This document shows, in pieces, positions 1 through 64,000 of a DNA stretch of 64,000 nt. The notes under the pieces were generated by a model that was not told the DNA's origin, ran no database searches, and worked only from the letters and a program-made list of their open reading frames with translations. This DNA comes from Frigoribacterium endophyticum (GTDB lineage: Bacteria; Actinomycetota; Actinomycetes; Actinomycetales; Microbacteriaceae), in contig NZ_JAAOYV010000001.1 in the NCBI RefSeq assembly GCF_011759585.1, positions 1,426,001-1,490,000 on the forward strand. Direction: 5' to 3'. Each line of letters starts with the position of its first letter. The first letter of the stretch is position 1. The position numbers and the translations under genes were made by a program.

Positions 1-1
1 G

Positions 2-298
2 CTGGCGCTCTGCGACGAGATGGGCATCGCCTTCCTGCCGTGGAGCCCCCTCGGCGGCATCACCGACGCGGCCGAGCTCGGCTCGAAGCACGCCGTCTTC
101 GCGGAGATCGCGAACGCGCGCCGTCTCAGCCCCCAGGTGCTCACCCTCGCCTGGGAGCTCTCGAAGAGCGAGCTCGTCGTGCCCATCCCCGGCTCGCGAC
201 GCCCGCAGACCATCATGGACTCGGCGACGGCGGCCACGGTCAAGCTGTCGGCCGACGAGATCCAGCGTCTCGACGCCGCGGCAGGAGGAGACGAATGA
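2..298 (+). CDS. Aldo/keto reductase, C-terminal fragment
   Basis: The gene enters from the left edge; its reading frame starts at base 2 and the last 98 residues are present. The segment [13 protein letters not shown] followed by [25 protein letters not shown] is the typical end of a TIM-barrel aldo/keto reductase, in which the PIPGSRR strand helps bind the 2'-phosphate of NADPH. The catalytic tetrad lies upstream, outside the window. The stop overlaps the start of the next gene (ATGA), so the two are probably translationally coupled. The substrate cannot be told. Confidence 0.85.
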
Positions 299-834
299 GC
301 GACCCGCGCACGAACCCCTACGACAGCATCTCCGAGGTGCCGTCGTTCACCCTGACGAGCACCGACCTCGTCGACGGCGGGGTGCTGTCGACGCCCCAGG
401 TGAGCGGCATCTTCGGCGCGGGCGGCGAGGACGTCAGCCCGCAGCTCTCGTGGTCGGGCGCCCCCGAGGGCACGAAGGGGTACGCGGTGACCGTGTACGA
501 CCCCGACGCCCCGACGGCGGCCGGCTTCTGGCACTGGGCGGTCGCCGACCTGCCCGCGACGACGACCTCGCTGCCCTCCGGAGCCGGTGACGACGACGGC
601 TCGGGGCTGCCCGAGGGCGCCTACCAGCTGCCGAACGACGCGGGCCTCCGGCGCTTCCTCGGCGCGGCACCGCCGCAGGGCCACGGGCCGCACCGCTACT
701 TCGTCGCCGTGCACGCGCTCGACGTCGAGACGACGGGCGTCGACGCCGTCGCCACGCCCACGCTGCTGGCCTTCACCATCCGCGACCACACCCTGGCGCG
801 CGCGGTGGTGCACGCCACCTGGGAAGCGGCCTAG
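295..834 (+). CDS. YbhB/YbcL family (PEBP-like) protein
   Basis: A 179-residue protein of the phosphatidylethanolamine-binding / Raf-kinase-inhibitor-like family. Family marks are the [26 protein letters not shown] segment (the DPDAP ligand-pocket loop), [11 protein letters not shown], and [13 protein letters not shown] near the C-terminus. The cytosolic function of bacterial members is poorly known. The ATG is preceded by a strong GGAGGAG ribosome binding site inside the end of the upstream aldo/keto reductase gene and overlaps its stop, so it is cotranscribed with it. The length is normal for the family. Confidence 0.9.
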
Positions 835-860
835 CCGCACACGGGCCCTCGCGGCCCCCT

Positions 861-903
861 CGAGGAGGCGCGACCCGGCACCCAGCCGGGCCGCGCCTCC
901 TCG
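861..903. terminator. Bidirectional hairpin terminator between convergent genes
   Basis: A perfect 12-base inverted repeat (861-872 with 892-903) surrounds a second perfect 6-base stem (874-879 with 885-890). It sits between convergent genes ending at 834 and 941. The outer arms are two opposed copies of GGAGGCGCG, a 9-mer over-represented in this window. No T tract follows on either side. Confidence 0.75.
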
Positions 904-940
904 CGTCCGTGGCCGGGCACCGGCGCGGCGGGGCCGCCGG

Positions 941-1447
941 TCAGTGGTGGGGGTTCCGCATCATCACCGGCCGCCGGTCGGGCAGCGGGCTGGCCGGGCC
1001 GTCGGGCAGCACGTGCTCGGCCAGCTCGCCGCTGAGCGGGCGGGCCGGGGAGAACCCCGACGGCGAGCGGTGCACCTGGCCGTGCAGCCGTAGCCCGCCC
1101 GACGCCAGCCGGTCGGAGATCCCCCGCGCCCACGTCGAGACGGCGAGGTCGTCGAGCTCGGACTCGAGGGCCCGCTGCCAGACCAGCGCCAGGCCGCGCG
1201 CGCGGCAGGCCGACGCCTGGTCGCGGAGCAGCCGCTCGAGCACGTCGACGTCACGGCCGTACGGGAGGCGGGGCTGGCCGCGGAGCCGCAGCACGCTCTG
1301 GCAGGGCTCGCGCGCCACGTCGACGAGGACGACGTAGAGCAGGTCCTCGTCGCAGGGCTCGTCGCAGACGACGGCCGCCCACTCCTCCAGGGTGGTGGCG
1401 GAGTCGCGGTCGGGCAGGCGGGGGACGGTTCTCTCGGTGGGGGTCAT
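941..1447 (-). CDS. Hypothetical protein, 168 aa
   Basis: I do not recognise a family. The protein begins MTPTERTVPRLP, is soluble and acidic in its first half (CDEPCDEDLLYVVLVDVARE) and has a Pro/Arg/His-rich tail ending MMRNPHH. I chose the ATG at 1447 over upstream in-frame starts because the upstream extension is low-complexity Arg/Gly/Pro sequence typical of non-coding frames. It is convergent with the PEBP-like gene and shares the hairpin at 861-903. The coding frame has strong G/C at third positions, which supports a real gene. Confidence 0.6.
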   Translation of the reverse strand: MTPTERTVPRLPDRDSATTLEEWAAVVCDEPCDEDLLYVVLVDVAREPCQSVLRLRGQPRLPYGRDVDVLERLLRDQASACRARGLALVWQRALESELDDLAVSTWARGISDRLASGGLRLHGQVHRSPSGFSPARPLSGELAEHVLPDGPASPLPDRRPVMMRNPHH

Positions 1448-1574
1448 GCCGACCACCGTGGCGGCCCGGAGCCGGGGCCCGCGGCGGCCCCTGCACGCCC
1501 TGGGGACCACGAGCGCGGAGCCCCTGTGTGGAGGGACGCCCTCAGCCGCCCTGTGGAGAGACCGCGGGTCCTGC

Positions 1575-2903
1575 CTACGCCCGCCCGGCCTCGCGCCGCC
1601 GGTGCTCGGCGTCGACGGCGTCCGCCCGCAGCTCGGCGAGGCGGGCACGACGGGCCACGCGCTGGAGCACCGCCGCCACGGCGGCGGCGAGGACGACGAA
1701 GGCCCCGTACGCGCTCAGCACGGCGTCGAGCCCGTCGACGGGGACGAACACGCCGGCGAGCACGCTCGGCACGCCGAACGCCAGGTAGCTCGCCACGTAG
1801 ACGCTCGACAGCACGCCGGCCCTCGCGTCGACGGGCGCCTCCGCGAGCACGAGCCGCAGCGCCGCCTGGAACCCCGCGCCGAACCCGACGCCGCCGACCA
1901 CGGCCGCCACGACGAACAGCGGCACGGAGGCCGTCCAGAGCGCCGCGACGATGCCGATCGGCCCGACGACGAGGGCCACGACCCCGACGCGCAGCGCCCT
2001 CGCGGCGTCGACGCGCTGGATCGCGAGCCCCGTCAGCGCCCCCGACCCGGTGAAGAGCGCGATCGCGGCCCCGGTCAGCGCCGGGCTCGACACGTCGAAG
2101 GTCGTCCGCAGGATCGTGCCCGCGAAGGCGAGGAACATGCCGCCGAGGCCCCAGCTCGCGATCATGCAGCCGACGACCGCGACGAAGACGCGCCGCGCCT
2201 CCCCCGGCACCGTGACGGTGGGCACGAGCGACCGCAGGGCCCCGGAGGCGCGGGGCACGCGCTCGGGGACGAACGCCACCGCGACCCCGCACGCCACCAT
2301 GGCGGCCGCCAGCACGAGGAAGACGAGGCGCTCGGGCAGCGGCCCGAACTCGACGAGGAGCCCGCTGGTCAGCGCCCCGACGGTGAGCGCGACCGGCGGG
2401 GTCACGCCGTTGAGGAAGGCTGCGAGGGCGGGCCGGGAGGCCGGCTGGTGGTCGATCATCCCAGCGCCGAGGGCCCCGGTCGCGAGGCCGATGGCGAGGC
2501 CCTGGAGCACGCGCGCGACGACGAGCGCCAGGTCGCCCGTCGCGACGGAGAAGACGAGCATCGCCGACACCGACACCGCGAGGCCGGCCAGCACGAGGGG
2601 CCGACGCCCGACGTGGTCCGACAGCCGACCTGCGGTGAGCAGGGTCGCCAGCAGGCCCGCGACGTAGACCGCGAAGACCACCGTCAGCGCGAGCGGCGAG
2701 AGCGACCACTCCTCCTGGTAGATCGGGTAGAGCGGCGACGGGGCCGAGCCGCTCGCGACGAGCACGAGCAGCGTGAGGGCGTAGACGACCAGCCCCGCCG
2801 ACCCTCCGCCGCCGCGGCCGCCGGGCCGCCGGGAGACGCGGGGGCGGGGGACGCTGCCGGTGGCGGGCTGGGCTCGTTCTGTCGTCTGCACGGGGAGGGC
2901 CAA
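1575..2903 (-). CDS. MFS transporter
   Basis: A 442-residue major facilitator with about 12 hydrophobic segments. After a basic, Gly-rich N-terminus, TM1 begins near residue 38. The MFS loop 2-3 signature appears as GRLSDHVGRRPLVL, and loop 8-9 carries the weaker AIQRVDAARALR. The overall look is of a drug-exporter-type (DHA) permease; the substrate is unknown. The start is uncertain: TTG at 2903 or GTG at 2891. It is transcribed divergently from the aldo/keto reductase at 2945, and their promoters share the 42 bases between them. Confidence 0.85.
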   Translation of the reverse strand: MALPVQTTERAQPATGSVPRPRVSRRPGGRGGGGSAGLVVYALTLLVLVASGSAPSPLYPIYQEEWSLSPLALTVVFAVYVAGLLATLLTAGRLSDHVGRRPLVLAGLAVSVSAMLVFSVATGDLALVVARVLQGLAIGLATGALGAGMIDHQPASRPALAAFLNGVTPPVALTVGALTSGLLVEFGPLPERLVFLVLAAAMVACGVAVAFVPERVPRASGALRSLVPTVTVPGEARRVFVAVVGCMIASWGLGGMFLAFAGTILRTTFDVSSPALTGAAIALFTGSGALTGLAIQRVDAARALRVGVVALVVGPIGIVAALWTASVPLFVVAAVVGGVGFGAGFQAALRLVLAEAPVDARAGVLSSVYVASYLAFGVPSVLAGVFVPVDGLDAVLSAYGAFVVLAAAVAAVLQRVARRARLAELRADAVDAEHRRREAGRA

Positions 2904-2932
2904 CCGCCCGGCCCGCCCGCGTGTTCCCGGCG

Positions 2933-2938
2933 CAGACT
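2933..2938 (+). promoter_or_regulatory. -10 box CAGACT, leaderless start
   Basis: CAGACT followed by 6 bases and then the GTG at 2945. The spacing puts transcription start at or next to the start codon. Confidence 0.55.
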
Positions 2939-2944
2939 GGTCGA

Positions 2945-3814
2945 GTGACCACGACCGCCCCGCCCACCGTGACCTTCCCCGACGGCCGCACCGCCCCCGC
3001 CCTCGGCCAGGGCACCTGGTACCTCGGCGACGACCCTCGCCGCCGCGCGGCCGAGCTGGAGGCCCTCCGCACCGGGCTCGACCTCGGCCTCACGCTCGTC
3101 GACACCGCCGAGATGTACGGCGACGGGGCCGCGGAGGCCCTCGTCGGCGAGGCGATCGCCGGCCGCCGCGACGAGGTCTTCCTGGTCAGCAAGGTGCTGC
3201 CGGGCAACGCCAGCCGCCGGGGCACCGTCGACGCCTGCCACGCGAGCCTCCGGCGCCTCGGCACCGACCGTCTCGACCTCTACCTGCTGCACTGGCGGGG
3301 CGGCCACCCTCTCTCCGACACGGTGGAAGCGATGGAGGCGCTGGTCGAGGAGGGCGCGATCGGCGCCTGGGGCGTCAGCAACTTCGACGTCGACGACCTG
3401 GACGACCTGGCCGCGGCGACCGGCGCCGGGGGCTCGCCCCGCGCCTCCGGCCCCCACACCGACCAGGTGCTCTACAACCTCGCCCGCCGCGGCCCCGAGT
3501 TCGACCTGCTGCCCCGGCTGCGCGCCGACGGCGTGCCGCTGATGGCGTACTCGCCCGTCGACCACGGCGAGCTGCTCGACCACCCGGTCGTCGCGTCGGT
3601 CGCCCACGACCTCGGCGTGACGCCGGCCCAGCTGGCGCTCGCCTGGGTGCTGCGCCTCGCCCCCGACGTGTGCGTCGCCGTCAAGGCCGGCAGCGCCGCC
3701 CACACGCGCGAGAACGCGGCGGCGCTCGACGTCGACATCGACGACCAGGCCTTCGTGCAGCTCGAGCGGGCCTTCCCCGCGCCGACCGCGGCCGTGCCGC
3801 TCGAGGTGCTCTGA
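2945..3814 (+). CDS. Aldo/keto reductase
   Basis: A 289-residue NAD(P)H-dependent TIM-barrel reductase. The catalytic tetrad is visible: Asp and Tyr in DTAEMYGDG, Lys in VSKVLP, His in YLLHWRG. Later markers are WGVSNFD, LMAYSPVDHG and the cofactor strand CVAVKAGS. I start at GTG 2945 (MTTTAPPTV), because a -10-like CAGACT lies 6 bases before it and upstream residues are not family-like. It is divergent from the MFS gene. The substrate is not predictable. Confidence 0.9.
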   Translation: MTTTAPPTVTFPDGRTAPALGQGTWYLGDDPRRRAAELEALRTGLDLGLTLVDTAEMYGDGAAEALVGEAIAGRRDEVFLVSKVLPGNASRRGTVDACHASLRRLGTDRLDLYLLHWRGGHPLSDTVEAMEALVEEGAIGAWGVSNFDVDDLDDLAAATGAGGSPRASGPHTDQVLYNLARRGPEFDLLPRLRADGVPLMAYSPVDHGELLDHPVVASVAHDLGVTPAQLALAWVLRLAPDVCVAVKAGSAAHTRENAAALDVDIDDQAFVQLERAFPAPTAAVPLEVL

Positions 3815-3861
3815 CCCGTGACCGGCCCCCGACCGGCCCGCGCAGCCCCGGCGACGCCCGG

Positions 3862-3867
3862 TACGCT
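3862..3867 (+). promoter_or_regulatory. -10 box TACGCT, leaderless start
   Basis: TACGCT, 6 bases, then the ATG at 3874. There is no ribosome binding site upstream, consistent with a leaderless mRNA. Confidence 0.6.
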
Positions 3868-3873
3868 CGCCCC

Positions 3874-4716
3874 ATGTCGGTCGTGCGCGAGTTCAGGTCG
3901 GGCGCGGCCCTGCTCGGCCGCGGGCTGCGCCTCTGGGGCACGTCGCCCCGCCTGATGCTGCTCGGCGCCGTCCCCGCCGTGATCGTCGGCCTCGTCTTCG
4001 TCGGGCTGCTCGTGCTCGTCAACGGCTACGCCGACGACGTCGCCGCGGCGCTCACCCCGTTCGCCGACGCCTGGCCCGAGTGGGAGGCCCAGGTCGTCCG
4101 CCTCGTCATCGGCCTCGCCGTGGCGGCCCTCGCCGTGCTGCTCGCCGTGTTCACCTTCACCGCCGTGACCCTGCTGGTGGGCGACCCGTTCTACGAGCGC
4201 ATCTGGCGACACGTCGAGCGACGCGAGGGCGACGCCCCGGCCGACCTCGGCACCGGGTTCTGGCGAGGTCTCGCCAAGAGCGTCGGCGACTCGCTCCGGC
4301 TGCTGCTCGCGACGGCGTCGGTCGGCCTCCTCCTGTTCGTCGGCGGCTTCGTGCCCGTCGTCGGGCAGACGGTCGTGCCGGTGCTGGCCGCCGTGACCGG
4401 CGGGTGGTTCCTCACCGTCGAGCTCACCGGCTTCGCGTTCGACGCCCGCGGCCGGACCCTCCGCGAGCGGAGGCGGGCGCTGGGCCTCCGACGGGCGCAC
4501 ACGCTGGGCTTCGGCACCGTCACCTGGCTCTCGTTCCTCGTGCCGTTCGGGGCCGTGCTCGTGATGCCGGCCGCGGTGGCGGGGGCGACCCTGCTCGCGC
4601 GGGAGGCCGACGCGGCCGCCCGCGGTGCGGCGCCCGCGGTGTCCGCACCGCCCACGCCGCCGTCTCCGCCCACCCCGCCCGTGCCGACCGCGCCGCAGAA
4701 GGGCCGAGCGGGCTGA
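3874..4716 (+). CDS. EI24 domain integral membrane protein
   Basis: A 280-residue membrane protein with four or five transmembrane segments (about 28-50, 75-100, 140-162, 165-185 and 208-235). It matches the EI24/CysZ-like family by its N-terminal [15 protein letters not shown], the DPFYERIW motif after the second TM, and the [16 protein letters not shown] loop. The C-terminus is a Pro/Ala-rich tail ([13 protein letters not shown]). Actinobacterial members are of unknown role; the CysZ relatives move sulfate. It appears leaderless, with its own promoter. Confidence 0.85.
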
Positions 4717-4780
4717 CGCCCGACCGGGCGGCCTGACAGACTCAGTGGCACCACGCCCGCCGACGAAGGAGTCGCCCCGC

Positions 4781-6019
4781 ATGAAGATCGACAAGGCCGA
4801 GGTGATCGTCACCAGCCCCGACCGCAACTTCGTGACCCTCAAGCTCACGACCGACGACGGGGTCACCGGCCTCGGCGACGCCACCCTCAACGGCCGGGAG
4901 CTCGCGGTCGTCGCGTACCTCTCCGAGCACGTCGTGCCGCTCCTCCTCGGCCGGGACGCCGCCCGCATCGAGGACACCTGGCAGTTCCTGTACCGGAGCG
5001 CCTACTGGCGGCGCGGACCCGTCACGATGGCCGCGATCGCCGCCGTCGACGTCGCCCTCTGGGACATCAAGGCGAAGGTCGCCGGCATGCCGCTCTACCA
5101 GCTGCTCGGGGGCGCCTCCCGCACCGGCCTGCTCGCCTACGGCCACGCCTCCGGCAAGGACCTCCCCGAGCTGTTCGACAGCGTGCGCGAGCACCAGGAG
5201 CAGGGCTACCGCGCGATCCGCGTGCAGACCGGCGTGCCCGGGCTCACGTCGATCTACGGCATCGCCTCGAACGCCACCTTCGACGCCAACGCCGGGGTGC
5301 GCTACGACCACGAGCCGGCCCAGCGCGGCGCCCTGCCGAACGAGGAGGACTGGGACACCCGCTCGTACCTGCGCCACGTGCCCACCGTCTTCGAGGCCGT
5401 GCGCGCCGAGTTCGGGCCGGAGATCCCCCTCCTCCACGACGGGCACCACCGCATGACGCCGATCCAGGCCGCGTCGCTCGGCAAGAGCCTCGAGCCCTAC
5501 GACCTCTTCTGGCTCGAGGACGTCACGCCCGCCGAGAACCCCGAGGCCCTGCGCCTGGTGCGGCAGCACACGACCACGCCGCTCGCGATCGGCGAGATCT
5601 TCAACACCGTCTGGGACTACCAGCAGATCATCCGCGAGCAGCTGATCGACTACGTGCGGAGCACCGTCACCCACACCGGCGGCATCACGCACCTCAAGCG
5701 GGTGCTCGAGTACGCCGCGCAGTACCAGATCCGGTCGGGCATGCACGGCCCGACCGACATCTCGCCGGTGGGCATGGCGGCGGCGATGCACCTCGGGCTG
5801 TCGATCCACAACTTCGGGATCCAGGAGTACATGCAGCACGGCTCGCGGACGGACAGCGTGTTCCGGCAGTCGTTCACGTTCGAGGGCGGCATGCTGCACC
5901 CGGGCGAGCAGCCGGGGCTCGGCGTCGAGCTCGACGTCGACGAGGCCGGGAAGTACCCGTACGAGAAGGCGTACCTGCCCTACAACCGACTGGCCGACGG
6001 CACCGTCCACGACTGGTAG
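4781..6019 (+). CDS. manD: D-mannonate dehydratase (ManD/RspA family)
   Basis: A 412-residue enolase-superfamily enzyme that dehydrates D-mannonate to 2-keto-3-deoxygluconate in hexuronate catabolism. An enolase N-domain ([14 protein letters not shown]) precedes a TIM barrel. Metal ligands and acid/base residues are seen in [22 protein letters not shown] and AIGEIFNT, and the long ManD loop ([14 protein letters not shown]) is present. The ATG is set by GAAGGAG about 10 bases upstream, and a CAGACT -10 lies at 4736-4741. No other uronate genes are nearby. Family members vary in activity, and some are weak or act on gluconate. Confidence 0.88.
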
Positions 6020-6041
6020 CCCCGGGGAGGCGCGGGTCGGG

Positions 6042-6524
6042 TCAGGTGCCCGCGTAGGCGGACCGCAGGTCGTCGACCACGAGCCGGCCCATGCCCATCA
6101 TGGCCGCCATGGCCCGGGCCGCCCCCTCCGGGTCCGGGCCGCCGAGGGTCTCGCCGAGGGCGCTCGGGACGATCTGCCAGGAGAAGCCCCAGCGGTCGGT
6201 GAGCCAGCCGCAGCGGCCCTCCTCGCCGCCGTCGGCGACGAGGGCGTCCCACAGGCGGTCGAGCTCGGGCTGGTCGGAGACCGGCACCGAGAACGACACG
6301 GCGTCGGAGGGGGCGTGCCCCGGCCCGCCGTTCAGCCCCTGGAAGCCCTGGCCGTCGAGCTCGAACTCGACCACGAGCGCCTGGCCGGCGAGGGCCGGGT
6401 CGGGGAAGTCGTCGGGGTACCGGGAGACGTCGGTGACACGGGAACCGGGGAAGAGCGAGACGTAGAACGTCGCGGCGGCCTCGGCCTCGCCGTCGAACCA
6501 GAGCACGGGGGTGATGCGGGGCAC
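6042..6524 (-). CDS. VOC family (PhnB/glyoxalase-like) protein
   Basis: A 160-residue vicinal-oxygen-chelate protein of the PhnB / 3-demethylubiquinone methyltransferase-like subgroup. Marks are ITPVLWFDGEAEAAATFYVSLFPGS, FQGLNGGP and the CGWLTDRWGFSWQIVP strand. The GTG start at 6524 is preceded by GAGGAGG with 6-base spacing. It is convergent with manD. The function is unknown; these proteins are often misannotated as methyltransferases. Confidence 0.88.
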   Translation of the reverse strand: MPRITPVLWFDGEAEAAATFYVSLFPGSRVTDVSRYPDDFPDPALAGQALVVEFELDGQGFQGLNGGPGHAPSDAVSFSVPVSDQPELDRLWDALVADGGEEGRCGWLTDRWGFSWQIVPSALGETLGGPDPEGAARAMAAMMGMGRLVVDDLRSAYAGT

Positions 6525-6594
6525 AGTGCGCCTCCTCGGTCAGGGGCGGCAGCGTCGTCGCCGCCGCGTGCCGCCCACCGTACCGCCGCCCCGC

Positions 6595-8082
6595 TCAGCC
6601 GACCAGGGCCTCGATCGGGCCGCGCACGAAGTAGACGAGGAACCCCAGCGACACGATCCAGAGCAGCGGGCTGATCTCGCGCGCCTTGCCGGAGGCGGCC
6701 CGGACGATCACCCAGCTGATGAAGCCGACGCCGATGCCGTTGGCGATCGAGTAGGTCAGCGGCATGGTGATGATGGTGAGGAAGACCGGCAGGGCGACGG
6801 AGAAGTCGGTCCAGTCGACGTCCTTGATCTGCGAGACCATGAGCGCGCCCACGATGACGAGCGCGGAGGCGGCCACCTCGAGCGGCACGACCTGCGTCAG
6901 CGGCGTGAAGAACATGGCGAGCACGAAGAGCAGGCCGGTGACGACCGAGGCCGCGCCGGTGCGGGCGCCCTCGCCGATGCCCGAGGCCGACTCGACGAAG
7001 ACCGTGTTCGACGACGAGCTGGTGGCCCCGCCGGCGATCGCGCCGACGCCCTCGATGACGAGCGCGCTCTTGAGGCGGGGGAAGGTGCCGTCGGGTCGGG
7101 CGACGTCGGAGGCCTTGGCGAGGCCGGTCATCGTGCCCATCGCGTCGAAGAAGTTCGTGAAGACCAGCGTGAAGACCAGCATCACGGCCGAGAGGACGCC
7201 GATGCGGGCGAAGGCGCCGAAGCTGATGTCGCCGATGAGCGACAGGTCGGGCAGGGCCACGATCTGGGTCGGCATGACGGGGGCGTTGAGGTTCCAGTCG
7301 TCGAGGTTCTGCCCGTTCGACGTCGGCACCTGGAAGATCGCCTGCAGCACGATCGCGATGACCGTGGTGGCCACGATGCCGATGAAGATCGCCCCGCGCA
7401 CGCGGCGGGCCATCAGCACGCCGATCACGACGAGCCCGATGACGAAGGTGATGGTCGGCAGCGTCGCGACGGAGCCGGCGGAGCCGAGCTGGAGGGGCGG
7501 CGACGCGGAGCCGCTGGTGCGGACGAAGCCGGAGTCGACGAGCCCGATGAACGCGATGAAGAGGCCGATCCCGACCGTGATCGCCGTCTTGAGCGCGGCG
7601 GGGACGGCGTTGAAGATCAGGCCGCGGAGGCCGGTGACGGCGAGGATCGTGATCACGAGGCCGTTGATGACGACGAGGCCCATCGCCTCGGGCCAGGTGA
7701 CGTCCTGCACGACGGTGACCGCGAGGAACGAGTTGATGCCGAGGCCGGCCGCGAAGGCGAACGGGAGGCGCGCCACCGCCCCGAAGAGGATGGTCATGAC
7801 GCCCGCGGTGAGGGCGGTGACGGCGCCCACCTGGGCGTTCTGCAGCCAGCCTCCCGCGACGTCCTGCGCAGCCTGGTCGGCGCTGAAGCCGCCGAGGATC
7901 AGCGGGTTGAGGATGACGATGTACGCCATCGTCACGAAGGTGACGACGCCGCCGCGGATCTCGCGGGCCCAGCTGGAGCCGCGGGCCGTGACCTCGAACC
8001 AGGAGTCGAGGCGTCCGGCGACGCCGGAGCGGGGTGCCGGCGCGCCCGTGGGCGCGGACGACGACGAGACGGGAGAGGACAT
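6595..8082 (-). CDS. NCS2 (AzgA-type) purine permease
   Basis: A 495-residue guanine/hypoxanthine-type permease with 12-14 transmembrane segments. Family motifs: the N-terminal amphipathic RLDSWFEVTARGSSWAREIRGG, TFVTMAYIVILNPLIL, AGLGINSFLAV, and NFFDAMGTMTGLA. I use the ATG at 8082 (MSSPVSS) because everything upstream is Arg-rich junk. It lies 65 bases downstream of the pxp operon on the same strand. A TAAGCT hexamer at 8149-8154 could be its own -10, so it may be both read through and separately expressed. Placement beside a 5-oxoprolinase set may be incidental. Confidence 0.88.
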   Translation of the reverse strand: MSSPVSSSSAPTGAPAPRSGVAGRLDSWFEVTARGSSWAREIRGGVVTFVTMAYIVILNPLILGGFSADQAAQDVAGGWLQNAQVGAVTALTAGVMTILFGAVARLPFAFAAGLGINSFLAVTVVQDVTWPEAMGLVVINGLVITILAVTGLRGLIFNAVPAALKTAITVGIGLFIAFIGLVDSGFVRTSGSASPPLQLGSAGSVATLPTITFVIGLVVIGVLMARRVRGAIFIGIVATTVIAIVLQAIFQVPTSNGQNLDDWNLNAPVMPTQIVALPDLSLIGDISFGAFARIGVLSAVMLVFTLVFTNFFDAMGTMTGLAKASDVARPDGTFPRLKSALVIEGVGAIAGGATSSSSNTVFVESASGIGEGARTGAASVVTGLLFVLAMFFTPLTQVVPLEVAASALVIVGALMVSQIKDVDWTDFSVALPVFLTIITMPLTYSIANGIGVGFISWVIVRAASGKAREISPLLWIVSLGFLVYFVRGPIEALVG

Positions 8083-8147
8083 GGCGGCGGCTCCGGTGGT
8101 GCGGGGGACGGTGCGGGCACGCGCTCGGCTCTGGGCGCTCTCCCAGC

Positions 8148-9818
8148 TTACGGGGCCGTGACGTGTCCCCCGTCGTCGGGGTGGTCGACGGGGTCGTCCT
8201 CGCCGACGACGGCGGCGACCATCGCGGCCACGACCTCGACGTCGGCCAGCTCGGCGGGCAGCACGACGGGGACGCGGCGGCCCGCCACCTCGACCCAGGT
8301 GCGCAGGACGACGGGCGTGGCCCGCGCCTCCGGCGTCCGGACCGCGAGGCCGTCGAGCCAGGGGCACTCCGTCTCGATCCAGCGGGTGTGCACGGTCGGG
8401 GCCTCGTCGCCGGGCGGGGCGAAGGCGGGGTCGTCGAGGAGGCGTCGGTGGAAGGGCGCGGAGGTCGCGGGGCCGTCGACGACGAGGTCGTCGAGGGCGC
8501 GTCGGGAGCGGCGCAGCGCCTCGTCACGGTCGCGGCCCCAGACCGAGAGGGTCATCAGCAGCGAGTCGCGACCGGGCGGGACATCGTCGCCGGGGGCCAC
8601 GCCGGCGTCGACGCGGACGCCCGGCCCGCCGGGGAACTCGAGACGGGCGACCGGGGCCGGGGCCGGCAGGAAGCCACGGCCCGGGTCCTCGGCCGTGACG
8701 CGGAACGAGAGGGCGTGCCCGAGCACCGGCGGGGCGGCGGCGACCTCGAAGGGCCGCCCGTCGGCGAGCAGCAGCTGCTGCCGGACGAGGTCGACCCCGG
8801 TCGTCAGCTCGGTGACGGCGTGCTCGACGGACAGCGCCGTGCCGACCTCCAGGAAGGACACCTGGCCGGACTGCGAGACGAGGAACTCCACGGTGCCGGC
8901 GCCGCGGTACGAGACGGCCCCGCAGACGGCCGTGCTGACGTCGACGACGACGGCCAGCTGCTCGTCGGTGAGGAAGGGCGCCGGGGCCTCGGCGAGGAGC
9001 TTCTGGTGCCGGCGCTGCACCGAGCACTCGCGCGTGCCGACGACGACGACCCCGCCCTCGCCGTCGCCGAGCACCTGGGCCTCGACGTGCCGGGGCCGGT
9101 CGAGGTACTGCTCGACGAAGCACTCCCCGCGGCCGAAGACGGCGACGGCCTCGCGCACCGCGCTGTCGTGCAGGTCGGCCACCTCGTCGAGGCGACGCGC
9201 GACGCGGAGCCCCAGGCCGCCTCCCCCGTTCGCCGCCTTGAGGGCGATCGGGAGCCCGTGGCGCTGGGCGAACGCGACGGCCTGGTCGGGCCGGCGGACC
9301 GGCCCGGAGGTGCCCACGACGAGAGGCGCGCCGACCGAGTCGGCGAGGGCGCGCGCGGCGATCTTGTCGCCGAGCACCTCCATCGTCGCGGGGTCGGGGC
9401 CGACCCAGGTGAGCCCGGCCGCGACGACGCGGCGCGCGAACTCGGCGCTCTCGGAGAGCGGGCCGGCGCCCGGGTGCACCGCGTCGGCGCCGCTGCGCAC
9501 GGCGGCGTCGAGCATCGCCTGCATGTCGCGGTAGGCGTCGGGGCGGCCGACCGGGGGCGTGCCGACGGCGGTGCCGACTGCGGTGCCCGCGCCGGGTGAG
9601 CCACCGACGGCGCCGACGGCCGGGGCGGCGTCGACCGCCGAGCCGGCGTCGAGCGCGTCGACGGGCTCGAGCGCCCAGGCCTCGTCGGCCGCGCGCACGT
9701 GCAGGGCGGCGGCGTCGTCGGCCGTGTAGACGGCGACCGAGGGCAGCTGGAGGTCGGCGCAGGCGCGGGCGATGCGCACGGCGACCTCGCCGCGCTCCGC
9801 GATGAGGAGCTTGATCAC
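8148..9818 (-). CDS. Degenerate biotin-carboxylase-like ATP-grasp protein
   Basis: A 556-residue homologue of biotin carboxylase (AccC) at the end of a 5-oxoprolinase operon. The AccC fold is clear: an N-domain (IAERGEVAVRIARAC), GDKIAARALA, a P-loop at 198-204, PRHVEAQVL and SVQRRHQKLLAEAP (268-273). Key positions are altered, however. The canonical FIEMNTRIQVEH reads FLEVGTALSVEH (322-333), removing the Asn, catalytic Arg and Gln equivalent to E. coli N290, R292 and Q294. GGGGGRG reads NGGGGLG, and GFLSEN reads GPLSES. An Ala/Gly/Val-rich insert occupies about 50-95. There is no biotinyl domain. GTG 9818 overlaps the pxpBC stop (GTGA). It may bind ATP but probably cannot carboxylate biotin. 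Confidence 0.82.
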   Translation of the reverse strand: MIKLLIAERGEVAVRIARACADLQLPSVAVYTADDAAALHVRAADEAWALEPVDALDAGSAVDAAPAVGAVGGSPGAGTAVGTAVGTPPVGRPDAYRDMQAMLDAAVRSGADAVHPGAGPLSESAEFARRVVAAGLTWVGPDPATMEVLGDKIAARALADSVGAPLVVGTSGPVRRPDQAVAFAQRHGLPIALKAANGGGGLGLRVARRLDEVADLHDSAVREAVAVFGRGECFVEQYLDRPRHVEAQVLGDGEGGVVVVGTRECSVQRRHQKLLAEAPAPFLTDEQLAVVVDVSTAVCGAVSYRGAGTVEFLVSQSGQVSFLEVGTALSVEHAVTELTTGVDLVRQQLLLADGRPFEVAAAPPVLGHALSFRVTAEDPGRGFLPAPAPVARLEFPGGPGVRVDAGVAPGDDVPPGRDSLLMTLSVWGRDRDEALRRSRRALDDLVVDGPATSAPFHRRLLDDPAFAPPGDEAPTVHTRWIETECPWLDGLAVRTPEARATPVVLRTWVEVAGRRVPVVLPAELADVEVVAAMVAAVVGEDDPVDHPDDGGHVTAP

Positions 9819-11590
9819 CGTTCCGTCCCCCGCTCGGCCGCGAGGCGCTCGTCGAGGTGGTCGTCCTGCCGGTCGCCGCGGCGACCCCGCCCGAGGTCGG
9901 GCCCGGGCACGACCCGGAACCGCACGCGGGCGCCGATCGGCACCTGGGCGGCCCGGTCGAGCTGGTCGCCCACGACGCACGCCACGACCGGGTAGCCGCC
10001 CGTCACCGGGTGGTCGGCCATGAAGAGCACGGGGTGGCCGGAGGGCGGCACCTGCAGGGCCCCCGACACGGTCGCCTCGCTCGGCAGCTCGGCGGGCAGC
10101 CCGTCGGCGACGAGGCGCTCGAGGGGCCGCTCGCCCTCGAGCCGCAGGCCGATGCGGTTCGACTGCGCCGTGACGGTGAAGCGCTGCTCGGTCAGCAGCT
10201 CGACGGCCTCGGGCGTGAACCAGTCGTCCCGCGGGCCGAGCACGACGTCGAGGAAGGTCACCTCGTCGGGCGCCGAGACCGTGCGCTGCACGTCGGGCGC
10301 CGCCGCGGCGACGCTCTCGGCCCAGGCGCGGCCCACCGCGAGCTCGTCGCCGACGCGCACCCGCTGCGGGCCGAGCCCGGCGAGCACGTCGCCCGAGACG
10401 CTGTCGAGCACCGGCTCGGCCTCCCAGCCGCCGCGGACGGCGAGGTACGAGTAGACGCCCCGGGGAGGCGCCCCCACGTTGAGCACGTCGCCGTCGTCGA
10501 GTGCGAAGGCGGCACCCACCACGGCAGGGCGGGGGCCGGCGGGACCGGTGACCGTGATCGGCACGGGAGCACCCGCCACGGCGAGCACGAGGTCGCCGCG
10601 CGCCGTCGCCTCGAGGCCGCCGTAGGCCAGCTCGAGGGCGGCCGAGCCGGTGGCGGCGCCGACGAGGCGGTTCGCCTCGCGGAGCGCCCGGTGGTCCATC
10701 GCGCCGGAGCGGGAGACCCCGAGGCCGGAGCGGCCGGGCCGGCCGAGGTCCTCGAGGATCGTGTGCGGGCCGGGGCGGTCGACGACCAGGGCCCGGTCAG
10801 GGCGGGGCGGCGGCGCGATCGGCGACGACGCGGCCTGCGACGACGCGGCCCGGGTCGACGCGGAGCGCACCACGGCCCCGTCGGCCGGCGCCACGGCCGC
10901 GTCGGGCCGGTCGCCGGTGCTCGCCGTGACGTCGACGAAGCGCACCCGCATGCCCGGCTGCAGCAGCGCGGGCACGCGCTCGGCGAGGTCCCAGAGGGCG
11001 ACCTCGGTGCGGCCGACGATCTGCCAGCCGCCCGGGCTCTCGCGGGGGTAGACACCGCAGAACTCGCCCGCGAGGGCGACGGCGCCGGCCGGCACGTGGG
11101 TGCGCGGCACGGCCCGTCGCGGCACGGCGAGGGCGGGGTCGCCGCCGGAGAGGTAGGCGAAGCCCGGCGCGAAGCCGGTGAAGGCGACGGTGTGCACGGC
11201 GCCGGTGTGGCGGCGCACGACCTCCTCGACCGTCAGGCCGCTCAGCTCGGCGACCTCGGCGAGGTCGTCGCCGTCGTAGCGCACCGGGATCTCGACGAGG
11301 CGCCCCTCGGTCGCGGCGTCGCGCGAGCTCGGCAGCGACCGGATCACCGAGAGCAGGGAGCTGACCGGCAGCAGCGCGGGCAGGAAGCGGACGGCGACGG
11401 TGCGCGGTGCAGGGACGACGTCGAGGATCCCCGCCACGGGCTGCGCGAGGAGCGCCCCGAACAGGGCCAGCGACTCGTCGAGGTCGGCGGTCTCGATGAG
11501 GATCCCGTCCGTGCCGAGGGGAAGGATGCGCGGCTCCCGCGGGAGGCCGCCGTGCCGGTCGGCGGAGCCGGAGCGGTCGTGGCCGCTCAC
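9815..11590 (-). CDS. 5-oxoprolinase subunits B and C, fused (KipI-KipA type)
   Basis: A 591-residue fusion. Residues about 15-225 are PxpB/KipI-like (LGTDGILIETADLDESLALF, TGFAPGFAYLSGGDP, AVPRRAVPRTHVPAGAVALAG). About 270-575 is PxpC/KipA-like (PGPHTILEDLGRPGRSGLGVSRSGAMD, RIGLRLEGERPL, LPSEATVSGALQVPPSGHPVLFMADHPVTGGYPVVACV). The two are separate genes in E. coli and Bacillus. With PxpA the complex hydrolyses 5-oxoproline to glutamate using ATP. GTG 11590 overlaps the pxpA stop and its own stop overlaps the next GTG, so the operon is tightly coupled. Confidence 0.9.
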   Translation of the reverse strand: MSGHDRSGSADRHGGLPREPRILPLGTDGILIETADLDESLALFGALLAQPVAGILDVVPAPRTVAVRFLPALLPVSSLLSVIRSLPSSRDAATEGRLVEIPVRYDGDDLAEVAELSGLTVEEVVRRHTGAVHTVAFTGFAPGFAYLSGGDPALAVPRRAVPRTHVPAGAVALAGEFCGVYPRESPGGWQIVGRTEVALWDLAERVPALLQPGMRVRFVDVTASTGDRPDAAVAPADGAVVRSASTRAASSQAASSPIAPPPRPDRALVVDRPGPHTILEDLGRPGRSGLGVSRSGAMDHRALREANRLVGAATGSAALELAYGGLEATARGDLVLAVAGAPVPITVTGPAGPRPAVVGAAFALDDGDVLNVGAPPRGVYSYLAVRGGWEAEPVLDSVSGDVLAGLGPQRVRVGDELAVGRAWAESVAAAAPDVQRTVSAPDEVTFLDVVLGPRDDWFTPEAVELLTEQRFTVTAQSNRIGLRLEGERPLERLVADGLPAELPSEATVSGALQVPPSGHPVLFMADHPVTGGYPVVACVVGDQLDRAAQVPIGARVRFRVVPGPDLGRGRRGDRQDDHLDERLAAERGTER

Positions 11591-12378
11591 GTCGACGCCC
11601 CCGGGACGGTGACGAAGGAGCGCAGGGCGACCCCCGCCTCCTCGAGGCCGGTGCGGACGGCGCGCGCGACCTCGACCGCGTCGGGCGAGTCGCCGTGCAC
11701 GCAGACCGTGCGCGCGTCGACCTCGACCTCGTGGCCGTCGACGGAGGCGACCCGCCCCGTCTCGACGAGCGAGAGCACGCGGTCGCGGATCTCGGCGGGG
11801 TCGTGCAGCACCGCCCCGGGCTCGCGACGGGGCACGAGCTCGCCCGACGCCGTGTAGGCGCGGTCGGCGAAGGCCTCGGGCACGGTGACGAGGCCCGCGG
11901 CGGAGGCGCGGCGGAGGAAGGCCGACCCGGCCAGCCCCACGACGGCGAGCGCCGGGTCGACCCGCAGCACGGCCTCGACGACCGCGTCGGCGTGGGCGGC
12001 TCCGCGGTCGTCGTCGCGGGCGATGGTCGTGTAGAGCGCACCGTGCGGCTTGACGTACCGCACGGCCGTGCCGGCGGCCCGGGCGAGGCCGTCGAGGGCG
12101 CCCACCTGGTAGGCGACGTCGCCTACCAGCTCGGAGGGCGAGGCGTCGAGGTAGCGGCGCCCGAAGCCGGCGAGGTCGCGGTACGACACGTGCGCGCCGA
12201 CGACGACACCGCGCCGGTGCGCCTGGCCCACGACGCGGAGGAGGGACTCGGGGTCGCCGGCGTGGAAGCCGCAGGCGACGTTCGCGCTCGTGACGACGTC
12301 CAGCAGGGCCTCGTCGTCGCCCAGGGTCCACCGGCCGAAGCCCTCGCCGAGGTCGGCGTTGAGGTCGATGGTCGTCAT
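11587..12378 (-). CDS. pxpA: 5-oxoprolinase subunit A (LamB/YcsF family)
   Basis: A 263-residue polysaccharide-deacetylase-like barrel protein. Signature segments are IDLNADLGEGFG at the N-terminus, TSANVACGFHAGDP, GAHVSYRDLAGFGRR, VKPHGALY, EAFADRAYTASGELVPRREPGAVL and CVHGDSPDAV. It is the first gene of the pxpA-pxpBC-carboxylase-like operon. The ATG has GGAAGG at good spacing. It acts in the cytosol with PxpB and PxpC to hydrolyse spontaneously formed 5-oxoproline. Confidence 0.93.
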   Translation of the reverse strand: MTTIDLNADLGEGFGRWTLGDDEALLDVVTSANVACGFHAGDPESLLRVVGQAHRRGVVVGAHVSYRDLAGFGRRYLDASPSELVGDVAYQVGALDGLARAAGTAVRYVKPHGALYTTIARDDDRGAAHADAVVEAVLRVDPALAVVGLAGSAFLRRASAAGLVTVPEAFADRAYTASGELVPRREPGAVLHDPAEIRDRVLSLVETGRVASVDGHEVEVDARTVCVHGDSPDAVEVARAVRTGLEEAGVALRSFVTVPGAST

Positions 12379-12525
12379 GGTGGGGCCTTCCGTGCGGCGG
12401 GGCCGTCGGTGGGGGGCGGGGTGGGCGGCGTGCGGTGCCGAGCGCCGGGCGGCCGGGCGGTGGTCAGCCCGGTCGGTCGGCGTCCACCGTACCGGCAGGT
12501 ACGGTCGCGCCCGGTGGGAGCGCGT

Positions 12526-12963
12526 TCAGCCGGCTCGCCGCACGAGCAGGGCCCGCGTCACGAGCGGCACCTGGAGCGGCAGGCGCACGAGGGTCACGAC
12601 GCGGCGCACGCGGGAGGCACGGGCGCTGTGCAGGGACCGCGTCGCCATCGACACGTTGGCCGGGAACACGGCGACGAACAGGGCCGCGGCGAGCGCGCCC
12701 CCCACGCGCCGGGTGGGGCGGGAGGCCAGCGCCGCCGCGACGACGAGCTCGGCGACCCCGGAGGAGACCGTCCAGAAGCGGGCGGGGCCGGGCATGCTGC
12801 GCGGCACGACGGCGTCGTAGGTCGCGGGCGCGACGAGGTGGAGGACGCCGCTCCCGCCGAGGGCCGCGGCGAGGAGGCGGGCGGTGCGGGCGGCGGAGGC
12901 GTGCTCGGTGCGGGCGGCGGCGGTGCGGCCGGGGCGACCGGGGCGGGGGCGTCGGGGGCTCAT
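12526..12963 (-). CDS. DoxX-like small membrane protein
   Basis: A 145-residue protein with a basic N-terminus and about four hydrophobic segments. The pattern LLAAALGGSGVLHLVAPATYDAVVPRSMPG then SGVAELVVAAALA and LFVAVFPANVSMA is that of DoxX-like/DUF4267-type proteins, where a short loop (here PRSMPG) follows the first helix. I chose ATG 12963 because GAAGAT at 12971-12976 with a 7-base gap makes a leaderless start; an ATG at 12972 is the alternative. The function is unknown. Confidence 0.72.
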   Translation of the reverse strand: MSPRRPRPGRPGRTAAARTEHASAARTARLLAAALGGSGVLHLVAPATYDAVVPRSMPGPARFWTVSSGVAELVVAAALASRPTRRVGGALAAALFVAVFPANVSMATRSLHSARASRVRRVVTLVRLPLQVPLVTRALLVRRAG

Positions 12964-12970
12964 GCGGTCC

Positions 12971-12976
12971 ATCTTC
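12971..12976 (-). promoter_or_regulatory. -10 box GAAGAT, leaderless start
   Basis: GAAGAT, 7 bases, then the ATG at 12963 on the minus strand. It supports that start over the ATG at 12972, which would fall inside the -10. Confidence 0.5.
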
Positions 12977-13043
12977 CTCGCCCGCGACTCCTCGGTGCCT
13001 GGCCCGTGCCCGCTCGGTGCCTGCCCCGTGCCCGGGGCGTGCC

Positions 13044-13445
13044 TCAGACGGCGGGGGTGCGGCCCGAGCCGCCGAAGCGGATCGAGACGTCGAGGCGCCA
13101 GGCCTTCGGCTCGCCCGTGACGTGGGTCGTGCCGACGAAGCGCAGCCGGTCGCCGGCGCCGAGGCTCAGCACGCCGTGGACGTCCTCCCGGCCCTCGAGC
13201 CAGAAGGCGATGTCGTGCTCGTCGAGCAGGTCGTCGTCGACGGTGGCACCGAAGGTGGCCCCGTCGAACTTGAGAGGCACGTCACGGAAGTGCAGGCGCG
13301 GCGGGGCGTCCGACCAGTCGACGTCGGCCGGCAGGCGCTCGGCGACCACGGTGGCGTCGACCACCCCGTCGCTCCCGAGCGTCACGGACGAGGCGCGCAG
13401 GTCGATGCCGAGGTCGTCGCCGTCGACACGGAATCGGTTCTCCAC
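13044..13445 (-). CDS. Hypothetical protein, 133 aa
   Basis: I do not recognise a family. It is a beta-rich, acidic, soluble protein (MENRFRVDGDDLGIDL, RLHFRDVPLKFDG, HDIAFWLEGREDVHGVL, KAWRLDVSIRFGG). The GTG at 13445 is chosen because a good -10 (TAGCGT) ends 7 bases before it on the minus strand; an in-frame GTG at 13454 lies inside that box. It is divergent from the flavin oxidoreductase at 13533. Confidence 0.65.
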   Translation of the reverse strand: MENRFRVDGDDLGIDLRASSVTLGSDGVVDATVVAERLPADVDWSDAPPRLHFRDVPLKFDGATFGATVDDDLLDEHDIAFWLEGREDVHGVLSLGAGDRLRFVGTTHVTGEPKAWRLDVSIRFGGSGRTPAV

Positions 13446-13452
13446 CCCGCCC

Positions 13453-13458
13453 ACGCTA
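13453..13458 (-). promoter_or_regulatory. -10 box TAGCGT, leaderless start
   Basis: TAGCGT, 7 bases, then GTG 13445 on the minus strand. Confidence 0.55.
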
Positions 13459-13532
13459 GCGGCGCGGCCCCGTCTCGTCACCTGTGCCGTGCAGGAGGAA
13501 TGGGGGCGTGCCCCGCGGGGTTGGCGCTGAGC

Positions 13533-14582
13533 ATGGAGAAGAGCATCGGGTTCCTGTCGTTCGGGCACTACCAGGACGTGCCCGGGTCACGGACCCCGAC
13601 CGCCCGGGAGGCGCTGGTCCAGTCGATCGAGCTGGCGGTCGCCGCCGAGGAGATCGGCATCGACCAGGCGTCGGTGCGCGTGCACCACTTCGCGAAGCAG
13701 CTGGCGAGCCCCTTCCCGCTGCTGGCCGCCATGGCGGCGCGGACGAGCCGCATCGAGCTCGGCACCGGCATCATCGACATGCGCTACGAGAACCCGCTCT
13801 CGATGGCCGAGCAGGCCGCGGCCGCGGACCTGATCAGCGCGGGTCGCCTGCAGCTCGGCGTGAGCCGGGGGTCGCCCGAGACGTCCCTGCGCGGCTACGA
13901 GGCTTTCGGCCACGTGCCCGTCGACGGCGAGACCGACGCGGACATGGCGCGCCGCCACACCGCGCTGTTCCGCTCCGCGATCGCGGGCGACGCGGTCGCG
14001 ACGAGCGACCCGCGCATGACCGGCTGGTCGAGCCCGCTCGCGATCGAGCCGCTGTCCCCCGGGCTGGGCGACCGCATCTGGTGGGGCTCCGGCACCCGCG
14101 CGACGGCGACGTGGACGGCCGAGCAGGGCATGAACCTCATGAGCAGCACCCTCCTGACGGAGGACACCGGCGTGCCGTTCGACGAGCTGCAGGCGGAGCA
14201 GATCGCGCTCTACCGCGAGGCGTGGGCCGCCGCCGGTCACGCCCGCGAGCCCCGCGTCTCGGTGAGCCGCAGCGTCATCCCGATCACCACCGACGAGGAC
14301 GTCCGGTACTTCGGCGTCCGCGCCCAGCAGGACTCGCGCGACCAGGTCGGCCTGCTCGACGGGGTGCAGTCGCGCTTCGGCAAGAGCTACGTCGGCGAGC
14401 CCGACGTGATCGCCGCGCAGCTCGCCGACGACGCGGCCGTCCGGGCGGCCGACACCGTGCTGCTCACCGTGCCGAACCAGCTCGGGGTCGACTACAACGC
14501 CCGGCTGCTGCGCACGGTGGCCGACCACGTCGCGCCCGCGTTCGGCTGGGCCCCGGCGCACGCGGCGACGCGCCCGCGCTGA
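13533..14582 (+). CDS. LLM class flavin-dependent oxidoreductase
   Basis: A 349-residue luciferase-like monooxygenase that uses reduced FMN or F420. The family look is clear: IGFLSFGHYQ at the N-terminus, QASVRVHHFAKQLASPFPLLAAMAARTSRIELGTGIIDMRYENPL (the segment after the first helices), and RLQLGVSRGSPE. The start is uncertain. ATG 13533 gives the usual MxKIGFLSF beginning, while an in-frame ATG at 13500 sits only one base after an AGGAGG. The substrate is unknown. It is followed by a strong hairpin. Confidence 0.88.
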   Translation: MEKSIGFLSFGHYQDVPGSRTPTAREALVQSIELAVAAEEIGIDQASVRVHHFAKQLASPFPLLAAMAARTSRIELGTGIIDMRYENPLSMAEQAAAADLISAGRLQLGVSRGSPETSLRGYEAFGHVPVDGETDADMARRHTALFRSAIAGDAVATSDPRMTGWSSPLAIEPLSPGLGDRIWWGSGTRATATWTAEQGMNLMSSTLLTEDTGVPFDELQAEQIALYREAWAAAGHAREPRVSVSRSVIPITTDEDVRYFGVRAQQDSRDQVGLLDGVQSRFGKSYVGEPDVIAAQLADDAAVRAADTVLLTVPNQLGVDYNARLLRTVADHVAPAFGWAPAHAATRPR

Positions 14583-14614
14583 CCGACGCGCGGGCACGCC
14601 GCGCGACACGGCGA

Positions 14615-14671
14615 CGAGGTGCCCCGCCCTGTGGTCTCCGGGAGTCGGAGGCCGCAGGACGGGGCACCTCG
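14615..14671. terminator. Hairpin terminator, CGAGGTG family
   Basis: Arms 14615-14634 and 14652-14671 pair over 20 positions with one mismatch and one G-U. A small inner stem (CTCCG/CGGAG) sits in the loop. It lies between convergent genes. The arm sequence CGAGGTGCCCCG closely matches the hairpin at 18832-18888. Confidence 0.75.
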
Positions 14672-14700
14672 GTGCACGTCGGTGCACCAGCGTCGGCGCG

Positions 14701-15561
14701 TCAGCCGGCGATGGGCGTCGGGTCGACCGGGTTCGGCGGCACCGGCAGCGAGCCGCGGATCTGGTTCTGCGCCTGGCACTGGCTGGTGCAGTTCGTGGCC
14801 CCGGCGCTGAGCTCGATCGCGTCCTCGCCGAGCACGCCGCCGAGGCGGCCGCCGGGCTGCACGAGCCACTTCGTGACGGTGCCGCTCTGGAACGTCTTCG
14901 TCGCCACCTGAGGGCTGTCCTTGCCGAGCAGCATCTGGTGCGCGTCGGCCCCCGACGTGACCGCGTCGACCCCGTCGCCGAAGTTGACCTTGCCCGTGTA
15001 CTGGTTGACGAAGTAGAAGACGCCGGGCGCGAGGGTGTGCACGTACTCGACGGGGGCGGCGAACTCGGCCTCCATCTGGAAGATGCCGCCCTGCGCACCG
15101 TCCTTCGCCTGGATCTTGAACTTCCCGGCCGACGTGCTGAACAGCAGCGTCAGGGTGTCGTCCTTGACCTCGAGGGACTTGATGGTCGCTCCCGCCCGCT
15201 GCGCCGGCGTCAGCGTCGGCACCTTGGAGGCGAAGACCACGGTGGGCCGCGTCACCATGCGCTGCGTGTCGGGGGCACCGGTGAGCGTGTAGTCGTAGAC
15301 GCCGAGGGTCGCGACGTCGACGTCGAAGCCGTTGTTCACGCCCCGCACCGCGATGCGGGCGGACGGCGCGAGGTCGGCGAGCTTGAGGCTGCGGCCCGGC
15401 GCGGGGTCGTAGGTGGTGCCGCCGATCGTGACGGCGTAGTTCCCGCCGGCGCTGGTCTTGCCGGAGGCGCTGGCCGGGGCGGCCGAGAGGGCGAGCGACC
15501 CGGCGACGACGGCGGCGACGAGCACCGCGGCGCGGGCGGAGCGGAGGAGTGACGAGGGCAT
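14701..15561 (-). CDS. Secreted protein of unknown function
   Basis: A 286-residue exported protein. A classical signal peptide is seen: Arg-containing n-region (MPSSLLRSARAA), hydrophobic core (VLVAAVVAGSLALSAA) and an Ala-X-Ala cleavage site (PASASG) near residue 33. The mature part is beta-rich, with a repeated AGxNYAVTIGGTTYDPAPG-like opening and Cys residues only near the end (TNCTSQCQ), which could form one disulfide. I recognise no family. A GGAAGG ribosome binding site sets the ATG at 15561. Confidence 0.72.
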   Translation of the reverse strand: MPSSLLRSARAAVLVAAVVAGSLALSAAPASASGKTSAGGNYAVTIGGTTYDPAPGRSLKLADLAPSARIAVRGVNNGFDVDVATLGVYDYTLTGAPDTQRMVTRPTVVFASKVPTLTPAQRAGATIKSLEVKDDTLTLLFSTSAGKFKIQAKDGAQGGIFQMEAEFAAPVEYVHTLAPGVFYFVNQYTGKVNFGDGVDAVTSGADAHQMLLGKDSPQVATKTFQSGTVTKWLVQPGGRLGGVLGEDAIELSAGATNCTSQCQAQNQIRGSLPVPPNPVDPTPIAG

Positions 15562-15652
15562 GGTGGGGGCCTTCCGAGGAGGGTGTGCGGCCGGCTCCGG
15601 CCGCATACCGAGTCTCGGCGGGCGCCCGACGCCGCACCATCGGACCTTGGTA

Positions 15653-16318
15653 CTAGTACCCGTGGTCGCGGGCCCAGAGCGCCGCGCTCGTGCGGTCGCC
15701 CACACCCACGCGGCGGAAGATGCTGCCCACGTGGGCCTTGACCGTCCGCTCGGCGATGCCGAGCTCGTGACCGATCTGGCGGTTGGAGAGCCCCCGCCCC
15801 AGCAGGCGCAGCACGTCGGCCTCCCGACCGACGACGACCCGCGCCTCCGGCGGGTCCTCCTCGCCCCGGCCGCCCGGGTCGGGGACGGTGACCGCCGGAG
15901 TCGCGGCGCGGGCCGGCAGGAGCGCCCGCGCCGCCCTCGGGTCGAGCGGTGCGTCGCCGCGCGCCGCCGACCGGACGCCGTCGAGGACGGTCGCCGGGTC
16001 GGCGTCCTTGAGCAGGTAGCCCGTCGCCCCGGCGGCGAGGGCGCCCTGGACGGTCGCCGCGTCGGGGAACGAGGTCAGGACGACCACCCGTGCCGACGAA
16101 CCGCCGTCGATCAGCCGTCGTGTCGCCTCGACCCCGCCGATGCCCGGCATCGACACGTCCATCAGCACGACGTCGGGATCGAGGGGCGGCACGAGCCGCA
16201 GCGCGGCCTCGCCGTCCGCCGCCTCGCCCACGACGCGGACGTCGTCCGCGCCGTCGAGCAGGGCGCGGAGCCCCGCCCGCACGAGCGGGTGGTCGTCGAC
16301 CACCACGACCGTGATCAC
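15653..16318 (-). CDS. NarL/LuxR-family response regulator
   Basis: A 221-residue two-component regulator. The receiver domain starts ITVVVVDDHPLVRAGL, the phospho-acceptor Asp is in DVVLMDVSMPG (about residue 54), and the switch Lys is in YLLKDAD. The C-terminal LuxR helix-turn-helix reads LGRGLSNRQIGHELGIAERTVKAHV. The linker is long and Pro/Ala-rich. GTG 16318 overlaps the stop of the histidine kinase gene (GTGA), so this is its cognate regulator. Targets are not visible here. Confidence 0.93.
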   Translation of the reverse strand: MITVVVVDDHPLVRAGLRALLDGADDVRVVGEAADGEAALRLVPPLDPDVVLMDVSMPGIGGVEATRRLIDGGSSARVVVLTSFPDAATVQGALAAGATGYLLKDADPATVLDGVRSAARGDAPLDPRAARALLPARAATPAVTVPDPGGRGEEDPPEARVVVGREADVLRLLGRGLSNRQIGHELGIAERTVKAHVGSIFRRVGVGDRTSAALWARDHGY

Positions 16319-17709
16319 GGCGCGCCGGTCGTGAGGCGCCACCGGCTGCCCCGGCCCGGCGCGGTCGCGAGCTCGAGGGTCGCCTCCGCCTCGGCGGCGA
16401 GGTCGCGGAGCACGCGCAGCCCGAAGTGGGAGGGGTCGGGCCGGTCGAGGAGCGCGGGGTCGAAGCCGACCCCGTCGTCGGCGATCGTCACGACGGCCCC
16501 GGGCCGGCCGGCCGGGGCGGCCACGCGCACGGTGCACGTCGAGGCCCGGGCGTGGGCGACCACGTTCACCAGCGACTCCTGCACGACCCGGAAGACCAGG
16601 CGCTGGTGGTCGGCGGAGAGAGCCCTCGCGACGTCGGGGTCGACGTCGAGGCGGACGGGCACGCCGCGCGCCGACGCGGCCTGGGCGAGGTCGACGAGGG
16701 CCGGCTCGAGCCCCGACGCGGCGAGGCTCGCCGGGTAGATGTCGACCAGGAGGCTGCGGAGGGCGCCCACGCTGCCGCGGACGGTCGCGGCGACGGCGTC
16801 GAGCCCGTCGGCCGTCGCCGGGTCGCCGCGGCGTCGCGACGCGGCGGACTCGGCCGAGACCGCGAGCGAGGTCGCGACGAGGTCCTGGACGACGCCGTCG
16901 TGGAGGGCGCCCGCGATGCGCCGCCGCTCGTCGCCGCTCGCCTCGAGGGCGCGCTCGAGCAGCGCCTCGCGGTGGCGGCGAGCGCCCTGCAGGGCGCGGA
17001 GCAGACGGGCGAGCACGGGGAGCAGCAGCAGCACGACGAGCAGGATGCTGCCGATGGTGATGCCCGCGAAGCCGACCCAGATCTGGCCGCTCCGCTGCAC
17101 GACCTCGTCGTAGCGGAAGTACACCTCGGCGAGCAGCGGTCGGCCGCTGGGCGTGCGGACGGAGCGGTAGGCCTCGAGCAGGCGGCCCTCGTCGCGTTCG
17201 TAGACGTTCTCGGGCTCGGTGAGGTCGCTGACCTCCGACTCGACGCCCGAGCCGCGGAGGGCCTCGAGGTCGTCGTCGCCGAGCTCGAACCGCTGACCGA
17301 TCAGCCGGTGCTCGTCGCTCCAGACGACCCGGCCGGTCTCGTCCCAGATCTTGACCCGGGCGATGCTCTCGCTGAGCACGTGGTCGCGGACGACGGCGTC
17401 CATGACGGCGACGGCCGCGGGGTCGCCCTCGACCAGGGCGTCGGTGAGGTCCGGCTCGATCAGGGCGTCGCCGATGCGGTCCGCGCGATCGGCCGCGTCG
17501 GCCACGGACTCCGCCTCGGCGAGGCGCCGGGCGGCGACCAGGGCCGCGACGGAGACCGCGACGATGACGAGCACGGCGACGACCGCGACCCAGACCACGA
17601 CGCGCCCGGCGCTGGGGTCGTGCGACGCCGACGACGTCGACCGGTCGGGCCGTGTGACGACCCGCCACGGCGGGGCGTCGGCGCTCGCCTCCCCCTGAGG
17701 ACTGCTCAT
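16315..17709 (-). CDS. Sensor histidine kinase (NarL/DesK type)
   Basis: A 464-residue membrane kinase. TM1 is near 36-60 and TM2 near 195-215, flanking an extracytoplasmic domain of about 130 residues rich in acidic positions. The HisKA_3 phospho-site lies in RRRIAGALHDGVVQDL, followed by the HATPase N-box (VQESLVNVVAHARA) and G-box (ADDGVGFD). It pairs with the overlapping response regulator. The ligand is unknown. Transcribed divergently from the quinone reductase at 17788, it has a 78-base shared upstream region. Confidence 0.92.
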   Translation of the reverse strand: MSSPQGEASADAPPWRVVTRPDRSTSSASHDPSAGRVVVWVAVVAVLVIVAVSVAALVAARRLAEAESVADAADRADRIGDALIEPDLTDALVEGDPAAVAVMDAVVRDHVLSESIARVKIWDETGRVVWSDEHRLIGQRFELGDDDLEALRGSGVESEVSDLTEPENVYERDEGRLLEAYRSVRTPSGRPLLAEVYFRYDEVVQRSGQIWVGFAGITIGSILLVVLLLLPVLARLLRALQGARRHREALLERALEASGDERRRIAGALHDGVVQDLVATSLAVSAESAASRRRGDPATADGLDAVAATVRGSVGALRSLLVDIYPASLAASGLEPALVDLAQAASARGVPVRLDVDPDVARALSADHQRLVFRVVQESLVNVVAHARASTCTVRVAAPAGRPGAVVTIADDGVGFDPALLDRPDPSHFGLRVLRDLAAEAEATLELATAPGRGSRWRLTTGAP

Positions 17710-17775
17710 GCGTCCATCCTGCCCCGGCGGGGGCGCACCTCCGAGCCGACTCGACGTGGGAGCCTCCCCCCGGAG

Positions 17776-17781
17776 CAGACT
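17776..17781 (+). promoter_or_regulatory. -10 box CAGACT, leaderless start
   Basis: CAGACT, 6 bases, then the ATG at 17788. Confidence 0.55.
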
Positions 17782-17787
17782 CGGGGC

Positions 17788-18819
17788 ATGAAGTCGATCA
17801 TCTACACCGAGACCGGTCCCGCCTCCGACGTGCTGCGGCTCGTCGACCGCGAGGTGCCCGAGCCCGGCGCCGGCGAGGTGCGCGTGCGCGTCGTCGTGTC
17901 GGGCGTCAACCCCACCGACTGGAAGTCGCGCCAGGGCTCCGGCCCCGGCGAGGCCACGCCGTACCCCGAGGTCACCCCGGACCAGGACGGCGCGGGCGTC
18001 GTCGACGCCGTGGGCGAGGGCGTCACCGACCTCGCCGTCGGCGACCGGGTCTGGTCGTTCATCTCCGCGAACGGCCACGCGACCGGCACTGCGCAGCAGT
18101 ACACCGTCCTCCCCCGCGAGCGCGTCGACCCCCTCCCCGACGGGGCCTCGTTCGACCTCGGCGCGAGCCTCGGGGTCCCCGCCATGACGGCGCACCGCGC
18201 GCTCACCGTCCACGAGGACGGCCCCACGCGCCTCTCGCCCGGCGCGCTCGACGGCGTCACCGTCCTCGTCTCCGGAGGCGCGGGCGCGGTGGGCCACGCC
18301 GCGATCCAGCTGGCCGCCTGGGCCGGCGCCACGGTGATCACCACGATCTCGAGCGACGAGAAGGCGGCCCTCGCCCGCGCCGCCGGAGCCCACCACGTCG
18401 TGAACTACCGCGAGCAGGACGCGGCCGCCGAGATCCGCCGACTCGCCCCCGACGGCGTGCAGGTGGTCGTCGAGGTGTCGATCCGGCAGAACGCGGAGCT
18501 GGTGGCCGCGGTCGTCGCGCCCCGCGCCTCCGTCGCGATCTACGCGAACGACGGCGGCGACGAGGTCTCGCTGCCGCTCCGCGCCAACATGGGCACCAAC
18601 ACCCGCTACCAGTTCGTGCTGCTGTACACGGTCGGCGAGGAGGCCCTCCAGGCCGCCGCCGAGGACGTCACGGCCGCCGTGCGCGACGGGGCGCTGCCCG
18701 TCGGCGAGGAGGCCGGGCTGCCGCTGCACCGGTTCCCGCTCGAACGGACCGCCGCCGCGCACGAGGCCGTCGAGGCCGGCGTGACCGGCAAGGTGCTGGT
18801 CGACGTCGCCCCCGAGTGA
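17788..18819 (+). CDS. NADPH:quinone reductase-like MDR protein
   Basis: A 343-residue medium-chain dehydrogenase of the zinc-free quinone oxidoreductase (QOR) branch. The N-terminal GroES-like half carries VVSGVNPTDWKSRQG, PDQDGAGVV and GDRVW. The Rossmann half has VLVSGGAGAVGHAAIQLA followed by ISSDEKAALARAAGAHHVVNY. The zinc-binding Cys residues of alcohol dehydrogenases are absent, as expected. It is likely a cytosolic NADPH-dependent reductase of quinones or enals. It is divergent from the sensor kinase and followed by a 21-bp-stem hairpin. Confidence 0.9.
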   Translation: MKSIIYTETGPASDVLRLVDREVPEPGAGEVRVRVVVSGVNPTDWKSRQGSGPGEATPYPEVTPDQDGAGVVDAVGEGVTDLAVGDRVWSFISANGHATGTAQQYTVLPRERVDPLPDGASFDLGASLGVPAMTAHRALTVHEDGPTRLSPGALDGVTVLVSGGAGAVGHAAIQLAAWAGATVITTISSDEKAALARAAGAHHVVNYREQDAAAEIRRLAPDGVQVVVEVSIRQNAELVAAVVAPRASVAIYANDGGDEVSLPLRANMGTNTRYQFVLLYTVGEEALQAAAEDVTAAVRDGALPVGEEAGLPLHRFPLERTAAAHEAVEAGVTGKVLVDVAPE

Positions 18820-18831
18820 GCTGAGGCGCAC

Positions 18832-18888
18832 CGAGGTGACCCGTCCTGGGCCCGGGAGAGCCCCGGCGGCCCAGGACGGGTCACCTCG
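18832..18888. terminator. Hairpin with perfect 21-bp stem, CGAGGTG family
   Basis: Arms 18832-18852 and 18868-18888 are perfectly complementary over 21 positions, with a short CGGG/CCCG inner stem. It follows the quinone reductase stop by 12 bases. The outer arm CGAGGTGACCCGTCCTG matches the 14615 hairpin at most positions. Confidence 0.8.
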
Positions 18889-18939
18889 ACAGTGCACCGG
18901 CGACGCTGCCGACGCCCGGACCGGTCCCGGTGCCCGGGC

Positions 18940-18945
18940 TAGGCT
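18940..18945 (+). promoter_or_regulatory. -10 box TAGGCT, leaderless start
   Basis: TAGGCT, 6 bases, then GTG 18952. Confidence 0.6.
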
Positions 18946-18951
18946 CGCCGG

Positions 18952-19995
18952 GTGCCCGCTCCCGCCCCGATCAGCTCCGTGCAGGCCGAGGCCCTGCGCA
19001 CCCGCTCGCTCCCTCCCCTCGAGGAGGTACGGCACGGCGTCTGGTCGCTGTCGTCGACCGTGGGCGACCGCGTCGAGGGCCACTCGTTCAGCTACCTCGT
19101 CGAGGGCTCCGACGGCTCCCTCGCGCTGATCGACCCGGGCTGGGCCGGGCCCGACGCCGTCCCCCGGCTCGAGGCCGCGCTGCGGTCGGTCGACCACGAG
19201 CTCTCCGACCTGACGCTCGTCGTGGTCACCCACCTGCACCTCGACCACCTGGGGGCCGCTGACGACGTGCGCCGCGCCTCCGGGGCCCGCGTCGCGATGC
19301 ACGCCCTCGAGTCCGCCGCCCTCGACCGGCGCGCCGCCGACGGGGCCGCCGCCGACGCCGACGTCGCCCGCTGGGGCGCCCCCCGGGAGCTGACGGAGGC
19401 GCTGGTCGCCTCCTGGGGGTCCGGTCGCGCCCTGCCCGCGGTCACGCCCGACCTGCTGCTCGCCGACGGCGACGAGCTGCCGGTCGCGGGCCGCCGCCTG
19501 CGGGCCGTGCACACGCCGGGCCACACCGCCGGCCACCTGTGCGTCGTCGAGCCCGAGCAGCGCCTCGTCTTCACCGGCGACCACGTGCTGCCGACGATCA
19601 ACCCCGGCATCGGCCTCGGCGGCCGCACCGCGTCCAACCCCCTCGACGACCACCTCGCCTCGCTGCGGGCGATGGTCCCCCTCGACCGGCCCGGAGCGGA
19701 CGCCCTCGAGGTCTGCCCCGGCCACGAGTACCGGTTCGTCGGCCTCGCCGAGCGGGCGGAGGCGCTGGTCGCGCACCGTGCCGACCGCACCCTCGACGCG
19801 GTGACCGCGCTCGACGCCCTGCGCGCCGAGGGCGCGGGCGCGGCCTCCCCCACGGTCTTCGAGGTCGCCGAGCGCATGACGGGCTGGCGCGGCGGCCTCC
19901 GGTCGATGACGGGCTTCGTGCTCGCCTCCGCGCTCGCCCAGACGGAGTGGCACCTCCGGTCGGCCGGACGCGCCGACGAGCTCGCGACGGACTGA
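18952..19995 (+). CDS. MBL-fold metallo-hydrolase
   Basis: A 347-residue metallo-beta-lactamase-fold protein. The metal-binding motif is THLHLDHLGA, with further ligands in HTPGHTAGHL, FTGDHVLP and CPGHEYRF. A C-terminal helical region follows (TVFEVAERMTGWRGG), as in LACTB2-like/RNase Z-like hydrolases acting on small thioesters or similar. GTG 18952 is used because TAGGCT lies 6 bases upstream. The substrate is unknown. Confidence 0.9.
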   Translation: MPAPAPISSVQAEALRTRSLPPLEEVRHGVWSLSSTVGDRVEGHSFSYLVEGSDGSLALIDPGWAGPDAVPRLEAALRSVDHELSDLTLVVVTHLHLDHLGAADDVRRASGARVAMHALESAALDRRAADGAAADADVARWGAPRELTEALVASWGSGRALPAVTPDLLLADGDELPVAGRRLRAVHTPGHTAGHLCVVEPEQRLVFTGDHVLPTINPGIGLGGRTASNPLDDHLASLRAMVPLDRPGADALEVCPGHEYRFVGLAERAEALVAHRADRTLDAVTALDALRAEGAGAASPTVFEVAERMTGWRGGLRSMTGFVLASALAQTEWHLRSAGRADELATD

Positions 19996-20029
19996 GGGCG
20001 CCTCCCGGGCCGGAGACGGCGACCCGGGC

Positions 20030-20035
20030 CAGACT
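20030..20035 (+). promoter_or_regulatory. -10 box CAGACT, leaderless start
   Basis: CAGACT, 6 bases, then the ATG at 20042. Confidence 0.5.
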
Positions 20036-20041
20036 CGGCGC

Positions 20042-21166
20042 ATGACCACCGACTCCCCCGCTCGCGACTGCGACGCCGACGCCGACTCTGACGCCCGCGC
20101 CGCCGCCGCCGTGCCGTCGATCACCGACCCCGTCGCCCCGATGCTCGCGAAGGCCGTCGCGACCGTGCCCGACGCCGACAGCGTCGAGGGCGGCCTGTCG
20201 TACGAGCCGAAGTGGGACGGCTTCCGCGGCCTCGTCTACTTCGACGGCGAGACGGTAGAGCTCGGCAGCCGCGGCTCGAAGCCGCTCACCCGGTACTTCC
20301 CCGAGCTCGTGGCCGCGCTCGCCGAGGGCCTGCCCGGCCCGTGCGTGCTCGACGGCGAGATCGTGCTGCGGCAGGGCGAGCCCGGCGACGAGCGGCTCGA
20401 CTGGGACGCCCTCTCGCAGCGCATCCACCCCGCGGCCTCGCGCGTCGCGACGCTCTCGGTCTCGACGCCGGCCTCGTTCGTGGCGTTCGACCTGCTCGCC
20501 GAGGGCGACGAGAGCCTGGTGGAGCGCCCCTTCGGCGAGCGCCGGGCCGCCCTCGAGCGCCTCCTCGCCGACGTGGCCGCCCCGCTGCACCTCGGGCGCA
20601 CGACGACCGACGCCGACGTCGCCCGCCGCTGGCTCGTCGAGTTCGAGGGCGCCGGGCTCGACGGCGTCGTCGCCAAGCCCCTGGCGAGCCCCTACCAGCC
20701 CGGCAAGCGCACCATGCTCAAGGTCAAGCACCACCGCACCGCCGACGTCGTCGTGCTCGGCTACCGGGTGCACAAGAGCGGGCAGGGCGTGGGGTCGCTG
20801 CTGCTCGGCCTGCACGACGCCGACGGCGAACTCCGGAACGTGGGAGGCGCCTCCGCGTTCTCGGACGCCCGTCGCCTCGAGCTCGTCGACGAGCTGGCCG
20901 ACCTCGTCGTGCGCGACGACGACGGCGAGGTCGCGCGGGCCGAGACCGACCGCAGCCGCTTCTCGTCGGGGAAGGACGTCTCGTACGTCCCGCTCCGCCC
21001 CGAGCGGGTCGTGGAGGTGCGCTACGACCAGATGGAGGGGCAGCGGTTCCGGCACACGGTGCAGGTGGCCCGATGGCGGACCGACCGCGAGGCGCGCTCG
21101 TGCGGGTTCGACCAGCTGGAGGTGCCGGCGGCGTACGACCTGGGCGAGGTGCTCGTCCGGGCCTGA
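20042..21166 (+). CDS. ligC: ATP-dependent DNA ligase, LigC type
   Basis: A 374-residue ligase without the polymerase and nuclease domains of LigD. Nucleotidyltransferase motif I is EPKWDGFRG (AMP-accepting Lys at about residue 58). Further motifs are VLDGEIVL (III), FDLLAEG (IIIa), LDGVVAKP (IV) and MLKVKHHRTADVVVLGYR (V), then an OB-fold. LigC is an NHEJ or base-excision-repair ligase in mycobacteria. It is convergent with a PrimPol-type polymerase gene that would be its partner. The Asp-rich N-terminus (DCDADADSDA) is an oddity. Confidence 0.9.
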   Translation: MTTDSPARDCDADADSDARAAAAVPSITDPVAPMLAKAVATVPDADSVEGGLSYEPKWDGFRGLVYFDGETVELGSRGSKPLTRYFPELVAALAEGLPGPCVLDGEIVLRQGEPGDERLDWDALSQRIHPAASRVATLSVSTPASFVAFDLLAEGDESLVERPFGERRAALERLLADVAAPLHLGRTTTDADVARRWLVEFEGAGLDGVVAKPLASPYQPGKRTMLKVKHHRTADVVVLGYRVHKSGQGVGSLLLGLHDADGELRNVGGASAFSDARRLELVDELADLVVRDDDGEVARAETDRSRFSSGKDVSYVPLRPERVVEVRYDQMEGQRFRHTVQVARWRTDREARSCGFDQLEVPAAYDLGEVLVRA

Positions 21167-21184
21167 CGGGACTGCGAGGCGCCT

Positions 21185-21209
21185 GCGGGAGTCGACCCGC
21201 GACTCCCGC
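21185..21209. terminator. Hairpin between convergent ligC and PrimPol genes
   Basis: A perfect 10-bp stem (21185-21194 with 21200-21209) and a 5-base loop in the 59-base gap between two convergent stops. Confidence 0.65.
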
Positions 21210-21225
21210 CGGCCGACCCGTCGGA

Positions 21226-22272
21226 CTACTCGGTCTGCCCGGTCGCCTCGGCCTGGTCGCCCTGCGGCGCCGCCTTCGCGCGGCTGGGCTGGACGCGGGG
21301 CGGCTCGCCCGGCATCTTCGGGAAGTCGGGCGGGAAGGGCAGCTCGCCGAGGCCCGCCTCGACGTCGCGCTCCCACCAGCCGAGCAGCGCGTCGATCGTG
21401 CCGGGCTCGTCGTGCATGTGCTCCCACGGGTCGCGCGTCGCGGCGAGGCGGCCCGGCACGGTGAGCACGGTGTGCGCCGCCGGGTCGGTCGCGTCGAGCT
21501 CGCTCCACTCGAGCGGGGTCGAGACGGAGGCGCGGGCCAGCGCCCGGGGAGACCAGGCGCCCGCCATGGTGCGGTCGCGGTTCGCCTGGTTGTAGTCGAC
21601 GAAGACGCGGCGGCCCCGCTCCTCCTTCCACCAGTTCGTGGTCACGGCGTCGGGCATGCGGCGCTCGAGCTCGCGCGCCGCGGCGATCACCGCGTGCCGC
21701 ACGTCGAGGAACTCCCGGGTCGGCTCGATCGGCGCGAAGACGTGCAGGCCGCGGTTGCCGCTCGTCTTGACGAACGCGGTCAGCCCGGCGTCGGCCAGCA
21801 CGCGCCGGAGCTCGTGCGCCGCGGGCACCGCGTCGGAGAAGTCGGTGCCCGGCTGGGGGTCGAGGTCGACCCGCAGCTGGTCGGGCAGGTCGCTCGCCCC
21901 GGCCCGCGAGGCCCAGGGGTGGAAGACGACCGTGTTCATCTGCGCCGCCCAGACGGCCCCGGCCGGCTCGTCGATGACGAGCTGGGGGTGCGAGCGCGCG
22001 CTCGGGTAGGTCACGACGACGCTGCGCACGTGGTCGGGGGCGCCGCGGGGCGGGTTCTTCGAGAAGTAGTCGTCGCCGTCGACCCCGCCGGGGAACCTCT
22101 GCAGCGAGATCGGGCGGTCGCCGTTCGCGCGGACGAACGCGTCGCCCACGTCGACGAGGTAGCGCGCGAGGTCGAGCTTCGTCACGCCCAGGTCGTGCCA
22201 GAGCACCCGGCCCGGGCTCGAGATCCGGACCTCGCGGTCGCCCACCTGCAGCATCGTCGCCTCGCTCGCCAT
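21226..22272 (-). CDS. PrimPol / LigD-type NHEJ DNA polymerase domain protein
   Basis: A 348-residue stand-alone archaeo-eukaryotic primase-like polymerase, homologous to the polymerase domain of LigD. Marks: ISSPGRVLWHDLGVTKLDLARY, ISLQRFPGG, FFSK-like DDYFSKNPP, LRVDLDPQPG (catalytic acidic pair), KTSGNRGLHVF and WWKEERGRRVFVDYNQANRDRT. In mycobacteria, such proteins work with LigC in repair. The C-terminal 35 residues are a Pro/Gln/Ala tail. ATG 22272 has TAGGGT 5 bases upstream. No Ku gene is in the window. Confidence 0.9.
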   Translation of the reverse strand: MASEATMLQVGDREVRISSPGRVLWHDLGVTKLDLARYLVDVGDAFVRANGDRPISLQRFPGGVDGDDYFSKNPPRGAPDHVRSVVVTYPSARSHPQLVIDEPAGAVWAAQMNTVVFHPWASRAGASDLPDQLRVDLDPQPGTDFSDAVPAAHELRRVLADAGLTAFVKTSGNRGLHVFAPIEPTREFLDVRHAVIAAARELERRMPDAVTTNWWKEERGRRVFVDYNQANRDRTMAGAWSPRALARASVSTPLEWSELDATDPAAHTVLTVPGRLAATRDPWEHMHDEPGTIDALLGWWERDVEAGLGELPFPPDFPKMPGEPPRVQPSRAKAAPQGDQAEATGQTE

Positions 22273-22277
22273 GCCTC

Positions 22278-22283
22278 ACCCTA
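22278..22283 (-). promoter_or_regulatory. -10 box TAGGGT, leaderless start
   Basis: TAGGGT, 5 bases, then the ATG at 22272 on the minus strand. Confidence 0.5.
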
Positions 22284-22347
22284 GCTCCGGGGCCCGGGCG
22301 GGGCCGGCGGGGTCCCGGCGGCGCGGGGGCGCCCGCCGCGGGGCGGG

Positions 22348-22353
22348 TACGCT
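22348..22353 (+). promoter_or_regulatory. -10 box TACGCT, leaderless start
   Basis: TACGCT, 6 bases, then GTG 22360. Confidence 0.6.
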
Positions 22354-22359
22354 CGGGCG

Positions 22360-23583
22360 GTGACCTCCCCCCTCCGCATCGCGCTCGTCTCGCTGCACAC
22401 CTCCCCCGGTGCCGAGCCCGGCTCGGGCGACGTGGGCGGCATGAACGTCGTCGTGCGCAACCAGGCCGAGGCCCTCGGCGAGGCCGGGCACCGGGTCGAG
22501 ATCCTCACCCGGCGCTCGTCGCCCGACGGGCCCGACACCGTCGAGCTCGCGCCCGGGGTCACGCTGCGCGTCCTCACCGCCGGCCCGACCGAGCCCGTCA
22601 CGAAGGGCCGCCACGAGGAGTTCGTCGACGAGTTCCGCGAGCGCCTGGCCGAGCAGGGCCCCTGGGACGTCATCCACTCGCACCACTGGTTCAGCGGCGT
22701 CGCCGCGCTGCCGGTCGCGCGCGAGCGCGGCGTGCCGCACGTGCAGAGCTTCCACTCGATCGCCGCGGGCGACGAGACGCCCCTCTCCGACGGCGAGCGT
22801 GCCGAGTCGCCCGGCCGGCTCGCCGGGGAGGCCCTGCTCGCGCGGGAGAGCGACGCGGTCGTCGCGATCAGCCGTGCGGAGGCCGAGACGGTCGCCACGC
22901 GGCTCGGCGGCGACCCGGCCCGGCTCTGGGTGGTGCTGCCCGGTGTCGACGCCGAGCTCTTCCGGCCAGCGACGCCGGGCAAGCCCCGCTCCGACCGGCC
23001 CTACGTCGTGGTCGCCGGTCGGCTCGAGCCGCTGAAGGCGCCCGACCTCGCCGTGGCCGCGGTCGCGGCCGTCCCCGCCGACCTTCGCCCCGAGCTCGTG
23101 ATCGCCGGCGGAGCCAGCACCGAGCACGCCGGCTACGAGCACGAGCTGGAGGACCTCGCCGCCCGCCTCGACCTCGACGTGCGCTTCCTGGGGCCGCGGA
23201 CGCGAGCGGGCCTCGCCGCCCTGCTCCGCGACTCCCGCCTGGTGCTCGTGCCCTCGCACTCGGAGACGTACGGGCTGATCGCCCTCGAGGCGGCCGCGAG
23301 CGGGGTCCCGGTCGTCGCCGCCGCGTCGGGGGGCCTGCGCGAGTCGGTCGTCGACGGCGTCACCGGCGTCGTCCTCGACAGCCGCGAGCCGGCCCGCTGG
23401 GGCGAGACGCTGACCCGACTCCTCGGCGACGACGCGACCTGGCAGCGCCTCGCGACCGCCGCCCGGCAGCGCGCCCTCGAGCACCCCTGGTCGCTCTCCG
23501 CCGCCGAGCTGGCCGACGTGTACTGCCGCCTCACGGGCAGCGACGACTGCACCGAGCTCGCAGCCGCGGGCGGGCGGCGCTGA
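22360..23583 (+). CDS. Glycosyltransferase family 4 (MshA-like)
   Basis: A 407-residue GT-B glycosyltransferase. The N-terminal SLHTSPGAEPGSGDVGGMNVVV, IHSHHWFSG and PHVQSFHSIAAGDE closely resemble MshA, which makes the first glycoside of mycothiol from UDP-GlcNAc and inositol-3-phosphate. The C-domain has the nucleotide-sugar site (VAGRLEPLKAPDLAV, VPSHSETYGLIALEAAASGVPVVA with the EX7E spacing). MshA is the best guess, but a related GT4 is possible because some MshA positions differ. It is leaderless, with its own promoter. Confidence 0.82.
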   Translation: MTSPLRIALVSLHTSPGAEPGSGDVGGMNVVVRNQAEALGEAGHRVEILTRRSSPDGPDTVELAPGVTLRVLTAGPTEPVTKGRHEEFVDEFRERLAEQGPWDVIHSHHWFSGVAALPVARERGVPHVQSFHSIAAGDETPLSDGERAESPGRLAGEALLARESDAVVAISRAEAETVATRLGGDPARLWVVLPGVDAELFRPATPGKPRSDRPYVVVAGRLEPLKAPDLAVAAVAAVPADLRPELVIAGGASTEHAGYEHELEDLAARLDLDVRFLGPRTRAGLAALLRDSRLVLVPSHSETYGLIALEAAASGVPVVAAASGGLRESVVDGVTGVVLDSREPARWGETLTRLLGDDATWQRLATAARQRALEHPWSLSAAELADVYCRLTGSDDCTELAAAGGRR

Positions 23584-23705
23584 CCCTGCCGCACCGCGCC
23601 GACGCCGACGCCCACCCAGACGGCGCTCAGGCCGCCCTCCGGCCCGCGGCCCTAGGCTCGGGGCGGGCGACGACGCCCGCACCACCCGACTCCCCGGAGG
23701 CACCC

Positions 23706-24185
23706 ATGACCGACGACACGCTGCTGCGCACCCTCGAGGAGCAGGAGGAGCGCCTGACGTTCCGCCGCTTCACGACCGAGACCGCCCTCGACCTCGGCGC
23801 CCACGTGCTCGCCGAGGCCCGTCGCCGTCAGCTGCCCGTGGCGATCGCCGTGATGAAGGGCCGGCAGCGCGTCTTCCACGCCGCCCTGCCCGGCACCTCG
23901 CGCGACAACGACGAGTGGCTCGACCGCAAGGCCCGCGTCGTCGAGCGCTGGGGCCAGAGCTCGTACCGCGTCGGCGAGACCTTCCGCGTCGCCGGCTCGA
24001 CCTTCGACGAGAAGTCGCGGCTCGACCCGGGCGTCTACGCCGCCCACGGCGGGGTGTTCCCCGTCATCGTGCGCGGGGTCGGCCCGGTCGGCTCGGTCGG
24101 GGTCTCGGGCCTCCCCCAGGCCGACGACCACGCCCTCGTCGTCGAGCTCGTCGAGGACTTCCTCGCCCACGGCTACGACAGCTGA
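23706..24185 (+). CDS. UPF0303 / heme-degrading-domain (HbpS-like) protein
   Basis: A 159-residue protein of the GlcG/HbpS-related UPF0303 family. Seen: LGAHVLAEARRRQLPVAIAVMKGRQRVFHAALPG, the NDEWLDRKARVVERWGQSSYRVG segment specific to this family, and GGVFPVIVRGVGPVGSVGVSGLPQADDH at the end. Related proteins bind or degrade heme or cobalamin-like cofactors; the role here is not established. The ATG is set by CGGAGG, and a TAGGCT -10 lies at 23653-23658, giving a leader of about 47 bases. Confidence 0.87.
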   Translation: MTDDTLLRTLEEQEERLTFRRFTTETALDLGAHVLAEARRRQLPVAIAVMKGRQRVFHAALPGTSRDNDEWLDRKARVVERWGQSSYRVGETFRVAGSTFDEKSRLDPGVYAAHGGVFPVIVRGVGPVGSVGVSGLPQADDHALVVELVEDFLAHGYDS

Positions 24186-24237
24186 CCCCACCCACGACGG
24201 CACGACCGACCGCACGACACCGACCGAGGGAGGCGCG

Positions 24238-24744
24238 GTGAGCGACGACGAGGCCACGCGCGCGGCCGCGGCCCTGGCCGGCCTGCTCGGCCGCACGGTC
24301 GCCGAGCTGGCGGCCCGCGACGCCCGCCAGGAGTCGCTCGCGACCGTGAAGGCGTCACGACGGCTGCTGCTCGTGCACACGTCGGCGTCGCTGCTGCCGG
24401 CGGGCCGGGCCTGGCGCCTCGGGGTGCTGCTGCTCGGCGCCGAGGGGCAGGTCTGGGCGACCGGCACCATCACCCGCGCCACCGAGCCGAAGCGCGAGCA
24501 GCACCTGTCGGCCTCGGTCGAGGAGCGGCGCGACGCCCGACGGGCCGCGTCGCGGAGGTTCGCCGAGGGCGAGGTCGTCAACTACGGCCACGTGCCGGTG
24601 CGCACCGACGCCGAGGCCCTGCGCTCCGGCGCGGCCGAGCCCCTCGTGCTCGTCGGCGACGCCGTGCACGTGCGCTGGGGCCGCGGCCCGGGCGAGCTGC
24701 GCGAGCTCGGCGCGTACCTCGCCGACCGCGCCGACCTGCTCTGA
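24238..24744 (+). CDS. Hypothetical protein, 168 aa
   Basis: I do not recognise this family. An acidic N-terminal helix (DDEATRAAAALAGLLGRTVAELAARD) precedes a mixed domain (LLLVHTSASLLPAGRAWRLGVLLLG, GQVWATGTITRATEPKREQH, NYGHVPVRTDAEAL). The GTG start is preceded by GGGAGG, so it is a leadered gene. It follows the UPF0303 gene by 52 bases on the same strand and may be cotranscribed with it. Confidence 0.68.
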   Translation: MSDDEATRAAAALAGLLGRTVAELAARDARQESLATVKASRRLLLVHTSASLLPAGRAWRLGVLLLGAEGQVWATGTITRATEPKREQHLSASVEERRDARRAASRRFAEGEVVNYGHVPVRTDAEALRSGAAEPLVLVGDAVHVRWGRGPGELRELGAYLADRADLL

Positions 24745-24842
24745 GCCGCGGTCTCCCGCGTCTGCCCTCGCTCCCGCCCCGCGCCTCCCCCGCACTCTCT
24801 TGCTCGACCTTGCCCCGCGCCTCCCCCCGCCCTGCCCCTCCG

Positions 24843-24902
24843 GAACCACGTACTCGCAGGCGAACCACGCCGCGGTGTGGTTCCGGTGCGAGGACGTGGT
24901 TC
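24843..24902. repeat. Double-box GAACCAC structured intergenic element, copy 1
   Basis: GAACCAC occurs at 24843 and 24862, and its complement GTGGTTC at 24877 and 24896, each pair 19 bases apart. The outer stem 24843-24858 with 24887-24902 pairs over 16 positions with one mismatch; the inner stem is 24862-24868 with 24877-24883 around an 8-base loop. The same geometry recurs at 52128-52189. It follows the gene ending at 24744 and may act as a terminator, although it is 100 bases away. Confidence 0.7.
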
Positions 24903-24988
24903 GACACGGCGACGCGAGTCAGCCCGCGCCGGTCAGCCCGTGGGCTGACCCGCGCCCGGCGCTGGCACGGTCTGCCAGCTGTCTCGCC

Positions 24989-24994
24989 TAGCAT
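24989..24994 (+). promoter_or_regulatory. -10 box TAGCAT, leadered transcript
   Basis: TAGCAT lies 38 bases before GTG 25033, and TGGAGGA before the start is the ribosome binding site. This is one of the few leadered genes in this half of the window. Confidence 0.45.
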
Positions 24995-25032
24995 CGGGAG
25001 CGACCCTGGCCCGACCCCCTGGAGGACGCACC

Positions 25033-25632
25033 GTGCGCCGTCTGCTCATCGCCGCCTCCGTCGTGTTCTGCCTCGGGGCCGTCGGGCTCGTCGTCGCGGT
25101 CGCGATGGTCGTGTCGTCGCTGAGCGCTCCCCGTGACGAACCGACCGCCGCCGCGGTCACGAGCCAGCCGACCTGCCCCGACGTGCCGCCCGTGCAGATC
25201 GGCACCATCTCGGTGCCCGCCGGCCCCGTCGCCGGCTACTGCCAGGACCGCCTCGTCAACGCCGCGTGGATCATGGAGGCCGCCAAGGCGCAGGGCATCG
25301 GCACCCACACGCAGGCCATCGGCGTGATGACCGCGATGGGCGAGTCGAGCCTCCGCAACATCGACCACGGCGACGACGTCGGCCCCGACAGCCGAGGGCT
25401 CTTCCAGCAGCGAGACAACGGCCTCTGGGGCACCTACGAGCAGCGGATGGACCCGTACACCGCCGCCACGATGTTCTTCACGAAGCTCGTGCGCATCCCC
25501 GGCTGGAAGGAGCTCTCGCCCACCGAGGCCGCCCACGCCGTGCAGGTCAACGCCGACCCCGACCACTACACGCGGTGGTTCGCCGACGCCGAGGTGGTCG
25601 TCGCCGAGCTGACGGCGCGCACGACGCCGTAG
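25033..25632 (+). CDS. Exported lysozyme-like (SLT-fold) protein
   Basis: A 199-residue protein. A single N-terminal membrane anchor or uncleaved signal (residues about 4-28) precedes a lysozyme-fold domain. The likely catalytic Glu is in TAMGESSLRNIDHGDD, followed by PDSRGLFQQRDNGLWGTYEQRMDPYTAATMFFTKL, the pattern of the transglycosylase-like domain often attached to actinobacterial peptidoglycan hydrolases. Two Cys (TCPD, YCQD) could pair outside the membrane. It probably cleaves peptidoglycan. Confidence 0.78.
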   Translation: MRRLLIAASVVFCLGAVGLVVAVAMVVSSLSAPRDEPTAAAVTSQPTCPDVPPVQIGTISVPAGPVAGYCQDRLVNAAWIMEAAKAQGIGTHTQAIGVMTAMGESSLRNIDHGDDVGPDSRGLFQQRDNGLWGTYEQRMDPYTAATMFFTKLVRIPGWKELSPTEAAHAVQVNADPDHYTRWFADAEVVVAELTARTTP

Positions 25633-25680
25633 CTGCCTGGCGCGGCGACACGCACGACGACGCCGGGGCCGCCGGCTCCG

Positions 25681-26190
25681 CTACCAGCCCATCGTGCCGG
25701 GCGCGCCCTTGAACGGGCCGACGACCGACGCCGTGATCCAGCCGCCGTAGAAGTCGCCCTCCTGGGCCTGGACGACCTCGCCGTCGATCTCGCACGAGTC
25801 CATCCGCCCCGGGTAGAGCGCGACGTGGTCGACGAGCACCTCGTAGCCCGCCCACGGGCTCGGGTACGTCCAGCCGGCCGAGGAGGCGCGGGCCCCGCCG
25901 CCGACCACGTCGACGTACTTCGCGCGGCCCTTGTACTCGCACATGCTCGTGCCGGAGGCCGGCTGCAGCGCCCCCTCCGCGAAGGCCGTGCGCGGCAGGT
26001 ACCAGACCGGCGGGTGGCTCGTCTCGAGCACCCGGTACGCCGCGGTCGTGTCGGCGACGACCTGGCCGCCGAGGCGGACGACCACCCGCTCGGAGCGGGC
26101 CTCGACCCGCGGGGGCCGGGGGTAGTCCCAGACGGACTCCTGGCCCGGGCCGGGCTCCTGACGGCGGACGGGCTCTCGCTTCGCTCTCAT
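25681..26190 (-). CDS. DUF427 domain protein
   Basis: A 169-residue protein of the DUF427 family: SVWDYPRPPRVEARSERVVVRLGGQVVADT, VLETSHPPVWYLPRTAF, CEYKGRAKYVDVV and WTYPSPWAGYEVLVDHVALYPGRMDSCEIDGE are all family segments. The biochemical role is unknown. The ATG at 26190 is leaderless (CATGAT, 6-base gap). It is divergent from the alcohol dehydrogenase gene, with 114 bases between them. Confidence 0.9.
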   Translation of the reverse strand: MRAKREPVRRQEPGPGQESVWDYPRPPRVEARSERVVVRLGGQVVADTTAAYRVLETSHPPVWYLPRTAFAEGALQPASGTSMCEYKGRAKYVDVVGGGARASSAGWTYPSPWAGYEVLVDHVALYPGRMDSCEIDGEVVQAQEGDFYGGWITASVVGPFKGAPGTMGW

Positions 26191-26196
26191 GCGGCC

Positions 26197-26202
26197 ATCA
26201 TG
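26197..26202 (-). promoter_or_regulatory. -10 box CATGAT, leaderless start
   Basis: CATGAT, 6 bases, then the ATG at 26190 on the minus strand. Confidence 0.5.
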
Positions 26203-26291
26203 CTCGCGGGGGCTCGGAGACCGCTGCCCGCCCACCTGAGCCTGGGCTGCACGTGTCGCACATCGGGCGGACCGCCTGGTTCGGTCGGGTC

Positions 26292-26297
26292 TACCGT
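26292..26297 (+). promoter_or_regulatory. -10 box TACCGT, leaderless start
   Basis: TACCGT, 7 bases, then the ATG at 26305. Confidence 0.55.
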
Positions 26298-26304
26298 GCA
26301 CCCC

Positions 26305-27348
26305 ATGAAGGCACTCCAGTACACCCAGGTCGGTCAGCACCCCGTCGTCGTCGAGGTCGAGAAGCCCTCGCCGGGGCCGGGGCAGGTGCTGCTCCGCGTC
26401 ACCGCCGCTGGCGTCTGCCACAGCGACGAGTACGTCATGAGCCTCTCGGAGGAGGACTACACGGCGCAGGGCTACCCCCTGCCGCTCACCCTCGGGCACG
26501 AGGGCGTCGGCGTCGTCGAGGAGCTCGGCGAGGGCGTCGAGCACGTCTCGGTCGGCGACGCGGTCGCCGTCTACGGCCCGTGGGGCTGCGGACGCTGCCA
26601 CCAGTGCGCGCAGGGCAAGGAGAACTACTGCGTCAACGCCGCCGCCGAGGGCATCAAGCCCCCCGGGCTCGGCGCCCCCGGCTCGATGGCCGAGTACATG
26701 ATCGTCGACGACCCGCGCCACCTCGTGCCGCTCGGCGACCTCGACCCCGTCGAGAACGTCTCGCTCACCGACGCCGGCCTGACGCCGTACCACGCGATCA
26801 AGGCGTCGCTGCCGAAGCTCGGGGCGGGCACCTTCGCCGTCGTCATCGGCACGGGCGGCCTCGGGCACGTCGGCATCCAGATCCTCAAGGCGCTCTCGGG
26901 AGCGCAGGTGATCGCCCTCGACGTCAACGACGAGAAGCTCGAGCTGGCGACGCACGTCGGCGCCGACCACGTCGTGATCAGTGACGAGCACGCCGCCGAG
27001 GCCGTCCGCGCCATCACCGGCGGCGTCGGCGCGAACGCGGTCTTCGACTTCGTCGGCGCGCGCCCCACGATGGCCACGGCGGTCGCGGTGGCGGCCACTG
27101 AGGCGGACGTCACCATCGTCGGCATCGGCGGCGGCACGGTCGAGCTCGGCTTCGGCTCGATCGCCTACGACGCGGCCGTGCGGGTGCCCTACTGGGGCAG
27201 CCGCAGCGAGCTGATCGAGGTGCTCGACCTCGCGCGCGCCGGTCGGGTGAGCGTCGAGACGCAGCGCTACTCGCTCGACGACGCCCCGTCGGCCTACGAG
27301 GCGCTCGCGGCCGGGACCGTGCGCGGCCGGGCCGTCATCGTCCCGTAG
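26305..27348 (+). CDS. Zinc-dependent alcohol dehydrogenase, AdhP-like
   Basis: A 347-residue medium-chain dehydrogenase. Catalytic zinc ligands: Cys in AAGVCHSDEY, His-Glu in TLGHEGVGVV and a later ligand. The structural zinc loop is GCGRCHQCAQGKENYC (four Cys). The Rossmann motif is VIGTGGLGHVGIQIL with Asp in ALDVNDEK, indicating NAD(H). It probably oxidises primary or aromatic alcohols. It is leaderless and convergent with the alpha/beta hydrolase gene. Confidence 0.92.
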   Translation: MKALQYTQVGQHPVVVEVEKPSPGPGQVLLRVTAAGVCHSDEYVMSLSEEDYTAQGYPLPLTLGHEGVGVVEELGEGVEHVSVGDAVAVYGPWGCGRCHQCAQGKENYCVNAAAEGIKPPGLGAPGSMAEYMIVDDPRHLVPLGDLDPVENVSLTDAGLTPYHAIKASLPKLGAGTFAVVIGTGGLGHVGIQILKALSGAQVIALDVNDEKLELATHVGADHVVISDEHAAEAVRAITGGVGANAVFDFVGARPTMATAVAVAATEADVTIVGIGGGTVELGFGSIAYDAAVRVPYWGSRSELIEVLDLARAGRVSVETQRYSLDDAPSAYEALAAGTVRGRAVIVP

Positions 27349-27382
27349 CGAGGGACAGGCCGAGCTCGACGGGCCGGCGCGG

Positions 27383-28087
27383 TCAGCCGGCCTGGCTCGA
27401 CCGACCGAGCTGGTCGTCGAGCCACTCGGCGCAGTCGCGGGTCCACGCCGCGGCGGGCCCGGCGCCCTCGGCGAGCCCGAGGCCGTGCCGGCCCGAGGCG
27501 TAGACGTGCAGGGCGTGTGGCACGCCGACCTCGGCGAGGGCCGCGCCCATCAGGTAGGCGTGCTCGACGGGCACCGTCTCGTCGTCGGCCGTGTGCCAGA
27601 CGAAGGTCGGCGGGGAGTCGCGGGTCACCAGGGCGTCGAGCGACGTCGCGGCCCGGAGGTCGTCGGGGGCGTCGAGACCGATCAGCGCCGCGCGCGAGCC
27701 GCCGTGGGTGGGCGTGCGCATGGAGACGACCGGGTAGGCCAGCACGACCAGGTCGACCCGCGCCTCCCCCGTGGCCCCGGGAGCGAGGGCGGCGAGGCCC
27801 GCGGCGTGGCCGCCGGCGGAGAAGCCGAGCAGGCCCACGCGCTCGTGGCCCGCCCTGCGGGCGGCCCGGACGGCCTCGCGCACGTGCTCGAGGGGGCCGG
27901 GGTGCCGCGTGTCGAGCGGGTAGCGGACGACCTCGGCGCCGTGCCCGAGCGAGCGCAGCCACTCGGCCACGGGCTCGCCCTCGTGGTCGGCGAGGTGCTG
28001 GTAGCCCCCGCCGGGCAGGACGAGGACGTGCAGCGGACGGGCGGTCGGCTCGGGGCTCCCGGCGTCGGCCGGGCGGTGGTCGGTCAC
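27383..28087 (-). CDS. Alpha/beta hydrolase (esterase-like)
   Basis: A 234-residue serine hydrolase of the acetyl-esterase/DLH-like type. The oxyanion segment is LVLPGGGYQHLADHEG, the nucleophile elbow is LGFSAGGHAA (Ser about 91), the acid is probably in TADDETVPVEH, and His in GRHGLGLAEG. The substrate is unknown. The GTG at 28087 is leaderless: its -10 (TAGCGT, 28095-28100) overlaps the stop codon of the upstream XRE gene. Confidence 0.88.
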   Translation of the reverse strand: MTDHRPADAGSPEPTARPLHVLVLPGGGYQHLADHEGEPVAEWLRSLGHGAEVVRYPLDTRHPGPLEHVREAVRAARRAGHERVGLLGFSAGGHAAGLAALAPGATGEARVDLVVLAYPVVSMRTPTHGGSRAALIGLDAPDDLRAATSLDALVTRDSPPTFVWHTADDETVPVEHAYLMGAALAEVGVPHALHVYASGRHGLGLAEGAGPAAAWTRDCAEWLDDQLGRSSQAG

Positions 28088-28094
28088 GGGCAGG

Positions 28095-28100
28095 ACGCTA
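28095..28100 (-). promoter_or_regulatory. -10 box TAGCGT overlapping the upstream stop codon
   Basis: TAGCGT, 7 bases, then GTG 28087. Its TAG is also the stop codon of the XRE-cupin gene. Confidence 0.5.
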
Positions 28101-28724
28101 CTCGAAGCGGCCGGGCGGCGCCGCCCGGACGTGCATGCGCTCGCCCTGCCGGCCGAACAGGCTGAGGAACTCGACGTCGCCGGGCCCCACCCGGCCGAAC
28201 CAGTGCGGTGTGCGGGTGTCGAACTCGGCCGCCTCGCCCGCGGGCAGCACGAGGTCGTGCTCGCCGAGCACCACGCGCAGCCGGCCCTTCAGCACGTAGA
28301 GCCAGTCCCAGCCGTCGTGCGTGCGCAGCTCGGGCGTGCCCTCGGGCACCGACGCCGGGATGACGTGCTTGAACGCCTGCAGGCCGCTCCCCCCGCGCGA
28401 CAGCGGCAGGATCGACCCGCCGCGCCATGCGACGGCCTTGAGGTGCACCCGCGGGTCGCCCGTCTCCGGCGCGCCGACGAGCTCGTCGAGCGGCACCCCG
28501 TGCACCCGGGCGAGCGGCAGCAGCAGCTCGAGCGCGGGGCGGCGCTGCCCCGACTCGAGGCGCGACAGGGTGCTGACCGAGATGCCCGTCTCGGCGGAGA
28601 GCTGGTCGAGGGTCGCGCCCCGGGCGGTGCGCAGGGCGCGGAGGCGCGGGCCGACCCCGGCGAGGACGGCGTCGGTGTCGTCGGCCGGGGCGGGGGCGGT
28701 CGGGCCGTGTCGGTGCGTGTCCAT
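28098..28724 (-). CDS. XRE family regulator with C-terminal cupin domain
   Basis: A 208-residue regulator. The helix-turn-helix at about 20-75 reads LRALRTARGATLDQLSAETGISVSTLSRLESGQRRPAL. The cupin domain at about 120-200 has PELRTHDGWDWLYVLKGRLRVVLGEHDLVLPAGEAAEFDTRTPHWFG. Such regulators respond to small ligands. I use ATG 28724 because CAAGAT lies 6 bases upstream. A palindrome at 28733-28749 lies where -10/-35 of this gene would be, suggesting autoregulation and control of the divergent oxidoreductase-methyltransferase gene. Confidence 0.9.
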   Translation of the reverse strand: MDTHRHGPTAPAPADDTDAVLAGVGPRLRALRTARGATLDQLSAETGISVSTLSRLESGQRRPALELLLPLARVHGVPLDELVGAPETGDPRVHLKAVAWRGGSILPLSRGGSGLQAFKHVIPASVPEGTPELRTHDGWDWLYVLKGRLRVVLGEHDLVLPAGEAAEFDTRTPHWFGRVGPGDVEFLSLFGRQGERMHVRAAPPGRFE

Positions 28725-28730
28725 GCCCGC

Positions 28731-28784
28731 ATCTTGCCACTTCGGCAAGAGAGCTTGTCGCCAGTGGAGGCGCGGGGCGACCAT
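28731..28784. promoter_or_regulatory. Divergent promoter/operator, XRE-cupin and reductase-methyltransferase genes
   Basis: A palindrome CTTGCC-ACTTC-GGCAAG (28733-28749) shares its right half with a second dyad CAAG-AGAG-CTTG (28746-28757). CAAGAT (28731-28736, minus) is the leaderless -10 for the XRE gene. On the plus strand, TTGTCG (28755) and GACCAT (28779) with an 18-base spacer could be -35/-10 for the gene at 28805. Confidence 0.5.
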
Positions 28785-28804
28785 CGAGGCAGGAGGTCAC
28801 CACC

Positions 28805-30592
28805 ATGACGAACGACCACAGCACCCCCGCCCCGAGCGGCTCCCCCGACCCTGTCCGTGACGCCGGTCACGCCGGTGACGCCCGCGCCGTCGTCCGCGAC
28901 GTGCTCGTCGTCGGCGGCGGCGCCGCCGGGCTCAGCGCGGGCCTCACGCTCGCCCGCGCCCGCCGCGACGTCGTCGTCGTCGACGCGGGCGAGACCCGCA
29001 ACGCCCCGGCCGCCGGGGTGCACGGCTACCTCACCCGCGACGGGATCGCCCCCGCCGAGCTGACGCGCCTCGGCCGCGCCGAGGTCGAGTCCCACGGCGG
29101 CGAGGTCCGTGCCGGGACGGTCACGGCCCTCGACCGCGTCGAGCCGGCCCCGGGAGTCGCGGCCCGCTTCCGGGCGTCCGTCACGCACGCGGGCGGCGGG
29201 GTCGAGACCGTCCTCGCCCGGCGGGTCGTCGTCACGACCGGCGTCAGCGACCAGCTCCCGCCCGTGGCCGGCCTCGCCGAGCGGTGGGGCCGGGACGCCG
29301 TGCACTGCCCGTACTGCCACGGCTGGGAGGTGCGCGACCGGCTGATCGGCGTGCTCGGCGGCGGGCCGCTGTCGGTGCACCAGGCGCTGCTCTTCCGGCA
29401 GTGGAGCGATCGCGTGGTGCTGTTCCTCAACGACGCGGTGGAGCCCACGGAGGAGGAGTGGGAGCAGCTCGCCGCGCGGGGCATCGGTGTCGTGACGGGA
29501 GCCGTCACCCGGGTGCTCGTCACCGACGACCGGATGAGCGGGGTCGAGCTCGCGTCGGGGCGCACCCGCCCGGTGGAGGCCCTGGCGCTCGGGGCTGCCC
29601 TGCGCGTGAACTCGGACCTGCTGACCGGGCTGGGCGTCGAGCAGGAGCCCCACCCGCTGGGCGTGGGGCTCGTCGTGCCGTCCGACCCGGCCACCGGCGC
29701 CACGAGCGTGCCGGGCCTCTGGCTGGCGGGCAACGTCGCCGACCCGATGATGCAGGTGGTCGCGGCGGGGGCGTCCGGAGTGAGGGCAGCCGCCCTCGCG
29801 AACGCCGACCTCGTGGCGGAGGACACCGCCCTCGCCGTAGCGGCCCGACGGGCTCCGTTCAGCGCCGCCGCCGAGTCGGCGGGCACCGCCCGGCTGCTCG
29901 GCGAGCGGCGGCACGGGGTCGCGCCCCGGTCCGGCGACGCCGACGGGGCCGCGCCGGGCCGCCCCGAGCAGGAGGTCTTCGACCGCGCGTACTGGGAGGA
30001 GCGCTACGGCTCGGAGGGCTTCACCTGGAGCGGCGAGCCCAACGCCCAGCTCGTCGCCGAGACGGTCGACCTGACGCCCGGGCGGGCGCTCGACGTCGGC
30101 AGCGGCGAGGGCGGCGACGCGATCTGGCTGGCCCGGCGGGGCTGGACGGTGACCGGCACCGACATCGCGGAGGCGGCGCTCGCCAAGGCCGCCCGTCGCG
30201 CCGAGGCGACCGACCCGGCCGCCGCCGCCCGGATCACCTGGGAGCAGCACGACGTCACGGCCTGGGCCCCCGCGCCGGGTCGCTTCGACCTCGTCTCGGC
30301 GCAGTTCATGCACCTCGCCGACCCGGAGCGAGCCGTGCTCTTCCGGGCGCTCGCGGCGGCGGTGGCTCCCGGCGGGACGCTGCTCGTCGTCGGCCACGAC
30401 CTCACCGACGACCCGGAGCGCATGGCGCACCGCCGCGACCTGATGTTCACGGTCGACGACGTCCTCGCCGCGATCGAGGGCGAGGGGCTCGAGGTCGAGG
30501 TGGCCGGGTCGCGCGAGCGAGCCGCCACCTCGGCGCACCACGGGGGCGGCCCGATGCGCGACGTGGTCGTCCGCGCGCACCGCGCCTCCTGA
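28805..30592 (+). CDS. Thioredoxin-reductase-like flavoprotein fused to SAM methyltransferase
   Basis: A 595-residue bifunctional protein. Residues about 30-335 are a thioredoxin-reductase-like NAD(P)H/FAD oxidoreductase: FAD motif DVLVVGGGAAGLSAGL, redox pair in HCPYCHGWEVR, NAD site GVLGGGPLSVHQ, and the C-terminal FAD segment GLWLAGNV. Residues about 385-595 are a class I SAM methyltransferase, with EERYGSEGFTWSGEPN, ALDVGSGEGGDAIWLARRGWTVTGTDIA and LLVVGHDL. The half-way joint is an Ala/Gly-rich linker. The pairing suggests coupled reduction and methylation (for example of a thiol or metalloid). A strong GGAGG precedes the ATG. Confidence 0.9.
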   Translation: MTNDHSTPAPSGSPDPVRDAGHAGDARAVVRDVLVVGGGAAGLSAGLTLARARRDVVVVDAGETRNAPAAGVHGYLTRDGIAPAELTRLGRAEVESHGGEVRAGTVTALDRVEPAPGVAARFRASVTHAGGGVETVLARRVVVTTGVSDQLPPVAGLAERWGRDAVHCPYCHGWEVRDRLIGVLGGGPLSVHQALLFRQWSDRVVLFLNDAVEPTEEEWEQLAARGIGVVTGAVTRVLVTDDRMSGVELASGRTRPVEALALGAALRVNSDLLTGLGVEQEPHPLGVGLVVPSDPATGATSVPGLWLAGNVADPMMQVVAAGASGVRAAALANADLVAEDTALAVAARRAPFSAAAESAGTARLLGERRHGVAPRSGDADGAAPGRPEQEVFDRAYWEERYGSEGFTWSGEPNAQLVAETVDLTPGRALDVGSGEGGDAIWLARRGWTVTGTDIAEAALAKAARRAEATDPAAAARITWEQHDVTAWAPAPGRFDLVSAQFMHLADPERAVLFRALAAAVAPGGTLLVVGHDLTDDPERMAHRRDLMFTVDDVLAAIEGEGLEVEVAGSRERAATSAHHGGGPMRDVVVRAHRAS

Positions 30593-30601
30593 GCCCGGCC
30601 A

Positions 30602-30659
30602 CCGGGTGGTCGCGATCTGCTGCTCCCCGCGGGGGGACGAGCCGTTCGCGACCACTCGG
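30602..30659. terminator. Hairpin between convergent genes
   Basis: Arms 30602-30615 and 30646-30659 pair over 14 positions with one mismatch (core GTGGTCGCGA / TCGCGACCAC). A C4/G4-rich inner stem sits around 30623-30640. It is convergent between the fusion gene and the beta-galactosidase gene. Confidence 0.7.
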
Positions 30660-30702
30660 CGAGCACGATCCCGACCGACCCCGCGTGGCCCGGGGTGCCG
30701 GG

Positions 30703-33966
<3,264 letters not shown>

Positions 33967-33978
33967 CTAACACAGCGT

Positions 33979-33999
33979 CGAGTGGTCGCTCGAAATTCG
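33979..33999. promoter_or_regulatory. Candidate TetR operator between lacZ and TetR genes
   Basis: Two overlapping dyads: CGAG-TGGTCG-CTCG (33979-33992) and CGAA-A-TTCG (33991-33999). They lie just upstream of the TetR -10 and about 150 bases from the lacZ start. The location fits an operator controlling one or both genes. Confidence 0.45.
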
Positions 34000-34021
34000 C
34001 GGGACACGTCGCCGGGCGTCG

Positions 34022-34027
34022 TAGGCT
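34022..34027 (+). promoter_or_regulatory. -10 box TAGGCT, leaderless start
   Basis: TAGGCT, 7 bases, then the ATG at 34035. Confidence 0.6.
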
Positions 34028-34034
34028 GCCCCCC

Positions 34035-34691
34035 ATGACCGCCTCGCCCGCCGACCCCGCCGCCGCGCCGGGCAGCGCCGACGCCCCGCGGGCTCGCCGG
34101 GGCCCGTACGCCAAGTCGGCGGAGCGCCGGGCCGCGATCGTCGCGGCCGCGTTCGAGGTCTTCGCGGCGCACGGCTACGCGGGGGGCTCGCTGCAGAAGG
34201 TCGCCGACGTCGTCGGCATGAGCCAGACGAGCCTGCTGCACTACTTCCCCACCAAGAGCCACCTGCTGCTCGCCGTCCTCGCGCGCCGCGACGAGGTCTC
34301 GGCGGGGCCGATGCCGGCGACGCCCGCCGAGGGCTCGATGGTCGAGGCCGTCGTGCGGCAGGCCCGCGCGAACGAGGCCGTGCCCGGGGTCGTCGAGCTC
34401 TACGCGGTGCTCTCGGGCGAGGCCGTCACGGCGGGCAACCCGGGCCGCGACTACGTCTCCGCCCGCCTCGCCGGGCTCCGTCGCGAGTTCGGCGACGCCT
34501 TCCGCGGGCTCGAGGCGGCCGGGCTCCTGCGGCCCGGCGTCGACCCCGACCGGGCCGCGACCGCCCTCGTCGCCCTCTGGGACGGCCTGCAGCTGCAGTG
34601 GCTGCTCGCGCCCGACGAGGTCGACGTGCCGGGGCAGCTGCGCGACCACCTCGAGCTCGTCGTCGTGCCGGAGGCGCCCGCCGCCTCCTGA
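34035..34691 (+). CDS. TetR family transcriptional regulator
   Basis: A 218-residue regulator. After a Pro/Ala-rich N-terminus, the DNA-binding domain (about 27-75) reads RRAAIVAAAFEVFAAHGYAGGSLQKVADVVGMSQTSLLHYFPTKSHLL. The ligand domain resembles those with TetR_C_6, found beside sugar-utilisation genes (LLRPGVDPDRAATALVALWDGLQLQWLL). It is divergent from lacZ and probably its regulator. It is leaderless. Confidence 0.92.
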   Translation: MTASPADPAAAPGSADAPRARRGPYAKSAERRAAIVAAAFEVFAAHGYAGGSLQKVADVVGMSQTSLLHYFPTKSHLLLAVLARRDEVSAGPMPATPAEGSMVEAVVRQARANEAVPGVVELYAVLSGEAVTAGNPGRDYVSARLAGLRREFGDAFRGLEAAGLLRPGVDPDRAATALVALWDGLQLQWLLAPDEVDVPGQLRDHLELVVVPEAPAAS

Positions 34692-34752
34692 GGCCGGCGT
34701 CGGCCGGGCAGGGGCCGGCAGGGCCGGGGCCGGCAGGGTCGGTGGTGCGTGG

Positions 34753-34758
34753 CACCAT
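34753..34758 (+). promoter_or_regulatory. -10 box CACCAT, leaderless start
   Basis: CACCAT, 6 bases, then the ATG at 34765. A weak hexamer, but the spacing fits the pattern of its neighbours. Confidence 0.4.
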
Positions 34759-34764
34759 GGCCCG

Positions 34765-36900
34765 ATGACCGACACCGCCGCCCCCGCCGTGACCGACGTC
34801 GACGCCGAGGCCCTCGAGCTGCTGCGACGCCTGACCGGGCGTGACGACGCCGTCTTCCACGACGGCCAGCTCGAGGCGATCCGCGCCCTCGTCGCCGACC
34901 GCCGACGCGCGCTCGTCGTGCAGCGCACCGGCTGGGGCAAGTCCGCGGTCTACTTCATCGCCACCCTCCTGCTGCGGCGTCGCGGCACGGGGCCCGCCCT
35001 GCTCGTCTCGCCGCTGCTCGCGCTGATGCGCGACCAGGTGGCCGCGGCCGCCCGGGCCGGCGTCCGCGCGGTCGCCCTCAACTCGGCCAACGCCCACGAG
35101 TGGGCCGACGTGCAGCAGGCGCTGCTCGCCGACGAGGTCGACGTGCTGCTCGTGTCGCCCGAGCGCCTCAACAACCCGAGGTTCCGCGACGAGCAGCTGC
35201 CGCTGCTGGTCGACCGGCTCGGCATGCTCGTCGTCGACGAGGCGCACTGCATCAGCGACTGGGGGCACGACTTCCGCCCCGACTACCGGCGCCTGGCCGA
35301 GCTCATCCGCACGCTGCCGGCCGGCGTGCCCGTCCTCGCCACGACGGCCACCGCGAACGAGCGCGTCGTGGCCGACGTCGAGGAGCAGCTGACCGAGGGG
35401 CCGGAGACCTCGGTGCTGACGATCCGCGGCTCGCTGGCCCGCGCCTCCCTGCGGCTGGGGGTGCTCGACCTGCCCACCTCGCGCGACCGGCTCGGCTGGC
35501 TGCTCGCCCACCTGGGCGACCTCGCGGGCAGCGGCATCATCTACACGCTGACCATCTCGGCGGCCGACGACACCGCCCGGCTGCTGCGCGAGGCCGGCCA
35601 CGACGTCCGCTCGTACACCGGCCGCACCGACCCGGAGGAGCGCGAGCAGCTCGAGCAGCGCCTCAAGACCAACGACCTCAAGGCGCTCGTCGCGACGAGC
35701 GCGCTCGGCATGGGCTTCGACAAGCCCGACCTCGGCTTCGTGGTGCACCTCGGCGCGCCGTCGTCGCCGGTCGCCTACTACCAGCAGATCGGCCGCGCCG
35801 GGCGCGCGACCGACAACGCCGACGTGCTGCTGCTGCCCGGGCGGGAGGACCGCGAGATCTGGCAGTACTTCGCGACGGCGTCGATGCCCTCCGAGGCGCG
35901 CGCGAGCGCCGTGCTCGCCGAGCTGGGCGAGACGCCGCTCTCGACGCCGGCGCTGGAGGCGCGGGTCGACATCAAGCGCACCCCGCTCGAGCTGCTGCTC
36001 AAGGTGCTCGACGTCGACGGCGCCGTGCACCGCGTGCAGGGCGGCTGGGTCTCGACCGGGCGGCCGTGGGTCTACGACCGCGAGCGGTACGACCGCATCG
36101 CCACCGCCCGGCTCGCCGAGCAGGAGTCGATGATCCGCTACGAGGCGGGCGCCACCTGCCGCATGCAGATGCTGCAGCTCGACCTCGACGACCCCGCCGC
36201 GGTGCCGTGCGGCCGGTGCGACGTCTGTGCGGGCCCCTGGTACCCGATCGACGTGACGAGCGACGCGGCCGCGTCGGCCGCCAGCTCGCTCGACCGCGTG
36301 GGCGTCGAGGTCGAGCCGCGGGCGCAGTGGCCCACCGGCGCCGACCGGGCGGGCGTGCCCGCCAAGGGCAAGATCGCGCCCGACGAGCGCGTCGAGCAGG
36401 GGCGGGCCCTCGCGCGCCTCACCGACCTGGGCTGGGGCACGACACTCCGCGAGGTGTTCGCGCCCTCGACGCCCGACCAGCCCGTCACGCGGGCGCTCGT
36501 CGACGGCTGCGTGCGGGTGCTGGCCGACTGGGGCTGGGCCGAGCGGCCCGTCGGCATCGTCGTGATGCCGTCGCAGGGCCACCCGCAGCTCGTGGCCTCG
36601 CTGGGCGAGGCCCTCGGCCACGTCGGGCGCCTGCCCGTGCTCGGCCAGCTCACGCCGACCCGCCAGCGCTCGTCCGACGCCCCGCGCGGCGGCGGCAACA
36701 GCGTCTACCGCCTCGCCGACGTGTGGGGGTCGGTGGAGGTCGGCCCCGAGCTGGCCGCGGCCCTCGCGGCGACGCCCGGGCCCGTGCTGCTCGTCGACGA
36801 CCTCGTGGACAGCCGGTGGACGATCACGGTCGCGGGCCGTGAGCTGCGTCGGGCGGGGGCCTCCGCGGTGCTGCCGTTCGCGCTCGGGATCGTCGCGTAG
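34765..36900 (+). CDS. RecQ-family helicase with C-terminal phosphoribosyltransferase-like domain
   Basis: A 711-residue protein. Helicase core: RTGWGKSAVYF (Walker A), VVDEAHCISDWGHDFRPDY (II), ATTATAN (III), ATSALGMGFDKPD (V) and YYQQIGRAGR (VI), then a zinc-binding set (CRMQML, PCGRCDVC). No HRDC domain is present. From about residue 560 the chain departs from RecQ and ends in VLLVDDLVDSRWTITVAGRELRRAGA, the PRPP-binding motif of type I phosphoribosyltransferases. A ComF-like domain fused to RecQ is known in actinobacteria but its role is unclear. Confidence 0.9.
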   Translation: MTDTAAPAVTDVDAEALELLRRLTGRDDAVFHDGQLEAIRALVADRRRALVVQRTGWGKSAVYFIATLLLRRRGTGPALLVSPLLALMRDQVAAAARAGVRAVALNSANAHEWADVQQALLADEVDVLLVSPERLNNPRFRDEQLPLLVDRLGMLVVDEAHCISDWGHDFRPDYRRLAELIRTLPAGVPVLATTATANERVVADVEEQLTEGPETSVLTIRGSLARASLRLGVLDLPTSRDRLGWLLAHLGDLAGSGIIYTLTISAADDTARLLREAGHDVRSYTGRTDPEEREQLEQRLKTNDLKALVATSALGMGFDKPDLGFVVHLGAPSSPVAYYQQIGRAGRATDNADVLLLPGREDREIWQYFATASMPSEARASAVLAELGETPLSTPALEARVDIKRTPLELLLKVLDVDGAVHRVQGGWVSTGRPWVYDRERYDRIATARLAEQESMIRYEAGATCRMQMLQLDLDDPAAVPCGRCDVCAGPWYPIDVTSDAAASAASSLDRVGVEVEPRAQWPTGADRAGVPAKGKIAPDERVEQGRALARLTDLGWGTTLREVFAPSTPDQPVTRALVDGCVRVLADWGWAERPVGIVVMPSQGHPQLVASLGEALGHVGRLPVLGQLTPTRQRSSDAPRGGGNSVYRLADVWGSVEVGPELAAALAATPGPVLLVDDLVDSRWTITVAGRELRRAGASAVLPFALGIVA

Positions 36901-36917
36901 CGCGCGGGCCGGGCGGC

Positions 36918-36958
36918 GGGCCCGACGAGCGCCGGGCCCGACGAGCCCGACGAGCGCC
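36918..36958. repeat. Short direct repeat between convergent genes
   Basis: Three partial copies of GGGCCCGACGAGC(GCC) in tandem, in the 87-base gap between convergent stops. No clean terminator hairpin is seen. Confidence 0.5.
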
Positions 36959-36987
36959 GCGCTGGCCCGGCTCGGTGAGCGGTGGTC

Positions 36988-38607
36988 TCAGCGCACCGTG
37001 ACCTGGTGCTCGTCCCAGCCCTCGGCGCCGTTCGGGGCGGGGGCCATCCGGGCCTCCCGCTGCACCTCGCCGTCGGCGCCGGTCGCCCGGACCCTCACGG
37101 TGTGCCGCCCGCTCGTCGCCTCCCAGCGGTGCACCCACTGCACCCAGGTGTCCGCCGAGACGGAGTCCGCGAGCTGGGCGTCGACCCACGGCTCCTCGTC
37201 GATCTGCACCTCGACGCGCGCGACGCCCGTGTGCGGGTGCCACGCCACGCCCGCGATCGGCACGGTGCCCGCGTCGACCGACGTGCCCGACGCCGGCACG
37301 TCGACCCGCGACTCCAGCTTGACCGGGCCGAGGGCGTCCCAGCCGCGGGGCGTCCAGTACCCCTCGGCGTCGGCGAAGCGGGTGACCTCGAGGTCGACGA
37401 CCCACTTCGTCGCCGAGACGTAGCCGAAGAGGCCCGGCACGACCATGCGCACGGGGAAGCCGTGCTCCTGCGGCAGGGGCTGCCCGTTCATGCCCACGGC
37501 GAGCAGGGCGTCGGTGCCCTCGTCGGTGAGCACGTCGAGGGGGGTGCCCGCGGTGAAGCCGTCCTCGCTGGTCGAGAGCACCATGTCGGCGCCCGCCGTC
37601 GGCACGGCCCGGGCGAGCAGGGTGCGGATCGGGTGGCCGAGCCAGAGGGCGGTGCCGATCAGGTCGCCGCCGACCTCGTTCGACACGCAGCTGAGGGTGG
37701 CGAGGTGCTCCTCGAGGGGCAGGGCGAGCAGCTCGTCGAACGAGACGACGATCTCGTTCTCGACGAGGCCGTGGATGCGCAGGCTCCACTCGGCGGGGTC
37801 GATCGAGGGCACGCGGAGAGCCGTGTCGATGCGGTAGAAGTCCTCGTTCGAGGTCACGTAGGGCGTGATGCCGGGCACGTCGAGGGAGGCGCCGGCCGGC
37901 ACGGGCTCGGCGGTGACGGCCGCCTCCGGGAGGGCGATGCCGTCGCGCAGGGCCGCGACGTCGGCGCGGCCCGCGTTGATCACCCGGGCGCCGGCGCCCA
38001 CGACGACCGCGACGGCGCTCGTGAGCCCGATCGCGGTGAGGAAGCTGCGGCGCTCGACCGGGGCTCCGCCGAGCGGCGGCGTGGGCTCGGTCGCGGCGGC
38101 CCAGCCGGGGGTGGTCGAGAGGCGCCAGCGCCACAGCCGTCGGAGCAGGCCGGGCAGCACCACGACCGCCACCACCGTGCCGATCACGGCCGGGGCCGCG
38201 TCGAGGCTGCCGCTGCCGGCCCGGGTGAGCACCGCGGCGACCGCGAGGGCCCCGCCGACCCCGAAGAGGACGCGGCCGAGCGGCGGGCGGCGCTGCTCGG
38301 CGACGCCGGCCAGGCCCGTGACGACGACGAGCACCACGGCCATCAGCACGCCGAGGGCGACCTTGTCGCCGGTGCCGAACAGGCCAACCATCGTGTCCTT
38401 GGCGGCGGCCGGCGCGAGGTCGATCACGGCGGAGCCGACGGCGAGCAGCGGGCTGCCCCCGGGCCCGGTGACGACGGCGGCCGCCTCGGCGGCGCCGGCC
38501 CAGGCCACGAACGAGACGACGCCGGCGAGGGCGGCCCAGCCCGAGGAGGCGCGGGGCGGCATCCCCGCGGAGGCGGGCTCGACGGGGGTCTCCAGGCGCA
38601 CGGACAT
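36988..38607 (-). CDS. Membrane-anchored molybdopterin-dependent oxidoreductase (sulfite-oxidase-like)
   Basis: A 539-residue protein. The N-terminal 170 residues have about five hydrophobic helices, and a further one precedes the enzyme domain (RRSFLTAIGLTSAVAVVVG). The Mo-cofactor domain follows (TPYVTSNEDFYRIDTALRVPSIDPAEWSLRIHGLV), with the Mo-ligand Cys in LSCVSNEVGGDLIG and YEEPxR-type PQEHGFPVRMVVPGLFGY. A C-terminal Ig-like dimerisation domain has HTGVARVEVQIDEEPW. The active domain is probably outside. The substrate is unknown (sulfite, or methionine sulfoxide as in MsrP). ATG 38607 is leaderless. Confidence 0.92.
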   Translation of the reverse strand: MSVRLETPVEPASAGMPPRASSGWAALAGVVSFVAWAGAAEAAAVVTGPGGSPLLAVGSAVIDLAPAAAKDTMVGLFGTGDKVALGVLMAVVLVVVTGLAGVAEQRRPPLGRVLFGVGGALAVAAVLTRAGSGSLDAAPAVIGTVVAVVVLPGLLRRLWRWRLSTTPGWAAATEPTPPLGGAPVERRSFLTAIGLTSAVAVVVGAGARVINAGRADVAALRDGIALPEAAVTAEPVPAGASLDVPGITPYVTSNEDFYRIDTALRVPSIDPAEWSLRIHGLVENEIVVSFDELLALPLEEHLATLSCVSNEVGGDLIGTALWLGHPIRTLLARAVPTAGADMVLSTSEDGFTAGTPLDVLTDEGTDALLAVGMNGQPLPQEHGFPVRMVVPGLFGYVSATKWVVDLEVTRFADAEGYWTPRGWDALGPVKLESRVDVPASGTSVDAGTVPIAGVAWHPHTGVARVEVQIDEEPWVDAQLADSVSADTWVQWVHRWEATSGRHTVRVRATGADGEVQREARMAPAPNGAEGWDEHQVTVR

Positions 38608-38613
38608 GCCCCG

Positions 38614-38619
38614 AGGCTA
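38614..38619 (-). promoter_or_regulatory. -10 box TAGCCT, leaderless start
   Basis: TAGCCT, 6 bases, then the ATG at 38607 on the minus strand. Confidence 0.6.
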
Positions 38620-38683
38620 GGCCCGGGGACGGTGAGCCAGCTGACGGCGGCGCGAGCCGTCACCGGTCGCGACGCCCTGGGGC

Positions 38684-38965
38684 TCAGTCCTCGTCGACGA
38701 GGCTCTCGGTCAGCTCGACGATGAAGGCCGCCGACGACTCCGACCCGGCAGCCGGCTCGACGTCGTCGGGCGCGTCGACGACGAGCAGCGGGATGCCCGG
38801 GCCGAGCAGCAGCTGCGCCATGTGGGCCACGCCGTCGAGGCGGCAGGCGACCGGCACGCGGAAGGTGCGGTCGTCGTCGCTGAACTCCATCGCCGCGGCC
38901 AGCAGCACCTCGGCCAGCTCGTCGGTCACGATCAGCTCCTGGCCCGCGTAGTACAGAGTCTTCAT
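38684..38965 (-). CDS. Hypothetical protein, 93 aa
   Basis: A small acidic protein (MKTLYYAGQELIVTDELAEVLLAAA, DDRTFRVPVACRLDGV, then a Asp/Glu/Ser tail). I recognise no family. A clear leaderless promoter (TAGGGT, 6-base gap) supports the start. It is divergent from the ADH gene at 39028, with 62 bases between the starts, so both promoters overlap. Confidence 0.72.
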   Translation of the reverse strand: MKTLYYAGQELIVTDELAEVLLAAAMEFSDDDRTFRVPVACRLDGVAHMAQLLLGPGIPLLVVDAPDDVEPAAGSESSAAFIVELTESLVDED

Positions 38966-38971
38966 GCGCCC

Positions 38972-38977
38972 ACCCTA
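38972..38977 (-). promoter_or_regulatory. -10 box TAGGGT, leaderless start
   Basis: TAGGGT, 6 bases, then the ATG at 38965 on the minus strand. Confidence 0.55.
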
Positions 38978-39015
38978 GGGGCGGTGACGCTTGCGCTTGA
39001 GTGCACTCCAGCTCG

Positions 39016-39021
39016 TACGGT
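39016..39021 (+). promoter_or_regulatory. -10 box TACGGT, leaderless start
   Basis: TACGGT, 6 bases, then the ATG at 39028. Confidence 0.55.
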
Positions 39022-39027
39022 CGCCCC

Positions 39028-40170
39028 ATGAGGACCACGACCGCCCATGCCCTGCTCGCCCCCGGCGCCCCGCTCCAGCAGATCACGCTCGACCGCCGCG
39101 ACCTCCGCCCCGACGACCTCGCCGTGCGGGTCGACTTCTGCGGCGTCTGCCACAGCGACCTGCACGCCCTCGAGCAGGCCGGGCCCGGCCAGCTGCCGCT
39201 CGTGCCGGGCCACGAGTTCGTCGGCGAGGTCGTCGCCGTCGGCCCGGCGGTCACCGGCTTCGCCGTCGGCGACCCGGTCGCCGTCGGCAACATCGTCGAC
39301 TCCTGCGGCACGTGCGAGAACTGCCTCGCCGACGAGCAGTCGCTCTGCGTGGAGTTCCCGACCCTCACCTACGGCGGGCGTGACCGCCACGACGGCAGCC
39401 GCACCCAGGGCGCCTGGTCGGGCGAGTACGTCGTCCGCGAGTCGTTCGCCTACCACCTGCCGACGGGCCTCGACCCGGCCGCCGTCGCCCCGCTGATGTG
39501 CGCGGGCGTGACGACCTGGGCCCCGCTCGCCCGGGCGGGCGTGGGGCCCGGCGACCGGGTCGGCGTCGTCGGGCTGGGCGGCCTCGGCCACCTCGCGGTG
39601 AAGTTCGCCGTCGCCCGGGGCGCGGAGGTCTCCGTCTTCACGACGTCGCCGCGCAAGCGGGCCGACGCCCTCGCGCTCGGCGCCGTCGAGGTCGTCGTCT
39701 CGACCGACCCCGCGGCCATGGCGGCCGCCGCCCGGCGCTTCGACCTCGTCGTCGACACCGCCTCGGGCGACCACGACCCGTCGCCGTACCTCGAGACGCT
39801 GCGTCGCGGCGGCACCCTCTGCATGCTCGGCATCCCGCCGCGGTACAGCGTCTCGGCGATGAGCCTCCTGCCCCACCGGTCGCTGACCGCCTCGGGCAGC
39901 GCCGGTCGGGCCGACACCCAGGCGATGCTCGACTTCGCGGCCGAGCACGGCGTCGTCGCCGACGTCGAGGTGCTGCCGGCCGCCCGGCTCGCCGAGGCCC
40001 TCGACCGCCTCGCCCACAACGACGTCCGCTACCGGTTCGTCCTCGACCTGCGACCGGGGGCCGACCCGCAGGCGGCCTCGGCGGCCTCGCCCGCCCGCTC
40101 CTCCGCCTCCGCCGCCGACGCCGGGGGCACACGGGCCCCGGGCGACCGGGAGGGCGGACGTACCCTGTGA
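39028..40170 (+). CDS. Zinc-dependent alcohol dehydrogenase, YahK/CAD-like
   Basis: A 380-residue medium-chain dehydrogenase of the cinnamyl-alcohol/YahK group. Catalytic zinc: CGVCHSDLHAL, PGHEFVGEV. Structural zinc: DSCGTCENCLADEQSLC. NADP site: VGVVGLGGLGHLAVKFA with TTSPRKRADALALGA. CAD-type FAYHLPTGLDPAAVAPLMCAGVTTW is present. The last about 30 residues are an unusual Ala/Ser-rich tail. Probably an NADPH-dependent aldehyde reductase. The MerR gene that follows overlaps its 3' promoter region. Confidence 0.9.
   Translation: MRTTTAHALLAPGAPLQQITLDRRDLRPDDLAVRVDFCGVCHSDLHALEQAGPGQLPLVPGHEFVGEVVAVGPAVTGFAVGDPVAVGNIVDSCGTCENCLADEQSLCVEFPTLTYGGRDRHDGSRTQGAWSGEYVVRESFAYHLPTGLDPAAVAPLMCAGVTTWAPLARAGVGPGDRVGVVGLGGLGHLAVKFAVARGAEVSVFTTSPRKRADALALGAVEVVVSTDPAAMAAAARRFDLVVDTASGDHDPSPYLETLRRGGTLCMLGIPPRYSVSAMSLLPHRSLTASGSAGRADTQAMLDFAAEHGVVADVEVLPAARLAEALDRLAHNDVRYRFVLDLRPGADPQAASAASPARSSASAADAGGTRAPGDREGGRTL
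40161..40166 (+). promoter_or_regulatory. -10 box TACCCT inside the end of the ADH gene
   Basis: TACCCT, 6 bases, then the ATG at 40173. The box lies within the last codons of the upstream ADH gene. Confidence 0.5.
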
Positions 40171-40172
40171 CG

Positions 40173-40667
40173 ATGACGCTCGCGACGCCTCCCCCGCTCC
40201 GTCCCGTCGACGGCGACGCGGGTCGCGCGCACGACGCGGCCGACCTCGACGACGTCCTCGAGGAGGCGCGGGTCGCCCCGGTCGGCATCGGTCGCGTCGC
40301 CGAGGCGACCGGCCTCAGCGTCGACGCCCTGCGCTGGTACGAACGGGAGGGGCTGCTCCCCCTCGTCGGCCGGGGCGCGGACGGCCGACGCCGGTACGGC
40401 CCGGCCGCCGTGCGCTTCGTGCGGCTCGTGCAGGCGCTCCGGCGGACGGGCATGCCCGTCGCGGACGTGCGCGCCTTCGTGCAGGCGGGCCGGGGCGAGC
40501 TCGTGACGCACCCCGTGCGGCTGGCCCTGCTCGAGGCCCAGGTGACCGCGATCGAGCAGCAGATGACGCAGCTCCGGGCCGACCTCGGCGTGCTCACCGC
40601 GAAGTGCGACGACTACCGCGGCCTCATCGCGCGCGGGCTCGACTGCGAGGACGAGGTCGGGGACTGA
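40173..40667 (+). CDS. MerR family transcriptional regulator
   Basis: A 164-residue regulator. The MerR winged helix starts late, near residue 37: VGIGRVAEATGLSVDALRWYEREGLLPLVGRGADGRRRYGPAAVRFVRLVQALRRTGMPV. The dimerisation coiled coil follows. Two Cys in the tail (AKCDD, LDCEDE) could sense electrophiles or metal. The ATG at 40173 (rather than GTG 40167, which overlaps the ADH stop) fits a leaderless promoter. It probably regulates the ADH, as in aldehyde-responsive AdhR-type pairs. Confidence 0.9.
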   Translation: MTLATPPPLRPVDGDAGRAHDAADLDDVLEEARVAPVGIGRVAEATGLSVDALRWYEREGLLPLVGRGADGRRRYGPAAVRFVRLVQALRRTGMPVADVRAFVQAGRGELVTHPVRLALLEAQVTAIEQQMTQLRADLGVLTAKCDDYRGLIARGLDCEDEVGD

Positions 40668-40750
40668 GCGCGAGCGCATGCGCGGGCACGAGCGTGAGCG
40701 GAGTCGGGACCGCTGCGGCCCCGGCAGCGCGCGGCCTCGACGCCGTGCCG

Positions 40751-40756
40751 TAGCCT
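40751..40756 (+). promoter_or_regulatory. -10 box TAGCCT, leaderless start
   Basis: TAGCCT, 6 bases, then the ATG at 40763. Confidence 0.6.
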
Positions 40757-40762
40757 CGGCCC

Positions 40763-41119
40763 ATGGCTGACGAACGTGCACCGCAGATCGTGACCGGCGA
40801 CCCCGACGTGACCCGCGCCTCCCTCGAGCTGAAGCTCCCGGCCGCGCTGCTGCCGGGGCTCGTGCGCCGGGCCGTGCAGTCGACGCCCGGCTTCAGCGTC
40901 ACCTCGGCCGACGAGGAGGGCGCCGAGCTGCTGCGCCGCAGCGCGACGGCGAGCGACCGCGACGTCGTGCGCCTGGTGTTCACGCCGACCGACCAGGGCA
41001 TCCGCGTGACCGGCGAGGTGCACTCCCCCGCCGGCACGATCGGCGCGAGCGTCAAGAAGCGCGACGCCGACACGACGGCGCTCTTCCAGGCGATCGCCTC
41101 GGCGGCCGGGCCCTTCTAG
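40763..41119 (+). CDS. Hypothetical protein, 118 aa
   Basis: A small soluble protein I cannot assign: SLELKLPAALLPGLVRRAVQSTPGFSVTSADEEGAELL, then IRVTGEVHSPAGTIGASVKKRDADTTALFQAIASAAGPF. The layout of strand, helix and two strands suggests a compact alpha/beta domain. It has its own leaderless promoter. Confidence 0.7.
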   Translation: MADERAPQIVTGDPDVTRASLELKLPAALLPGLVRRAVQSTPGFSVTSADEEGAELLRRSATASDRDVVRLVFTPTDQGIRVTGEVHSPAGTIGASVKKRDADTTALFQAIASAAGPF

Positions 41120-41128
41120 GCCGGGCCA

Positions 41129-41144
41129 CGCCTCCCCGGAGGCG
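41129..41144. terminator. Short GC hairpin between convergent genes
   Basis: CGCCTCC-CC-GGAGGCG: a perfect 7-bp stem with a 2-base loop, just after the stop of the 118-residue protein gene. A weak terminator candidate. Confidence 0.4.
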
Positions 41145-41293
41145 CCGGCGCACGGGTCCGGGGCCGGCAGGGCCTGCTCCGCGGCACGGGCCGACCCCTG
41201 ACGCGTCCGCAGGAAGACTCGTCAGCCCTCGGCGGGTGCGCGTCCTCCCCGGCCGGTCAGCGCCGGCCCGCCCGGGAAGACGAGGATCCGCCG

Positions 41294-43798
41294 CTACGAA
41301 GCAGCCTCGTCGTCGTCGTACCGGTCGATGCTGATCGTCGGGATCGACGCCGTGATGACCGAGCCGTCGGCGCGCATCAGGCCGCGCAGGTCGCTCGTCG
41401 TCGGCACCTTCGTCGTGATGCGGGGCCCCTGGTCGTCGAGAGCCACGCGCACGGGGAGCTCGCCGACCTCCACCCGCTCGCCGCGGACGCCGACGCTCAC
41501 GCCGGTGCCCTCCTCGACCGTGAAGACGATCTCGTGCTGCGCGAGGTCGACGCGCACCCGCGAGCCGTGGATGGTGAGCTTGAAGCTCAGCTCCTCCCAG
41601 TCGGCGGGCAGGCGCGGGTCGAAGGTGATGTCGCCGAGGTAGTCGCGCATGCCGCCGTAGCCGCTGACCAGCGCGCTCCAGATGCCGCCGGTCGAGGCGA
41701 CGTGCACGCCGTCGGCCGTGTTGCGGTGCAGGTCGGCGAGGTCGACGTACAGCGACGACAGGAAGTACTGCTGCGACAGCTGGTGGTGGCCCACCTCGGC
41801 CGCGATGATCGACTGCACGACGCCCGAGAGGGTCGAGTCGCCGGTCGTCAGCGCGTCGTAGTACTCGAAGTCGCGGAGCTTCTGCTCGGCGGTGAACTCG
41901 TCGCCCTGGAGGAAGAGCGCGAGCACGACGTCGGCCTGCTTGAGCACCTGGAAGCGGTAGATCACGAGCGGGTGGTAGTGCAGCAGCAGCGGGCGCTTGC
42001 TGGCCGGCGTCGACTCGAGGTCCCACAGCTCCTTGTCGAGGAACTGCGCGTCCTGAGGGTGGATGCCGCGGTGCTCGTCGTAGGGGATCTCCATCGCCTC
42101 GGCGGCGACCTGCCAGCCGGTGACCTCGTGGTCCTCCAGGTCGAGGCGGGTGACCATCCTCGAGTAGGCAGCGGGCGACTCCTCGGCCAGGCGGGTGACG
42201 TAGCGGACGGCGGCCCGGAGGTTCGCGCGCGCCATGACGTTCGTGTAGAGGTTGTCGTCGACGACCGTCGTGTACTCGTCGGGGCCGGTGACCCCGTCGA
42301 TGTGGAACCGCTGGTCGCCGTTCGAGCGCCAGAAGCCCAGGTCGGCCCAAAGGCGTGCCGTCTCGACGAGAATGTCGACGGCGCCGCGCTCGATGAAGTC
42401 GAGGTCACCGCTCGCCTGCACGTACTGGCTGAGGGCGTGGCTGATGTCGGCGTCGATGTGGTACTGCGCGGTGCCGGCGGCGTAGTACGCCGACGACTCG
42501 AGGCCGTTGATGGTGCGCCACGGGAAGAGCGCGCCGCGCTGGTTCAATTCGACCGCCCGGTCACGGGCCGCGTCGAGCATGCCGAGGCGGAAGCGCAGGG
42601 CGTTCCGGGCGACGTTCGGTGCCGTGTAGGTGAGGAAGGGCAGGACGTAGATCTCGGTGTCCCAGAAGTAGTGCCCGCCGTAGCCCGATCCGGTGACGCC
42701 CTTGGCGGCGACGCCCTGGCCGTCGGTGCGCGCCGTGGCCTGCGCGAGCTGGAAGAGGTTCCAGCGCACGGCCTGCTGCACCTCGGGCTGGCCGCCGACG
42801 ACCACGTCGGTGCGGGCCCAGTAGTCGTCGAGCCACGCGCGCTGCTTGTCGAACATCGCCGACGGGGGCTCCTCGGCGACGCGGTCGAGGGTGCGGTCGC
42901 AGCGGTCGGCGAGCTCGCGCGGGGGCACGCCGCGGCTGGTGTGGTAAGTGATCGTCTTGACGATGCGCGTCGAGACGCCCGCCTTGGCCCGCACCCGGTA
43001 GACGTGCTTGGCGAGGTCGTCGTCGATCGACGACGACTCGTCCCACTCGTTCTCGGTGTCCATGACGTGGTCGGCGCCGACCGCGATGGTCATGCCCGAG
43101 TTCGTCGTGCGGTAGCCGAGCACCGCGCGCGTGCCGCCGTTGCGCTTCAGCACCGGCTGGAGCACGCGCGAGTCGAAGGCCTCGGCACGGCGCGGGTCGA
43201 AGGCGCCGGCCGCGGCGCGCATGCCCGCGTGGTACTCGTCGCCCATGTCCTGCCGGTTGAGGATCTGGCTCGAGATGAGCAGCGACGCGTCGGCGTCGAG
43301 CACCGTCACCTCGTACTCGATGATCGCGAGGTGGCGGTCCTCGAAGCTGACCAGGCGACGGCTGGTGACGAGCACGCGCTTGCCTGAGGGGGTGCGCCAC
43401 TCGACGTCGCGGGTGAGCACGCCGTCGCGGAAGTCGAGGCGACGCGTGTGGTCGAGGATGTCGGCCTCGAAGAGCACGAACGGCTCGTCGTCGACGTAGA
43501 GGCGGATCACCTTGGCGTCGGGCACGTTGACGATGGTCTGGCCGACGCGGGCGAAGCCGAAGGCCTCCTCCGCGTGGCGGATCGGCCACGTCTCGTGGAA
43601 GCCGTTGACGTAGGTGCCGAACGAGTGGCCGCCGCGCCCCTCGTCGGGGTTGCCGCGGAGGCCCAGGTAGCCGTTGCCCACGGCGAAGATCGTCTCGGTG
43701 ACGCCCTCGTCGCCCTGCACGTACTCGTCCTCGACGAGCGCCCACTCGTCGACCGGGAAGCGGTGCCGGTCGAGCGGGTCGGTGGTGATGGTGTTCAC
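41294..43798 (-). CDS. GH65 disaccharide phosphorylase
   Basis: An 834-residue glycoside hydrolase family 65 enzyme. N-terminal beta-sandwich (FAVGNGYLGLRGNPDEG, NGFHETWPI), then the alpha6/alpha6 barrel with GHYFWDTEIYVLPF and the general acid Glu in DGVTGPDEYTTVVDDNLYTN, and the phosphate-binding STGGIWSALVSGYGG. GH65 members phosphorolyse maltose, trehalose, kojibiose or nigerose to beta-glucose-1-phosphate and glucose. GTG 43798 overlaps the stop of the beta-phosphoglucomutase gene (GTGA), which fits this product. Specificity cannot be read from sequence alone. Confidence 0.9.
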   Translation of the reverse strand: MNTITTDPLDRHRFPVDEWALVEDEYVQGDEGVTETIFAVGNGYLGLRGNPDEGRGGHSFGTYVNGFHETWPIRHAEEAFGFARVGQTIVNVPDAKVIRLYVDDEPFVLFEADILDHTRRLDFRDGVLTRDVEWRTPSGKRVLVTSRRLVSFEDRHLAIIEYEVTVLDADASLLISSQILNRQDMGDEYHAGMRAAAGAFDPRRAEAFDSRVLQPVLKRNGGTRAVLGYRTTNSGMTIAVGADHVMDTENEWDESSSIDDDLAKHVYRVRAKAGVSTRIVKTITYHTSRGVPPRELADRCDRTLDRVAEEPPSAMFDKQRAWLDDYWARTDVVVGGQPEVQQAVRWNLFQLAQATARTDGQGVAAKGVTGSGYGGHYFWDTEIYVLPFLTYTAPNVARNALRFRLGMLDAARDRAVELNQRGALFPWRTINGLESSAYYAAGTAQYHIDADISHALSQYVQASGDLDFIERGAVDILVETARLWADLGFWRSNGDQRFHIDGVTGPDEYTTVVDDNLYTNVMARANLRAAVRYVTRLAEESPAAYSRMVTRLDLEDHEVTGWQVAAEAMEIPYDEHRGIHPQDAQFLDKELWDLESTPASKRPLLLHYHPLVIYRFQVLKQADVVLALFLQGDEFTAEQKLRDFEYYDALTTGDSTLSGVVQSIIAAEVGHHQLSQQYFLSSLYVDLADLHRNTADGVHVASTGGIWSALVSGYGGMRDYLGDITFDPRLPADWEELSFKLTIHGSRVRVDLAQHEIVFTVEEGTGVSVGVRGERVEVGELPVRVALDDQGPRITTKVPTTSDLRGLMRADGSVITASIPTISIDRYDDDEAAS

Positions 43799-44625
43799 GA
43801 GGGGTCCTCTGCGTCGCTGCTGGTCGTGTCGCTGCTGGTCGTGTCGCCGGTGCTGCCGGAGCCGGCGGAGTCGCGGGTCGCGCCGAGCGCGTCGACCACG
43901 TCGCCGAGGTCGTCGACGACCACGTCGGCGCCCGAGGCGAGCAGGGCGGCGTGGCCGGCCCCGCGGTCGACGCCCAGGACGAGGCCGAACGACCCGCGCC
44001 TCCCGGCCTCGACGCCGGAGGTGGCGTCCTCGACGACGACGCAGTCCTCCGCGGTGAGGCCGAGGCGGCGGGCGCCCTCGAGGTAGGTGTCGGGGGCGGG
44101 CTTGCCGGCGATGCCCTCGGCCGCGGCGACGGCGCCGTCGACGACGACCTCGAAGCGGTCGCGGAGGCCGGCGGCCTCGAGCACGGGCACGGCGTTGCGC
44201 GAGCTCGAGACGACGGCGACGTGCACGCCGAGCGCGATGGCCCGGTCGAGGAAGGCGACGCTGCCCGGGTAGGGCTCGACGCCGTTCTCGGCGAGCTCGG
44301 CGGCGAAGACCGCGTTCTTGCGGTTGCCGAGGCCGCGCACGGTCTCGGTGTCGGGGCTGTCGTCGTCGTGGCCCTCGGGCAGGGTGACGCCGCGGGCGGC
44401 GAGCATGGCGCGGACGCCGTCGAAGCGCGGTCGCCCGTCGACGTGCTCGAAGTAGTCGGCGTCGGTGTACGGGCCGAGGTCGTGGGCGGCGAACCACTCG
44501 GAGAAGAGGCGCGACCAGGCCCGCATGTGCACCTCGGCGGTCGGCGTGAGGACGCCGTCGAGGTCGAACAGGAGGGCGCGGAGCTCGCCCAGGCGCGAGG
44601 AGTCGCGGGGCAGGAGGGAGGACAT
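43795..44625 (-). CDS. HAD-family beta-phosphoglucomutase
   Basis: A 276-residue HAD subfamily IA enzyme. Nucleophile and acid/base Asp in LFDLDGVLTPTAEVH, motif II Ser in AVVSSSRNA, Lys in GKPAPDTY and acidic motif III VVVEDATSGVEAG. The cap loop RKNAVF resembles the RKxxxF of beta-PGM. It would convert beta-glucose-1-phosphate from the overlapping GH65 phosphorylase to glucose-6-phosphate. The tail ends in a duplicated DTTSS encoded by a 15-base tandem repeat (43814-43843). Confidence 0.9.
   Translation of the reverse strand: MSSLLPRDSSRLGELRALLFDLDGVLTPTAEVHMRAWSRLFSEWFAAHDLGPYTDADYFEHVDGRPRFDGVRAMLAARGVTLPEGHDDDSPDTETVRGLGNRKNAVFAAELAENGVEPYPGSVAFLDRAIALGVHVAVVSSSRNAVPVLEAAGLRDRFEVVVDGAVAAAEGIAGKPAPDTYLEGARRLGLTAEDCVVVEDATSGVEAGRRGSFGLVLGVDRGAGHAALLASGADVVVDDLGDVVDALGATRDSAGSGSTGDTTSSDTTSSDAEDPS
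43814..43843. repeat. 15-base tandem repeat, two copies, in the beta-PGM tail
   Basis: Two perfect copies of TCGCTGCTGGTCGTG encode a doubled Asp-Thr-Thr-Ser-Ser in the disordered C-terminus. A possible slippage site. Confidence 0.85.
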
Positions 44626-45069
44626 GGCGCGGTTCCTTCGGTGGATCGATGTCGGTCGGGGCAGATGCGCGGGAACGACGTCGGTCCGTGGCAGCTCTCG
44701 GTGCTCCGGCAGGGATCAGGCCGGGGTCGACGAGCACGGGGTCGGACTCGTCGCGACAAGTGTGGCACTCCGCGAGGGGCGCGCGCGCCCACCCGGCCGA
44801 GGGTCGTCCGCCCTCGGGACGACGACAGGGCACGACCGCGCCGGCGGTCGTGCCCTGTCTGGCGCTGGCGTCGCCCTGCGACTGAGCTTCACGGGCAGGG
44901 GTGCAGTGCGACACCGGCCGGTGGGAGCGCTGAACGCTTCCAGCCCGTGGAACGGTACGCCCTCACCCGCGGTGTCACCCAGGTCGCGGTCAGCGGGGTA
45001 CGCGGCGCGCCCCGCACCGCCCCGAGCTGTCCCCCGTCGCGCTCTCGGGGTCTCACTCGGGGTGCGTCC
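44626..45069. other. 444-base gap without a convincing gene
   Basis: No frame here looks coding; the long frames are shadows with Arg/Ser/Pro-rich translations. It holds the tetraloop hairpin at 44824-44859, an 8-base palindrome GTCGCGAC at 44750-44757 (candidate promoter or operator area of the GH65 operon), and a TTCCA-GCCCG-TGGAA dyad at 44938-44952. Confidence 0.5.
44824..44859. terminator. Perfect 16-bp hairpin with GCCG loop
   Basis: Arms 44824-44839 and 44844-44859 are perfectly complementary, with a 4-base loop. It lies 210 bases after the stop of the 45070-45666 gene (minus strand) and upstream of the beta-PGM gene, separating the two operons. Confidence 0.7.
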
Positions 45070-45666
45070 TCAGCGGAGGGCGCGGACCACCTTCGCGACG
45101 CCCCGCACCGCGACCACCCCGGTGACGACCCACGGCCCGGCGACGATCAGCGGGTCGAGCCAGCGGTGGCGGCGGTCGACGCGGGTGCGGTCCCGCGACG
45201 TGGCCCGCGCCTCCTTCCGGGCCTCGGCCGTGACGCCGGTCTCGCGCAGCAGGTCGTCGGGGCGGCCGCTGACCAGCGACCGCAGGTGGGCGCCGGTCGA
45301 GTCGACCCGGTCGCCGACGACGAGGAGGAGCCAGTGCGCGAGCCGGCCCTCGCTGTAGCGGTCGTACGCCACGCGGCGGATCGCGCCCGAGAGCCCGTGC
45401 AGAGGCTGCGCCGTGCCGAAGACCGGCGTGACGAAGGCGTGCTCGATCGAGCGCTCCCGCCCCTCGCCGCCCGGCTGCCGCTCGGGGAACTCCCAGTGGG
45501 CTCCGGAGGCGCCGGGCGCGTACTGCAGCTTCGGGTGCGACGGGCGGTCGGCCGGGTCGAGGTCGGCGCCCCAGCCGGGCACGCGGGCCCGGAGCTGCTC
45601 CTGCGTCGGGACGGCACGGGGCTTCGAGGGGAGGTAGGCGAGGGGGACGTCGTCGTGGTCGCTCAT
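45070..45666 (-). CDS. Uncharacterised protein with C-terminal membrane segment
   Basis: A 198-residue protein, mostly soluble and polar (MSDHDDVPLAYLPSKPRAVPTQEQLRARVPGWGADLDPADRPS, AHWEFPERQPGGEGRERSIEHAF). A basic stretch (RDRTRVDRRHRW) precedes one C-terminal helix (LIVAGPWVVTGVVAV). I recognise no named family, but its place 55 bases after the formaldehyde-dehydrogenase-like gene and the strong GGAGG suggest a functional partner. The membrane tail would anchor it on the cytosolic side. Confidence 0.75.
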   Translation of the reverse strand: MSDHDDVPLAYLPSKPRAVPTQEQLRARVPGWGADLDPADRPSHPKLQYAPGASGAHWEFPERQPGGEGRERSIEHAFVTPVFGTAQPLHGLSGAIRRVAYDRYSEGRLAHWLLLVVGDRVDSTGAHLRSLVSGRPDDLLRETGVTAEARKEARATSRDRTRVDRRHRWLDPLIVAGPWVVTGVVAVRGVAKVVRALR

Positions 45667-45721
45667 GGGGGCCTCCAGGTGCAGGGATGTGGGGGTGGGT
45701 CGTGAGGGTCGGGGGGCGGGG

Positions 45722-46867
45722 TCAGGCGCCGGGGACGACGAGGGTCTTGATGTTCCCGTCGAGCTTCGCGGAGAAGAGGTGGTACCCCTCGGCGATGTGC
45801 TCGAGCGGCACCCGGTGGGTGACGACGTCGCTCGGCCGGAAGTGCCCGGCGCGGATGTGCTCGAACAGGCGCGGCCACTGGCGCTTGACCGGCGCCTGGT
45901 TCATGCGCAGCGTGAGGCCCTTGTTGAGGGCGTCGCCGAACTTGACGGCGCTCGGGATGGGGCCGTAGGCGCCCAGGACGGAGACGGTGCCGCCCTTGCG
46001 GACGCCGTCGATGGCCCAGTTCAGGGCGACGGGAGACCCTCCCTGCAGCTTGGCCTTGGCGCTGGTCAGGTGCTGCACGAGGTCGCCGTCGGCCTCGGCG
46101 CCCACCGCGTCGATGACGACGTCGGCTCCCAGGTAGTCGGTCTGCTTCTTCAGCTCGACGACCACGTCGTCGTGCTCCGCGAAGTTGATCGTCTCGGCGT
46201 GGGCGAAGGTGCGGGCCTTCTCCAGCCGGTACTCGAGGTGGTCGACGACGATCACCCGCGCGGCGCCCATGAACCACGCCGACCGCGCCGCGAAGAGGCC
46301 CACCGGCCCGGCGCCGAGCACGACGACCGTGTCGCCCTGGCTGATCTCGCCGAGCTGCGCGCCGAAGTAGCCGGTGCTGAGCGCGTCGGTCATCAGCAGG
46401 GCGTCCTCGTCGGCGATGTCGTCGGGGATGATGCTCGGCCCCACGTCGGCGAACGGCACGCGGACGAACTCGGCCTGGCCGCCGTCGTAGCCGCCCGTGG
46501 TGTGCGAGTAGCCGTAGATGCCGCCGACGGCCGTGGCGTTCGCGTTGACGTTGTGGCAGTTGGACCACAGCCCGCGCGCGCAGAACCAGCACGAGCCGCA
46601 GTAGATGTTGAAGGGCACCATCACGCGGTCGCCCCTCTTCAGGGTCTCGACCGACGACCCGACCTCCTCGACGACCCCGATGAACTCGTGGCCGAAGGTG
46701 TGCCCGATCCGGGTGTCGGGCATGAGCCCGTGGTAGAGGTGCAGGTCGGAGCCGCAGATCGCCGCCAGCGTCACCCGGACGATCGCGTCGTTCGGGTGCT
46801 CGATGCGCGGCACGTCCTTCTCCTCCACGCGGATCTTGTACGGCCCCCGGTAGGTCATCGCTCGCAC
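45722..46867 (-). CDS. Glutathione-independent formaldehyde dehydrogenase-like zinc MDR enzyme
   Basis: A 381-residue medium-chain dehydrogenase. N-terminal YRGPYKIRVEEKDVPRIEHPNDAIVRVTLAAICGSDLHLYHG and GHEFIGVVEEVG are typical of FdhA-like enzymes. The structural zinc loop is NIYCGSCWFCARGLWSNC, and TDALSTGYFGAQLG and GDTVVVLGAGPVGLFAARSA follow. The NAD(P)-type loop is VVDHLEYRLEKA. In Pseudomonas, the relative oxidises formaldehyde by dismutation with bound NAD. I start at GTG 46867 since GGGAGGA sits 6 bases upstream; ATG 46858 is the alternative. Confidence 0.88.
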   Translation of the reverse strand: MRAMTYRGPYKIRVEEKDVPRIEHPNDAIVRVTLAAICGSDLHLYHGLMPDTRIGHTFGHEFIGVVEEVGSSVETLKRGDRVMVPFNIYCGSCWFCARGLWSNCHNVNANATAVGGIYGYSHTTGGYDGGQAEFVRVPFADVGPSIIPDDIADEDALLMTDALSTGYFGAQLGEISQGDTVVVLGAGPVGLFAARSAWFMGAARVIVVDHLEYRLEKARTFAHAETINFAEHDDVVVELKKQTDYLGADVVIDAVGAEADGDLVQHLTSAKAKLQGGSPVALNWAIDGVRKGGTVSVLGAYGPIPSAVKFGDALNKGLTLRMNQAPVKRQWPRLFEHIRAGHFRPSDVVTHRVPLEHIAEGYHLFSAKLDGNIKTLVVPGA

Positions 46868-47059
46868 GGCTCGTCCTCCCTCGTCGTCGGGCGCCCGCCC
46901 TCGGCGCGGCGACCCCTGGTCGACGCCAGTGAACGACGGGAGTCGCGGTGAGGGCCGACCGGGCCGGGGGCCTTGCCTCCGGCGCACGTCCCCGGTTACC
47001 ATCCGCGGCGGCCCCGCGGGGGCCGGTGCGCGGCGGCGACCGGTGTCGGCGGTCGCTGC

Positions 47060-47065
47060 GAAGAT
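47060..47065 (+). promoter_or_regulatory. -10 box GAAGAT, leaderless start
   Basis: GAAGAT, 7 bases, then the ATG at 47073. An in-frame ATG at 47064 overlaps the box and is less likely. Confidence 0.5.
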
Positions 47066-47072
47066 GGTCGAC

Positions 47073-50000
47073 ATGCCCCTCCTCGACGTCGCGCCGCTCG
47101 TCGACGCCGTCGACGTCATCCGGTTCGTCGGCCCGCGCCCGTTCGCCAAGGGGCGGCAGTACTCGCGCGAAGACCGGGTCCGCGACATCACCTACGACCC
47201 CGTCGACCAGGTCGTCACCGGCACCGTCCGCGGCAGCAGCGCTGAGCCCTACCGGTGCGAGATCGTCCTCCAGCCGACGCGCGGCGAGCAGAGCCGCCCC
47301 TCGCGCAGCACCTGCACCTGCCCGCTCGGCGGCGACTGCAAGCACGTCGCGGCCGTGCTGCTCGCCAACAACGCGGCGGCGCTGGCCCCGCCCGCGGCCG
47401 CGCCGCTCGGCGGCGACGGCGACCTCCCCTCGCCCCGGGCCGGCGGCGGCGCGGCCGGCGACGCGGCCCCCTCCCCCGACGACTGGCGTGCCCGGCTCGG
47501 CGGCCTCACCGGCCGGCCGGCGCCCCGCGACGCCCGCACCACCTCCATGGGCCTGCTGTTCGAGCTGCGGCCGCGGGTCGCCCCGCCCCGCAGCGCCCGG
47601 TGGGACGCCCCGCGCGTCGACCGGCACGAGCGCTCGACGGGCGGGCTCGGCGGGGGCCTCGTGAGCGGCAGCTCCCTCGCGGGCGCGGGGGGCGCCTCCC
47701 CGGCTCCGGTCCGGCCGTCGGGGGCGGCGAGCTGGCGTCTGGGCGTGCGGCCGGTCAGCCTCAGCCCGACGGGCAACTGGGTGCGGGGCGACCTCACCTG
47801 GACGTCGCTGCCCTACCAGATGAACCGGCTCGCGATCGGGGCGGAGCAGCACGCCTGGTTCGGGCAGTTCGCCGCCCTGCACCGGTCGGTGCACGCCTCG
47901 TACGTGCCGGGCGAGGCGGACTGGCTGATGCTCGACGACTTCACGAGCCCGCTGCTCTGGCCCCTGCTCGCCGAGGCCCGCCGGCTCGGCGTCGCCCTCG
48001 TCACCGGCAAGCGCGCCACCGACGTCACGGTCGCCGCGGGGGCCCGCGTCACCGTCGACGCGCGCACCGATCCGGGCCGGGGCCTCGTGCTGAGCGCCGG
48101 GGTCACGGTCGACGGCGAGCCGCACGCCGCCGCCGACACGGGCACGATCGGCGACCACGGCGTGTACGTGGCGACGCCCCAGCCGCACCTCGCCGTCGTG
48201 CTCGCCCCGACCGTCGCCCCGCTGGCCCCCGAGCAGAAGCAGCTGCTGACGAGCACGGCCGAGATCACGGTGCCCGAGGCCGACGCCGAGGAGTTCCTCC
48301 GCGACTGGTACCCGGGCCTGCAGCAGGCGGTCGCCGTGACCAGCCGTGACGAGTCGGTCGCGCTGCCCGAGGTGCTGCCTCCCCAGCTCGTGCTCACGGC
48401 GTCGTTCGGCGCCGGCGACGCCCTCGCCCTGACCTGGCGCTGGGTGATCGCCGGCCGCACCGAGCCCTTCTCCGCGCACGAGACGTCGCTCGACCTGGAG
48501 GCGCTCGGCGTCCCCGCGCGCGGGGCGACCCTGAAGGGCGTCGCCGCCGCCGAGTTCGTGGCCACCCGCCTGCCCGAGCTCGAGGGGCGCGACGACCTCC
48601 GCGTCGTCGTCGACGGCGAGCGCCCCGACTACCGCGAGCTCACCGAGGCGCCGCACCTGACGGTCACCACGGTCGAGACCGACAAGAGGGACTGGTTCGA
48701 CCTCGGGGTGCTCGTCACGGTCGAGGGGCGGACGGTGCCGCTCGTGCCGCTGCTCACGGCCCTCGCGAGGCGGCGCGACAAGATGCTGCTCGTCGACAAG
48801 TCGTACCTGTCGCTCGCCCACCCCGCCTTCGACGAGCTGAAGCGCTTGATCGACGAGGCCACCGGCCTCGACGAGTGGGAGGCCGGGCCGCGCATCAACC
48901 GCTACCAGGCCTCGCTCTGGTCGGAGTTCGACGACCTCGCCGACGCGACGGTGCAGGCCGACGCCTGGCGGAGCGCCGTGGGCGGCCTGCTCGAGCTCGC
49001 GGCCGGCGACCAGCTGCCGGGCGTGGCCGACACCCCCGTGCCGGCCGGCCTCGACGCCGAGCTGCGGCCGTACCAGCTCGACGGCTTCCGCTGGCTCGCG
49101 TTCCTGCACCAGCACGGCCTCGGCGGGGTCCTCGCCGACGACATGGGCCTCGGCAAGACGGTGCAGACGCTGGCGCTCGTCGCGCACGTGCGCGAGGTGG
49201 AGGCACGGGCGCACGTGCGCGAGGAGGAGGCGCGCGGGCGGGAGGCGCGGGCCGGGTCGGCGGGGCGCCCGCCGTTCCTCGTGGTCGCGCCCACCTCGGT
49301 CGTGCCGAACTGGGCGTCGGAGGCGGCGCGCTTCACCCCCGGCCTCCGCGTGCACGTCGTGACCGAGACCGAGGCGAAGAGCCGGCGGCGGCTCGCCGCG
49401 GTCCTCGCCGGCGGCGACGTCGACCTCGTCGTCACGTCGTACGCGCTGTTCCGGCTCGACGCGGCCAGCTACTCCCGGCACGCCTGGGCGGGGCTGGTGC
49501 TCGACGAGGCGCAGTTCGTCAAGAACCCCTCCTCGCAGGCGCACCGCTGCGCCGTCGAGCTCGACGCGCCGTTCAAGCTCGCGATCACGGGCACGCCGCT
49601 CGAGAACTCGCTGACCGACCTCTGGGCGCTCTTCCACGTCGTGGCCCCGGGGCTGCTCTCGACGCACGTCCGCTTCTCCGACGACTACGTCAAGCCGATC
49701 GCGACCGGTGAACGACCGGAGCTGCTCGCGCGGCTGCGGGCGCGCATCCGGCCCCTCATGCTCCGCCGCACGAAGGAGCTCGTCGCCGCCGACCTGCCCG
49801 CCAAGCAGGAGCAGCTGCTGCGCGTCGATCTCGCCCCGGCGCACCGCGAGCTGTACGACGCGTTCCTCCAGCGCGAGCGCCTCAAGCTGCTCGACCTCAT
49901 CGACGACCTCGACCGCAACCGGTTCATCGTCTTCCGCTCGCTGACGCTGCTGCGCATGCTCGCGCTCGACGCGGCGCTGATCGATCCCGAGTACTCCGAC

Positions 50001-50510
50001 GTGCCGTCGGCGAAGCTCGACCAGCTGCTCGACGAGCTCGACGACGTCGTGGCCGAGGGGCACCGGGCCCTGGTCTTCAGCCAGTTCACCTCGTTCCTCG
50101 GGCGCGTGGCCGAGCGCCTCGAGCAGCGGGGCACGGCGCACGAGTACCTCGACGGCTCGACGCGGCGACGGGGCGAGGTGATCGAGAGGTTCAAGGGGGG
50201 CGCCTCCCCCGTGTTCCTGATCAGCCTCAAGGCGGGCGGCTTCGGGCTCAACCTCACCGAGGCCGACTACGTGTTCATGCTCGACCCGTGGTGGAACCCC
50301 GCGTCGGAGTCGCAGGCCGTCGACCGCACGCACCGCATCGGCCAGACGAAGAACGTCATGGTGTACCGGATGATCGCGAACGACACCGTCGAGGAGAAGG
50401 TCCTCGCGCTGCAGCAGAAGAAGGCCGCGCTCTTCGACGCCGTCGTCGACGACGACGCCGTCTTCAGCTCGGCGCTGACGGCCGACGACATCCGCGGGCT
50501 GCTCAACTAG
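47073..50510 (+). CDS. SWIM zinc-finger SNF2/RapA-type helicase
   Basis: An 1145-residue ATPase. A SWIM zinc motif is near residues 81-92 (CTCPLGGDCKHV). A Gly/Ala/Pro-rich linker (about 95-235) and an SNF2_assoc-like domain follow. The SNF2 core starts near 655: DDMGLGKT (I, about 690), VVAPTSVVPNW (Ia), DEAQ (II, about 810), TGTPLENS (III), VFSQFTSF (IV), LKAGGFGLNLTEADYVFMLDPWWNP (V) and DRTHRIGQ (VI). The ATPase part contains a charged repeat (EVEARAHVREEEARGREAR). It probably remodels DNA-protein complexes or RNA polymerase. Confidence 0.93.
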   Translation: MPLLDVAPLVDAVDVIRFVGPRPFAKGRQYSREDRVRDITYDPVDQVVTGTVRGSSAEPYRCEIVLQPTRGEQSRPSRSTCTCPLGGDCKHVAAVLLANNAAALAPPAAAPLGGDGDLPSPRAGGGAAGDAAPSPDDWRARLGGLTGRPAPRDARTTSMGLLFELRPRVAPPRSARWDAPRVDRHERSTGGLGGGLVSGSSLAGAGGASPAPVRPSGAASWRLGVRPVSLSPTGNWVRGDLTWTSLPYQMNRLAIGAEQHAWFGQFAALHRSVHASYVPGEADWLMLDDFTSPLLWPLLAEARRLGVALVTGKRATDVTVAAGARVTVDARTDPGRGLVLSAGVTVDGEPHAAADTGTIGDHGVYVATPQPHLAVVLAPTVAPLAPEQKQLLTSTAEITVPEADAEEFLRDWYPGLQQAVAVTSRDESVALPEVLPPQLVLTASFGAGDALALTWRWVIAGRTEPFSAHETSLDLEALGVPARGATLKGVAAAEFVATRLPELEGRDDLRVVVDGERPDYRELTEAPHLTVTTVETDKRDWFDLGVLVTVEGRTVPLVPLLTALARRRDKMLLVDKSYLSLAHPAFDELKRLIDEATGLDEWEAGPRINRYQASLWSEFDDLADATVQADAWRSAVGGLLELAAGDQLPGVADTPVPAGLDAELRPYQLDGFRWLAFLHQHGLGGVLADDMGLGKTVQTLALVAHVREVEARAHVREEEARGREARAGSAGRPPFLVVAPTSVVPNWASEAARFTPGLRVHVVTETEAKSRRRLAAVLAGGDVDLVVTSYALFRLDAASYSRHAWAGLVLDEAQFVKNPSSQAHRCAVELDAPFKLAITGTPLENSLTDLWALFHVVAPGLLSTHVRFSDDYVKPIATGERPELLARLRARIRPLMLRRTKELVAADLPAKQEQLLRVDLAPAHRELYDAFLQRERLKLLDLIDDLDRNRFIVFRSLTLLRMLALDAALIDPEYSDVPSAKLDQLLDELDDVVAEGHRALVFSQFTSFLGRVAERLEQRGTAHEYLDGSTRRRGEVIERFKGGASPVFLISLKAGGFGLNLTEADYVFMLDPWWNPASESQAVDRTHRIGQTKNVMVYRMIANDTVEEKVLALQQKKAALFDAVVDDDAVFSSALTADDIRGLLN

Positions 50511-50574
50511 GCGGTCGCGCCCCGCCGTGTCAAGGCGTCACCGGCCGACGAGCCCCGGTGCTTGCGTGGGAGCC

Positions 50575-51333
50575 ATGTCTCCCCTGCGCCCCCGTGCCGT
50601 GCTCGACCGCGACGTCGCCCCCGGGGTGCACCGGCTCGAGCACGCCGACACGAACCTCTACCTCGTCGAGCACGGCGACCGCGTGCTCATCGTCGACGCG
50701 GGCCTGCCGGGGGTGTGGCCGCACCTCGTCGAGTCGCTCTTCGAGCTGGGCCACGGCCTCGGCGACGTCGACGGCGTGCTGCTCACGCACGCGCACTTCG
50801 ACCACGTCGGCACGGCCCGGCGGCTGCGCCAGCAGTGGGGGCTGCCCGTCTGGGTGCACCCCGACGACGCCCGGCTCGCGCGGCACCCCTACTCGTACCG
50901 GCACGAGCGGCCCCGGTGGCGCTACCCGGTCGAGCACCCCGCCGCGGTGCCCGCGCTGACCCGCATGGCCCTGGCCGGTGCCCTCTCCGTGCCCGCCGTG
51001 CTCGACACGCGCCCGATCACGGAGGCGGCCCTGCCCGAGGGCGCCGTGCTGCTCGAGACCCCGGGGCACACCGACGGCCACGTCGCGCTGCACCTGCCCG
51101 ACCGCGACGCGGTCATCGTCGGCGACGCCGTGGTGACGCTCGACCCGTACACGGGCCGACGGGGCCCGCAGATCGTCGCGGGCGCGGCGACGGCCGACAG
51201 CGAGCTGGCCCTGGCGTCGCTCGACACGATCGCGGCGACGGGGGCACGGGTACTGCTGCCCGGCCACGGAGCGCCGTTCCGGGGAGGCGCGGCGCAGGCG
51301 GTCTCGGAGGCCCGGCGCCGCGGGGCGCACTGA
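50575..51333 (+). CDS. MBL-fold metallo-hydrolase
   Basis: A 252-residue metallo-beta-lactamase-fold protein: ADTNLYLVEHGDRVLIVDAGLPG, metal motif LTHAHFDHVGTA, then ETPGHTDGHVALHLP, VGDAVVT and LLPGHGAPF. It is distinct from the MBL protein at 18952 and lacks its C-terminal helical domain. The substrate is unknown. It follows the SNF2 gene by 64 bases; the ATG at 50575 is preferred over upstream GTG/ATG starts, whose residues are not family-like. Confidence 0.9.
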   Translation: MSPLRPRAVLDRDVAPGVHRLEHADTNLYLVEHGDRVLIVDAGLPGVWPHLVESLFELGHGLGDVDGVLLTHAHFDHVGTARRLRQQWGLPVWVHPDDARLARHPYSYRHERPRWRYPVEHPAAVPALTRMALAGALSVPAVLDTRPITEAALPEGAVLLETPGHTDGHVALHLPDRDAVIVGDAVVTLDPYTGRRGPQIVAGAATADSELALASLDTIAATGARVLLPGHGAPFRGGAAQAVSEARRRGAH

Positions 51334-51362
51334 GGGCTCGAGCGCGCTGGGGTGTCGAGGGC

Positions 51363-51403
51363 GCTGAGGTCTCGGACTCGCTGACGTCTCGGACTCGCTG
51401 AGG
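51363..51403. repeat. 17-base imperfect tandem repeat, about 2.4 copies
   Basis: GCTGAGGTCTCGGACTC and GCTGACGTCTCGGACTC in tandem, followed by a partial GCTGAGG. It lies in the 159-base gap after the MBL gene; no stem is evident. Confidence 0.75.
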
Positions 51404-51479
51404 CGCGTGCCGGGGCGACCGACCACGGGTCGCCGCTCCGCGCCTCCGAGGACGCCGACAATGCGAGGGACCCTCCGCG

Positions 51480-51485
51480 TAGCGT
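51480..51485 (+). promoter_or_regulatory. -10 box TAGCGT, leaderless start
   Basis: TAGCGT, 7 bases, then the ATG at 51493. Confidence 0.55.
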
Positions 51486-51492
51486 CACGCGC

Positions 51493-52044
51493 ATGGACTC
51501 CGACGACTCGACCGCACCGCGCACGCCCGAGCAGGACGCCGCCGAGCTCGCGCTCGCGATCGTCTCGCACGCCACCGCCATCACGCAGGAGGACGACGCG
51601 GCCCTCGACGCGAGCGACGAGAACCTGCGAGAGGTCGTGGCGGGGCAGACCGACCAGCCCCTCACGGAGCGGCAGCAGGAGGTCGTCACGACCCTCGGCA
51701 CGGCCGGCGGGGCCCTCGCGGCTGGCCTGAGCCACGCCCTGGCCGACGCCCGTGGCGTCGACGCCGCCGAGGTGCTCGGCGCGACGGCCCGCTCGGTCGT
51801 CGCCCACGCCCGCGACGGCGAGGCGCTCGACGACGCCGTGCGTGACGCAGCCGACGACGAGCTGGCGGCACGGCACGGCGGGGCCCCGGCGCCGTCGGAC
51901 GACGACCTCGAGGCCGCCGACCCGCGCCGGGGCACGCTGCCCGAGGGCGAGGCCGACCGCCGTGACCTGCACGACGCCGGCGACCAGGGCCTGCGCTCCT
52001 CGGGCAGCGACCGCCAGCACGGCGAGGGCGACTCCCCCCGCTGA
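51493..52044 (+). CDS. Acidic hypothetical protein, 183 aa
   Basis: A very acidic, Ala/Asp-rich soluble protein. The first 110 residues are helical (DAAELALAIVSHATAITQEDDAALDASDENLREVV, GGALAAGLSHALADARGVDAAEV). The last 60 are Asp/Gly/Arg-rich and look disordered (DPRRGTLPEGEADRRDLHDAGDQG). I recognise no family. It is leaderless and convergent with the HAD gene of the ter operon, separated by the 28-bp hairpin. Confidence 0.65.
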   Translation: MDSDDSTAPRTPEQDAAELALAIVSHATAITQEDDAALDASDENLREVVAGQTDQPLTERQQEVVTTLGTAGGALAAGLSHALADARGVDAAEVLGATARSVVAHARDGEALDDAVRDAADDELAARHGGAPAPSDDDLEAADPRRGTLPEGEADRRDLHDAGDQGLRSSGSDRQHGEGDSPR

Positions 52045-52127
52045 CGCTGCTCCCCCCGGCTCGCCGGCCGAGCGCCCGGCCCGCCCCAGCCCGGCCCTGC
52101 CCTGCCCTGCGCACCGAACCAGTCCGC

Positions 52128-52189
52128 CGAACCACCGACTGATCAACGAACCACGTCATGGCGTGGTTCGTTGATCAGTCGGTGGTTCG
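52128..52189. repeat. Double-box GAACCAC structured element, copy 2 (28-bp perfect stem)
   Basis: Arms 52128-52155 and 52162-52189 are perfectly complementary over 28 bases, with a 6-base loop. Each arm holds two GAACCAC boxes (52129 and 52148; complement at 52163 and 52182), 19 bases apart, as in the copy at 24843. The 12-base linkers differ between copies, but pairing is kept. It lies between convergent genes, so it may be a bidirectional terminator, although there is no T tract. Confidence 0.8.
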
Positions 52190-52239
52190 CCGGCGTGACG
52201 GGTGCGCCGATGGCGGACGAGGGGCGGCGGGGCCGGGCG

Positions 52240-53085
52240 CTACGCGGAGACGGGTGCCGGGGCGCGGGCCGCGTCGGCGACGACGGCCGACATGCGCCGC
52301 AGCAGCTCCTCGCCGGCCAGCACGCCGTCGGCGTCGGTCACCGTGAGGTGCGACGCCGTCCAGCCGAGGTCGTGCAGCTCGCCGTGGGCAGGGCGGAAGG
52401 CGTGGTCGGCGACCTCCAGCATGCCCTGGTCGAGCAGCGAGTCGCCCGCGGCGAGCACGAGGTCGGCGCCCGTGCGGGCCCGCACCTCCTCGAGGGCCGC
52501 CGCCTTGGTGACCGGGCTCGGCACGCAGTAGACCTTCCGGCCCTGCACCGAGACCGTCCAGCCGAGCTCGTCGCAGCGCGCCGCCAGGTCGGCCACCGCC
52601 GTCTCGGGCATCTCGGCACGGTCGACGACCGCGTAGACGAAGAGGTCCTCCGCGACCTTGACCGAGAGCGTCCAGGTGCTCCAGTGCGCATCGGTCAGGA
52701 GGGCCTCGACCTGGGCGAGGGGCGCGCACTCCTCCGCGACGCGGGCGTCGAGGCGTCGTCGCCAGTCGAGGTCGGGCACGCCGTCGACGAGCAGCGCGCC
52801 GCCGTTGGTCGTCACCGCGTGCGTCGGCCGGACGCCCGGCAGCCGCACGCGCTGGTACTGGGCCACGGTGCGCGTCGTCACCGGGACGAGGTGCGCCGCG
52901 GCCGCGAGCGAGACGAGCAGCCCCTCGGAGGCGCGGGTCGTGAACGAGATCGGCACGCCCCCGTAGACCTCCGCCACGAGCAGGTCGGGCGCGTCGCGGT
53001 CGTCGCCCTGCAGGCGCAGCGCGGCGGCGGAGTAGATCAGGGTGCGGTCGAGGTCGCAGGCGACGACCACGGGGGCGCGGCTCAT
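52240..53085 (-). CDS. HAD-superfamily phosphatase of the ter operon
   Basis: A 281-residue HAD hydrolase with a C2-type (Cof/sucrose-phosphatase-like) cap. Nucleophile Asp in VVACDLDRTLIYS, motif II in VPVTTRTVAQY, Lys in SPVTKAAAL and acidic motif IV in LAAGDSLLDQGML. Its start overlaps the stop of the upstream fusion gene (4 bases). HAD phosphatases of this sort belong to the biosynthetic module of Ter gene clusters (known from comparative genomics). It is the last gene of the operon. Confidence 0.88.
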   Translation of the reverse strand: MSRAPVVVACDLDRTLIYSAAALRLQGDDRDAPDLLVAEVYGGVPISFTTRASEGLLVSLAAAAHLVPVTTRTVAQYQRVRLPGVRPTHAVTTNGGALLVDGVPDLDWRRRLDARVAEECAPLAQVEALLTDAHWSTWTLSVKVAEDLFVYAVVDRAEMPETAVADLAARCDELGWTVSVQGRKVYCVPSPVTKAAALEEVRARTGADLVLAAGDSLLDQGMLEVADHAFRPAHGELHDLGWTASHLTVTDADGVLAGEELLRRMSAVVADAARAPAPVSA

Positions 53086-55943
53086 CGGGCACCTCCGTCG
53101 GTCGAGGAGGTCGGGGCTGGCTCGGCGCGCACGGCGCGCCCGTCGGCACCGGTCGCCCCGGCGGTGTGCACGGGGTGGATCAGCCCGACGCAGCTGTAGG
53201 GCAGCTCGTCGACGACCTCCACCGGCACGCCGCGCTGCTCGGCCAGCAGCAGCACGTGGCGGACCTCGTCGAGGGCGTCGGCGCGCACGAGCACCTTCCA
53301 GGGGATGCGCCGCAGCAGCACGCGGGTCGTCTCGCCCACGCCGGGCTTGACGAGGTTCACGTCGTGCACGCCCTGCTCGTCGCTGATGCGCTCGACGGCC
53401 TCCCAGCCGGCCCAGGTCGGGCCGGCGGCCCGGTCGGGCTCCGTCGCCGCGGCCGCGACGCGACGGTCGACCTCGTCGACGACGGCGTCGAAGCGCGCCG
53501 AGACCGTGTCGACGAAGGCGCGCGACACGTCGGCTTCGGCGAGCTCCGAGTAGAACTTGCCGCCGTGGAAGTCGTGGTCGCCGATCAGCCGGCGGTTGTA
53601 GACCGTGCGCGAGACGAGGCCCGAGACGGTCGAGTTGAGGCAGGCGGACGGGATGAGGAAGTCGTCGCGGGTGCCCCAGGTCGACGCGCAGCGGCCCGGG
53701 TCAGCGAGCACGGCGAGGTCGTCGCCGAAGCGCACGCCGTCGGTCTCCTCGAAGCGCGCCAGGGCCTCGGTCAGCTCGCGGGTGATGGCGCCCTTGCCCG
53801 TCCAGCCGTCCACGAAGACGACGCGCGCCGGGTCGTGGTGGGCGACCAGCCAGCGCAGGGCGACCGGGTCGAGGCCCACGCCGCGCACGATGCTCATCGT
53901 GAGGTGCGGGGCGTCGACGCCGCGCACGCGGGCGGCCCAGCGGCGCATCAGTACCCCGACGGGGGTGCCGGCCCGCGCGAGCGAGACGAGCACCGGCGCC
54001 TGGTCGCGGGCGGCGAGCACGAGGTCGGTGACGACCCCGACGGCCGTCGCGACGCGGTCGGCCGACCGGGCCAGCGCCTCCTCGTACAGGGCCTGGTACT
54101 CGGGGGTGGGCTGGTACTCGATCGGCAGCGACTCGGCGTAGTTGGCCGTCCCGCCCTGCAGCGTCGCCTCGCGCTCGTGCGCGGGCGCCTCGAGCTGCGC
54201 GTCGCCGAGGTCGGTGAGCAGCCACGACACGTCGTCGGCGTCGTACGAGCCGAACGCCGGGCCGACGAGCGGCTCGGGCAGGTCGGGGCGCTCGGGCCGC
54301 TCGGGCAGCTCGTCGGCGGGGCGCGACGCCCCGGTCGGGGCGGCGGGGGCGGTGGAGGCGGGGCTGGGCTGCACGTCGGATCTCTCGGTGAGGCTGTCGG
54401 CGGGGCGGGCGGGCGCGGGGGCGGGGGCTTCGTCGGCCGCCGCGAGCAGCACGACGAGCACGTGATCGGCGACCTCGCGGAGCGCCTCGGTGACGCTCCC
54501 GGCACCGACGAGCTCGTCGGGGTCGGTGCCCGGCTCGGGCATCAGCACGACGACGCGGGGCCGGGCTCCGGCCCGGGACAGGTTGTAGGCGTGCCGCGGC
54601 CCGGGGCCGTCGAGGGTCACGTCGTGGCTGCGGAAGGTGACGCCCGAGGCGACCGCGTAGTCGGGGCGGTCCAGCACGGCGATGGGCGACCGCGTGGTCG
54701 ACGAGGCCCGCGTGGGCAGGTGGCCGTCGAGCTCGTGCGCGACGGCGAGGGGGACGGAGAGGAACTCCTCGGTGCCGAGCACGACGACCGGGTCGCCGCC
54801 TCGGGCGCCCGCGCGCAGGTCGGTCGGCAGGGCCTCGAGCACGGCCGCCACGACGCCGGCCACGTCGACGGCGGCCGTCGCGGCCGGGGCGTCGACCCCG
54901 AACCGCTCGCTCCGCACCGGCGCGACGACGTCGCGGAGGTCGAGCAGCGCGACGGCGTCGGCCGCCGCGGCACGGAGGAGGGCGGGCACGGCCTCGCCGA
55001 GCCCGGCCGCCACGTCGGCCCCGACGGTCAGCACGTCGGCGGGCAGCTCGACGCGCCCCTGCCCGAGCGCCACGACGTCGACGCGGGTGCCGAGCTCGCG
55101 CGCGACGGCGTCGAGCGCGGCCCGGTCGTCGTCGCCCCGGAGGTCGACGAGGGCCGCGACCACGAAGCGCTCCTGCGGCACCCGCGCGTGCAGGTCGCGG
55201 ACGGTGTCGACCACCGTCGCCCCGGTGCTCAGCTCGTCGTCGACGAGCACCACGGTGCCGCCGACGCGCAGCCGAGACGGGTCGGTCGGCAGCAGCCGGT
55301 GGCTGGTGGCGTGCGAGTGGGCCTCCTCGAACGCGCCGAAGGCGACGGCGCCCGCGGGGTCGTGACGGGTCGAGTGGAGGTACCACGAGCCGAGGGCGTC
55401 GGCGACGAGGCGCCCTAGCCCGGTCGCCGTCTCGGCGTAGCCGAGCGTCGCGACGCCGGGGTGCCCGGTGCGGAGGGCGGCCAGCTCACGGCGCAGGGCC
55501 GTGAGGTCGCCCCGGAGTCGCGCCCGCGCCTCCCCCTCGGCCTCCCGCTCGGCCAGCAGCCTGGTGAACTCGCCCGCCAGCCGCCGGAGCTCGGCACCGC
55601 GGGCGCCCGCGTCGCCCTCGGCCAGCGCGAGGTCCGCCGCCGTGCCGAGCAGCTCGCCCGCCACCACGGCGAGGCCGGGGACGGTCGGCACGTGCTTGGC
55701 GAGCACGGTGGAGACGAGGAGGTGCGCCCGTCGGGGGTTCCGCCGGAGCGCGAGGCCGACGAGGAGCTCGACGGGCACCAGGCCGTCGCCCTCGGAGCGC
55801 ACGACGATGCCGACCCGGTCGTGCACGAAGCCGCTCTCGGGCGACATCGGAAGGGCGGGCGGCGTCGAGGCAGCGACGGGTGCGGCGGCGGCGGGCGCGG
55901 CGGACCGCACCGCCTCGGAGACCGGGCCGGGGCTCGCGCTCAC
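53082..55943 (-). CDS. Fused phosphoribosyltransferase-TRSP-StiP-PELOTA protein
   Basis: A 953-residue protein joining two that are commonly separate in Ter clusters. Residues about 35-330 are a PRTase_2-type phosphoribosyltransferase, with the PRPP motif at 231-243 (VVLVDDELSTGAT). A TRSP domain at about 340-500 contains the eponymous TRSP at 417-420. A Pro/Ala-rich linker follows (about 503-558). Then comes a StiP-like domain (about 560-870) with the conserved Cys in SACLNSTVSGLVSRTVYN and a second PRTase-like VVFVDGWTGKGAI. A PELOTA RNA-binding-like domain ends the protein (about 880-930; VLLRRIPWKVLVRA). Its stop overlaps the HAD start and its start overlaps the CitE-like gene. Confidence 0.85.
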   Translation of the reverse strand: MSASPGPVSEAVRSAAPAAAAPVAASTPPALPMSPESGFVHDRVGIVVRSEGDGLVPVELLVGLALRRNPRRAHLLVSTVLAKHVPTVPGLAVVAGELLGTAADLALAEGDAGARGAELRRLAGEFTRLLAEREAEGEARARLRGDLTALRRELAALRTGHPGVATLGYAETATGLGRLVADALGSWYLHSTRHDPAGAVAFGAFEEAHSHATSHRLLPTDPSRLRVGGTVVLVDDELSTGATVVDTVRDLHARVPQERFVVAALVDLRGDDDRAALDAVARELGTRVDVVALGQGRVELPADVLTVGADVAAGLGEAVPALLRAAAADAVALLDLRDVVAPVRSERFGVDAPAATAAVDVAGVVAAVLEALPTDLRAGARGGDPVVVLGTEEFLSVPLAVAHELDGHLPTRASSTTRSPIAVLDRPDYAVASGVTFRSHDVTLDGPGPRHAYNLSRAGARPRVVVLMPEPGTDPDELVGAGSVTEALREVADHVLVVLLAAADEAPAPAPARPADSLTERSDVQPSPASTAPAAPTGASRPADELPERPERPDLPEPLVGPAFGSYDADDVSWLLTDLGDAQLEAPAHEREATLQGGTANYAESLPIEYQPTPEYQALYEEALARSADRVATAVGVVTDLVLAARDQAPVLVSLARAGTPVGVLMRRWAARVRGVDAPHLTMSIVRGVGLDPVALRWLVAHHDPARVVFVDGWTGKGAITRELTEALARFEETDGVRFGDDLAVLADPGRCASTWGTRDDFLIPSACLNSTVSGLVSRTVYNRRLIGDHDFHGGKFYSELAEADVSRAFVDTVSARFDAVVDEVDRRVAAAATEPDRAAGPTWAGWEAVERISDEQGVHDVNLVKPGVGETTRVLLRRIPWKVLVRADALDEVRHVLLLAEQRGVPVEVVDELPYSCVGLIHPVHTAGATGADGRAVRAEPAPTSSTDGGAR

Positions 55944-57181
55944 GCCGCGCCTCCGGCCAGGCTCAGCGAGGTCGCCCGCATGCTGAGCTCGAGCAGGTCG
56001 ACGTACGTGGTCTCCTCCGCGGCGACCCCGAAGGCCGCGGCGCGCAGCAGCGTGCGCTCGGCCCAGGCGCGGTGCGGCTTCATCTCGTTCATCTTGTTGC
56101 GGTACGGCGAGGCGACCGCGCCGCCGCCCTGGCGACCCGTGATCGCGAGGGCGTCGTGGTACTCCTCGTGGCTGACGACGCTCATGGCGTGCACGAGCGC
56201 GACGTGCGACGGGTGGATGACGGTCTTGCCCGTGATGCCGTTCGCCTGGTCGAGCGCGATCTCGCGCAGCAGGCCGTCGAAGTTCTCGAGCAGCAGTCGG
56301 CGGCGCAGGTCGACGTCGTCGGCCTCGACGAAGGGCGTCATGCGCAGCTGGGGGCGCAGGAGGCGCTCGGTGTCGGCGTAGTGCTCCCAGACCGGGCCGC
56401 TGATGACGAAGCCGCGGTCGTGGCGCCCCAGCCGGTTGACGATGTCGGCGATCATGGACGCGACGACGCCCACGTCGTAGATCGTGAGGTCGCGCGACCG
56501 GCGGAGGCCGAAGGCGCTCGAGAGGTCGGTCGCGCCGATGCGGACGGCGAGCACGTCCTCACGGTGGCGCTGCAGCACCTCGGTGATGCCCTCGAGCGCC
56601 GCGGTGCGCGTCTCGGCGTGGATCATCACGGGCGACTCGAGGATGGGCATGACCCGGAGCCGCCGACGGGCCGCGTCGCCGCCCTGGTCGAAGCGCTCGT
56701 GGATCTCGTGCAGCACGGCGAAGAAGCGGTCGGCGTAGCCGTCCTGGTTCTCGAACTTCGGCAGCACGAAGCCGCTGAGCACGTCGAGCGCGGAGCCCGA
56801 CCGCTCGGCCACGCGGAGCATCTGCTCGGGCGTCCGCACGCGCACGAAGAGCAGGGGCGCGGGCAGCGGCGCCGCGTCGGGCGCGAGGTCGCCGGCCTGC
56901 TCACGGTGCAGCTCGGCCAGGGCCGCCACCACGGCGTCCTCGGCCTGGTCGACCTCGTCGTCGGCGACGCTGTCCTCCAGGCAGAGCACCATGCTCATGA
57001 CGCCGCGGGCCGCCTGCTTGTGCACCGCACCGACGAGGTCGGGGCGCGTGCCGGGGCAGTAGAGCGTGGCCCCGAGGGCGACCGCGAGCAGCGGCGCGGG
57101 CGACGAGAAGTCGAGCCGCTGCGGGATCGTGTGGAAGACGAGCGACAGCTGCTCGTCGCTGAGGAAGCCGAAATGGCGCAT
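55940..57181 (-). CDS. HpcH/CitE-like C-C bond lyase of the ter operon
   Basis: A 413-residue TIM-barrel lyase of the citrate-lyase beta type (C-C_Bond_Lyase family of Ter clusters). Seen: LLAVALGATLYCPGTRPDL, VLCLEDSVADDEV (acidic metal site), FVRVRTPEQM, MPILESPVMI with the metal-ligand Glu, VRIGATDLSSAFG and KTVIHPSHVALVHAM. It probably forms or cleaves a carbon-carbon bond in making the cluster's nucleotide-like product. It overlaps the PRTase fusion by 4 bases. Confidence 0.88.
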   Translation of the reverse strand: MRHFGFLSDEQLSLVFHTIPQRLDFSSPAPLLAVALGATLYCPGTRPDLVGAVHKQAARGVMSMVLCLEDSVADDEVDQAEDAVVAALAELHREQAGDLAPDAAPLPAPLLFVRVRTPEQMLRVAERSGSALDVLSGFVLPKFENQDGYADRFFAVLHEIHERFDQGGDAARRRLRVMPILESPVMIHAETRTAALEGITEVLQRHREDVLAVRIGATDLSSAFGLRRSRDLTIYDVGVVASMIADIVNRLGRHDRGFVISGPVWEHYADTERLLRPQLRMTPFVEADDVDLRRRLLLENFDGLLREIALDQANGITGKTVIHPSHVALVHAMSVVSHEEYHDALAITGRQGGGAVASPYRNKMNEMKPHRAWAERTLLRAAAFGVAAEETTYVDLLELSMRATSLSLAGGAA

Positions 57182-57187
57182 GGGCGA

Positions 57188-58015
57188 TCATCTCCCGTTC
57201 GGGGCGCTGTCACCGGGACGCTCGGGGATCGAGTACCCGAATCTCTGGTGGACGAGAGGTGGCGTGAGGGTGTCCGGCAGGGTCACCCGGCGCAGCTCGA
57301 GGAGGCCGTCGACGACGAGCACCGCCAGCGCGACCCGCTCGCCGGGCTCGGCCGGGTCGACCGAGAGGCGGCGGTCGCCGGGCAGCTCGACCTGCAGCCA
57401 CGCACCGTCGCCCGCCACGACCAGGGCCCGGCGCAGCTCGCGCACGTGCCGCAGGGTGACGAGCACCTCGTCGCCGTCGAAGGCCACGAGCGGGCGGTTG
57501 CCGCTGGTCGTCACGACGTCGCCCATGCGCTGGCCGGTCGAGAACGCCGCCCCGTCGACCAGCTCCGTGCTCTCCCACACGGCGTGCACGCCGGCGGTGA
57601 CGACGAGCGTGCCGATCGCCGACCGCCGCGGCGAGAGCCGCACGACGGGCTGGTCGCGGCTCAGCTCGCGGACGTCGGTGACGTCGGGGGCCGGGAACGG
57701 CGCGGGTCGTGTCGGGCGGGCGGGGCGAGCGGGGCGGGCGGGGCGAGTCGTGCCGGTCACGCTCGACGGGCCGGAGGCGGGGCGCGAGCCGGGCGCGGAG
57801 GTCGCGGCCGCGGCCCCTCCGCGGGGTCCGCCCAGCGAGAGGCCCGACGACGCGGGCGGCGTGGCCGTCGGCGTCGGCGTCCGAGTCGGCGTCGGCGTCA
57901 CCGGCGTTGAGGCCGGCGCCGCCGTGTGCGTCGCGGCGACGTCGGGCACCGCGACCTGCGGCTTCACCCGCCGTCGCAGGAAGACGAGGTCGGTGCGCGT
58001 CGGACGCTCGGCCAC
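57188..58015 (-). CDS. Uncharacterised ter-operon protein with Pro/Thr linker
   Basis: A 275-residue protein. A short basic opening (MAERPTRTDLVFLRRRVKP) leads to a 90-residue low-complexity linker (TPTPTRTPTPTATPP, then RPARPARPARPTRPA). About 140 residues of beta-rich sequence follow (VRLSPRRSAIGTLVVTAGVHAVWESTELVDGAA, LVAFDGDEVLVTLRHVRELRRALVVAGDGAW, FGYSIPERPG). I cannot name the family. A TerA-like relative is possible: position, length and basic leader fit, but I see no decisive motif. GTG 58015 follows the TerD stop by 2 bases. Confidence 0.7.
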   Translation of the reverse strand: MAERPTRTDLVFLRRRVKPQVAVPDVAATHTAAPASTPVTPTPTRTPTPTATPPASSGLSLGGPRGGAAAATSAPGSRPASGPSSVTGTTRPARPARPARPTRPAPFPAPDVTDVRELSRDQPVVRLSPRRSAIGTLVVTAGVHAVWESTELVDGAAFSTGQRMGDVVTTSGNRPLVAFDGDEVLVTLRHVRELRRALVVAGDGAWLQVELPGDRRLSVDPAEPGERVALAVLVVDGLLELRRVTLPDTLTPPLVHQRFGYSIPERPGDSAPNGR

Positions 58016-58017
58016 GG

Positions 58018-58569
58018 CTAGAGCGTCACCTTGTAGTCGCGGGCCACGCCGGCGAGGCCGGTGGTGTAGCCCTGGCCGAGGGCACGGAACTTCCAGTCGT
58101 CGCGGTGGCGGTAGAGCTCGCCGAAGAGCATCGCGTTGATCGCGTGGTTCTCGTCGCTCGGCACGACGAAGCGGACGAGATCGCGGCCGTCCTTCGTGGC
58201 GACGCGCATGCTCGCCTGGCGGACGGCCCCGAAGGTGCCGAGGCCGCGGCGGTCGGGGTCGACGTAGACGACGAAGACGATCTTGGCCACGTCGTCGGGC
58301 ACGAGGGCGAGGTCGACGTCGATCTGCTCCTGGTCGGCGTCGCCGTCGAACGCGACGGCGCCGTCGGCCGAGACGAGCTGGTTGAAGAACACCACGTCGT
58401 CGCCGGTGCGGGCGGTGCCGTCCGCGCCGCAGAGCACCGCGAGGGGCACGAGCTCGGGCTGCGGGCCGCGGCTCGGCGTGGTCTGCCACGAGAAGCCGAC
58501 GAGCAGCTCGTGCACGTCGGGGTTCTCGGCGGTCAGCGCGGCGTTGCTGCCGGGCACCATCTCGCCCAT
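58018..58569 (-). CDS. Divergent TerD family protein
   Basis: A 183-residue TerD-domain protein. The family skeleton is there ([87 protein letters not shown]). The N-terminal beta-hairpin is not the usual GLSLxKGxxLSL. The acidic calcium loop reads FDGDADQEQIDVDL rather than [10 protein letters not shown], so metal binding may differ. The start overlaps the upstream stop by one base (TGATG). Confidence 0.87.
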   Translation of the reverse strand: MGEMVPGSNAALTAENPDVHELLVGFSWQTTPSRGPQPELVPLAVLCGADGTARTGDDVVFFNQLVSADGAVAFDGDADQEQIDVDLALVPDDVAKIVFVVYVDPDRRGLGTFGAVRQASMRVATKDGRDLVRFVVPSDENHAINAMLFGELYRHRDDWKFRALGQGYTTGLAGVARDYKVTL

Positions 58570-59108
58570 CAGGGTCCTTCCAGTCGGAGGGTCGGCTCGT
58601 CGAACTTCGAGCGGAGGAAGCGGCCGTGGGTCGACAGCTCCTCGATCGCGCCGAGCCTGACCTGGTTCGTGAAGTCCAGGACGGTCTCGTGGACGATGCC
58701 GAGCTGCTCGACGAAGAGAGCGGTGGGGCGGGAGTCCTCGGTGCGGTCGACCGCGGGCAGCGAGAGGTAGCGGCCGAGCGGCGTGGGCACGTGGTCCTCG
58801 ACGAGCTGCTCCATGAGCACCCGCTGCTCGGTCGAGGCGCCCTGCGACTCGATCAGGGCCGCCGACTCGCGGAGCACGTCGACGATCTGGAGCAGGTGCG
58901 AGGTGACGAGGGTGGGCAGGCGGCCTCCGCCGGCGTCGATCGAGCGCGCCAGCTCCTCCAGCCGACGGGCCTCCGGCGTCGTGGAGCCCTGCCCGAGCGC
59001 CGACGCGACGACCTCGCCAGCCGCGGCCACCGCCTCCACCGGGGTCGACGACGGACGCGCCGGGACGGAGTCGTCCCGGTCGCGCCCGAAGATCCTGCCG
59101 AAGACCAT
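58569..59108 (-). CDS. Uncharacterised ter-operon protein, 179 aa
   Basis: A helical soluble protein. MVFGRIFGRDRDDS is a short amphipathic start, followed by long helices (EARRLEELARSIDAG, LPTLVTSHLLQIVDVLRESAALIESQGA, TALFVEQLGIVHETVLDFTNQVRLGAIEEL). It lies 3 bases after telA. TelA genes are often next to a helical XpaC-like partner, and this protein may be a counterpart, but I see no direct motif match. Confidence 0.72.
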   Translation of the reverse strand: MVFGRIFGRDRDDSVPARPSSTPVEAVAAAGEVVASALGQGSTTPEARRLEELARSIDAGGGRLPTLVTSHLLQIVDVLRESAALIESQGASTEQRVLMEQLVEDHVPTPLGRYLSLPAVDRTEDSRPTALFVEQLGIVHETVLDFTNQVRLGAIEELSTHGRFLRSKFDEPTLRLEGP

Positions 59109-59111
59109 CGG

Positions 59112-60356
59112 CTAGGCCGAGGGGCCGCCCAGCGCCGGGCGGGCGGTCGCGCCGCCGAGCTCGGCGGCCTCGCCCTGGCGGCTGCGCTCCAGGTAGGGCT
59201 TGGCCCGGGTGATGCCGGCCTCGAGGGCCGCCACCGTGCCGGACATGTTCTGCGCGGCCTGCGAGCGGAAGGAGTCGATCGAGTCCATCGTCGCGAAGAC
59301 GTTGTCGAAGGCCTTCTGCAGCGTGTCGACGCTGACGCCCGATGACGACGCCTGCTCGTGGATGCGGGCGGTCTGGTCCTTCAGCATCTCGCTGGTCTGC
59401 AGGATCATGTTGTTCGTCGTGGTGTTGATGGCGTCGATCTGGTCGAGCACCATCTTCTGGTTGGCCAGGGCCGCCGCGACCGTGACGGCCGTGCGGAGGG
59501 CGGCGATGGTCGTCGTGCGGGCGCGGTCGACGCCCTTCACCAGCTCGACGTTGTTCTTGCGGATGAGGTCCATGGCGAGGTAGCCCTGCACCGACACCGC
59601 CAGCTGCGTGAGGATGTCCTGTCGGCGCTGGCGGATCGGGAAGAGGACGTCGGCCTCGAGCTTCTGCGCCTGCTCCAGCTGGCCGGAGGCGCGGGCGGAG
59701 TCGATCTTGGCGGTCGCGGCCTGGTCGAGGGCGTCGGCGAAGACGGCGTACTCGCTGAGCTGACCCATCGTCTCCCAGAGCTGCTGCTTCTCGCCGGCCA
59801 GGGCCGCGTTGTCTTTCAGGAGCTCGTCCTTGCCCGACATGAGCGACTTGATGATCGCGTCGAGCTGCGTCTGGGCCGACTCGTACTTCTGGAAGTACTT
59901 GGCCAGCTTGTTCCCGCCCGGGATGAACCCGAGGATCTTCCGGCCCACGCCGAGGTCGGCCTGGTTCGGCGTGAGGTCCTCCACCGTCGACCGCAGGTCG
60001 CCCAGGGTGTTCGCGACCTTGATCTGGGCGCTGTCGCCGCCGCGCTTCGCCCCGGCGACCGACGAGCTCGACCGCTCGAGCATGCGCGTCGAGTAGCCGC
60101 TCGACGAGGTCATCTCGGCGCTGGCGAGGCTCGAGATGCCCTCGACCTTCTCCGTGAACTCGGGCGCCCGCGGGTCGAGGGTCGACACGTCGCGGATGAA
60201 CTCCTGCGCCTGGCGCCGGATCTCGACCTGGCGCTCCTCCGGCACGGGGATCATGCCGGGCGCCGTCTCGGGCTCGACGATCGCCGGCGCCTCGGGTGCG
60301 CGCAGGACGAGTTCGCCGCTCTCGTCGGGGTCGGGAGGAGTGAGGGTCATGCTCAT
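59112..60356 (-). CDS. TelA / toxic anion resistance family protein
   Basis: A 414-residue mostly alpha-helical protein with coiled coils. Family marks: QAQEFIRDVSTLDPRAPEF, LTPNQADLGVGRKILGFIPGGNKLAKYFQKYESAQTQLDAII, LMSGKDELLKDNAALAGEKQQLW, LFPIRQRRQDILTQLAVSVQGYLAMDLIRKNNVELVKGVDRARTTTIAALRTAVTVAAAL. TelA proteins are linked to tellurite and envelope-stress resistance; the mechanism is unknown. The ATG at 60356 (MSMT) follows AGGATCGGATCACCC, so the ribosome site is weak. It lies 53 bases after terD. Confidence 0.93.
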   Translation of the reverse strand: MSMTLTPPDPDESGELVLRAPEAPAIVEPETAPGMIPVPEERQVEIRRQAQEFIRDVSTLDPRAPEFTEKVEGISSLASAEMTSSSGYSTRMLERSSSSVAGAKRGGDSAQIKVANTLGDLRSTVEDLTPNQADLGVGRKILGFIPGGNKLAKYFQKYESAQTQLDAIIKSLMSGKDELLKDNAALAGEKQQLWETMGQLSEYAVFADALDQAATAKIDSARASGQLEQAQKLEADVLFPIRQRRQDILTQLAVSVQGYLAMDLIRKNNVELVKGVDRARTTTIAALRTAVTVAAALANQKMVLDQIDAINTTTNNMILQTSEMLKDQTARIHEQASSSGVSVDTLQKAFDNVFATMDSIDSFRSQAAQNMSGTVAALEAGITRAKPYLERSRQGEAAELGGATARPALGGPSA

Positions 60357-60409
60357 GGGTGATCCGATCCTGAGGTGTCGACGGGGTGGAACCGGGTGGT
60401 GGGGTCGGC

Positions 60410-60988
60410 TCAGCCGAAGGTGACGCCGAAGTCGCCGGCGATGCCCGCGAGGCCGGTGGTGTAGCCCTGGCCGACCGCCTTGAACTTCCACTCCGAGCCG
60501 CTGCGGTAGACCTCGGCGAAGACCATGGCGGTCTCGGGCGCGGCGTCCTCGCTGAGGTCGAAGCGGACGATCTCCTTGTCGTCCTGGTCGAGCACGCGGC
60601 AGTAGGCGCCGCGGACCTGGCCGAAGTTCTGGCGACGCTCGTCGGCCTGGTCGATCGAGACCGCGATGACGACGCGGTCGACGTCGGCCGACACGCTCTG
60701 CAGGTCGATCGAGATCTGCTCGTCGTCGCCGTCGCCCGCGCCGGAGCGGTTGTCGCCGAGGTGCTTCACCGAGCCGTCGGCGGCCTCGGTCTGGTTGTAG
60801 AAGATGAAGTCGGCCGACGAGCGGACCTTGCCGGCCGGGCCGACGAGGAGGGCCGAGGCGTCGAGGTCGAAGGCCTCGCCGCTGGTCGTGCGCGGGTCCC
60901 AGCCGAGGCCGACGGTGGCGACGGTCAGCCCGGGGCTGGTCTTGGTGAGCGAGAGGTTGTTGCCCTTGGCGAGCGAGAGTCCGGCCAT
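60410..60988 (-). CDS. TerD family protein (canonical, copy 1)
   Basis: A 192-residue TerD. N-terminal [16 protein letters not shown], then [30 protein letters not shown], the acidic calcium-binding loop [42 protein letters not shown] and [36 protein letters not shown]. TerD binds calcium and is thought to link membrane TerC to cytosolic partners. An AGAAGGA ribosome site precedes the ATG. It is closely similar to the next copy, a tandem duplicate. Confidence 0.95.
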
Positions 60989-61065
60989 GGTGTCGTCCTT
61001 CTGTCGTGGTGGTGCGCGTACGGGGTGCGGTGGCGCTGGCGGTGCGGGGCGGTGCGGGCCCGGGC

Positions 61066-61647
61066 TCAGTCGAGCACGATGCCGAAGTCGGTGGCGATGC
61101 CGTAGAGGCCGGTGGAGTAGCCCTGGCCCACGGCGCGGAACTTCCACTCGGCGCCGTGGCGGTAGATCTCGGAGAAGATCATGGCCGTCTCGGAGGCGGC
61201 GTCCTCGCTGAGGTCGTAGCGCACGACCTCCTGCCCGGTGTCTTCGTTGACGACACGGCAGAACGCGTCGCGCACCTGCCCGAAGTTCTGCCGACGGACG
61301 TCGCCCTGGTCGATCGTGACGCAGATGACGATGCGGTCGACGTCGGCGGGCAGCAGCGACAGGTCGATGCGGATCTGCTCGTCGTCGCCGTCGCCCTCGC
61401 CGGTGCGGTTGTCGCCGAGGTGGGCGACCGATCCGTCGGGGGTGGCCAGCTGGTTGTAGAAGATGAAGTCGTCCTGCGACCGGACCTTCCCGTCGGCGCC
61501 GAGCAGCAGCGCCGAGGCGTCGAGGTCGAAGGCCTGGCCGGCGGTGGTCCGCGGATCCCAGCCGAGGCCGACGACGGCACGGCTCAGGGTCGGGTCGGCC
61601 TTGGAGAGGGAGAGGTTGTGGCCCTTGGAGAGGGTGAGGCTCGCCAT
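61066..61647 (-). CDS. TerD family protein (canonical, copy 2)
   Basis: A 193-residue TerD. The [16 protein letters not shown] start, [26 protein letters not shown], calcium loop [14 protein letters not shown] and [21 protein letters not shown] place it next to copy 1 with near-identical layout. The GGAAGGA ribosome site is at good spacing. There are 77 bases to the next TerD gene with no hairpin, so all are cotranscribed. Confidence 0.95.
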
Positions 61648-61707
61648 CGATGTGTTCCTTCCGTGCGGGGTGCCGTGGTGCGGGGTGCTGTCGGCTCGGC
61701 CGACGAC

Positions 61708-62301
61708 CTAGAGCGCGGCGGCGGCGGGGCCGACGAGCTCGGGCACGGCCCGGCCGTTCGCCCGGTCGCCGATGGCGGTGAAGGTCCAGCCCTCGGTCGT
61801 GCGCGCGACCTTGGCCATGATCATGGCGGTGTGCGTGCCCGAGTCGGTCAGCTGGTAGCGCGCGACCTCGGGGCTGCCGGCGGTCGAGTCGTCGACGACG
61901 CGGCAGAACGCGTTCTTGACGAGGTCGAAGGTCTGACGGCTGTAGCTGCTGATGACGAAGACGATCTGGCTGACGCTCGGCGAGACGCGGGTGAGGTCGA
62001 TCATGATCGTCTCGTCGTCGCCGTCGCCCTCGCCGGTGAGGTTGTCGCCGGTGTGCCGGGCCGAGCCGTCCTTGCTCGCGAGCTGCTGGAACCAGACGAG
62101 GTCGAGCACCGCGCCGTTCGCGTCGAAGAAGATCGCGGAGGCGTCGAGGTCGACGTCGGCCTCCTTCTTGAGGCCGCCGAAGAAGCCCTTCTTGGCCGGC
62201 GTCGCGCTGTCCCAGCCGAGGCCGAGGCGCACCTTCGACAGCTGGCCGCCGTCGGCCTTCTTGAGGCTCAGCGACTGGCCCTTCTGCAAGCTCAGACCCA
62301 T
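61708..62301 (-). CDS. TerD family protein (TerZ-like, copy 3)
   Basis: A 197-residue TerD closer to the TerZ branch: [31 protein letters not shown], a basic insert [24 protein letters not shown], calcium loop [14 protein letters not shown], and [24 protein letters not shown]. The C-terminus diverges ([20 protein letters not shown] instead of GQGYTTGL). AAGGAG precedes the ATG. It is the first TerD after TerC, 177 bases downstream of it. Confidence 0.94.
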
Positions 62302-62478
62302 GATGTTCTCCTTCGATGATCGTGGTGGAGAGCTGCCGCGAGGACCGCTCCTCCTGTTCGTTGCCTGTGTGACTGGTGACATCCTGTCCGAACGACCTGG
62401 GCTGGTGCTGACCGCGGGCGATGGAGCAGCTGTCGGAGCCCTGTGCCCGAGGAGGCGCGGAACGGCACCCGGAGCCCG

Positions 62479-63609
62479 CTAGCGGGAGGCGGTGACCGGC
62501 GCCTCCGCCGCCTCCTCGCGCGCCACGCGCCGGTTGCGCACCAGCGACGACGCGAACGCGGCGAGGATGAAGACGACCCCGATGAGGCCCGTGACGACCT
62601 CGTTGACGTGGACGCTGATCGACACGAGCAGGATCGTGGCCAGCGCGCCGATCGCCCAGTGCGCGCCGTGGTCGAGGTAGACGTAGTCGTCGAGCGTGCC
62701 GGCCCGGACGAGGAAGACCGTGAGCGACCGGACGAAGATCGCGCCGATGAGGCCGAGGCCGAGCGCGATGAGGATGGGGTCGCTCGTGATGGCGAACGCG
62801 CCGATGACCCCGTCGAACGAGAACGACGCGTCGATGACCTCGAGGTAGAGGAAGAGCAGGAAGGCCGCGCGGCCCACGACCTTGCCGCCGGTGTTGCGCG
62901 GGCCGCCGGCGCTGATGCGCTCGGCACGCGCGGCGACCTCCTCCGGGTCGATGTCCTGGTCGTCGTCGTCGTCCGACACGTCGAACAGGGCTCCGAGGCC
63001 CGTGACGAGGAAGTACGCGACCATGCCGAGCGCCCCGGCGACGAGCACGACCGCCTGCTTCTCGCCCGCCGCGAGCGAGGCCACGACGAGGGCGACGAGG
63101 CCGATGACGACGGAGGCGCTGCTGAGCTTGCCGACCCAGGCGAAGGCGAGCTCGGGGATCTTCAGCCAGCGGATGTCGCGGTCCTCGAACATGAAGTCGA
63201 GGAAGAGCATGAGCAGGAAGATCCCACCGAAGGCCGCGATCTGCGGGTGCGCGTCGTTGAGGATGTACGCGTAGGTGCCGGGCTCCTCGATGCTGCCCTG
63301 CTCGAGAGCCAGGCGGATGGCCTCGACCGGGTTCAGCTGCGCCGTGACGGCGACGATCAGCAGCGGGAAGAGGATCCGCATGCCGAGCACGGCGATGAGG
63401 ATGCCCACGGTGAGGAACATCTTCTGCCAGAAGGCGCTCATGCGCTCGAGGATGCGGGCGTTGACCACCGCGTTGTCGAAGCTGAGGCTGATCTCGAGGA
63501 TGCCGAGCACCGCGACCAGGATCAGCGCCTCGACGCCGCCGTACACGAAGCCCACCGCGAGGGCCAGCACCGTGACGACCAGCGACCCCGCGAACGTCTT
63601 GAAGAACAC
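62479..63609 (-). CDS. TerC/DUF475 integral membrane protein
   Basis: A 376-residue protein with 8-9 transmembrane helices. Two family repeats carry acidic intramembrane motifs: [14 protein letters not shown] and [15 protein letters not shown]. An Asp-rich cytosolic loop is at about 211-222 ([15 protein letters not shown]). Members move divalent metals or act as a membrane platform for the Ter complex. GTG 63609 follows GGGGGAG by 7 bases. It heads the operon. Confidence 0.93.
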
Positions 63610-63707
63610 CTGGCGACTCCCCCTCGGCCGGTCGTGCCGGCCTGCTCGTGACCGTGCGGGCCCGGGCCCCCACGGGGTGCCCCGGCCGTCGGCCCGGGCA
63701 CCCGCCG

Positions 63708-63757
63708 AGTATATGGGCGCGCCGCGGGCTCGGCACGGCGGTCGTGCACATCGTGCA
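63708..63757 (-). promoter_or_regulatory. ter operon promoter and upstream dyad
   Basis: TATACT (63708-63713 on the minus strand) is the best consensus -10 in the window, in otherwise GC-rich sequence. Transcription would start about 90 bases before GTG 63609. Upstream of it, TGCAC-ATC-GTGCA (63745-63757) is a perfect 5-bp dyad suited to a regulator. No clear -35 is seen at 17 bases. Confidence 0.5.
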
Positions 63758-63795
63758 GCCGGGCCGGGCCGGGCCGGGCGGGGCGGCGCCGGGGC

Positions 63796-64000
63796 CTACG
63801 GGATGAGGCGCGCCTCGCGGTAGCGGGCGAAGAGCCGGGCGAAGGCGGTCTCGGTGCGGACGAAGCCGAGGAAGCCGGCCTCGCGGCTCTTGCCCATGTC
63901 GGTCACGACCTCCATCTCGCGGCCGAGGTCGGCGTCGGTGTGCCACCACGAGGCGACCCGGGAGAGGTCGGCCTCCGCCAGGCCGAGGCGCCCGGCGATC
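63796..64000 (-). CDS. C-terminal end of an SDR/NAD(P)-dependent oxidoreductase
   Basis: The last 68 residues of a gene running off the right edge, ending TAG at 63796. The sequence [34 protein letters not shown], then a Phe/Arg-rich helix and LIP at the end, is like the tail of an SDR-family oxidoreductase group in actinobacteria. The Rossmann motif and catalytic Tyr-Lys lie outside the window, so this rests on the tail alone. Confidence 0.6.

Follow-up and report, generated by a model that had tools for sequence, protein, structure and literature searches.

Gene content and genomic site of the operon

The ORF list placed eleven open reading frames (ORFs) on the minus strand at positions 52240-63609 of the Frigoribacterium endophyticum window, the whole 64,000-nucleotide stretch analyzed here (Table 1). 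Together with the Pfam matches, it bore out the preliminary description of an eleven-gene run reading from a TerC-like gene to a HAD phosphatase gene. Most of the genes overlapped or lay close together, as had been described, the exception being the first two, which were separated by 177 nt, a gap that depends on the manually set start of the second gene (the first TerD). The product of the first gene had been called TerC; its TerC match was above cut-off, but it belonged chiefly to DUF475. In one relative with separate PRTase and StiP genes (L129), a canonical TerC (170.6 bits) was encoded ahead of the TerD genes instead, and homologues of it were present in three of five Microbacteriaceae loci, with Pfam scanning applied to the L129 copy only. 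The classical terZABCDEF operon has TerB and the vWA-domain protein TerF, whereas neither TerB nor a vWA domain was matched by Pfam among the eleven proteins, so that calling the operon complete overstated its content. A search of the PADLOC anti-phage database with ten of the eleven proteins (all but one TerD protein) gave no match, and scans for sigma-70 promoters and T-tailed terminators returned nothing exceeding chance.

Table 1. Window coordinates of the operon genes and of the domains of the 953-residue chain
Feature	Position	Strand	Basis and remarks
TerC-superfamily membrane protein, DUF475 type	62479..63609	-	Pfam DUF475 404 bits, TerC 55 bits
TerD-domain protein	61708..62301	-	Pfam TerD 164.9 bits; start set at internal ATG
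TerD-domain protein	61066..61647	-	Pfam TerD 274.5 bits; start manually set
TerD-domain protein	60410..60985	-	Pfam TerD 256.6 bits; start manually set
TelA	59112..60356	-	Pfam TelA 284.3 bits; start manually set
179-aa protein without Pfam family	58569..59108	-	Relatives in five Microbacteriaceae loci (L128-L132)
TerD-domain protein	58018..58569	-	Pfam TerD 152.1 bits
Protein without Pfam family	57188..58012	-	Relatives in five Microbacteriaceae loci (L128-L132)
CitE-like C-C bond lyase	55940..57181	-	Pfam C-C_Bond_Lyase 385.4 bits
Fused PRTase_2-TRSP-linker-StiP-PELOTA_1 chain, 953 aa	53082..55943	-	Pfam; one open frame
PRTase_2 domain, residues 61-296	55056..55763	-	Pfam; PRPP loop VLVDDELSTGAT; APRT-like predicted fold
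TRSP domain, residues 347-478	54510..54905	-	Pfam; TTRSP motif
Pro/Ala-rich linker, residues 503-558	54270..54437	-	Composition, codon signal, pLDDT
StiP domain, residues 565-814	53502..54251	-	Pfam; predicted PRTase fold; FVDGWTGKGAI loop
PELOTA_1 domain, residues 844-923	53175..53414	-	Pfam; L7Ae kink-turn type
HAD-IIB-like phosphatase	52240..53085	-	Weak family matches, below cut-off; motif conservation

The Ter-linked biosynthetic module delineated by Anantharaman in 2012 reportedly comprises PRTase_2-TRSP, StiP-PELOTA_1, a HAD protein, a C-C lyase and a Ter-type ATP-grasp protein. At this locus the genes for PRTase_2-TRSP, StiP-PELOTA_1, HAD and the lyase lie together and are adjoined by genes for DUF475/TerC, TerD and TelA. 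The earlier assignment to this module was right, and the operon is an actinobacterial Ter operon of an already-known kind. In what we take to be the CitE motifs, lyase residues E69, D70, E182, D219, K319, H323 and P324 were each conserved in at least 71 of 72 aligned rows, and in the presumed HAD motifs D11, D13, K194, D215 and D219 were each conserved in at least 69 of 72.

Within the genus Frigoribacterium, the chain was found in only 2 of 16 genomes. In a congener without it (G421), the sequences that flank the operon in the window (45234-51817, and 63781 onward) lay ∼210 bases apart, and in the sister species (G035) the operon occupied the same place as in the window genome. The empty site in the former and the occupied site in the latter indicate that the operon is a ∼12-kb presence/absence cassette.

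The cassette corresponds to positions 51818-63780, at one site, as compared in these two genomes. Beside the operon, at 50527-51333, lies a gene for a metallo-beta-lactamase-fold hydrolase. Of 15 congeners, only 2 had close relatives of it (77 and 76%), and the corresponding place in G035 lacked it. A perfect palindrome (28-bp arms, 6-base loop) was located at 52128-52189, ∼50 bases past the HAD stop codon. Four near-identical copies with unrelated flanks occur in the genome, one with a matching change in both arms, and the 19-base core was not found in the 15 congeners with up to two mismatches allowed. The palindrome has the appearance of a REP- or MITE-like element dispersed in the genome, and it may also end the transcript.

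The fused chain and its distribution

The uninterrupted ORF and its Pfam domains confirmed that PRTase-TRSP and StiP-PELOTA form a single 953-residue chain, as first described, and the Pro/Ala-rich linker between them stood as well. Across the linker the frame was open throughout, with a third-position GC of 0.95 to 0.98, and structure prediction gave a pLDDT of <50 for residues 508-552. In the sister G035 the two parts are separate genes at the same genomic site; alignment of the fused and split sequences revealed gaps of 11, 10 and 4 bases around the stop and restart, followed by gaps of 6, 27 and 3. With several indels between them, the two states are not separated by one slipped base. The codon signal of the linker is that of genuine coding DNA.

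Genes were scored as fused when a PRTase_2 match of >40 bits shared a stop-free frame with StiP. StiP was above cut-off in 68 of 296 class genomes, and in 38 of the 68, the window counted, it was fused. The cross-genome search thus recovered the architecture, and the notion that the fusion is rare or new was rejected on this count. With the window set aside, the 67 remaining loci comprised 37 fused, 29 split and one (L186) in which the PRTase was invisible at a contig edge and which was excluded from counts of changes. The preliminary description had named consistently split homologues in close relatives as a possible objection to the fusion. The outcome was mixed. Split genes were present in four of the six carriers among 120 family genomes (G035, G050, G007 and G090), but G004 was fused like the window, as were Microbacteriaceae loci L014, L022 and L088 and the class genomes counted above. 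Among the best 80 of 574 loci, 79 had PRTase and StiP parts sharing one frame, in a set biased toward fused genes for which the class census is the fairer count.

Fused actinobacterial homologues from Streptomyces, Curtobacterium, Sinomonas and Cellulomonas loci likewise carry PRTase and StiP in one frame and were 52 to 57% identical to this chain (54 rows compared), but their linker is different. A helical insertion of ∼55 residues in the PRTase_2 domain of this chain (residues 108-163; window 55455-55622) was absent from the consensus, which was drawn from mostly Streptomyces relatives.

The window chain and its split sister formed a pair with full tree support. On a tree of 85 rows at least 8 fused/split changes were found, 6 of them forced by well-supported branches; on a tree thinned from these to 54 rows there were 7, of which 5 were forced, and among 200 bootstrap trees there was no case compatible with a single change. 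At split loci the PRTase gene lay directly upstream of StiP in the same order in 33 of 33 cases, with a median of 77 nt (range, 5 to 529) from the PRTase stop to the StiP domain. Adjacency is therefore conserved and covalent linkage is not: the fusion is labile, switching 7 to 8 times on the trees.

These data also bear on the proposal, made in the preliminary description, that the fusion is functionally novel, channeling a PRPP-derived intermediate from one active site to the other. Both the number of fused class genomes and the continued adjacency of the genes where they are split would suit channeling; the repeated state changes, the split sister species and a linker that is variable and disordered in the model do not, and we regard the proposal as improbable and unsupported. 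The fusion would do no more than hold the two PRPP enzymes at a one-to-one ratio and be mechanistically optional. The idea that faulty sequencing or assembly joined a split pair into one chain, with the error located by the preliminary description at 54,270-54,440, has the split sister in its favor but is scarcely credible and was rejected, given the normal codon signal across the linker, the multiple indels in place of one slipped base and the many further fused genomes.

Module composition in relatives, plasmids and phages

No Ter-type ATP-grasp gene was found in the whole genome, where the sole match was carbamoyl-phosphate synthase, below cut-off; its absence from the window, already remarked upon, thus extends to the genome. 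Relatives were searched with one E. coli query over stretches of up to ∼18 kb, and on this basis a Ter-type ATP-grasp gene lay near StiP in 1 of 67 class relatives (L196; confirmed, 105.7 bits) and in none of the best 80 of 574 loci. With no ATP-grasp detected in 66 of the 67, its absence appears to be a clade-wide difference and no defect of this locus. Neither the ATP-grasp nor the fusion looks essential.

All four module parts were found in 61 of the 67 class relatives. The others had no match for HAD (L158, L173 and L191), for the lyase (L169 and L195), or for PRTase and lyase (L186), and these mostly lay near contig ends, L173 being the exception. The 21 kb covered in phage ME3 contained PRTase, HAD and StiP, and no lyase or ATP-grasp was detected there. 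The module core seems to consist of PRTase, StiP and HAD.

The module of an E. coli plasmid (L124; by Pfam) and that of Pseudomonas plasmid pPUV-18 (by annotation) likewise encode PRTase_2-TRSP, HAD, StiP-PELOTA_1 and the C-C lyase beside TerC and TerD. In both, a HAD-like gene stands between separate genes for PRTase and StiP, whereas here the two are fused and HAD comes last. Both plasmid modules are led by an ATP-grasp gene (Ter type by Pfam in E. coli, by annotation in Pseudomonas); the Frigoribacterium operon has none and adds TelA and the two proteins without a family. Matches to the chain occurred in 2566 of 72,556 plasmid records, mostly enterobacterial and, among the matches listed, nearly always to the StiP half, so that an answer to what the module makes would reach beyond this genome. 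Carriage by phages looks rare, with two viral loci in IMG/VR, one of phage ME3 length, and three phage records, of which two are ME3 and one is an unverified 15-kb scaffold.

One group of 26 relatives (family f24: L158, L173-L195, L197 and L199) differed in its surroundings. A Ter gene was undetected in 25 of the 26, within at most ∼9 kb on either side, and all four module parts were present in 21. An acetyl-CoA synthetase-type gene of L190 had homologues in all 19 of the loci examined, and a carbohydrate phosphorylase-type gene was found in 18 of the same number. The former could be a source of CoA esters for the lyase; the phosphorylase-type gene being nearly as frequent, the link may also be mere synteny.

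Predicted functions of StiP and its partners

PRTase_2 has the features of a type I phosphoribosyltransferase, namely a PRPP loop with two acidic residues (DD) and, in the model, an adenine-phosphoribosyltransferase (APRT) fold. The StiP domain, of which Pfam PRTase_1 is presumably the older name, also has a type I PRTase fold in the predicted model, but the second acidic residue is absent from its PRPP loop (D712-G713). When the StiP model was ranked with VIA, CriT was nearest and PyrR next, with a lead for CriT of 2 Z units that derives partly from length; the two CriT rows are one protein. In Foldseek, CriT was absent from the top 50, and the first row was a phosphosugar isomerase with poor superposition. 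The 50 rows of each aligner contained phosphoribosyltransferases and L7Ae-type proteins, and those of Foldseek also some phosphosugar isomerases and PLP enzymes. Comparison of the StiP and PRTase_2 profiles gave no significant match, and the StiP profile found no convincing relative, CriT included, among PDB sequences.

PELOTA_1 shares with the kink-turn proteins L7Ae and YbxF a fold, as predicted, and the motif G-x-x-E-x-T-K/R, which we take to be the L7Ae motif. It differs from them in a motif Asn that is replaced by Gly and in being joined to an enzyme. This kinship supports RNA binding, the function first suggested for the domain, as a prediction.

The available text of PMC8115787, PMC7824862 and PMC9933665 treats the product of the Ter module as an open question. 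It can now be tested, given a predicted transferase with a kink-turn domain and a HAD partner. In the portions at hand, PMC9933665 reports that in Klebsiella the ter operon exerts its effects downstream of envelope damage, by a mechanism still open, and PMC12054061 ties TerC to zinc and tellurite. A possible precedent is CriT of the Hib capsule polymerase, a PRTase-like enzyme that transfers O-linked ribose-5-phosphate from PRPP, after which the HAD phosphatase CrpP removes the phosphate (PMC10299916, as far as its available text goes); a pair of this type is also described for Klebsiella O antigens in the accessible part of PMC11231755.

The reading to which we give slightly better than an even chance is that StiP acts as a second, non-canonical PRPP enzyme in a CriT/CrpP-like division of labor. 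Its foundation is what the analysis showed: domains, predicted folds, conservation, gene order and the fusion census. DUF475/TerC, TerD and TelA, which are membrane proteins or stress linked, stand in one gene run with a module of four activities, those of the CitE-like lyase, PRTase_2-TRSP, StiP-PELOTA_1 and the HAD phosphatase. PRTase_2 would be the ordinary-looking PRPP enzyme with the APRT fold; StiP would transfer ribose-5-phosphate to an acceptor that the L7Ae-type domain holds in place, and HAD would take off the 5-phosphate, much as CriT and CrpP share the labor in ribose-containing glycans. In this scheme we infer that StiP uses PRPP, along with the order of the steps, the acceptor, cotranscription and the link to stress. 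StiP resembles CriT in its predicted PRTase fold and in its HAD partner. CriT, however, acts on a glycan with no L7Ae domain named, and carries paired acidic residues in other loops (loop 1 and loop 3) where StiP has one in the PRPP loop, according to the available text of PMC10299916; in the SLARAG loop of StiP nothing evidently corresponds to the loop-1 aspartate of CriT. Also speaking against the CriT-like scheme are the Foldseek ranking, the small VIA lead and the lack of profile and PDB matches described above, and the scheme assigns no role to the lyase or TRSP. A Ter PRTase has been connected with a PELOTA/L7Ae domain before, in the accessible part of PMC5571608, where Pfam PRTase_1 is also listed beside PELOTA_1, so that neither idea is new in itself; what is new here is the CriT/HAD parallel and the fusion census. 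No paper linking the Ter module with CriT-type ribosyl transfer was among those listed from the open-licence literature on StiP, on these Pfam families and on ribofuranosyltransferases in connection with tellurium, and the literature searched, in its available text, held no biochemical data on any StiP protein.

The published view, synthesis of a nucleoside-like signal (PMC7824862 and PMC8115787, in the text available), leads to an alternative that we consider possible but not probable. Here two nucleobase-type PRTases and the HAD phosphatase would make a small nucleoside-like signal, and PELOTA_1 would bind the product or a regulatory RNA, as in PyrR. The canonical DD loop and APRT fold of PRTase_2 agree with this, as does the position of PyrR, an RNA-binding PRTase, as the best StiP match after CriT. 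The missing second acidic residue in the PRPP loop of StiP and the ranking of an O-ribosyltransferase as nearest to StiP by one of the two aligners point the other way, and no metabolite is named in the literature searched, as far as its text was available.

A bolder variant, which we think unlikely, makes StiP-PELOTA_1 a PRPP-dependent RNA ribosyltransferase: the L7Ae domain would dock a structured RNA, StiP would add ribose-5-phosphate to a hydroxyl and HAD would trim the phosphate, so that the nucleoside-like metabolite of the Ter literature would be an RNA mark set under stress. Rit1 reportedly attaches ribose-5-phosphate to yeast initiator tRNA in such a manner, and CriT is the counterpart acting on a glycan.

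StiP has also been read as a cysteine protease, the name given in the Pfam description and in RefSeq product names. C768 was present in 112 of 114 rows and is near-universal in the actinobacterial branch, but phage ME3 and the E. coli plasmid, whose rows are among the most distant, have isoleucine there, and among 40 diverse rows no Cys column was invariant, with two nearly so. No protease appeared in the 50 rows of VIA or of Foldseek, and the predicted fold matches phosphoribosyltransferases. Conservation and predicted fold thus make a protease very improbable, and StiP is predicted from its model to be a ribosyl-phosphate transferase instead.
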